NCBI GenBank assembly: GCA_023299815.1
Contig: JALZWA010000095.1
Span: 1-34,518 of the forward strand
Length of the DNA stretch: 34,518 nt
Direction: 5' to 3'
Origin: Akkermansiaceae bacterium
GTDB taxonomy: Bacteria; Verrucomicrobiota; Verrucomicrobiia; Verrucomicrobiales; Akkermansiaceae
Shown here: piece after piece, positions 1 to 34,518 of the stretch
How positions within the stretch are numbered: position 1 is the first letter of the stretch
How the letters are laid out: each line of letters starts with the position of its first letter
Notes under the pieces: model-generated
What the model saw: the letters and a program-made list of their open reading frames with translations, nothing else
Database searches by the model: none
What the model was told of the DNA's origin: nothing
Translations under genes and position numbers: made by a program

Positions 1-171
1 TAAGCGTCCCGCTTGTCCTCCCCGCCCTCAACCCAGCCGCATTAAGTCATTTCACCGCTCAAAGAGAGACTCGAGAATCCTAGCCTTTGTCGCCCTCTCC
101 TTCAAATTTTCGGAACAGACTTTCAAGCCTCGCGTGAACTGTATCACGCGCTCCGTAGAATCCGCGACCGA

Positions 172-441
172 ATGGCAGGGTCATTTGGTCTCCACGAACT
201 ACCTGGATTCGAAGAATGCACTCATCCAAAAATCTACTTCGAGATAGCAGAGACCAGTCTTGGAGTTCAACGATCCTCAAACGGCAATGAATTCACGTGC
301 CAGCTTTCTTATGACGGTCTGACCCAGATCGGAGATCTCTTGGCCCCCTTTTGCCAACGGGATTCATCAAGAGCTGGATTCCAATGGCTTGATGAATCGA
401 GCGACATCTCACTACTCTACTCCCCAAGCGCTGGTTGGTAA
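172..441 (+). CDS. hypothetical small protein (89 aa)
   Basis: Predicted 89-residue protein with no domain I can name. The composition looks like a real soluble protein rather than a shadow frame: hydrophobic, acidic and aromatic residues are mixed, and the C-terminal half reads like one compact domain ending ISLLYSPSAGW. The frame stays open upstream to about base 46, but no ATG, GTG or TTG lies there, so the ATG at 172 is the only start. The opposite strand carries a 66-codon frame at 80-280 that looks like noise. Its stop codon touches the A-run of the minus-strand terminator at 440-463, so the two converging genes are packed tightly. The rest of 1-494 holds nothing else I can support; the first three bases (taa) could be the stop of a gene left of the window. 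Confidence 0.4.
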   Translation: MAGSFGLHELPGFEECTHPKIYFEIAETSLGVQRSSNGNEFTCQLSYDGLTQIGDLLAPFCQRDSSRAGFQWLDESSDISLLYSPSAGW

Positions 442-463
442 AAAAAGCTAGCCGAACGCTAGC
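440..463 (-). terminator. Rho-independent terminator of the lplA-like gene
   Basis: On the minus strand two GCTAGC arms (458-463 and 447-452) enclose a 5-base loop and are followed by seven T (446-440). It lies about 30 bases past the stop of the minus-strand lipoate-ligase-like gene. The stem is only 6 bp, so strength is uncertain. Confidence 0.6.
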
Positions 464-494
464 CTTAAGGAACCCGCGTCAGCCACTCGACATT

Positions 495-1097
495 TTAGTA
501 GCGCTCACACAGCCCCTTAAGCTCCGGTGGCTCCCAAGAGGTCACTTTTTCCGAAAGGAATCCCGCCAGCTGATCAACCGATCCGGTGACGCTTCCTTGA
601 TGCGCCCCCCACTTACCCCGCCGCTGGCCTGCGCCGGCGAGCTTCTTGCCATCCGCGACGATATCCCAGCACACCGGTTTTTGGAAACACGCTGCTGATT
701 TGTTCTCCGAATCCTGCGCTGCGAGTTCGCAACTTGTCCCGCCCGCCTTCAGCGCGGCCACGACGGCTTGATGAATCGCGCAGTAAATCTCATCTCCTCG
801 CAGCAAAGTCGCCTCTTCCGCCTTCGACCTGACAAGGGTGTAAGTGGAGTCGATCCGATGATCGACAATTCCCCCACCCGTCTAGCGTCGCACGTAAGAG
901 ACATCATTTCCAAACAGCCGCTGTGCCTCAGCAAGACTCTGGAAATACCCCAGACTCACCCAGTCGCCCGACCAATCATAGAATCTCAAAATCGGACCAT
1001 CCTCAGCCTGTGTCGTAAGCCACTCATCCACCGCCATATTCTCAGGACCAGATCGGGCGACCGGATCCCGCCAGACGCGGAGGTTTTCAAAAAGCAT
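495..1097 (-). pseudogene. lipoate-protein ligase A family gene with one in-frame amber stop
   Basis: Biotin/lipoate ligase-fold protein (LplA/LipM type), expected to attach lipoate or octanoate to lysines of 2-oxoacid dehydrogenase or glycine-cleavage proteins. The N-terminal part (71 codons, 884-1097) has RFYDWSGDWVSLGYFQ and ends at YVRR. A TAG at 882-884 follows, and then the same frame continues with TGGGIVDH, DSTYTLVRS and the 103-codon C-terminal part containing WDIVADGKKLAGAGQRR, the lysine-bearing motif of the family. There is no frame shift: 1097 and 806 differ by a multiple of three. The interrupted position is the variable x of the RRxTGGG lipoyl-AMP motif, and a single G-to-A change from TGG (Trp) would explain it. 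Start ATG 1095-1097 has AAAGGA just upstream. The gene follows vapC by 30 bases and ends before a terminator. It could be a recent pseudogene, a sequencing error or, less likely, a readthrough gene. Confidence 0.82.
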
Positions 1098-1127
1098 TTC
1101 TAATCCTTTGGAATGGACTTCCCTTTC

Positions 1128-1538
1128 TCAGTCAAGCGAGGCGAGGAATTGACTCGGGTGATAAATGACGAGGCCAGATTTGCGAAAGTCCGCTTCGTTT
1201 CGAGTGACGATACAATCGATTCCTGAGGCACATGCTGAAGCATCAAGAACCGCATCCTCGAAATCGGCGATGTCACTGTGAAGCGCAGCCTCAATCACGG
1301 ATTGATTCACAGCCGCGATAGGACAGATCGCGGTGAGATCAGCAATACGTGCGCGTGTCTCTGCTGCTCCGAGTTGACGTCGCACGAGATAAAAAATAGT
1401 CGTCACGGTGGTGGCGCAAACTAAGGCGGTAAAATCACCCCGCTCCGCCCGAGCAAGGACGCGTGATGAGTGAGCAAAAAAGGGCTCCCTTTTCGCCAAC
1501 ACATCTACGATGACGTTCGTATCAATCAGGACATTCAT
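1128..1538 (-). CDS. vapC: PIN-domain toxin, VapC type
   Basis: 136-residue PIN-domain ribonuclease, the toxin of a type II toxin-antitoxin pair; family members cut RNA, often tRNA, with Mg2+ held by clustered acidic residues. Visible features are the N-terminal MNVLIDTNVIVD strand (Asp6, Asn8) and the DFEDAVLDASA segment (Asp92, Glu94, Asp95), followed by IVTRNEADF (Asp117). This C-terminal arrangement is typical of the PIN_3 subgroup. The usual mid-protein Glu after the second strand appears to be Thr in the stretch CATTVTTIFYL, which may reduce or alter activity; I cannot judge this without alignment. Its ATG overlaps the antitoxin stop as ATGA, so translation is coupled. The target RNA is unknown. 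Confidence 0.87.
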   Translation of the reverse strand: MNVLIDTNVIVDVLAKREPFFAHSSRVLARAERGDFTALVCATTVTTIFYLVRRQLGAAETRARIADLTAICPIAAVNQSVIEAALHSDIADFEDAVLDASACASGIDCIVTRNEADFRKSGLVIYHPSQFLASLD

Positions 1539-1780
1539 GAGTGCTTCTCTTCCAGATAATCGACATAATCCTCGATATCAGGATCAGAGATGCACCCCAC
1601 GAGACTACTTGTCCGCGGTGCCAGATTCTGATCGAGTGACTTTGAATCCTGGCCTCCCTTAGCCGCGAGATTCCGGAAGTAATCGCTCACGAGCTTCGAG
1701 ACCGAGACCTTCCGCGCCGCGGCTTCGCTCTTCGCAGCCACGACAAGATCCTCAGGGACATGAAGGGTTAATTTCGACAT
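1535..1780 (-). CDS. VapB-type ribbon-helix-helix antitoxin (DUF6364-like)
   Basis: 81-residue antitoxin for the adjacent PIN toxin. The first 45 residues (MSKLTLHVPEDLVVAAKSEA followed by KVSVSKLVSDYF) are a short basic strand and two helices, the ribbon-helix-helix DNA-binding pattern. The acidic C-terminus, with DPDIEDYVDYLEE, is the likely toxin-wrapping tail. It is the first gene of the pair and overlaps vapC by 4 bases. Such antitoxins usually repress their own promoter; an inverted repeat sits directly upstream (1781-1808). The exact antitoxin subfamily is my inference from the N-terminal pattern. Confidence 0.78.
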   Translation of the reverse strand: MSKLTLHVPEDLVVAAKSEAAARKVSVSKLVSDYFRNLAAKGGQDSKSLDQNLAPRTSSLVGCISDPDIEDYVDYLEEKHS

Positions 1781-1808
1781 GACGTGACATTATCATAAAA
1801 AACACGTC
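1781..1808 (-). promoter_or_regulatory. possible vapBC promoter and operator
   Basis: GACGTG (1781-1786) and CACGTC (1803-1808) form an inverted repeat directly before the antitoxin ATG. Between them, read on the minus strand, lies TATGATAAT, a good -10 box only 8 bases from the ATG, so transcripts would be leaderless or nearly so. No clear -35 box was found. An operator covering the -10 region would fit autorepression by the antitoxin. Confidence 0.4.
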
Positions 1809-1927
1809 ACGCAAACCTCTTTGTCTGATACCCACTCATTAAGTGGCCTGTTTGACTTTCTATTAAATCGCTATTTTTGCGCGATACTCTCACTTGCGCC
1901 ATCTGGAACTCAAAGTATCCTGCGCCC

Positions 1928-2746
1928 ATGAATTTCTCGCCCAAGCCGAACGCTGCCCTTCTCATCGTGGGGCACGGCTCAACCGAAAACCCGGATTCCT
2001 CGACGCCTTACTTTGATCACGCAAAGGAAATCCGCGCCCGCGGAGTCTTCGCCGAGGTGCATTGCTGCTTTTGGAAGGAGGAGCCATCGATGCGGGAGGC
2101 GCTTTACATGATCGACGCCGATGAAGTCTACATCGTGCCCGACTTCATCAGTGAGGGCTATTTCACCCAAGAAGTGATCCCCCGCGAGCTCGAGCTCGAT
2201 GGTCCCACCACGAAAATCCACGGCAAGACGCTTCACTACTGCGATCCCGTAGGCATCCATCCTTCGATGACTTCGCTCATTCTCCAGCGCACCGCCGAGG
2301 TCGCCCCCGGAGTGGCACAGGAAGAATCGACTCTTTTCATCGTAGGTCACGGCACGGGGCTGAATAAGAACTCTACCAAAGCGATCCGCGATCAGGTCGA
2401 GCTCATCAAGACCCTCCCCGAGTGCCGCTTCGCAGAGGTGCACGACACTTACATGGAGGAGCCGCCTTTTATCGCAGATTGGGCTAAAATGACCGACACA
2501 GAGAATGCCGTCGTGGTCCCCTTCTTCATCGCCGATGGCCTCCACAGCTACCAAGACATCCCCATGATGCTCGGCTTTGAAAAAGAAGAAGGCCTCGCAG
2601 CGAGCCAGAAGGAAATCTTCCGCCAAAACCCCTACCGCATCCGCGAGAAGACCCTCTACTACTCCTCCGCGATCGGCACCGAACCCATGATGGCCGATGT
2701 CATCCTCGACCTCGTCACCACCTTCGACAGCACTCACCTTTCCTAA
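1928..2746 (+). CDS. CbiX/SirB-type sirohydrochlorin chelatase, two-domain
   Basis: 272-residue class II chelatase with two CbiX repeats. Family members insert Co2+, Fe2+ or Ni2+ into sirohydrochlorin for cobalamin, sirohaem or related tetrapyrroles. Repeat 1 starts LLIVGHGSTENPDS (His16) and repeat 2 starts LFIVGHGTGLNKNS (His141); VGHG is the metal-binding motif. Later strands VYIVPDFISEGYFT and VVVPFFIADGLHSYQDIP are the matching parts of the two halves. I chose the ATG at 1928: the longer frame from a TTG at 1877 adds 17 residues unlike the family. It is followed after 3 bases by the iron-sulfur partner gene, so the two are surely co-translated. Substrate metal cannot be read from the sequence, and no other tetrapyrrole gene is in the window. 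Confidence 0.87.
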   Translation: MNFSPKPNAALLIVGHGSTENPDSSTPYFDHAKEIRARGVFAEVHCCFWKEEPSMREALYMIDADEVYIVPDFISEGYFTQEVIPRELELDGPTTKIHGKTLHYCDPVGIHPSMTSLILQRTAEVAPGVAQEESTLFIVGHGTGLNKNSTKAIRDQVELIKTLPECRFAEVHDTYMEEPPFIADWAKMTDTENAVVVPFFIADGLHSYQDIPMMLGFEKEEGLAASQKEIFRQNPYRIREKTLYYSSAIGTEPMMADVILDLVTTFDSTHLS

Positions 2747-2749
2747 ACC

Positions 2750-3409
2750 ATGTCACTCAACACCGCTCTCCAAGAAGCGCTCGACCAAGGAACCGATCAA
2801 ATCGGCCAGCTCCGCATCTTAAAAGATCACCCAGCCTCCGCGATCGTGCTCTGCCACATTGATGACGCTGAAAAGGTGGCCGCAAATGATCTCGCCCACC
2901 TCACCACTCACCTAGAACCAGACTCCGCCCGCGAGCTCGGCCTCTACACTCCTGAGGGCGAATACCGTTTTACCAAAGGAGAGATTTCCCTCCCCGGCGG
3001 CTGGGTCTTTCTCTTCAAAAACGTGAGCGAACTCCGCCGCGCGCTCGACCTCTTCTACCCCGCCTCGCTCGGCCTCTGGAACGCTTGGAAAAAAGGCGAG
3101 ATCCGCACCCAAAACCTCCGCGATAAGCTCGGCCGCCAAAGCGGGATGTATCGCCACAGCCGGAATGTCTCAGACGCAGGCGCGCAGCATCTCGTGAAGA
3201 CCCTTTGTGGACCAGCGAACAAGTGCGTGAAGAAAATCCTCTGGCAGCTCGACCCCGAGAACCCGCTCGATGACAGCGAAGCCTCACAATTCGACGGAAC
3301 CCTCCCCGGCGGAAAAGCGATCCCCCTCGTCTGCCAAGAAGCCTGCAACTTCTTCGTCGCCGAATGCCGCAAGCAGTCCAAAAAAGAGTTCGAAGAATCT
3401 CAATCCTAA
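2750..3409 (+). CDS. DR2241-like 4Fe-4S protein, partner of CbiX-type chelatase
   Basis: 219-residue protein resembling the C-terminal half of Deinococcus DR2241, a CbiX chelatase that carries a stabilising domain and a 4Fe-4S domain on one chain. Residues 1-110 would be the stabilising part. Residues 110-215 contain four cysteines, in TLCGPANKC and VCQEAC, separated by about 40 residues; these are the likely cluster ligands. There is no signal peptide or membrane segment, so it should be cytoplasmic. Here the chelatase and the cluster protein are separate genes 3 bases apart, which suggests a complex. Assignment rests on the gene pairing and Cys pattern rather than an alignment. The role of the cluster, whether structural, redox or iron-sensing, is not known to me. 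Confidence 0.65.
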   Translation: MSLNTALQEALDQGTDQIGQLRILKDHPASAIVLCHIDDAEKVAANDLAHLTTHLEPDSARELGLYTPEGEYRFTKGEISLPGGWVFLFKNVSELRRALDLFYPASLGLWNAWKKGEIRTQNLRDKLGRQSGMYRHSRNVSDAGAQHLVKTLCGPANKCVKKILWQLDPENPLDDSEASQFDGTLPGGKAIPLVCQEACNFFVAECRKQSKKEFEESQS

Positions 3410-3434
3410 AAACTCCACCTCCAAAGCTCTGCTT

Positions 3435-3487
3435 CCTCTGTGGTAAAAAAATCCCATTCATCCCATTTATCTGCGGTTAATCTACTC
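3435..3487. repeat. possible short intergenic repeat unit
   Basis: Two related half-units, tctgtggtaaaaaaatcc and tctgcggttaatct, lie about 30 bases apart in the 146-base gap between the DR2241-like gene and the nucleotidyltransferase gene. I see no other copy in this window. The look resembles a dispersed intergenic repeat, but one locus cannot prove that. Confidence 0.22.
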
Positions 3488-3555
3488 CCCCAAAGCGAAA
3501 CCCACTGCAAAAAACCATTGCCTTTCCCCCCATCTCCAGTCGGAATCTCTTCCGC

Positions 3556-4470
3556 ATGGAAAACTCCCCCGCACTCGTCGTTCTCGCAGCAGGAATGGGC
3601 TCCCGATATGGTGGCCTAAAGCAAATGGACCCCATGGGCCCCAATGGTGAAACCGTTCTCGACTACTCAGTCTTCGATGCCATCCGCGCCGGCTTTTCAA
3701 AGGTCATCTTCGTCATCCGCGAGGACTTCGCCGAAGCCTTCCGCAAGGACGTCGGCGATAAGTTCACCGCACAGATCGAAGTCGCCTACTCATTCCAAAA
3801 GCTCACCGACCTCCCCGATGGCTTCTCCGTCCCCGATGGCCGCGAAAAGCCATGGGGCACCTCGCACGCCATCCTCGCCGCACGCGAAGAAATCGACCGT
3901 CCCTTTGCCGTCATCAATGCCGATGATTTCTACGGAAAAGACGCCTACGCTCAGGCCGCGTCCTTCCTCACCAGCAATCCCATCGAAGACAGCAAAACGC
4001 ACTACGCCCTCGTAGGCTACAAGCTCTCGAACACCCTCTCCGATCACGGTTCTGTCAATCGCGGCATTTGCCAAACCTCAGACGGCCTGCTCAAAAGGGT
4101 CGAGGAAGTCGTCGAAATCGCCCGCAAGGAAGCCAATGAAATCTCCGGCCGCTCGCTCGATGGATCCGCTTGTCTTGTCGCAGAAGACGCCATCGTCTCC
4201 ATGAACCTCTGGGGCTTCCCCGTCAGCTTCCTCACTGAGCTAGAGAATCACTTCATTAGCTTTCTCAAGGAAAGCGGCAACGAAATGAAGAGCGAATGCT
4301 ATATCCCCACTGTCGTCGATGACCTCATCAATGAAGGCACCGCCGACTGCCATGTCTTGGAGACTTCCTCCTCATGGTTCGGCGTCACCTACCCTGAGGA
4401 CAAGCCACACGTCGTCGTGAGCATCCAGCAACTCGTCGACTCAGGTGATTATCCCAGCCCACTGGTCTAA
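3556..4470 (+). CDS. sugar-1-phosphate nucleotidyltransferase family protein
   Basis: 304-residue Rossmann-like NTP transferase, expected to join a nucleoside triphosphate and a sugar phosphate to give an NDP-sugar, with release of pyrophosphate. The N-terminal signature LAAGMGSRYGGLKQ (residues 10-23) is the nucleotide-binding loop GxGxRxG followed by Lys. KPWGTSHAILAAR (98-110) matches the PxGTA segment, and FAVINADDFYG (117-127) holds the Mg2+-binding Asp (about residue 123). The C-terminal third (WGFPVSFL, ESGNEMKSECYIPTVVDDLI) does not look like the left-handed beta helix of GlmU or GlgC types, so a compact single-domain enzyme is likely. Neighbours give no hint of the sugar. A minus-strand regulator gene converges on it with 7 bases between stops. 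Substrate unknown. Confidence 0.8.
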   Translation: MENSPALVVLAAGMGSRYGGLKQMDPMGPNGETVLDYSVFDAIRAGFSKVIFVIREDFAEAFRKDVGDKFTAQIEVAYSFQKLTDLPDGFSVPDGREKPWGTSHAILAAREEIDRPFAVINADDFYGKDAYAQAASFLTSNPIEDSKTHYALVGYKLSNTLSDHGSVNRGICQTSDGLLKRVEEVVEIARKEANEISGRSLDGSACLVAEDAIVSMNLWGFPVSFLTELENHFISFLKESGNEMKSECYIPTVVDDLINEGTADCHVLETSSSWFGVTYPEDKPHVVVSIQQLVDSGDYPSPLV

Positions 4471-4477
4471 GAGACGC

Positions 4478-5218
4478 TTAAAAAAGCATTCCCTGAGGAG
4501 CGGGCTCGCTCTCGGGCACCGGTAAGATCGGAGGCCGCGCCTTTGCGACCTCCTCACGGACTCCGAGCGTCGCGATCTCGTAGACCACGCGCTTCCGCCC
4601 CTTCCCAGTCGGTGCCTCGGTGCGCACGATACGAGTGCCCAGCACCTTCTCCATCATCTGAATCTCCATGCGCACTGCGCTCGGGTAGATTTCGTAAATA
4701 GCGGTAAGCGGGCTATGAAATTCCTCAATCCGAAAACCTGTCCCAGGATCATAGTGACAACGGCTAAACCAGCCGTCTTTGTCACGTAAATCAGCAAGGC
4801 GCGTCGCCTTCTCCACCATCGACTTCCCCGCCCGAACCTTCGGCTGCCAGCGTTCTAACAACTGCTGAAAGTGATGAAAAAGGAGCTTCTCGGGAGCAGA
4901 TTCTCCATAAACCGTGCGAACTCCCTCTAACACCGAAATGCTCAAATCAGATCCCGCCTGCGGAAAAAGAGGGTCACATTTTTTCGTCAGCCGATACATC
5001 TTCTCGGGCCGACCCACTTCCTTCTTCGCCCGAGGAATGCGCCATTCCTCAAGGTAGCCCATCTCGGTGAGCTTCAGGCAGTGCTGCTTAATTCCCATGT
5101 AACTCTTCCCCAATTCGCGGGAGAGTTCAGAGATCGGCATTCCATCGGAGCGCTTCAGCGATGCCAAAATATCGGCATAGGAAGCCCTCATCGTCTCTTG
5201 ATGAGCTTGGTGAAACAT
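4478..5218 (-). CDS. winged-helix transcriptional regulator
   Basis: 246-residue DNA-binding protein. Residues 10-75 form a winged helix: ILASLKRSDGMPISELSREL, then GKSYMGIKQHCLKLTEMGYL as the recognition part, then the wing RPEKMYRLT. The layout resembles the MarR/ArsR/SufR superfamily. SufR's four-cysteine cluster pattern is absent; the few Cys present are scattered. The C-terminal 150 residues are of unknown type and could bind an effector or dimerise. The gene is divergent from the aminomutase gene with a 103-base shared control region that contains an exact 13-base repeat of a sequence inside this gene (5164-5176 and 5262-5274), so it may control itself and its neighbour. Effector unknown. 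Confidence 0.75.
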   Translation of the reverse strand: MFHQAHQETMRASYADILASLKRSDGMPISELSRELGKSYMGIKQHCLKLTEMGYLEEWRIPRAKKEVGRPEKMYRLTKKCDPLFPQAGSDLSISVLEGVRTVYGESAPEKLLFHHFQQLLERWQPKVRAGKSMVEKATRLADLRDKDGWFSRCHYDPGTGFRIEEFHSPLTAIYEIYPSAVRMEIQMMEKVLGTRIVRTEAPTGKGRKRVVYEIATLGVREEVAKARPPILPVPESEPAPQGMLF

Positions 5219-5261
5219 AAAGGGTGGCCAGCAGGATACTCTTTTCAGTTAGTTAAGACGA

Positions 5262-5274
5262 CCAAAATATCGGC
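5262..5274. promoter_or_regulatory. candidate operator, 13-base direct repeat copy
   Basis: CCAAAATATCGGC occurs here, just before the -35 box of the aminomutase gene, and again at 5164-5176 inside the first codons of the divergent regulator gene, 98 bases away in the same orientation. The inner copy is embedded in a small dyad (TGCC...GGCA). Operator function is inferred from position only. Confidence 0.35.
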
Positions 5275-5284
5275 TAAGCGCCTT

Positions 5285-5312
5285 TTGACAACTCGAGAAA
5301 GAGGTTTAGACT
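5285..5312 (+). promoter_or_regulatory. sigma70-type promoter of the aminomutase gene
   Basis: TTGACA (5285-5290), a 16-base spacer and TAGACT (5307-5312) make a good housekeeping promoter. The predicted first base (about 5319) falls only a few bases before the TTG start codon at 5322, so the leader would be extremely short. Confidence 0.5.
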
Positions 5313-5321
5313 CGGGACATC

Positions 5322-6473
5322 TTGAACGACTTGACCTTCAAATCAGCTGCACCCGGATACTGGGAAGGCGAAAACATCTCCCCGGAAGACTGGAACTCGC
5401 ACACTTGGCAGCTCAAAAACAGCGTCAAATCACTAGAGCAGATTGAGAAACATCTCACCCTTACCGAGAATGAGCGCGCAGGGATTCTCCTCACCGGAAC
5501 CAAGCTCGCCACCGCAGTCACGCCGCACTTTTTTAACCTCATCCACCCCACAGACCCGAACTGCCCGATGCGGCGTCAGGTCATCCCCAGCATCGAGGAA
5601 ACCTACACCGACCCCGCAGACATGAAGGATCCCTGCGGAGAGGACTCGCACATGCCCGTGCCTGGGCTCGTGCACCGCTACCCGGACCGCGTCCTCTTTC
5701 TCGTCACTGATCGCTGCGCTTCCTACTGCCGCTACTGCACCCGCTCACGAGTCGTCTCCGGTGTTTCCGACCAGAAACTGGAAACTCAGTGGGACGCAGC
5801 AATCGAATATCTCAAAAAAACTCCACAAGTTCGTGACGTCCTCCTCTCCGGTGGCGACCCCCTCCTCTTCTCTGACAATAAGTTAGAAAAACTCCTGAAG
5901 CGGCTCCGCGAGATCCCACACATCCAGTTTCTCCGCATCGGCTCCCGCATCCCCATCTTCCTTCCTCAGCGCATCACCCCTGCGCTCTGCGACATGCTGA
6001 AGCAGTTCCACCCACTCTTCATCTCGATCCACACCAACCATCCAGACGAGCTCACGAGTGAAGTCCGCGATGGCCTCGGCCGCCTCGCCGACGCCGGAAT
6101 CCAGATGGGAAATCAATCCGTTCTTCTAAAAGGCATCAACGACTCTGTAGAGATCCAGCGCGACCTCGTCCACAAGCTCCTCATGTGCCGCGTCCGCCCC
6201 TACTACCTCTACCAGGCTGATCTCATCGAGGGCACCAAGCACCTCCGCACCGGAATTAACAAGGGACTCGAAATCATCGAAGGCCTCCGCGGCCACACCA
6301 CCGGCTATGGCATCCCGCAATACGTCGTCGATGGACCCGGAGGCGGCGGAAAAATCCCGCTTAATCCCGAATATGTCCTCGAGAAAAACGAAAAGCGCGT
6401 GATCCTGCGGAATTACGAAGGCAAGAAGTTCATCTACCCCGAGCCAGTCGAGAGCGGGAGCCCCGTAGGATAA
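5322..6473 (+). CDS. kamA: lysine 2,3-aminomutase (radical SAM, PLP-dependent)
   Basis: 383-residue KamA-family enzyme, which moves the alpha-amino group of L-lysine to C3 to give L-beta-lysine, using a 4Fe-4S cluster, S-adenosylmethionine and pyridoxal phosphate. The radical-SAM motif is CASYCRYCTRSR (Cys132, Cys136, Cys139). The PLP lysine is in GPGGGGKIPLNP (Lys344). Two aspartates that hold the substrate side-chain amino group in clostridial enzyme appear conserved as YQAD (Asp300) and VVDGPG (Asp337), favouring lysine over glutamate as substrate. EpmB, the EF-P-modifying relative, is less likely because no epmA or efp is near. No ATG is available at the N-terminus: TTG at 5322 or the TTG at 5331 must be used. 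No acetyltransferase (ablB) for making N-acetyl-beta-lysine is in the window, so the use of beta-lysine is unknown. Confidence 0.87.
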   Translation: MNDLTFKSAAPGYWEGENISPEDWNSHTWQLKNSVKSLEQIEKHLTLTENERAGILLTGTKLATAVTPHFFNLIHPTDPNCPMRRQVIPSIEETYTDPADMKDPCGEDSHMPVPGLVHRYPDRVLFLVTDRCASYCRYCTRSRVVSGVSDQKLETQWDAAIEYLKKTPQVRDVLLSGGDPLLFSDNKLEKLLKRLREIPHIQFLRIGSRIPIFLPQRITPALCDMLKQFHPLFISIHTNHPDELTSEVRDGLGRLADAGIQMGNQSVLLKGINDSVEIQRDLVHKLLMCRVRPYYLYQADLIEGTKHLRTGINKGLEIIEGLRGHTTGYGIPQYVVDGPGGGGKIPLNPEYVLEKNEKRVILRNYEGKKFIYPEPVESGSPVG

Positions 6474-6670
6474 TCCGTCTCCGTTGTCCTCCCTGCCCCC
6501 AACCAAGCAAAGGAACCCTAGCGCCCTCGCCGCTTATCAACCGAGCTCAAATCCTATAGGGCTGACGGGACCCATAAAACCGATCCCCACAACCCCAGCC
6601 CCACCTCTTAACTCCAGAGCAGCGGACACAAACCAACTAGCGGGCAGAGAGGACAACCGAGACGATCATC

Positions 6671-7081
6671 CTACCGCTCGGGAGCCAGCCAGTGAAATAC
6701 CTCTGTATTTCGCAGAACCCCAAAAAGGATCAGCGACACGAGGCAGAGCCAAAGCCAACCCACATGAAAGCGCGGGCCAAAGATGCCGGGATACTTTTCC
6801 TTAGCCGCCATCCAAAAGAGCACCGGTAGACCGATCAACACCACAAGGGTAAACCACGCATGGTATCCCAGCGCCTTGGTAAACTCAAAATGCACCAGCG
6901 CATCCGCGGCACGCGTCCCCCCACAACCGGGGCAATGCCGCTTTGTGAGCAGTAAAATAGGACAATCGGGCAACATATTACCCGAAATAGGGTCGATTAG
7001 CCGAAATATGAGGAAAACAACGAGCAGAACTGGAATCACCAGCACGTAGCGCGGCCATCTCGCAACGGCCTTACTCGGCAT
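6671..7081 (-). CDS. DUF2752 membrane protein
   Basis: 136-residue integral membrane protein of the DUF2752 family, whose function is unknown. The family signature is clear: DCPILLLTKRHCPGCGGTRA, with Cys40, Cys50 and Cys53. Hydrophobic helices lie at about residues 12-30, 73-92 and 106-124. It is the last gene of the fabI-GYF operon and its start overlaps the end of the preceding GYF gene by 11 bases, so the two are translationally coupled. DUF2752 proteins are often found beside small membrane proteins of the TM2 or DUF4190 type, as here. The 197 bases after it (6474-6670), shared with the end of kamA, show no gene or clear terminator. Confidence 0.85.
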   Translation of the reverse strand: MPSKAVARWPRYVLVIPVLLVVFLIFRLIDPISGNMLPDCPILLLTKRHCPGCGGTRAADALVHFEFTKALGYHAWFTLVVLIGLPVLFWMAAKEKYPGIFGPRFHVGWLWLCLVSLILFGVLRNTEVFHWLAPER

Positions 7082-7688
7082 TTTCTTCGATGATTTTCTC
7101 CCCAGCCTTCTCCATCTCTTCGATCTGCTCCTGCTGTTGGCGCTGGGCCTCCTCTATCGCGTCCTCAATCATCCCCTTGTTGTTCTTGTAAAAGAGGAAC
7201 CCAAAGAGAATGACACCCAAGGTAATCAAACTCCCCAAATACCCACAGACGAGACCGGCAATCGCCATCCCTTTTCCATTCCGTGGCTCCTGAGGATTCT
7301 TGAAGGACTTCATCGCCATGTGCCCAGTGATGACCGCAGGAATCCCGAAGAGAATTCCCACGTAAACGCAAGAAGACAGAATCGCAAGAATACCACAAAC
7401 CAAACTCGCAATCGCCAAGCCACTCGTAGGAGGAATGGGAGCATAGGCTGCAGCTTGAGGGGCGCTCGCAGGATTCGTCTCCGGAGTCACGTAAGGAGAA
7501 GTTGAGTCACTGGACGCGGAAGCTGAAGAAAATTCAGAGACCTGGGCAAGTGGGAGCCATTCAGCCATTCCCTCACGCCACAGAAGATCACTCACACCCA
7601 CTTGCCCAGACGTGATACGAGTGCGCATCTCAGCTTCCTCAAAAGGCCCCTCTTGAGCACCACCCTTACTATAGAACCATTCATTCAT
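7071..7688 (-). CDS. GYF_2/DUF4190 membrane protein, paralogue 1
   Basis: 205-residue protein with an N-terminal GYF_2 (DUF4339) module: MNEWFYSKGGAQEGPFEEAE and DLLWREGMAEWLPL in residues 1-48. A Ser/Pro/Ala linker follows, then a DUF4190 segment with two membrane helices around GLAIASLVCGILAIL and GMAIAGLVCGYLGSLI, joined by GHMAMKSFKNP. A highly charged Gln/Glu-rich C-terminal helix, absent from its two paralogues, follows (about residues 172-205). GYF_2 is thought to bind proline-rich peptides; the biological role is unknown. An upstream in-frame TTG (7730) would add 14 residues derived from a decayed fabI tail, so I used the ATG at 7688. Third of three tandem copies. Confidence 0.82.
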   Translation of the reverse strand: MNEWFYSKGGAQEGPFEEAEMRTRITSGQVGVSDLLWREGMAEWLPLAQVSEFSSASASSDSTSPYVTPETNPASAPQAAAYAPIPPTSGLAIASLVCGILAILSSCVYVGILFGIPAVITGHMAMKSFKNPQEPRNGKGMAIAGLVCGYLGSLITLGVILFGFLFYKNNKGMIEDAIEEAQRQQQEQIEEMEKAGEKIIEENAE

Positions 7689-7698
7689 CTCGAAGAGA

Positions 7699-7733
7699 TT
7701 CCCATGATTTTCCGACGATCGTCGATACAAATC
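7699..7733 (-). pseudogene. decayed copy of the fabI 3' end (scar 1)
   Basis: Aligned without gaps to the last bases of fabI (8964-8995), 7701-7732 agrees at 21 of 32 positions by my count, including CCCATGAT and TCGA. It sits 13 bases before the GYF start codon; fabI sits 14 bases before its own GYF gene. I read it as the leftover of a tandem duplication. Confidence 0.5.
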
Positions 7734-7761
7734 ACGTCTTTAAAAGAGATTGAAAATCCGA

Positions 7762-8268
7762 TCAAAAATTTGATCCTTCGGACACGACCGCCACGGCGAT
7801 AACTCCAATCGTCAACAACTGAAAAGCGAGCCCGATATAGCCGCAGATCAGACCAGCAAGAGCCATCCCATGTCCGGCAATCTGACCCCTTGATTCCTTA
7901 ATCCGCTTCATTGCCATGTGCCCACAGATGATCGCAGGAATGGCAACCACTGCATTCACGTAACACATGATGAGGCTTAGGATCCCGCACACGAGAGAGG
8001 CGATGGCGAGTCCACTTGTCGGTGGAACTTGCGCATAGACCACCTCCTGCGGAGCTGCCACAGGATTGGTGCTGGGAGTGGCATAAGGTGATACCGGAGC
8101 AGCAGAGACAAGCTCGGCAACTTGAGCGAGCGGAAGCCACTCGCCCATTCCCTCACGCCAGACGAGATCCGTCGGTCCAACTTGGCCAGCAGCGATGCGC
8201 GATCGCATAGTCGCCTCATCAATCGGACCCTCTTGTTGGCCTGCTCGCCCGTAATACCATTCGCTCAT
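7762..8268 (-). CDS. GYF_2/DUF4190 membrane protein, paralogue 2
   Basis: 168-residue paralogue of its neighbours. GYF_2 module in residues 1-50 (MSEWYYGRAGQQEGPIDEAT, DLVWREGMGEWLPLAQ), a short Ala/Pro linker, then DUF4190 with two hydrophobic segments (GLAIASLVCGILSLIMCY and GMALAGLICGYIGLAFQL) separated by GHMAMKRIKES. It lacks the charged C-terminal helix of paralogue 1. Its stop codon lies inside the palindrome GATCAAA-AA-TTTGATC (7760-7775), which could act as a weak terminator or mRNA-stabilising hairpin. Likely an inner-membrane protein with the GYF_2 module in the cytoplasm; function unknown. Confidence 0.82.
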   Translation of the reverse strand: MSEWYYGRAGQQEGPIDEATMRSRIAAGQVGPTDLVWREGMGEWLPLAQVAELVSAAPVSPYATPSTNPVAAPQEVVYAQVPPTSGLAIASLVCGILSLIMCYVNAVVAIPAIICGHMAMKRIKESRGQIAGHGMALAGLICGYIGLAFQLLTIGVIAVAVVSEGSNF

Positions 8269-8278
8269 CGTGAGGACA

Positions 8279-8312
8279 CTCCCATGACTCGATAGCCTTC
8301 GTCGACATAAAT
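8279..8312 (-). pseudogene. decayed copy of the fabI 3' end (scar 2)
   Basis: Ungapped alignment of 8281-8312 with the fabI end (8964-8995) gives 22 of 32 identical bases by my count. Translated on the minus strand it still reads YVDEGYRVMG against YVDGGYEIMG at the end of FabI, 7 of 10 residues. The distance to the following GYF start codon is 13 bases, against 14 for real fabI. Confidence 0.68.
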
Positions 8313-8334
8313 TAACTCACGAGAAAAGAACTCA

Positions 8335-8363
8335 AAAAGAGAGGTCTCAACCCATCAAGAGAC
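8335..8363 (-). terminator. possible weak terminator or attenuator after GYF paralogue 3
   Basis: On the minus strand GTCTC (8363-8359) pairs with GAGAC (8348-8344) across a 10-base loop, followed by CTCTCTTTTT. The stem is only 5 bp, so partial termination between the paralogues is the most that can be proposed. Confidence 0.28.
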
Positions 8364-8380
8364 GGCCTGCTTGGTTTCGT

Positions 8381-8950
8381 CTATGGTGAAAACTGCCAGC
8401 TCTCCAACCCGCCTGACTCATCGTCCGATGAAGAACTACTGGCAGCGGCTGTCATAAAAAGGACGACAAAAAAGCCGATAATCACTAAGGAAATTAAGCT
8501 ACCAATGTAGCCGCAGATCAATCCGGCTATCGCCATCCCTTTTCCTCCCATTGCCAGCTGGGGATTCTTGAAAGACTTCATCGCCAGGTGCCCGCAAATG
8601 ACGGCAGGAATCCCGAAAATAATTCCTATATGAAAGCAGATCGAAAGGATCGCGAGAATTCCGCAGACCAAGCTAGCTATCGCTAATCCACTCGTGGGCG
8701 GAGCAGCCACATAGGCGACCGCAGGTTGTGCCGGATAAGGATTTGTCGAAGGAGTCGCGTAAGGAGAAGCTTGTGGGGCAGAGACAGCCGAAAGCTCACT
8801 CACCTGCCCCAGCAGAAGCCACTCAGGCATTCCCTCGCGCCAGACGAGATCACCTGAACCAACAAGGCCCTCAGCGATGCGCGACCGCATAGTCGCGTCA
8901 TCGATCGGGCCTTCTTGTTGGCCTCCTTGGCCGTAATACCACTCCGTCAT
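8381..8950 (-). CDS. GYF_2/DUF4190 membrane protein, paralogue 3
   Basis: 189-residue protein, first of the three tandem copies in transcription order, starting 6 bases after the fabI stop. GYF_2 module in residues 1-50 (MTEWYYGQGGQQEGPIDDAT, DLVWREGMPEWLLLGQ), a Pro/Tyr/Ala linker, then DUF4190 helices around GLAIASLVCGILAILSICFH and GMAIAGLICGYIGSLISL with GHLAMKSFKNPQ between. It ends in a Ser/Asp-rich tail. Coupling to fabI suggests steady expression with fatty-acid synthesis, but no functional link is known. The GHxAMKSFKNPQ loop is closer to paralogue 1 than to paralogue 2. Confidence 0.83.
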   Translation of the reverse strand: MTEWYYGQGGQQEGPIDDATMRSRIAEGLVGSGDLVWREGMPEWLLLGQVSELSAVSAPQASPYATPSTNPYPAQPAVAYVAAPPTSGLAIASLVCGILAILSICFHIGIIFGIPAVICGHLAMKSFKNPQLAMGGKGMAIAGLICGYIGSLISLVIIGFFVVLFMTAAASSSSSDDESGGLESWQFSP

Positions 8951-8956
8951 GGGAAT

Positions 8957-9733
8957 TTACATGCCCATGATCTCGTAACCACCATCGACATAAAGAACCT
9001 GCCCGGTGATCGAAGCGGAACCTTCACTCGCAAGGAAGACTCCGGTAGCACCCAGCTCTTCTGGAGTGCAGGAGCGCTGGAGAGGAGCGTGCTCTTCGTA
9101 GTGCTTAATCATGGATCCAAAACCGGAGATACCACGAGCGGCAAGAGTCTGAACGGGGCCAGCGCTGATGCAATTTACCCGAATCTTTCTCGATCCAAGA
9201 TCAGCCGCAAGGTAGCGAGTCGAAGCTTCGAGACTCGCCTTAGCAACTCCCATGACATTGTAGTGAGGAACAACCTTCGCCGCGCCATAGTAGGTCATCG
9301 CTACGATGCTTCCACCATCTGTCATCATCGGTGCGGCCCGCTGAGCAAGTGCCACGAGCGAGTAAGCGCTGATGTCGTGAGAAATGGCGTAAGCATCACG
9401 TGTCGTGCTCAAGAAATCACCTTCTAGCGCTTCTTTAGGAGCAAAGGCCACGGAGTGGAGCACGAGGTCGATCTTATCGGTATGCTTTTTGACGTTCTCG
9501 AAGAAGCTGTCGATCTCAGCATCGCTCGTGACATCACAGGGATACATCGCGATATCATCCCCGAAGGTTCCGGCGAGTTGCTCGACGTTGTCCTTCAGGC
9601 GATCGCCTTGGTAATTAAAAATCAATTTAGCTCCGGCATCTGCCCAAGCTTTGGCAATCGCCCAGGCAATGCTGCGCTTGTTCGCTACTCCAAAAATCAC
9701 TGCGGTCTTTCCGCTCAATGGCTGGTTACTCAT
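8957..9733 (-). CDS. fabI: enoyl-[acyl-carrier-protein] reductase (NADH)
   Basis: 258-residue FabI, which reduces the trans-2-enoyl-ACP double bond in the last step of each fatty-acid elongation cycle, in the cytoplasm. The short-chain dehydrogenase fold is visible: the divergent FabI cofactor motif GVANKRSIAWAIA (residues 15-27), SVAFAPKEALEG (94-105), and the catalytic set Tyr148, Tyr158 and Lys165 in YYGAAKVVPHYNVMGVAK, matching E. coli Tyr146, Tyr156 and Lys163. C-terminus is TGQVLYVDGGYEIMGM. I chose ATG 9733 (MSNQPLSGKTA) over the in-frame upstream start at 9745; GCGGGG lies just before it. Heads an operon with three GYF genes and DUF2752. Expected to be the triclosan target class. Confidence 0.95.
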   Translation of the reverse strand: MSNQPLSGKTAVIFGVANKRSIAWAIAKAWADAGAKLIFNYQGDRLKDNVEQLAGTFGDDIAMYPCDVTSDAEIDSFFENVKKHTDKIDLVLHSVAFAPKEALEGDFLSTTRDAYAISHDISAYSLVALAQRAAPMMTDGGSIVAMTYYGAAKVVPHYNVMGVAKASLEASTRYLAADLGSRKIRVNCISAGPVQTLAARGISGFGSMIKHYEEHAPLQRSCTPEELGATGVFLASEGSASITGQVLYVDGGYEIMGM

Positions 9734-9896
9734 CCCCGCAAGCATCCCTCAGCACGAGTGTTTTGACAATGCGAAAGACCTGATAAGCAAGAACAGCGAT
9801 ACTCGATCAGGAACAAGCGATTACCAGTGCCTGTAGAAATTCAGGCTTAATGATCTCTGGAATAATCTCAGTCGAAAAAAATCGAGAACATCCTGC

Positions 9897-9995
9897 CTAA
9901 GCTCCTCGTGCCGACATAGGCACCACAGCATCGGGATATCCGAGCTGTTGATGCCTCCATCGATAATTGTAAAACACTATTCAGTCGTAGATATT
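9897..9995 (-). pseudogene. C-terminal remnant of an IS3-type transposase
   Basis: About 33 codons on the minus strand read IYD-stop-IVFYNYRWRHQQLGYPD followed by AVVPMSARGA and a stop. The FYN-x-RxHQxLGY pattern is the conserved C-terminus of IS3-family OrfB integrases. The internal TGA (9981-9983) stands where relatives often have Trp or Tyr. Nothing of the catalytic DDE core remains. The remnant lies in the 278-base gap between gyrA and fabI, about 30 bases after the gyrA stop, and no inverted terminal repeats were recognised. The rest of the gap shows no gene. Confidence 0.6.
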
Positions 9996-10023
9996 GAACC
10001 TAGGAGTTGTGTGTCTTGCGCAT

Positions 10024-12657
10024 TTACTCCTCCTCTCCACTTCCTTCGGAAGCTTCATCGGATTCTTCTTCACCTGATTCATCATCCGGCATGACTCGAG
10101 CGATTGCCTGAAGCTTCTCCCCCTTTGTAAGAGTCACCAGCTTCACTCCTTGAGTGTTACGGCCGCATTCGCGGACGTCTGCCACTCGGATCCGGATACT
10201 CTGACCACCATCGGTCATCAGCATCAGCTCGTCATCCTCTTCGACTGAAGTCGCTCCGATGACTTGGCCTGTCTTCTCAGTGCACTTCATCGTGATCATT
10301 CCGACTCCACCACGATTCTTCGCCATGTAGTCGCCAAATGGAGTGCGCTTACCGATACCATTTTCAGAGGCGACCAGAAGTCGAGCGTCATCGTTCACGA
10401 CCGCGAGGCCGACAACGAAGTCCCCTTCTCTTGGCTTAATGCCTCGGACACCAGCAGAATTACGACCCATGACACGAGCTTGCTCTTCTTTAAAGCGGGT
10501 GCTCATGCCCTTGTGAGTGACGAGCATGACATCGTCCTTACCTGAAGTGAGGCGGACTCCGATCAGCTCATTACCCTCATCGAGCTTAATCGCAATCGTT
10601 CCCGCCTTCCGGTAGTTACGGAAGTCATTGAGGGTTGTCTTTTTGACCTTACCAGCGCGGGTTGCGAAGAAGACGTTGCCAGCATCCTCGGAAAAGGTAA
10701 TATCGTTTCCTTCCTCATCCTTACGGTATTCGAGACGAAGCACGGCCGCGATCGACTCCTCAGGAAGGAGACTGAGAACATTCTTAAGACTGCGCCCTTT
10801 CGAGGCACGAGATCCTTCTGGAAGTCCATAGACCCTCTCGACGTAGACTCGACCGGTGTTCGTGAAGAACATGAGGTAGTCATGCGCTTGCGCGGTGAAG
10901 AGGTGCTCGACGAAATCGCTCTCGTCGTCATCTGAAGCATTGCCATTTCGAGTCTCCATACCACGAACTCCTTTTCCCCCACGAGCCTGCACCCGATATT
11001 CGCTCGCTGCAGTGCGCTTGACGTAGCCTCGATGACTGAGAGTCACGATCATACCGTCATTCGAAATGAGATCCTCAATTGCAATCTCTCCTTCATCAGG
11101 AAGAATCGGGCAGCGACGCGGGGTAGCGTGCTTTTCCTTAATCTCCATGAGTTCTTCTTTGATAATCGCGAGAACGCGCTCTTCACGAGCAAGGATATCA
11201 AGGAGATCTTTGATCTCTTCGATGATGGCATCGTATTCTGCCTTAATCTTGTCCTGCTCCATCGCAGTGAGCTGATAGAGACGCAGCTCAAGAATAGCGT
11301 TCACCTGACGATCAGTGAACACGTATTTGTCACCTTCGATACTAGGTTGATTACGAATCAACACACCAAGCTCCTTGGCTGTCTTCAAAGAAAAATGATA
11401 CCCTTTGATCTTCTTGCGTGCTTCATCGCGATTCTTCGAGTCGCGGATCATCTTGATAAAGTCATCAAGGTGGCCCAACGCGAGAAGGTAAGCCTCTAAG
11501 TTCTCAGCGCGCTCCTCTGCCTTCCTAAGAAGATAGCGAGTGCGGCGGATGATGACCTCACGGCGGTGCTCAATAAAGGCATCCAACGCATCAAGTAGAC
11601 CAAGCTGTTTGGGTCGACGCTCATGAATCGCGAGCATATTGACCCCGAAAGATGTCTCCATTGCAGTGAGCTTGAAAAGCTGATTCACCACGACCTGAGG
11701 ACGAGCGTCACGCTTCAAGGTAATCTCAATACAGGTATCGTCTGCGGAAAGGTCACGCATTCCCGAGATATCGAGGAGGACCTTTTCCCGAACGAGTTCC
11801 GCGATTCTGATCTGAAGAGTTGCTCGGTTCACTCCATGAGGAACCTGGCGAATCATGATTTGTGAAGCACCAGTCTTGCTCTCAGTGACTTCCATGACAC
11901 CGCGCATTTTAATGCTGCCGCGTCCGGTTCGGAAGTAGCTATCGATCCCCTTATAACCGCGAATCTCACATGCCGAGGCAAAGTCAGGCCCCTTGATGTG
12001 CTCCTTCATCTCCTCAATCGTGATGTAGGGATTCTCGATCCGAGCGCAGACACCATCGATCACCTCGCCCATGTTATGGGCTGGGATATTGGTGGCCATA
12101 CCGACTGCAATTCCGGTTCCCCCGTTGACGAGGAGGTTTGGAATGGCCGCGGGCATGACGACTGGTTCGGTGGAATTTTCGTCGTAAGTAGTCTGATGAT
12201 CGACGGTATCTTTCTCAAGATCTGTCATCATCGCAGACCCCATATGCGTGAGGCGAGCCTCAGTATAACGCATTGCAGCCGGAGCATCCCCTTCTACGGA
12301 ACCGAAGTTACCCTGACCATTGACAAGCGTCTCACGCATTGTCCAAGGCTGGGCCATATTTACGAGGGTCGGATAAATCGCTCCATCACCGTGTGGGTGA
12401 TACTTACCCATCGTCTCGCCCACAATACGGGCACACTTAAGGTGAGCCTTCGATGCTGACAACGAAAGGTCATGGTGCATCGCGTAGAGCAGGCGTCGCT
12501 GTGATGGCTTGAGGCCATCTCGGGCATCGGGAAGCGCACGAGAGATAATAACGGACATCGAGTAGTCCAAAAAGGACTTCGACATTTCGTCGGCTACGTT
12601 GATCGACTCAACATAATCGCGTGGTGCGTCTGGTTCAGGAGTAATTTCTTCTGACAT
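10024..12657 (-). CDS. gyrA: DNA gyrase subunit A
   Basis: 877-residue GyrA, the DNA cutting and wrapping subunit of gyrase (A2B2), which introduces negative supercoils using ATP. The breakage-reunion domain starts at about residue 30 (SYSM-type segment FLDYSMSVII), with LKPSQRRLLYAM and the catalytic tyrosine Tyr131 in AAMRYTEARL. The C-terminal pinwheel has six-blade-type repeats, and its GyrA box is QARGGKGVRGM, which separates it from ParC. It ends in an acidic Glu/Ser tail. In the quinolone pocket HPHGDGAIYPTLV, residues equal to E. coli Ser83 and Asp87 are Gly92 and Pro96. ATG at 12657 is used; the codon before it is TTG. It lies 38 bases after gyrB, in one operon. Confidence 0.97.
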   Translation of the reverse strand: MSEEITPEPDAPRDYVESINVADEMSKSFLDYSMSVIISRALPDARDGLKPSQRRLLYAMHHDLSLSASKAHLKCARIVGETMGKYHPHGDGAIYPTLVNMAQPWTMRETLVNGQGNFGSVEGDAPAAMRYTEARLTHMGSAMMTDLEKDTVDHQTTYDENSTEPVVMPAAIPNLLVNGGTGIAVGMATNIPAHNMGEVIDGVCARIENPYITIEEMKEHIKGPDFASACEIRGYKGIDSYFRTGRGSIKMRGVMEVTESKTGASQIMIRQVPHGVNRATLQIRIAELVREKVLLDISGMRDLSADDTCIEITLKRDARPQVVVNQLFKLTAMETSFGVNMLAIHERRPKQLGLLDALDAFIEHRREVIIRRTRYLLRKAEERAENLEAYLLALGHLDDFIKMIRDSKNRDEARKKIKGYHFSLKTAKELGVLIRNQPSIEGDKYVFTDRQVNAILELRLYQLTAMEQDKIKAEYDAIIEEIKDLLDILAREERVLAIIKEELMEIKEKHATPRRCPILPDEGEIAIEDLISNDGMIVTLSHRGYVKRTAASEYRVQARGGKGVRGMETRNGNASDDDESDFVEHLFTAQAHDYLMFFTNTGRVYVERVYGLPEGSRASKGRSLKNVLSLLPEESIAAVLRLEYRKDEEGNDITFSEDAGNVFFATRAGKVKKTTLNDFRNYRKAGTIAIKLDEGNELIGVRLTSGKDDVMLVTHKGMSTRFKEEQARVMGRNSAGVRGIKPREGDFVVGLAVVNDDARLLVASENGIGKRTPFGDYMAKNRGGVGMITMKCTEKTGQVIGATSVEEDDELMLMTDGGQSIRIRVADVRECGRNTQGVKLVTLTKGEKLQAIARVMPDDESGEEESDEASEGSGEEE

Positions 12658-12698
12658 CAAAAATTAGGCTTAAAATTTAAAAGTAGGGAGGCTCTGGT

Positions 12699-15275
<2,577 letters not shown>

Positions 15276-15360
15276 TTAGAGGACCTGAGACAAGGTTGTT
15301 TCCTGAAATAAGTCTCTTTTTTTTTCTGGAAAATCACCCTTGAAAATAGGGCTGTTTTTT

Positions 15361-15383
15361 TAAAATAAGACTCTCGAAAGTCT
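15361..15383 (-). terminator. possible terminator of the zinc-ribbon gene
   Basis: On the minus strand AGACT (15383-15379) pairs with AGTCT (15372-15368) across 6 bases, overlaps the stop codon and is followed by TATTTTA. Short stem and interrupted T-run make this weak. Confidence 0.33.
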
Positions 15384-15801
15384 AAAATTGTGAATTGAGG
15401 AGATAAGCCACAACGAGCACAACTCCTAACACTAAAAGCCCCGCGATGAGCATCTTTATGACCGTTGCAACTTCCACTTTTTCTTTATGAGCCTCTGACA
15501 ATCCGGTGTTCGGACTTACCGCCCTTCTTCCTTTTGATCTAGTCGAAGGGGAAGAAGAAACTGGCTTTCCTGAAGGCTTAGCATTCGACGCTTCTTTTCC
15601 TAGATTTTCACGGCGAGAGAACGACCGAGGCTTTATCTCGATATTCTGAGGCAAGGACGGCACTGGAGCCGTAATTGCCTCGCCACATGAAGGACAAGGC
15701 CCAGTCACGCCAGCAAGTGAATCATCTACAGTTAAAGATATCCGACAGTGACCACAGTCGAAATGAATCACCGCCTCACTTAGCTGCTCTTGACCTTCCA
15801 T
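15382..15801 (-). CDS. zinc-ribbon protein with C-terminal membrane anchor
   Basis: 139-residue protein of unknown function. Residues 11-40 form a four-cysteine zinc ribbon: FDCGHCRISLTV (Cys16, Cys19) and GPCPSCGEAI (Cys36, Cys39). A basic, Ser/Lys/Arg-rich linker of about 70 residues follows, and then a single hydrophobic helix near the end, KMLIAGLLVLGVVLVVAYLL. The ribbon should face the cytoplasm if the helix is a tail anchor. Such anchored ribbons are common in Planctomycetota and Verrucomicrobiota without a known role. The ATG at 15801 is 41 bases downstream of the ribonuclease D stop, so the two may be co-transcribed. Confidence 0.75.
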   Translation of the reverse strand: MEGQEQLSEAVIHFDCGHCRISLTVDDSLAGVTGPCPSCGEAITAPVPSLPQNIEIKPRSFSRRENLGKEASNAKPSGKPVSSSPSTRSKGRRAVSPNTGLSEAHKEKVEVATVIKMLIAGLLVLGVVLVVAYLLNSQF

Positions 15802-15842
15802 AACTGACCTTAATCTTTCTTGCTCAAATCTCCAACAACAGA

Positions 15843-16901
15843 TTATTCAAAATCTAAAAGAGAGCACTGCCATTTTAAAAGGAGATTTTTGGCTTTTGCT
15901 CTCTCTCCCACAATTTGCTCAAGAATCGGACGAGACGCAATCACTGAAGGATCAATCCCTAAATCATGAGCAATGCTGTTTCGCCGATCCATCAACTCTT
16001 TTAAAGATTTTTCAAATAGAGGATTCCTCTTTCTTCTCTCGCGCGCCGGTCGTTTAGGCCATTCTGATTCAGGAATACCTTGTGCCACTTCGATCGCTTT
16101 TTCCAGTCTCTCCTGTCGATCCGAACGAAGTTTTGGAGGAATTCTTATTTCGAGATTCTGGGAAAGTCTCTCAGCCCATTCGATGAGCTGCTTATTACCA
16201 GTGATCATAAAGCTAGGACGATTCCATGCCGCAGCCTCCTGATCGCGCCAGTTCCACAACTCGCGGAGAAAGACCAGCCCCTCAGGTCTTAGCTTACCAC
16301 TTCCCCCAATTCTCCACGACTCTTTCACTTCAGACTCGCGAGCCAGAACCCGTCGCTGAGCTCCTTCACAAGACTCAACGAACCAATCATATCGACCCAA
16401 CTCCCTGAGCCGAGCTTCTACTTGCGCAGCCAAAGGAAGAAGATATCGAACATCATTGATTGCATACTCCAACATCTTTTCACTCAGAGGTCGCTTTCCC
16501 CAATCAGCTTTTTGTGAACTTTTCGATAATTCCACCTCGAAATACGCCTCAACCAAACTCGCATATCCAAAGCGCTGGTGACCTAGTAACTGCGCGGCAA
16601 TCTGGGTATCGAAGAGCATAGGAGGCACAAACCCCCACTCACGAATCATCAATGACATGTCATAGTCTGCCCCGTGCATCCAGATGCTAGCAGATTTCAG
16701 CCAACCCGAGAGAGGTGCCACCGAATTATCCGCAAGCGGATCAACCAAAGCTACCTCATCACCGTAACAGACTTGTATCAGGCAAATACGTTCTGAGTGC
16801 CGGTAAAGGCTATCTGCCTCAAGGTCGAGACCGACCAATCCTGGCCCATTTGGCAATCGATCCACCAACTGAGCTGGGTCTGAATAATGATTTTGCGTCA
16901 T
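15843..16901 (-). CDS. rnd: ribonuclease D
   Basis: 352-residue 3'-5' exoribonuclease of the DEDDy family, which trims tRNA and other stable RNA 3' ends; near the 375 residues of E. coli RNase D. Exo I: GLDLEADSL (Asp26, Glu28). Exo II: WMHGADYDMSLM (Asp81). Exo III: YAINDVRYLLPL (Tyr146, Asp150). The region from about residue 200 to 290, with LRELWNWRDQEAAAWNRP and KQLIEWAERL, fits an HRDC RNA-binding domain; a shorter second helical region (RRNSIAHDLGIDPSVIASRP) follows. The ATG at 16901 lies three bases after the T-run of the terminator of the upstream gene, so its leader must be very short or include that hairpin. Confidence 0.92.
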   Translation of the reverse strand: MTQNHYSDPAQLVDRLPNGPGLVGLDLEADSLYRHSERICLIQVCYGDEVALVDPLADNSVAPLSGWLKSASIWMHGADYDMSLMIREWGFVPPMLFDTQIAAQLLGHQRFGYASLVEAYFEVELSKSSQKADWGKRPLSEKMLEYAINDVRYLLPLAAQVEARLRELGRYDWFVESCEGAQRRVLARESEVKESWRIGGSGKLRPEGLVFLRELWNWRDQEAAAWNRPSFMITGNKQLIEWAERLSQNLEIRIPPKLRSDRQERLEKAIEVAQGIPESEWPKRPARERRKRNPLFEKSLKELMDRRNSIAHDLGIDPSVIASRPILEQIVGERAKAKNLLLKWQCSLLDFE

Positions 16902-16903
16902 CT

Positions 16904-16938
16904 AAAAAAAAAGCGGGGAAGCATTACTTCCCCGCTTT
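16904..16938 (-). terminator. strong Rho-independent terminator after the subtilase gene
   Basis: Perfect 12-bp stem AAAGCGGGGAAG/CTTCCCCGCTTT with a 5-base loop (minus strand), followed by nine T (16912-16904). It ends the subtilase transcript 60 bases after its stop and directly abuts the ribonuclease D start. Confidence 0.92.
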
Positions 16939-16958
16939 GTAGATATTTTTTCGAACGA

Positions 16959-16987
16959 CTACAACCTTCGGACTGAAGTAATTGTAG
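16959..16987 (-). other. hairpin upstream of the terminator
   Basis: CTACAA (16987-16982) pairs with TTGTAG (16964-16959), and inside it CTTC pairs with GAAG. It has no T-run, so it is not itself a terminator. Together with the terminator below it forms a two-hairpin, roughly 85-base segment between the subtilase stop and rnd. Confidence 0.35.
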
Positions 16988-16998
16988 AAAAAAGAACC

Positions 16999-19900
16999 TT
17001 ATTCAGCCTCCGCTGCATGCAAGCGGTAGAATTTGGCAGCCGAACCTGCAAATACTGGGAGCCTGAAATAATCAACGGTCCCTTCTGTCCGGTCGCCGAG
17101 GAAGGAATCCGAATCCGACCAGATCTCAAGATCTGAAGACTCTTGCAAGGTATAGGAAATATCAGTAATACTTTGGTCAATTCCGAATTCAAACCAGCGA
17201 TTGATGCCGTCCGTGGTGAATCTTGGCACATTCGCTGGGACATCTGCTACAAGTGGGTTTCCTCCGAATGCATACTCCTCAGCATTCGAATAGCCATCAT
17301 TGTCGGGATCTTCGTTCAAAGCTCCTGTTCCGAGACCGTTCTCCGCGGCCCATGTGGCCATCGTGCTTGCTGGGATAATTGAGATATTATCAAGCCAAAC
17401 AGCATCGACAACATTTTCACTACTGAAGTCTTTACGGTAACGAATCTCTACAAAGTTCATTCCGACTGGAATATCACCGGAAGTATTTGAGTAAGCGGGC
17501 GAAGTCCCCGATCCGATCAGGGCAGGCGTCAAGATATCGTTGTAGACGATTCCATTCACCAAGATCTCAAGGACATCTCCGGCATTTGTTGAAGTGCGAT
17601 AGTCGAGTGAGATCGTAGCGGGTCCCTCAACCCAAGTCCCCATTGAGACGGTCTGTCCATTTCCTACTCCCGAAGAACGAATCGCCTCACCATCAGGAGC
17701 CAACACATCAGCGACAGGAATCCACAAGGTTTTGCTCTCCATCTCAAAATCGAAGTTGATATTCGCGGCATCCTCAATCTCTTTGAGATAGGTATCGTAG
17801 TCCACTAATTCAACATCGTCGACGAATCCGCGATCATCTCCAACAGAGTCCGTAGTGTTTTCAGGGTCAACAGGGTTAGGCTCAGCTACGTTCTTTTGAT
17901 AGATCCATCGAATATCAGATCGCCCAGGGAGTCTCACCGCAACCTCAGCCCAATCTTTTTCACCGTCGATGAAAGCGCTCCATCTCGAAGGAAGATCACC
18001 ACCTCCTACTTGGAACCAAAGACGATCATAGCTAGAGGTCTCGGGATTCGACTCAGAAGACACTCTCCAACTAAAGCGAGCGACACTCTCAGGAACACTG
18101 CTAAATCCAAAAACTGATTCTTGGTTGTCCTCAAGTTCCTCCGGGCTAGCTGCTGAGTTACCTTCAGACAGGAAAGTATCAAAGTTGAAATCCCAAGGGA
18201 GATCCCCTCCTGAAATGCTTGTCCGCGCGGGCACACCCACAGCCGATCCAAGTGATTCCTGCGTCGGCTCAATAATGAAAGCCAAAGTAACTATTATTGT
18301 TCCAGAAGGTCCAGTAATCGTTACCGAAGCATCAAAGAAGTCAGCGCTGGCGGGAACACCTGAAACGATACCTGTCGCAGCATTGTAAACCAACCCGTCC
18401 GGTAGATTCACGACACTAACATCCGTTCCGCCCAAGGTTTCTAGGTTATAGATCAGAGGAACACCCTGCACACCGGAGACGACACGATTACTCACCAAGA
18501 GAGGTGATTGAAGGATTGGGGCATCGGCATCTTCCGGCCCATGAATAATGATCTGTGCGTTGTTTAAGCGCGAAGGAAGATCTCCAGCATTTCGATCAGT
18601 CACACGAAGAACCCATGTCCCAGCAGATCCCTCTCCCCAGTTGCGGACTGTCATGAAGGTCCAGTCAGAAATACTCTGCTCATCGCTATTTGAATGAGCC
18701 TCGGCGAGAATACTCTGGGTCCCATTTGGAGAGATCAAGACAATATCAAGGTCCGCACGTCTGTCGGAAACAATTGTTGTCCGCAACTGAACGTGCTCAA
18801 CACGACGATTGGGCTCTTCAGAGAGATCAAAAGTCAATACGTAAGAGTCCCCATTGCCATCAGGAATATCCGCCACCGGAAACTCCAGAAGTGTCAGTGC
18901 CTCACCCTTATCGGGCAGAGCAGACCACGTTGATGCAGCCTGCACCGCAGCTTCAGCATTTACCATTCCCGCACCATACTCGTGGTTAAAAGTAAAACCT
19001 GCGCCATTTTCAATCCACTCACCGCTATTAGAATCCACTTGAACTGCAGTTTGCATCAGAATTTCCTGAACATCACGCCACCCGAGATCCGGCCTAATGC
19101 TTTTCATAAGCGCTGCAACTCCAGACACGAGAGGTGCTGCTGCCGATGTGCCACCAAATTCGGATGTGTAGGATTCAAAGATGGGCCCAGCGGGAAGTCC
19201 AAATACTGGATCAACCTCTTGATCGATAGTAGCCGCGACAACACCCTGCCCCCCACCATCTGAGGGAGCGCTGATTACTAGATTCGCACCCATTTCAGAA
19301 TAAGGGGCTCGAACACCCTGGTCAGTAATTGCTCCCACCGCAATGGTTTCAGGCAAGTTTGCATAACCATCATAATTAGAATTGTCGTTATTTTCAGCTC
19401 CATTGCCTCCGGCCCAAACAAAAATTGTTCCAGTAGCACTATTTCCACCCGTTACAGCCTCAGTTTCAATTGCGGCTTGAGCCAATGGTCCAATAGGCTC
19501 AAGAGTTGTCTCGAAATCAGAAGGTCCCCAACTATTGTTGGAAACATCTGGATTTGCACTTAAACTTGGATCCGCATTAGGATTGGAGAAGCTCAAGGCC
19601 AGAGCCTCCTGCTGATCAGTGGAGGGCTCAGCAATGAGCCTAACCCCAGCAAGGATCGCCTCAGGCGCAACACCTGACATCCCCTCATCATCGAAAGTAG
19701 CACCTAACAACGAAGCCACTGAAGTTCCATGGCTTTCAAGGACACTTTGTGGTTCTGCGTCATCAGGATCACCACCATTCAAGTTGAAGGAAAAATCGGG
19801 CAAGAAATTTGTGAGATCAGAATGACTTGAGAAAAAACCATCGTCAATGATGGCGACCCCTACATTAGCACCTGTCGAGAGATCCAAAGCACCCTCGAGA

Positions 19901-20538
19901 TTGATGTCAATATCCGCCACACCGTTATTTGACCCATCATTATTGAGATACCACTGATAGTTATCATCAACACCTGGGAACGCATAATATGGATCCGTGG
20001 GGATTCTTCTGACAAACTTCTGACGCGCAAAAAGAGGTTCAGTGATCCTTACCTGCGGATCTTCAGCAACATTGGATAACTGAGTTAAAACCTTTGCTGT
20101 GCTGGCCTCGGTGCATACTGCCAGTCCTTTTTCTGGATAAAGCATCTCGACCTTCAGAATGCCGTGGCGTTTTTGAAATGCCTTCACATCAGCTCCGACT
20201 GTGAGCTGCACAAGATAAGTATGGCGTAGGATCCGGCGGGATCTCTCATTACCCTCTTCTCCTTCGGGATAAAAAACCAAGTAAGCGTCAGAGTTTGCAC
20301 GCTTCATGACAGCAGAGGATCCACCCGAAATATCCTGAATTTTAAGAGCACCAGTAGCATCTGCGGTGCAGATTTCGGTGGCGCAGAGTTCAAGTTGGTA
20401 TGGAATTCCAGAGCGCTTGAAGGTGAAAACCTCAGCGTTCGCATCTCCCTGTGGAAATAGCTGAGGGTTAGTTGACTGCCCGGAAGCAGCGCATGAAAGC
20501 GCTAAAAGCGACAAGAGGGCGAGGTGTCTAGATTTCAT
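16999..20538 (-). CDS. secreted subtilisin-like serine protease with P domain
   Basis: 1179-residue S8 (subtilisin) protease, exported by an N-terminal signal peptide (HLALLSLLALSCAASG, cut near residue 20). After a propeptide-like region, the catalytic triad is Asp232 (VAIIDDGFF), His270 (ESHGTSVASLLG) and Ser465 (FGGTSAAAPL), with oxyanion Asn379 (WAGGNGAEN). Residues of about 545-670 form a proprotein-convertase P domain (VEHVQLRTTIVSDRRADLDI, TWVLRVTDRNAGD). A putative Ig-like segment follows (NLPDGLVYNAATGIVSGVPA), and then a jelly-roll-like region with NINFDFEM and TISLDYRTSTNAGD. The C-terminus has a calcium-binding DPDNDGYSNAEEYAFGG and a beta segment ending KFYRLHA. No PEP-CTERM anchor. 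It follows the other secreted gene by 37 bases. Substrate unknown. Confidence 0.92.
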   Translation of the reverse strand: MKSRHLALLSLLALSCAASGQSTNPQLFPQGDANAEVFTFKRSGIPYQLELCATEICTADATGALKIQDISGGSSAVMKRANSDAYLVFYPEGEEGNERSRRILRHTYLVQLTVGADVKAFQKRHGILKVEMLYPEKGLAVCTEASTAKVLTQLSNVAEDPQVRITEPLFARQKFVRRIPTDPYYAFPGVDDNYQWYLNNDGSNNGVADIDINLEGALDLSTGANVGVAIIDDGFFSSHSDLTNFLPDFSFNLNGGDPDDAEPQSVLESHGTSVASLLGATFDDEGMSGVAPEAILAGVRLIAEPSTDQQEALALSFSNPNADPSLSANPDVSNNSWGPSDFETTLEPIGPLAQAAIETEAVTGGNSATGTIFVWAGGNGAENNDNSNYDGYANLPETIAVGAITDQGVRAPYSEMGANLVISAPSDGGGQGVVAATIDQEVDPVFGLPAGPIFESYTSEFGGTSAAAPLVSGVAALMKSIRPDLGWRDVQEILMQTAVQVDSNSGEWIENGAGFTFNHEYGAGMVNAEAAVQAASTWSALPDKGEALTLLEFPVADIPDGNGDSYVLTFDLSEEPNRRVEHVQLRTTIVSDRRADLDIVLISPNGTQSILAEAHSNSDEQSISDWTFMTVRNWGEGSAGTWVLRVTDRNAGDLPSRLNNAQIIIHGPEDADAPILQSPLLVSNRVVSGVQGVPLIYNLETLGGTDVSVVNLPDGLVYNAATGIVSGVPASADFFDASVTITGPSGTIIVTLAFIIEPTQESLGSAVGVPARTSISGGDLPWDFNFDTFLSEGNSAASPEELEDNQESVFGFSSVPESVARFSWRVSSESNPETSSYDRLWFQVGGGDLPSRWSAFIDGEKDWAEVAVRLPGRSDIRWIYQKNVAEPNPVDPENTTDSVGDDRGFVDDVELVDYDTYLKEIEDAANINFDFEMESKTLWIPVADVLAPDGEAIRSSGVGNGQTVSMGTWVEGPATISLDYRTSTNAGDVLEILVNGIVYNDILTPALIGSGTSPAYSNTSGDIPVGMNFVEIRYRKDFSSENVVDAVWLDNISIIPASTMATWAAENGLGTGALNEDPDNDGYSNAEEYAFGGNPLVADVPANVPRFTTDGINRWFEFGIDQSITDISYTLQESSDLEIWSDSDSFLGDRTEGTVDYFRLPVFAGSAAKFYRLHAAEAE

Positions 20539-20575
20539 AATCTTATAAAAGGGTAGTTTATTAATGGAGGGGGGC

Positions 20576-22042
20576 CTAGTTTTGGGTCAGCTTCACGCGA
20601 AGAAGACAGGTAGCGTCTGGAACCGCGGCGCGACTCCGGACGCGATAAAATTCCTCATCATCGAGTTCAATGAGCCAGTCAGGACTTGTGGGGGTGATCG
20701 TCGTGTAGTTCACACGGTCTGTGGTAAACTGGACTTGGTATTGAAGCCTGCTTCCGACATCGGGCCTTTTAGGAATCGTGAACACACACTGATTAGTCAG
20801 CGGGTCAAGAGTCGGAGCTAGGTTAGGAACTGAGGCCGGGTCTATCGGATCTGTCTGAAGACCAAACTCTTCGATATTTGTGGCTCCGTCACCGTCATAG
20901 TCGGCATTGGCCAGAGTGAGGTCCTCATCTAGGAACTGCGAAAAGTTGGCATTCACATTCGCAAAGCCTTCATACGTTTCAACGAAGCGAACATTAAATA
21001 AGAAGGTGCGGGATGACGCGTCGCGAGAATTAGTAGTTGAGAAAAGATTTCGGGTGAAGGTAATATTCCCTGTCCATCGATCTCCCACTACAGCAAATCC
21101 AGGTCCCAATTCATAGGATGAAGAGGGAGTCGAAATGAGTTCTGGCAATCTCTGAGCAGGAGGAACTATGGGATTGTATGGAGGAAACACAACAAATCCA
21201 GCTGGGAAAAGACCATCATCGCTGTCGAAAGTCCGCTGCATGGAGAAAAAAGTAGAATCGGAAGCAATAGTCGACTCACCGTTAAAGCCTCGCCAATTGA
21301 ATCTAAAAAAGACCGTGGGGTCGACTTCAATATTCCCATCAACCCAATCTCCATCATGAAGCATGGTGAATTCATTAGGGCCTGGAACCCTCCCCCGTCC
21401 CGGCCAAGCCTCGATCATCTGGAGATGGGAAATCCTGATTGGAAATGCGTTAATGGTATCGTTGATACGAGGAAACTCGAAAATGTATGTTCCTGGGACA
21501 ATTTCATCTAATTGATCCTCAAGTTGGTTCACTCCATAGCCTCTCGTTGAGGTATACTGAGTGAGCTCAAAGGCCTGAATAGGAAAAGTGATTTGATTAA
21601 ACCAAATCACAATACTCGAATCAACCCAACTCGCACCTCCAAGGGGACGTGAAAGCGATGATGGGGGTGCTGCAGACAAGCGAATACGGCTGGTCTGAAA
21701 AGGGTCGACCTGTATGGCCCGCTGAATACTAGCAATTGAAAAATAGAGATTTGTATCACGAATCCCGTCTCCATCTAGGTCACCTGAGGTCACAAAACCA
21801 GTTGTCCCTAAAGGACAGGTGAGATTGGGCGGAATCAGCAAGAGACTTGGCGCAAATAAACACCCCGCAACTTGGGCATTACCGTCAGTCAACGCCAAAT
21901 TGAGCGCTCCCCCTTCGAAAGTTAAGTCTCGGTCATTGAACTGTCGATAAGTCTTCTGATCCGAGAAATTGAGTATGGCTTGCCCCGAAGACAATAGAGG
22001 CGTTAGCGCTAAGGCCCCAAGAAAACTGGTTTTAAAATTCAT
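20576..22042 (-). CDS. secreted protein of unknown function, calcium-binding C-terminus
   Basis: 488-residue protein with a signal peptide (MNFKTSFLGALALTPLLSSGQA). I used the ATG at 22042 because it begins this signal peptide directly; an in-frame start at 22087 only adds hydrophilic residues. Most of the chain is beta-rich with no named domain. It includes GDLDGDGIRDTN, a calcium-binding-type loop, and a second such loop NADYDGDGATNIEEFGLQTD near residue 390, followed by a beta segment (RLQYQVQFTTDRVNYTTI, EEFYRVRS) that parallels the end of the downstream protease. This shared tail suggests a common export or surface-attachment role. It is transcribed just before the protease gene (37-base gap), so the two may act together. 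No catalytic motif seen. Confidence 0.75.
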   Translation of the reverse strand: MNFKTSFLGALALTPLLSSGQAILNFSDQKTYRQFNDRDLTFEGGALNLALTDGNAQVAGCLFAPSLLLIPPNLTCPLGTTGFVTSGDLDGDGIRDTNLYFSIASIQRAIQVDPFQTSRIRLSAAPPSSLSRPLGGASWVDSSIVIWFNQITFPIQAFELTQYTSTRGYGVNQLEDQLDEIVPGTYIFEFPRINDTINAFPIRISHLQMIEAWPGRGRVPGPNEFTMLHDGDWVDGNIEVDPTVFFRFNWRGFNGESTIASDSTFFSMQRTFDSDDGLFPAGFVVFPPYNPIVPPAQRLPELISTPSSSYELGPGFAVVGDRWTGNITFTRNLFSTTNSRDASSRTFLFNVRFVETYEGFANVNANFSQFLDEDLTLANADYDGDGATNIEEFGLQTDPIDPASVPNLAPTLDPLTNQCVFTIPKRPDVGSRLQYQVQFTTDRVNYTTITPTSPDWLIELDDEEFYRVRSRAAVPDATCLLRVKLTQN

Positions 22043-22214
22043 GAAGTATGTGGTCGAAGGTGTTTCAAATGTATTTACATGTGCCATCTGAACGTGGCAA
22101 GGAGAAATTACAGTCTCCCGAATTTCAAAGGCAGCAAATTACCACTGAAAAAAACGGGATTATGCAGACTCCTTGAAAGCTAGCGATCCTGCTGGAGCAA
22201 GGGCAAGCGCAAAA

Positions 22215-23885
22215 TCAGCGCAAGCCCTTCAGAAGAAGTTCTGCGTTGGTTTTTGTTTTCGCGAGGCCCCCAAGAAGAACTTCAATCGCCTCCCCAATCG
22301 GTAAAGCTGCGAGGTGACGCCTGATATCCAAGACTCTCGGCAATTCGTCCGGATGGTAGAGGCGATCATCATTTCTGGTGCCACTTTGAGGGATATGAAT
22401 GGCCGGATAAATGCGCTGTTCAGCCAAGAGTTGATCCAAGCGGACCTCCATATTGCCAGTTCCCTTCAATTCTTCAAAAATAACATCATCCATCCGATTT
22501 TCGGTCTCGATAAGACAAGTCGCGAGAATCGTCAAACTCCCCCCCTCTTCCAAATTTCGAGCTGCGCCGAAGAACTTCCGGGTCTCCGTGATTGCCTTAG
22601 GACTCACTCCTCCAGAGCCAATGGGCCCTCCACGCATCGCATTATTATAACCCCGAGCCAGACGAGTGAGAGAATCGAGTAAAATAACGACATCTTTGCC
22701 CTGTTCGACCAAGCGCCGGGCTCTCTCTAGCACGAGAGCAGCGACTTGAGCGTGTCGCTTAGAAGATTCATCAAAGGTCGAGGCAAACACATTCCCCCCC
22801 ACCATGTCCTCAAAGTCAGTGACCTCCTCTGGACGCTCATCAAGCAAGAGCACCATCAACTCGGCTTCGGGGTGATTTTTTTGCAATGATTTCGCAATTT
22901 GCTTCAGAAGGATGGTTTTTCCACCGCGCGGAGGAGCAACGATCAATCCTCTCTGACCCTTTCCAAGGGGAGCGACAAGATCGACCACGCGCACGGCAAG
23001 GCCTGCATCGTCATCTAACTCGAGCACAAAGCGCTCTTCAGGAAAAAGAGAAGTGAGATAGTCAAAAGGCGCCGGGGCCTTATAGTCCGCAAGCGAGCAA
23101 CCCTCCACTTCCAGAACTTCGTCCACCGAGAGATATTTATCGCGTCCCTGAGGAGGTCTGACGGAGACCTTTAGCGATTGTCCCTCCCTGAGATTGTGAT
23201 CTCGGATCATTGCCATCGGCAAATAGAGATCATCAGGGGAATTTCGAAAACTCCGCTTGGGATCTCTGAGCATTCCAAAGTTATCGTTTGCTAATTCCAA
23301 GACCCCCTGCCCTTCAATCTTGGTCCCGTGAGTCGCGTAGCAGGATAAAATGGTGTAGACCAGTTGCGCCTTGGAAGCCTGTGTTGGGATCCTCAACGGC
23401 AATCGCTCAATCTCCGCATACAGATCGACCAAAGACTGCTCTCGGAACTCCGAAAGAATCACCGCTTCTGGCACCTCAGGAGGTGGAGGCAGCTCTCTCT
23501 TAGGCTTAGGCTCACGCGCAGGCTTGGACCTCCTCTCGCCTTCTTCCGTCTCTTCCTGAGCGGGCTTTCTCTCGTCTTGCCGCTTCTTTTCATCAGTCGG
23601 CGCTTTCTCCGCGACGACTTCCACGAGCGGACTGACGATCTCGACGCCGGGCTGCAGGGCGAGCACCTCTTGCTCAGCAGGCTGATCTGGGATCTCCTCA
23701 AGCTGCTTCTCCTTCTTTGGAGCGGCTTTTTTAGCCGCTTTCTTTGCTGCCTTTTTGACAGTTTTTTTTGCTGCTTTCTTAGCCGCTTTTTTAGCAACTT
23801 TTTTGGCCGCTTTCTTCTTAGGCGAAGTTTTTTCTACTTCCGGACTCTCTTGAGCGGGAAGCTCGGGCTCTGGGGCGTCATTCAT
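22215..23885 (-). CDS. rho: transcription termination factor Rho
   Basis: 556-residue hexameric RNA helicase that ends transcription at Rho-dependent sites. The core (from about residue 140) holds the RNA-binding fold ([19 protein letters not shown]), the Walker A loop APPRGGKT, Walker B with [15 protein letters not shown], the R-loop region SGGVSPKAI, and [20 protein letters not shown]. In front is a disordered extension of about 140 residues: lysine/alanine repeats of the AKKA type at 23-58, then an acidic and Arg/Lys-rich stretch. The core Walker A has Arg-Gly where E. coli has Lys-Ala. I start it at ATG 23885 rather than the frame's upstream codons; this ATG overlaps the coaE stop as ATGAATGA, so translation is coupled. 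Confidence 0.96.
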
Positions 23886-24513
23886 GAATCGTATTTTCTG
23901 CAATAAAGTGATCAATCTGGTTTTCGAGAACCTGCAGAGGCCCTTCGTTCCAGAAGACGAGATCTGCCCGTGCTACTTTTTCCATGATGGGAAGTTGAGC
24001 AGCTAGGATTGAGCTAATGAGCGCATCACCGAAATGATTGCGGTCCCTCAAGCGTGAACGTTGTGTCTCCATCGAGGTGGCAATCACAAGATTCAGATCC
24101 TGAAAGAAACTGAACCCCCCTTCAAAGAGAAGAGGAACGTCCGCGACAAACATCGCCGATGCACTATTTCTAAGCCATTCTTCCCGTTTCTCAAGACATT
24201 CCTCACGAACCTTTGGATGGAGAATCCCCTCCAAGGCTTTCCGCTTTCCAGAATGTGCGAAGACAGATTGGCGGAGAGCGACCCGATCCAATCCTCCCTC
24301 AGCCCCTCTCACCACCTCTCCTAGCTCACTGATAATAAGAGAAACGATATCCTCACGAGCCAAAAGCCCTTGCACTGATTCATCGGCATCGAAGACTGTA
24401 ACCGCCGGCAGCTTACTTTGGATCAGTTTCAGCGCCGTGGATTTGCCAGTAGCAATCCCCCCGGTGAGCCCGAGGCACAGCTTCTTTTCCTCTGGAGATG
24501 AATTCACGTTCAT
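23878..24513 (-). CDS. coaE: dephospho-CoA kinase
   Basis: 211-residue CoaE, which phosphorylates the 3'-hydroxyl of dephospho-CoA in the last step of coenzyme A synthesis. The P-loop GGIATGKST is at residues 18-26, FDADESVQGLL carries the acidic substrate-side residues, and HPKVREECL and VADVPLLFEGG are the other conserved family blocks. The ATG at 24513 is preferred; extension to 24525 would use a TTG inside the T-run of the pilQ terminator. No ribosome-binding site is visible. The gene overlaps rho by 8 bases. Because it lies directly after a strong terminator, either readthrough or a promoter at the end of the pilus operon must drive coaE-rho. Confidence 0.93.
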   Translation of the reverse strand: MNVNSSPEEKKLCLGLTGGIATGKSTALKLIQSKLPAVTVFDADESVQGLLAREDIVSLIISELGEVVRGAEGGLDRVALRQSVFAHSGKRKALEGILHPKVREECLEKREEWLRNSASAMFVADVPLLFEGGFSFFQDLNLVIATSMETQRSRLRDRNHFGDALISSILAAQLPIMEKVARADLVFWNEGPLQVLENQIDHFIAENTIHE

Positions 24514-24523
24514 AGGGAGAGAC

Positions 24524-24556
24524 AAAAAAAACGGGGCCCTGTCGAGGACCCCGTTT
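24524..24556 (-). terminator. Rho-independent terminator of the pilus-like operon
   Basis: Stem of 12 bp on the minus strand, AAACGGGGTCCT/AGGGCCCCGTTT with one G-U pair and a 4-base loop, followed by eight T (24531-24524). It lies about 22 bases after the secretin stop and 10 bases before the coaE ATG. Confidence 0.88.
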
Positions 24557-24578
24557 TGAGAATGATGAGAAATAACCT

Positions 24579-27134
24579 TTAGTTACCCAAACCAGGGAGA
24601 AGGCCAGTGTTTGAAGGAGCACCAGCACCTTCACTCTCAGCTGCTGCTCTCACGCGGCGGCCTGTGGCATCGATGATCTCTGCAGTCACGAAGATGATCA
24701 GGTTACTCTTGATGTGGTTTTCAGCCTTGGTCTGGAAAAGACGCCCGATGAAGGGGAGATCTCCAAGAACAGGAACTTTATCCTCCACAGACTGAACATC
24801 CTCACGCATGAGACCACCCACTGCGACGGTGTAGCCGTCATAGATGGTGATTCCGGTGGTCACCTTACGAGTTGAGAAGATCGGCATCTCGATGCGGTTC
24901 TCAGTAATTACGATCTGAATCGCATTACCAAGAGCATCAGAAGCTGGTGAAGTAATCGGGCTACCGTAGTTTACGAAGCCTTCGAACTCGACAATCTCAG
25001 GAGCAAAGCGGAGGTCAATGACGCTGTCATTTGCTCCGACGTTCGGCTCAATCTCAAGGATCACACCTGTGTTCCGAGTATCGAAACTAGTAGGAGTCGC
25101 TGGTGTCACTGGGAAAATTCCAGCAGTTGTTCCAGTTCCACCAGTGGTTCCGCCAGTCGTTCCAACAGAGTTAGGAAGTTCGGGTGGTTCGTATTCGGTG
25201 GGGTAAATAAACTCACGAATGATCTCGATGGTCGCCTTATCTCCCGGACGAGCCATGACGCTTGGAGCGGTCATGACATCCGTCCCCTTTTTCTGGGAGA
25301 GACCACGCATGATCATCTGGACCTGTCCCTGACTGAAAAGGCCAGTGAGAGAGAGGATGCCAGGTGCCACACTCGTGTTCTGAGCGGTGCGAGATGGATT
25401 GTTAAGAATCGCATCAATGCTGTTTCGGTTGATGGCAAAATCACCACTGCGGTTTCCACCAGTGACGATATTAGAGACAGAGTCCCCTGTCGCCGCTGGA
25501 ATACCAGGAATCGTTGTGAAATCCACTGGGCTGATGAAGTCACTTGCGAGACGATCTGATCCAGAACCCACCGTTCCACCACCTGCGAAGAGGCGATTGG
25601 TTCCGAATGGAGTAATGACCCAGTCAAAGCCGAGTTCTTCACCATTTTCCTGAGAAACCTCAACGAATTTGGTAAGAATCTTAATCTGACGTGGCGTGTC
25701 TGTGAAGGAAGCCTTCACGATCGCATCCACCAGCTCAAGTTGAGTTGGGGAGTTATTGACGATGAGCGTGCCATTGAGAAGGTTTGCAGATGATCCGTCA
25801 GCACTGAAACTGACGCCATTGTCTTCAAGGAGGACCTTGACTGCCTTACGCGCTTTGATCACTCCGCCACCGCCGTCACCAGCGTCAGCAAAAGGATCAA
25901 CGTCTCCTCCGCCGCCGCCATCACCACTGCCACCTTCGATGAAGGTGATAAAGGTAGGAGGAACGGTCCAACGGCGATTGACGACATCTTCGCCTCCAAT
26001 CGCACCGATGGGTAAGAGAGTCACGGCATATTCGTCGACCTTGTAGCGGAGACGAGCCTTCTCACAGATATACTGGAGAGCAACCCCGAGAGGGACATTC
26101 GTGATGTTAAGAGAATCGATGCGAGCTCCACCGGTGTCACCACCGCCTAGGTCGCCAGCTTCTGCGTCAATAGCAGCATCTCCAGCTCCGGAGACGGTGT
26201 TGCCCTTGACCACGAAGTTGATCCCCTTCTCAGAATCAATGAGGGTCGTGTCATCAAGCTCCTTGGAGCGGACACGAAGGAAATCAATTGCTTCCTGAAC
26301 TGTGGTGTCCTGGAAGTCGATGACAGGGATGATGATCTGCTGCAGTTTAGCTGAGATCGAGGTTCTTCCTGCACCCTCGTCAAATGACAGGGAGAGATCT
26401 GGACCTTGAATACCGACAGGAGGAAGGGAACGCTCCCAAGCCTTGTCGACCTCCATGAGCATGCGCGAGCGTTGCTCGTCATAGGCGGCACGGTAGTAGT
26501 CAGCCTTGATCGACGCACAGCGCTCAAGCCAGCGACGTGCTGCCTTGTTGTATGGGTCAATGCGAAGGACATTGTGGAAGTGCTCCTCAGCTTTGTCATA
26601 AAGGCCGAGGTCGTAAGCGCCTTCTCCACGATAGAGTGAGTGCTTAACCTTCTCGATATTCTGAGTGTGGTCAAAGGTCAGTGCTTGGTTCGTTCTGATG
26701 GGATCATCAAGATACTCAAGCTGCTGCTTAGCTGCGGTATTGTCTGGATCAGATTCGACAACCTCATTGAGGAGATCGCGAGCTTCCTCATACTTACCCA
26801 TGCGGCGCTGGTTTGTAGAGAGGGCTACACTACCGTCTTGCAAGTGCTGTTGTAAAACAGCGCGTCGCGCCGTGGTAGCGGTTCCATAAGGCAGGTCATT
26901 AAGTGCCTGACGGTATTTTTGAACCGCCGTATCGTAATCTCCCTCAGCGTAAGCCTTGCGGCCTTCGATAAGAAGCTCATCGGCATTCTGAACCGCCGCT
27001 TGGCGACGAATCAATTCCTGAGCTGGGAGACTACCTTGTCCATGCGCCAGAGGCGAAACAGAGAGGGCCGCGAGAGCCATCAATGTGCAATTGGTGAGGT
27101 GTGTGTGTCTTTTCTGCATGATCTTGTTGAACAT
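24579..27134 (-). CDS. TPR-containing secretin, Amuc_1098-like pilus outer-membrane protein
   Basis: 851-residue outer-membrane channel protein of the type IV pilus/type II secretion secretin family. A signal peptide (CTLMALAALSVSPLAHG) is followed by TPR-like repeats (residues 50-210: RKAYAEGDYDTAVQKYRQAL, YEEARDLLNEVVESDPDN, YDKAEEHFHNVLRIDPYN). Periplasmic N-domains follow, one starting VIDFQDTTVQEAIDFLRVRS, interrupted by Gly/Asp-rich loops. The C-terminal secretin barrel has DTRNTGVILEIEPNVG and VAVGGLMREDVQSVEDKVPV with LGDLPFIGRLFQTK. N-terminal TPRs on a secretin fit the Amuc_1098 type of Akkermansia. Start: ATG 27134, or ATG 27119 which starts the signal peptide more tightly. Last gene of the cluster, followed by a strong terminator. 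Neither the pilin nor the motor ATPase genes are in this window. Confidence 0.92.
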   Translation of the reverse strand: MFNKIMQKRHTHLTNCTLMALAALSVSPLAHGQGSLPAQELIRRQAAVQNADELLIEGRKAYAEGDYDTAVQKYRQALNDLPYGTATTARRAVLQQHLQDGSVALSTNQRRMGKYEEARDLLNEVVESDPDNTAAKQQLEYLDDPIRTNQALTFDHTQNIEKVKHSLYRGEGAYDLGLYDKAEEHFHNVLRIDPYNKAARRWLERCASIKADYYRAAYDEQRSRMLMEVDKAWERSLPPVGIQGPDLSLSFDEGAGRTSISAKLQQIIIPVIDFQDTTVQEAIDFLRVRSKELDDTTLIDSEKGINFVVKGNTVSGAGDAAIDAEAGDLGGGDTGGARIDSLNITNVPLGVALQYICEKARLRYKVDEYAVTLLPIGAIGGEDVVNRRWTVPPTFITFIEGGSGDGGGGGDVDPFADAGDGGGGVIKARKAVKVLLEDNGVSFSADGSSANLLNGTLIVNNSPTQLELVDAIVKASFTDTPRQIKILTKFVEVSQENGEELGFDWVITPFGTNRLFAGGGTVGSGSDRLASDFISPVDFTTIPGIPAATGDSVSNIVTGGNRSGDFAINRNSIDAILNNPSRTAQNTSVAPGILSLTGLFSQGQVQMIMRGLSQKKGTDVMTAPSVMARPGDKATIEIIREFIYPTEYEPPELPNSVGTTGGTTGGTGTTAGIFPVTPATPTSFDTRNTGVILEIEPNVGANDSVIDLRFAPEIVEFEGFVNYGSPITSPASDALGNAIQIVITENRIEMPIFSTRKVTTGITIYDGYTVAVGGLMREDVQSVEDKVPVLGDLPFIGRLFQTKAENHIKSNLIIFVTAEIIDATGRRVRAAAESEGAGAPSNTGLLPGLGN

Positions 27135-27219
27135 TCGTTAAAATATGGGGGTGGTGGGAAGCTTTTTTTTACCTTCCTCCACTAAATTCGTTAGTTTTCT
27201 TTAAAGTCAGGGTGATTTT

Positions 27220-28281
27220 CTACTTTAATTCGATGCGGCGGGTCTTTTTCTCGCCCCCATCATCGTATTCTACGATTGCCGCGAGCGGTTTAATGAAGGG
27301 TCGTTCACCCATGTCGACTTCGAGAAGCTTATACTCGAGGGTCTTACCATCGGCAGTGACCTTGAAGGATGTGTTTTCCTCCACGACGATCTCTTTCCCC
27401 TCTTGGCCGGCGGCATTGAGGATGAAGGTGACGGTGTTATCAAAGCGATAGAAGTTCTTCTTAACCTCAGTCTTTGGTCTCAAAGGAGCGTGAAATTGGA
27501 CATTTCCTTTGTTTGATTTGAGGTCTTCGACGACAGCGAAGGTTCTTTTGACCTTCTTACCGCGCTCTTCGACTTCCTTCTCGATCTTCTCGATGACCTT
27601 AAAGCGCTCCTTCTTAGGACCATCCTTGAAGAAGACGTCACCAATCTTGACATTACTGGTGGCGCTCATGCGCAGACTCACCTTCTTGCTGTCATTATAG
27701 CGAAACTGGAAATTATTATCTCCAAGACTAGAATTAAGCTCAAGGAGCCAATAGGTCGAATCGACATTCTTGACCACAAGTTTGTGGACGAGAAGCGGGT
27801 AATTCTTGGGATCTGCAGGATCGGTCTCAGCTTCGAATTCTTCAAGATTGGAGAAGCCATCGCCATCTTGATCTCGCTGCGGCGAGTCCGAAAAGCTTGG
27901 ATCCACGTCATTCTTCACCCACCAAGAGTTGGGAATGGGAGAATGCACATCACCGAGATCGGCATCTAAGAGGTCGATCGGATTTTCAACGTCACCATTG
28001 GCAACGAAAAGATCGACACTTGTGAAGAGGTTTACGATGCGCCCGCTCTCAGGAATGGGTTTCGCGTTGAGCGGATTGAGATCACCAAGAGACTTTACGA
28101 GGATCTCAGCCCTCTCCCCCCCCGTGACGGCGGTGTTGTCACCCTTCCCTCCGGAAGAATTTGATTCGAACTCGGCTTGCATCGCGGCTCCCTTACTCCA
28201 AGAGAGGTAACCGACTGCGGCAAGAACAACGACTCCACCCCCGAGGGCGGCTTTATGATAATTTTGGGACATCCAGGACAT
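27220..28281 (-). CDS. Amuc_1099-like pilus-associated membrane protein
   Basis: 353-residue protein anchored by one N-terminal membrane helix (AALGGGVVVLAAVGYLSW, residues 11-28), the rest outside the cytoplasmic membrane. In the middle it has DQDGDGFSNLEEFEAETDPADP, a thrombospondin-type-3-like calcium loop that is common in this phylum, followed by a beta-rich C-terminal domain (SYKDSK-type segments; FYRFDNTVTFILN, TLEYKLLEVDMGERPF). I identify it mainly by position between the Amuc_1100-like gene (12-base gap) and the secretin gene (85-base gap), which is the Akkermansia order. A role in the periplasmic part of the pilus machine is inferred; no enzymatic motif is visible. Confidence 0.8.
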   Translation of the reverse strand: MSWMSQNYHKAALGGGVVVLAAVGYLSWSKGAAMQAEFESNSSGGKGDNTAVTGGERAEILVKSLGDLNPLNAKPIPESGRIVNLFTSVDLFVANGDVENPIDLLDADLGDVHSPIPNSWWVKNDVDPSFSDSPQRDQDGDGFSNLEEFEAETDPADPKNYPLLVHKLVVKNVDSTYWLLELNSSLGDNNFQFRYNDSKKVSLRMSATSNVKIGDVFFKDGPKKERFKVIEKIEKEVEERGKKVKRTFAVVEDLKSNKGNVQFHAPLRPKTEVKKNFYRFDNTVTFILNAAGQEGKEIVVEENTSFKVTADGKTLEYKLLEVDMGERPFIKPLAAIVEYDDGGEKKTRRIELK

Positions 28282-28293
28282 GGTTCTTGTGGG

Positions 28294-29280
28294 TTACTTG
28301 ATGGCTGGGAATTTAAGAGATTCGTCGAACAACAGGAGATCTAGACGAATGTAAGCGGAAACATCATTTCCACCGGCGACACGCTGGAGGATCTGAGTTG
28401 CAAAAGTAGAAGCAGCCTCCTCGGCTGGATCATCCCCTTCGACGACTCCGAAGTCGTCATCAGGTTCAACCTCCTCGATCTTGGCGCGCTTGATCCCTTG
28501 TGAGGAAGGCACAGGCGCGTAGTTCTTGATGCGTCCAATCCGAGTCTCGAAGAAGAATTTCTGAGAGTTGGCGATGGCCTCGATGGCTTTACGAACAGAC
28601 TCCTCGGACCCCTGAATGGTGAGATCCATGGGGAGACGCTTGGCGATAGGAAGAGTGGGTGCTGCGGGAGCTGACCTCCTCTTGCTTTTGCCTTTTGTGG
28701 CTCTCCTTCTGGGAGGCTTTTCGTCCCACTTCTTCCCTTCCTCGGGAGGAAGGACGCTGCGATTGAAGTTTACCACCTTTGAGACCTCTGCATTGGCAAG
28801 CTCGGTGAAGAGCCACTCGATGGCAGAAAGCTCATAGGCAAGAATGCCGGTAGCACTGTCCTTAGGAAGAGAGCCTTTGTATTGCTCGAAGCCAAGGTAA
28901 GCATCATTGGGCATATCAGCATCCTTTTCGTCAAAAGCGGCGCGGACGGAAGTGTCGGCTTGCTTGAGACGGTCAGAAAAGGTGCTGACGGTGATATTTT
29001 CAAGGGACTCAGGGCGGAAGGCTAGGAATTTGGCCTGCATGGCTTCAGCCTTAGCGACGACCTCTTTGAGATTCGCCTTTTTCTCAGCGACGCTCTCGAT
29101 GGTAGGATAGGGATCGAGAGCTTTCATCTCGGTCATATTGTCATTTTGCGCAGCGACATCATCAGCGACAAGATCGCGCGAGGCGGCAGTCTTGAAGCCA
29201 AGGAAGACGAGCAGCCCGGCGATGAGGGCAGTCACCGCTAGGAGACCGCCGAGGAATTTGTTTTCTTTAAACCAGTTCAT
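28294..29280 (-). CDS. Amuc_1100-like pilus-associated protein
   Basis: 328-residue protein close in length to Akkermansia Amuc_1100 (317 residues), the membrane protein reported to signal through host TLR2. One N-terminal membrane helix (residues 9-29, FLGGLLAVTALIAGLLVFLG) anchors it, followed by a helical region (ESVAEKKANLKEVVAKAEAM). The later alpha-beta part contains LTIQGSEESVRKAIEAIANS and FFFETRIGRIKNY, a layout also seen in PilO-like pilus alignment proteins. Between them lies a strongly basic linker, PPRRRATKGKSKRRSAPAAP (189-208), and an acidic one before the C-terminus (EVEPDDDFGVVEGDD). It starts 18 bases after the PilM-like gene and ends 12 bases before the Amuc_1099-like gene, so it is mid-operon. 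In a free-living host its role would be pilus assembly. Confidence 0.85.
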   Translation of the reverse strand: MNWFKENKFLGGLLAVTALIAGLLVFLGFKTAASRDLVADDVAAQNDNMTEMKALDPYPTIESVAEKKANLKEVVAKAEAMQAKFLAFRPESLENITVSTFSDRLKQADTSVRAAFDEKDADMPNDAYLGFEQYKGSLPKDSATGILAYELSAIEWLFTELANAEVSKVVNFNRSVLPPEEGKKWDEKPPRRRATKGKSKRRSAPAAPTLPIAKRLPMDLTIQGSEESVRKAIEAIANSQKFFFETRIGRIKNYAPVPSSQGIKRAKIEEVEPDDDFGVVEGDDPAEEAASTFATQILQRVAGGNDVSAYIRLDLLLFDESLKFPAIK

Positions 29281-29298
29281 GGTTGGAAATTGGGAAAG

Positions 29299-31050
29299 TT
29301 ATTTGAGTGAAATAGGTGTTTTGAGAGGAACGATGATCTCGAAAGGTGCGGCATAATTACCTTCGGCAGGAGCCGCCTCGATCGTCTTCACGATCTGGCC
29401 TTCTGAGAGTTCTTTTTTATCCCAAGTGAAGTTGAGAAGATCGGACTTGCGAAGATTCGCGACGAGAGCGAGAACGCCATTCCGGTTACTGCGGCAGAAG
29501 CCTCGGATGACGATGCAGTCGGCCATGTTATTCTCCTTCGGGAGGAAGACTTGCTTTCCATAGGGCGCGATACCGAAGCCTTCATTGATCACGGCATCAT
29601 TTCCCTCATCTAGGATAGGGGCATAATTCGCACGTGGCTCAAGATCAGTCACCCACACTTGGTCACTGACCATGTGATTCGAGAGGTCATCGATGAGAGT
29701 AAGAACTGACAAGCGCCCATTCTCAGCAGCCTCGTAAGAATTGATAAGGGTCTGTGACTCCTTCTCCTTTTTGAGGATTTTCCTCAACTGATTGGCTGGC
29801 CCGGTGAGAGCCTGCTCTTCAGTCTTGGAGTCTTTAATAACAGCCTTTCCGTCGTTAGCGGTGAGGATATTAAAGACAGGCCAGAGCGCGAGTCCCCCGA
29901 GGAAGATTGCCGCGGCAGCGATCAAGGTGGGCTTGCGTCGGGTAATATCCCGCTCGGCCTGAACCACGTCAGGCACGAGGTCGATATTAATGGTGGCCTT
30001 TTCCGCAGCGCGGAGTCCAAGGCCAACCATCTCACCCATCATGTGAGCTTCAGCACCGAGTGCTTCGACATCGACACCTTTTCCAACGGAGATCCGCTGG
30101 AGAGGATTGAAAATTTCAACAGGAATATTGAGCTTCTCCTCAAGAAATTCCTTCATGTAAGGAAGGTTCGCTCCCCCTCCAGCAAGAAGGACCTTCTTAG
30201 GCGCGGCACCTCCGTGCTGACTGCGGAAGAGCTGGGTGGTCCGAGCGACTTCTGCGGTGAGGCGAGTAAGACCGTTCCGAATCACGGTGCCCAAGTTTGC
30301 GGTGGCTTCATCAAGCTGAGAAGCGTGACCACCACCGAGAACGACGAGGCCGGCAGTGAGCTTGGTATTTTCAGCCTCTGCAAAGGAGACATTGTATTCC
30401 TTGGCGATGGCGCTGGTGAGAGACGCTCCCCCGACAGGCACGCTACGGGTGAAGAATTTATCACCCTCAGCATAGATGAGGTTGGAGGTCTTTGCTCCAA
30501 CATCGAGAAGGAGTGTGCTTTCACTGAGATCTGGATAGTTATAGCGAAGCGCATTGTAGAGCGCTGTAGGAGCGGCATCTACGAGGCGAGTTCCAAGACC
30601 AGTCTCAGCGACGACCTCATTGAGATCGTTGAGAGAATCCGATTTGATGGCAACGAGAACAACCTCGGTCTCAATTCCTGGAGTCTTGAGGATCTCCCAG
30701 TCCCATACGACTTCATCGATGGGAAAAGGAACGTTCTGTTGTGCTTCGAAGCGGACGAGTTCCTCGACATTCTCTTCTTCAAGAGGTGGAAGCTTGACGA
30801 AGCGAACGAAGACAGACTGGCCCGAGAGCGAGTAGGCTGCCTTTTGCTTGCCAAGTTTCAGTCCTTTAGCCAATTCCTTAATAGCGAGTTGGACCTGCGG
30901 AATGCGGGCCGCCTCGGTAGCGGGATCGGCGAGAATGCTAGTTGCTCCCTGCGATTTCAGGACTAAGCCCTTTTTGGTCTGGGCGAAGACGCCCATAGAA
31001 ATCCGCTGGGATCCAATATTGAGTGCGATGATCGACTGTGTATCAGCCAT
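29299..31050 (-). CDS. PilM-PilN fusion protein (Amuc_1101-like)
   Basis: 583-residue protein. Residues 1-350 are the actin-like ATPase PilM of type IV pili: N-terminal IIALNIGSQRISMGVF (phosphate-1 loop region), LLLDVGAKTSNLIY (phosphate-2) and KKVLLAGGGANLPYMKEFLE (adenosine-binding). Residues 351-360 (KATINIDLVP) match the conserved start of PilN (INLLP), followed by a membrane helix (TLIAAAAIFLGGLALWPVF, about 375-394), a coiled segment and a periplasmic alpha-beta domain (VWVTDLEP, IVIRGFCRSNRNGVLALVAN). In most bacteria PilM and PilN are separate and bind through exactly that PilN N-terminus; here they are one chain. The next gene follows by 18 bases. The frame on the opposite strand at 30043-30966 is a shadow. 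Confidence 0.93.
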   Translation of the reverse strand: MADTQSIIALNIGSQRISMGVFAQTKKGLVLKSQGATSILADPATEAARIPQVQLAIKELAKGLKLGKQKAAYSLSGQSVFVRFVKLPPLEEENVEELVRFEAQQNVPFPIDEVVWDWEILKTPGIETEVVLVAIKSDSLNDLNEVVAETGLGTRLVDAAPTALYNALRYNYPDLSESTLLLDVGAKTSNLIYAEGDKFFTRSVPVGGASLTSAIAKEYNVSFAEAENTKLTAGLVVLGGGHASQLDEATANLGTVIRNGLTRLTAEVARTTQLFRSQHGGAAPKKVLLAGGGANLPYMKEFLEEKLNIPVEIFNPLQRISVGKGVDVEALGAEAHMMGEMVGLGLRAAEKATINIDLVPDVVQAERDITRRKPTLIAAAAIFLGGLALWPVFNILTANDGKAVIKDSKTEEQALTGPANQLRKILKKEKESQTLINSYEAAENGRLSVLTLIDDLSNHMVSDQVWVTDLEPRANYAPILDEGNDAVINEGFGIAPYGKQVFLPKENNMADCIVIRGFCRSNRNGVLALVANLRKSDLLNFTWDKKELSEGQIVKTIEAAPAEGNYAAPFEIIVPLKTPISLK

Positions 31051-31081
31051 GGTTGTGTATGTTCTGCGAGCTTTATCAGAT

Positions 31082-31108
31082 AAAACCTGAGTAATTTGAG
31101 GCTCAGGT
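31082..31108 (-). terminator. hairpin between the first and second pilus genes, possible attenuator
   Basis: ACCTGAG (31108-31102 on the minus strand) pairs with CTCAGGT (31091-31085) across 10 bases and is followed by TTTTAT. A second hairpin with 6-bp arms ACGGCT/AGCCGT (31119-31136) lies just upstream. The pair could partly terminate transcription after the Amuc_1102-like gene or set the ratio of it to the other pilus proteins. Confidence 0.45.
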
Positions 31109-31159
31109 GAAAAGAATAACGGCTCCTCTTAGCCGTGCTCCGGTTAAGAAGCCTATAAA

Positions 31160-31807
31160 TTAGTTCTTCTTAGGCGCGATCTCTGCGTAGCGATCATACC
31201 AAAGAAACTTGAAAGGTGTTTCATTCTTATCGAGGAGCGGGAATTTACCGGTGCGCTCGACATTTTTACCAAGATCCTTTCGCCACCAACCATTTGGCTG
31301 TCCGTGACTGAAGAAACCTACCATTTCACTGTTGTAGTGAATCTCGCCACCGATCGCCTCTAAATCGCTTTTACTCGCGGAAGAGCTACCGGTAATGCGA
31401 CGCAAGGCATTGGGTGAAATGTAAATGGCCGCTACTACCTCTTCATCGACAGGAATATTTACATGCGTGACCTCTTTCTCCACTAGGTATGTTTTGCGGT
31501 CTTGCCCTTTGACAACAACCCACCACTTCACCGTGACTGAGTCGAGATAATCATCCTTTGGGGGATTCTTCATCCTTTGAACCTTGAAGGGAACTTCGAT
31601 CTCAAGCCAATCCTTGGGCTTGAATCTCTTATTCACACCGCCAGTGCTAATATCAGGAGATGGGATATCGGTAAACTCAAGGCTCCCAACATTGAATTTA
31701 TTATCCTTACTGAGCGGCACTTCCTCCTGCCCAAAAGTAACTGAGGCCGAGGCCAGGGCGAGGCCTAAGATGGCCACGGTATTGCGTAATTTTTTCCCCT
31801 TCATCAT
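31160..31807 (-). CDS. Amuc_1102-like secreted pilus-cluster protein
   Basis: 215-residue protein with a signal peptide (VAILGLALASASVTFG, cut near residue 27). The mature part is a beta-rich domain with SLEFTDIPSPDIS, DWLEIEVPFKV, SVTVKWWVVVKGQDRKTYL and FKFLWYDRYAEIAP. I recognise it by position as the first gene of the Amuc_1098-1102-type cluster and by size and secretion; the function in the pilus machine is unknown. Two consecutive Met codons open the gene (31807 and 31804). Upstream, 31808-31942 is shared with the divergent aroD gene and contains an AT-rich near-palindrome (31870-31887). Two hairpins separate its stop from the PilM-PilN gene, unlike the close spacing of the other cluster genes. 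Confidence 0.78.
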   Translation of the reverse strand: MMKGKKLRNTVAILGLALASASVTFGQEEVPLSKDNKFNVGSLEFTDIPSPDISTGGVNKRFKPKDWLEIEVPFKVQRMKNPPKDDYLDSVTVKWWVVVKGQDRKTYLVEKEVTHVNIPVDEEVVAAIYISPNALRRITGSSSASKSDLEAIGGEIHYNSEMVGFFSHGQPNGWWRKDLGKNVERTGKFPLLDKNETPFKFLWYDRYAEIAPKKN

Positions 31808-31942
31808 GTAATCGATGCGATTTCAAGCAAGCTAGTGAATGAGAGGTCGGGTCGGCTAGCAAAAAACCCCAAAAATCATGATGTTTTTCACGATTGACAG
31901 CGTAGCACGTCTCTGAAGTAAGGCTCATTTGACATCAGCGTC

Positions 31943-32614
31943 ATGACAAGACAGACTCGACTTATGAAGCAAGAAGAGCCCTTTCATCTGGAGCGCGTCC
32001 TCGTGGTCGGTGCGGTAGCGGATGCGGCGGCTTTTAAGATGCTCGCCGCCGACTGCGATATGATCGAGCTCCGGCTTGATTCACTCGGCGCAGGCGAGGA
32101 GGTGATCAACTATGCTAAACAATGCCCCTGTCCCCTTCTCTTAACAGCGAGAGGGCCAGAGGAAGGCGGGCAAAATAATTGCTCTGTGGAGGAGCGTCGA
32201 GCGGCCTATATGGCACTCCTCCCCTATGCCACGGCGATCGATATCGAGCTGCGCTCATTCTACCCACTCAGGGATGTCATCGACGCCGCAAAAAAGGCGG
32301 GCGTCACCATCGTGGGATCTTTTCACAACTTTGAAATGACACCTCCGCTGGATATTTTGACTGCCAAAATTGGAGACATCGCAGATATTCACAAGTTCGC
32401 GACAATGGTGAACTCTGAAAGTGATCTCGAAATCCACCGTGCCCTTCTCCAAGGCGGAAAGCCTCTCTCAGTGATGGGAATGGGATCGCTGGGGGCCGAG
32501 GCGAGACCCGAAATGATGAAAATGGGGTCCCTTTTAAACTACGGCTACCTCGGTGAAGTCGCGACGGCCCCAAACCAGTGGCCAGTAGCAAAGCTTAAGG
32601 CGCTCGCTGGTTAG
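31943..32614 (+). CDS. aroD: 3-dehydroquinate dehydratase, type I
   Basis: 223-residue AroD, which removes water from 3-dehydroquinate to give 3-dehydroshikimate in the shikimate pathway, through a lysine Schiff base. The TIM-barrel motifs are in order: MIELRLDSLG (Glu42, Arg44, Asp46), LLLTARGPEEGG (Arg70), VGSFHNF with catalytic His128 and ADIHKFATMV with Schiff-base Lys151, then MGMGSLGAEAR. Start M1 at 31943 adds seven residues before M8 at 31964 (MKQEEPFHLER); a TTGACA at 31929-31934 may be a -35 box and would favour the later start. Its stop codon overlaps the dinG stop of the opposite strand in the sequence TTAG, so the two genes converge with no space. Type I enzymes are about 220-250 residues, so the length fits. 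Confidence 0.93.
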   Translation: MTRQTRLMKQEEPFHLERVLVVGAVADAAAFKMLAADCDMIELRLDSLGAGEEVINYAKQCPCPLLLTARGPEEGGQNNCSVEERRAAYMALLPYATAIDIELRSFYPLRDVIDAAKKAGVTIVGSFHNFEMTPPLDILTAKIGDIADIHKFATMVNSESDLEIHRALLQGGKPLSVMGMGSLGAEARPEMMKMGSLLNYGYLGEVATAPNQWPVAKLKALAG

Positions 32615-34518
32615 GAAACGATCGTCACAGGGGCCTCTGGAAGAGCTGCGAGAAAGGTTTTTCCATAGCGCTTGGTGACAACGCGATTGTCGAGAATCAC
32701 GACCATGCCCTTGTCCTTTTTCGAGCGAATAAGACGACCGACTCCCTGACGGAGCTTGATGACGGCTTCTGGAACCGAGTAGTCCATGAAGGAATTCCCT
32801 CCCTCGGCCTCGATCTCTTCGAGGCGGGCTGCGGTCAGTGGGTGATCGGGGACAGCGAAGGGAATGCGTGTGACGATGACATTGCTCAGCGCCTCGCCGG
32901 GGACATCGACACCTGCCCAGAAGCTATCGGTGCCGAAGAGCACGCTGTTGATATCCTCACGAAAGGTCTCCACCATTTTCTGACGCGGCATTCCTGATCC
33001 CTGCGCGAGGAGCGTCCAGCCATGGTCGTCGAAAAAGTCTTCCATGGTTTCAGCGACAGAGCGCAAAAGGCGGTGACTTGTGAAGAGCACGAAGGCCTTC
33101 CCCTCGGTCTTGATCAAGACGCGCTCAATCCAGTGGACGAGCATCTTCTCGTAGTCGTCATCGCGCGGATCCGGCATCGATTTAATGACATAGATCGCCA
33201 TCTGCTTCTGATAATCAAAGGGACTGCCAATCTTCACTGCGGGGACGTGCTCGGCACCGACGCGCTCGCGGAAATAGCGGAGCTGATCGTCGCCCGTGCC
33301 CAGCGTGGCGCTGGTGGCGATGCATGATTTATCGGGACCAAAAAGAATCGGCCTCAAGAGCGAGGCCACATTCACGGGCGCGGCATTAAGACTCAGCGAA
33401 GTGCCTTCATTCCCCCCCTTCTCAACCCAGTAGACACTGTCATCATCATCTTGATCGAGGAAGAGCTTGATCCCGCCATGGAGCTCGCGGAGGCGGCGCG
33501 CGCCATCCATAAGTTCATTGCGCTTGGTCTCATCCTCGAGCCCATCTGCTGCTTGCTCGATGGCGCCCCAGCACTCACGCAGAGGTTCGGAAAGAGTGTT
33601 ATCGACCAGCTCCGGTTCACGGACGCGGCACTCGCGGGACCAGTCCTTAAAGACAGCCTCTTCTCCGATGGCATCAAAGAACAAATCCGCCTGTTCTAAG
33701 ACGTGCCGGGCGGCGTGCATCGCATCAGTTGCGCCGGCATACTTGAGGAGACCTTTTCCAGTCTTGGGATGATAAAGTCGCTGGAGATCGAAGCGCAAAC
33801 TTGCCTGACTGACACGAAGGCCGAGCGACTTCGCGGCAACACTTTCCAAAGTGTGTGCTTCATCGAAAATGACGAAATCATTGGGCACCAAAAAACCGGT
33901 TTCCTTCTCGTGCCACTCATCCTCTGGATTCAGGAGCGAGAAAAAGAGGCTGTGATTCACCACTAAGACCGTGGCCGCCGCAGCCTTCTTTCGGGCTTCT
34001 TGAAAAAAGCAATTTCCGCGCGGCGCGCAGGTCTTCTGCGTGCAGACATGCGACTCACTGCAGACCTGAAGCCAGACCTTGAGCGCGGGCTCGAAGTCGA
34101 GATCACTGCGCGTCCCATCATGCGTCGTCTCCGACCATTTCCAGATCGCCATGAGCTCCTCGCGCTCTGAAGAAGTGAAAAGGTCCCCTCCATTATCCAT
34201 CGCCCTGCGGAGACGCAGTGGGCAGAGATAATTCCCCCGCCCTTTCAACAGAGCGGCATCGAAATCATGAGAAAGTAACTTCCGCACAATGGGTAAATCT
34301 TTTCCCACCAACTGCTCTTGCAGATTAATCGTGTGCGTGGAGAGCACCGCCTTCTTATTCTCCCGAATGGCATACTGAATCGCAGGGATCAGATAGGCCA
34401 ATGACTTCCCCACTCCGGTGCCGGCCTCGATCACGAGCGAGCGCTCACCATCAAGCGCTTCAGCGACCTCTCCGGCCATCTGCTGCTGCTCGGCGCGGTT
34501 CGGCGGACGCCGGCCCTG
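32611..34518 (-). CDS. dinG: DinG/XPD-type iron-sulfur DNA helicase (5' end outside window)
   Basis: At least 635 codons of a superfamily 2 helicase that unwinds DNA 5'-3' using ATP, involved in repair and R-loop or G-quadruplex removal. The frame stays open to the window end, beginning with RPPNRAEQQQMAGEV, the family's Q-motif region, so the start is missing. Walker A is EAGTGVGKSLAYL, Walker B is VIFDEAHTLE. Between them four cysteines (YLCPLRLRR, VCTQKTC, GNCFFQEARKKA) fit the 4Fe-4S cluster of DinG and YoaA. Later motifs include FVLFTSHRLLRSVAE, DSFWAGVDVPGEAL and the final RQGVGRLIRSKKDKG (motif VI with arginine fingers). dinG is used as the nearest symbol; YoaA cannot be excluded. It converges with aroD, their stop codons sharing three bases. 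Confidence 0.92.
   Translation of the reverse strand, partial: QGRRPPNRAEQQQMAGEVAEALDGERSLVIEAGTGVGKSLAYLIPAIQYAIRENKKAVLSTHTINLQEQLVGKDLPIVRKLLSHDFDAALLKGRGNYLCPLRLRRAMDNGGDLFTSSEREELMAIWKWSETTHDGTRSDLDFEPALKVWLQVCSESHVCTQKTCAPRGNCFFQEARKKAAAATVLVVNHSLFFSLLNPEDEWHEKETGFLVPNDFVIFDEAHTLESVAAKSLGLRVSQASLRFDLQRLYHPKTGKGLLKYAGATDAMHAARHVLEQADLFFDAIGEEAVFKDWSRECRVREPELVDNTLSEPLRECWGAIEQAADGLEDETKRNELMDGARRLRELHGGIKLFLDQDDDDSVYWVEKGGNEGTSLSLNAAPVNVASLLRPILFGPDKSCIATSATLGTGDDQLRYFRERVGAEHVPAVKIGSPFDYQKQMAIYVIKSMPDPRDDDYEKMLVHWIERVLIKTEGKAFVLFTSHRLLRSVAETMEDFFDDHGWTLLAQGSGMPRQKMVETFREDINSVLFGTDSFWAGVDVPGEALSNVIVTRIPFAVPDHPLTAARLEEIEAEGGNSFMDYSVPEAVIKLRQGVGRLIRSKKDKGMVVILDNRVVTKRYGKTFLAALPEAPVTIVS

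Follow-up and report, generated by a model that had tools for sequence, protein, structure and literature searches.

Amuc_1100 has been studied mainly as a host-signalling protein. Its gene lies in the Amuc_1098-Amuc_1102 cluster of the gut bacterium Akkermansia muciniphila, which was described earlier (PMC5332112). In aquatic Akkermansiaceae the corresponding genes are known as the MUL2 locus, which has been published from marine and freshwater members with coaE (dpck), rho (ttfr) and aroD (3dqd) as neighbors, and for which a role in attachment has been reported (PMC13174399, ISME J 2026). That publication takes 1099-1102 as the locus and labels a secretion-channel gene as adjacent; MUL2 is described there as frequent in other Verrucomicrobiales families and less so in Chthoniobacterales, and it was not detected in Methylacidiphilales.

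The DNA analyzed here (hereafter, the window) is a stretch of 34,518 nucleotides that makes up a whole contig of an Akkermansiaceae MAG assembly (2.9 Mb, 311 contigs, 89% complete). Because the arrangement, neighbors included, has been published as MUL2 (PMC13174399), the locus and its gene neighborhood are real but already known. In genes, in coaE, rho and aroD neighbors and in bacterial family the window equals the published loci, and it is another member with no essential difference. What is added beyond the publication is a PilM-PilN fusion in 1101, a wider collinear block, motor genes elsewhere in the genome and signs that 1102 is unlikely to be the pilus subunit. Together with a testable layout in which 1102 would be an accessory protein and not the filament, this is the value that remains.

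Organization of the locus

Five open reading frames were found on the minus strand where the original prediction had placed them (Table 1), and their order is 1102-1101-1100-1099-1098. Each product scores above the cut-off of its own curated NCBIfam family, so that both the identities and the order proposed are confirmed. The 1100 and 1099 proteins, on which the prediction had been staked, match their family profiles with E values of 9e-69 and 9e-82, respectively, and refutation therefore fails. Families, order and strand are those of the A. muciniphila cluster, and the 1100 and 1102 products match the solved structures of Amuc_1100 and Amuc_1102. The differences are that the host of the window is not a gut bacterium and that its 1100 protein is only distantly similar, with an E value of ~1e-12 in a direct phmmer comparison with the solved Amuc_1100 chains 6kny, 6lad and 6laf.

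All the published neighbors are present in the window. The divergent aroD-like gene reaches 98 bits with TIGR01093, below the cut-off of 139. A strong terminator-like hairpin, a consensus match, lies between 1098 and coaE and suggests an end of the operon at this point. The coaE gene also adjoins pilB-pilC-pilD in gammaproteobacteria; linkage of coaE to a pilus operon (window positions 22215-24525) may be due to chance.

Further away, the minus strand carries a tandem of three related genes (positions 7071-8950) whose products share an N-terminal motif (EWYYG..GQQEGPIDEATMRSRI) and have hydrophobic C-terminal segments. Positions 16999-22087 encode a large secreted subtilase, which has a P-domain and a TSP3-like repeat, and beside it a secreted protein of unrecognized family in which a similar TSP3-like motif occurs.

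Table 1. Coordinates of the five genes, their neighbors and selected features within the window.
Feature	Position	Strand	Evidence or remark
rho	22215..23915	(-)	NF006886, 481 bits (cut-off 315); conserved neighbor
coaE (dephospho-CoA kinase)	23878..24525	(-)	TIGR00152, 119 bits (cut-off 66); beside 1098, conserved neighbor
Predicted intrinsic terminator, 13-pair stem and T run	24528..24557	(-)	Consensus scan; 3' of 1098, before coaE
1098, Amuc_1098-family TPR-secretin (PilQ/GspD-type), 851 aa	24579..27134	(-)	NF042912, 1066 bits (cut-off 750)
1099, Amuc_1099-family protein, 353 aa	27220..28281	(-)	NF042425, 275 bits (cut-off 50)
1099 TSP3-like acidic loop, putatively calcium-binding, DQDGDGFSNLEEF, residues 137-158	27808..27873	(-)	Family alignment
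1100, Amuc_1100-family protein, 328 aa	28294..29280	(-)	NF038287, 232 bits (cut-off 180)
1101, Amuc_1101-family PilM-PilN fusion, 583 aa	29299..31050	(-)	NF045709, 761 bits (cut-off 650)
1101 transmembrane helix, residues 374-398, between PilM-like and PilN-like parts	29857..29931	(-)	Hydropathy
1102, Amuc_1102-family (MUL2A; Amuc_1102_rel) secreted protein, 215 aa	31160..31807	(-)	NF042424, 203 bits (cut-off 55)
1102 Sec/signal peptidase I type signal, residues 1-26, TFG|Q	31730..31807	(-)	Family alignment, by-eye reading
aroD-like (type I 3-dehydroquinate dehydratase), divergent	31943..32614	(+)	TIGR01093, E 8.5e-28; conserved neighbor

Relatedness to type IVa pilus proteins

The 1101 product had been read as a fusion of PilM and PilN, and this reading holds against solved structures. 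When the family profile was compared with the PDB, positions 1-350 matched Myxococcus PilM (3jc8_Ma, E 2e-65) and positions 355-481 matched Myxococcus PilN (3jc8_Na, E 2.7e-7), PilM structures being by far the strongest matches. Pfam PilN gave one weak match among 25 single 1101 proteins, whereas the profile match to the PDB is clear.

The locus thus resembles the type IVa pilMNOPQ arrangement (Myxococcus 3jc8; Pseudomonas) in its homology to PilM and PilN, in its secretin, in the short membrane-anchored proteins between them and in the order M-N-(O)-(P)-Q. It differs in that PilM and PilN are fused, in that 1100 and 1099 are not detectably PilO and PilP, and in that 1102 stands at the head of the operon without a counterpart. 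At the other end, the 1098 product contains a secretin domain (PF00263, E 6e-29) and TPR; a PilQ model matches it with an E value of 1e-22, below its cut-off.

The 1100 protein has a single N-terminal membrane helix (residues 7-34, hydropathy). Its family profile matched the three Amuc_1100 chains with E values of ~1e-90 and no other chains, and Pfam PilO gave no match. For 1099, the AlphaFold model (mean pLDDT 83) contains two beta regions of six strands each and, at the N terminus, a helix. Likeness to PilP was looked for in 1099, but the profile search of the PDB gave no notable match and Foldseek found none below 1e-3 for the model. Profile and Pfam searches thus detected neither PilO nor PilP in the sequences of 1100 and 1099, and it is by map position that such roles might be assigned to them. 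The two beta regions of 1099 do not appear to be copies of an internal repeat (hhalign probability 12%).

Residues D137, D139, D141, G142 and E148 of the 1099 acidic loop are almost invariant across the family alignment; PF18884 matches the loop with an E value of 7.5e-4, below the family cut-off. The 1099 family shares its C-terminal portion (profile positions ~158-321) with further proteins encoded in the same genomes, examples being G252:C1:5287736-5288251, G179:C1:636388-636879 and, in the source MAG, G000:C41:12915-13370. At some loci further 1099 matches are found behind rho, and these are probably due to shared TSP3-type motifs.

The 1102 product

The AlphaFold model of 1102 superposes on the crystal structure of Amuc_1102 (7dsz) with TM values of 0.70-0.81; the signal region is modelled with low confidence. 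The first residue past the cleavage site, Q27, is at least 90% conserved in the family alignment. Neither a class III signal nor an N-terminal polymerization helix was found in the alignment, the model or the hydropathy profile, and no hydrophobic helix follows the signal. Because its export signal is ordinary and the polymerization helix is missing, 1102 does not qualify as a type IV pilin, and it is unlikely to be a pilus subunit.

The MUL2 publication describes 1102 as structurally similar to an archaeal pilin (PMC13174399). We did not recover this likeness: after 7dsz, the best structural matches were unrelated beta proteins, and no pilin appeared among the 50 matches listed.

Pilus parts elsewhere in the genome

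The window contains no gene for a pilin, PilB, PilC or PilT, as had been noted in the original prediction. Candidates for these parts are encoded on other contigs of the assembly. Contig C264 encodes two adjacent PilB/GspE-type ATPases and a PilC-type protein (G000:C264:971-4336, L014); neither ATPase reaches the equivalog cut-off of PilB or that of GspE, and pilC is cut by the contig end. A PilT/PilU-like pair is encoded on C130, its PilT being above the family cut-off, and a prepilin peptidase on C84 (A24 N-terminal domain PF06750, E 1e-30). Nine proteins with a class III signal were detected in the assembly, and some of them resemble T2SS pseudopilins.

Pilus parts are thus dispersed over the genome and not absent. 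The suspicion that the system might be split is borne out for the motor ATPases, PilC, the PilT/PilU-like pair and the prepilin peptidase. The other suggestion, that the missing genes might indicate a non-classical pilus, loses its ground: with these parts encoded elsewhere, nothing against a classical pilus follows from the lack of their genes at the locus.

Separate T2SS-like genes were also detected, namely a GspD-like secretin on C267 and a GspE/GspF-like pair on C19. Their presence indicates a distinct type II system, which makes it unlikely that the 1098-1102 locus is a T2SS.

Distribution and synteny

The closest named relative is the Akkermansiaceae MAG ANT-64, with 82% identity across the whole 1101 protein. 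Named relatives show the order aroD(-)/1102-1101-1100-1099-1098-coaE-rho as well. In the 80 named loci compared, 1102 is followed directly by 1101 in every case, and the remaining genes keep the same order to the limit of each contig. The exception is Rubritalea marina (L222), in which neither 1100 nor 1099 was detected. A divergent aroD upstream and coaE-rho downstream are often found.

In a sample of 260 genomes of the phylum, matches with E ≤ 0.001 were obtained in 251 genomes for 1101, 200 for 1100, 110 for 1102, 228 for 1099 and 252 for 1098, figures that take in general PilM/FtsA relatives (1101), general secretin relatives (1098) and proteins sharing part of 1099. Because raw counts include such relatives, gene order is a better measure of spread. 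The five genes lie on one contig, on one strand and in the same order in at least 23 family-level groups, each represented by one genome per family label picked as complete among the matches listed, so that the figure is a lower bound and not a rate.

The wide spread that had been predicted across the phylum is therefore upheld by a collinear five-gene block, and occurrence outside the gut by the MAG studied here and by the published marine and freshwater members (PMC13174399). The block is wider than the wording of that publication, and the difference may reflect search sensitivity.

The 1101 gene was absent from 7 of the 11 genomes without PilT above cut-off and from 19 of the 249 others (Fisher p ~1e-5; the seven double negatives belong to two family labels, and kinship is not taken into account by the test). 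In G116, G136, G205 and G208, four genomes in all, 1101 is retained without PilT above cut-off.

A probable type IV pilus machine and its alternatives

Our preferred interpretation, which we consider very probable, is that the five genes are the MUL2 operon of aquatic Akkermansiaceae and supply the cell-envelope components of a type IV pilus machine, the motor genes for which lie at other places in the genome. The 1101 PilM-PilN fusion would sit at the cytoplasmic face and cross the inner membrane. The 1100 and 1099 proteins, which each have an N-terminal membrane helix and occupy the places of PilO and PilP on the map, would extend into the periplasm, and the 1098 TPR-secretin would be the outer-membrane gate. 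The 1102 product may act as an exported accessory protein and not as a filament subunit, while PilB-like and PilC motor proteins, PilT/PilU-like ATPases, the prepilin peptidase and pilins would be supplied from elsewhere in the genome. Attachment to particles or glycans would be the expected use.

While family identities, the PilM-PilN fusion, gene order and motor parts elsewhere are observations, we infer assembly into one machine, cooperation of the dispersed motor parts with the locus, the PilO/PilP roles, the filament and attachment. Points in favor of the pilus reading are the five family matches in order, the co-absence of PilT and 1101, PilM-PilN, the membrane helices of 1101 and 1100, the secretin with TPR, the motor parts, the separate T2SS-like genes and the published attachment. 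Against it count the lack of PilO and PilP by sequence, the lack of a confident fold match for 1099, the four genomes with 1101 and without PilT, and a second 1098-type secretin that could serve as an alternative motor partner. A broader proposal is that the locus exemplifies a phylum-wide type IV pilus variant of Verrucomicrobiota, with a fused PilM-PilN, 1100 and 1099 replacing PilO and PilP, a putative calcium loop, a non-pilin 1102 and a dispersed motor; we regard it as tentative and somewhat doubtful.

GspL is itself a fusion of PilM-like and PilN-like parts. The main alternative is a type II-family bridge for secretion or glycan uptake, with GspL-like 1101, GspM-like 1100, GspC-like 1099 and GspD-like 1098, which would transport proteins or glycans across the outer membrane instead of building a pilus. 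The order of roles, GspL-GspM-GspC-GspD, is the same as in the window; three 1101 members match PF05134 (T2SSL) weakly; among general secretin models 1098 scores higher with GspD than with PilQ; and, according to the MUL2 publication, glycan accumulation in A. muciniphila depends on mul genes (PMC13174399). We nevertheless consider this alternative unlikely. The locus is not the genome's GspD with GspE and GspF linked to it, as T2SS-like components lie on the separate contigs mentioned above; PilM structures far outscore all others as matches of 1101; and the genome has a pilT/pilU-like pair.

The presence of Amuc_1100 in a conserved machine of non-gut Verrucomicrobiota fits an ancestral role in the envelope or in attachment, of which host signalling would be a later consequence, a case largely made beforehand by others (PMC13174399). 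That immune signalling is a by-product, as the original prediction proposed, is plausible and in keeping with the wide non-gut distribution. We found no assay of a non-gut Amuc_1100 homologue in the publications consulted.

A second 1098-type secretin

Most genomes of the family have a second full-length Amuc_1098-type TPR-secretin away from the 1098-1102 cluster. In the source MAG it is apparently split into two pieces at contig ends (G000:C30:8629-10588, L162, and G000:C8:3-548, L163); intact copies are found at L160:9344-11866, L161:9147-11672 and L164:7501-9960. Its existence means that the motor could partner this secretin instead. We nevertheless regard as very improbable a reading in which the window locus serves as an envelope scaffold independent of pili and the PilB/PilC/PilT motor works with the second secretin, which adjoins a conserved unnamed bitopic protein: motor genes are unlinked to either secretin locus, yet PilM and PilN, the link between motor and envelope in known machines, sit at the 1098-1102 locus, and the second-secretin loci examined showed no PilM-like gene next to that secretin.

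The unnamed protein (~510-550 aa) is encoded directly downstream of the second secretin (L163:548-2110, L160:7678-9324, L161:11694-13334 and L164:5939-7468). Its conserved N-terminal motif reads E-V-V-x-R-x-D-G ... K-R. A single membrane helix is present, much of the protein is presumably periplasmic, and comparison with Pfam and NCBIfam gave no family match above cut-off.

In one genome, G125 (L166), two 1098-type secretins stand in tandem within the cluster, an arrangement which hints that the second secretin was born by tandem duplication.
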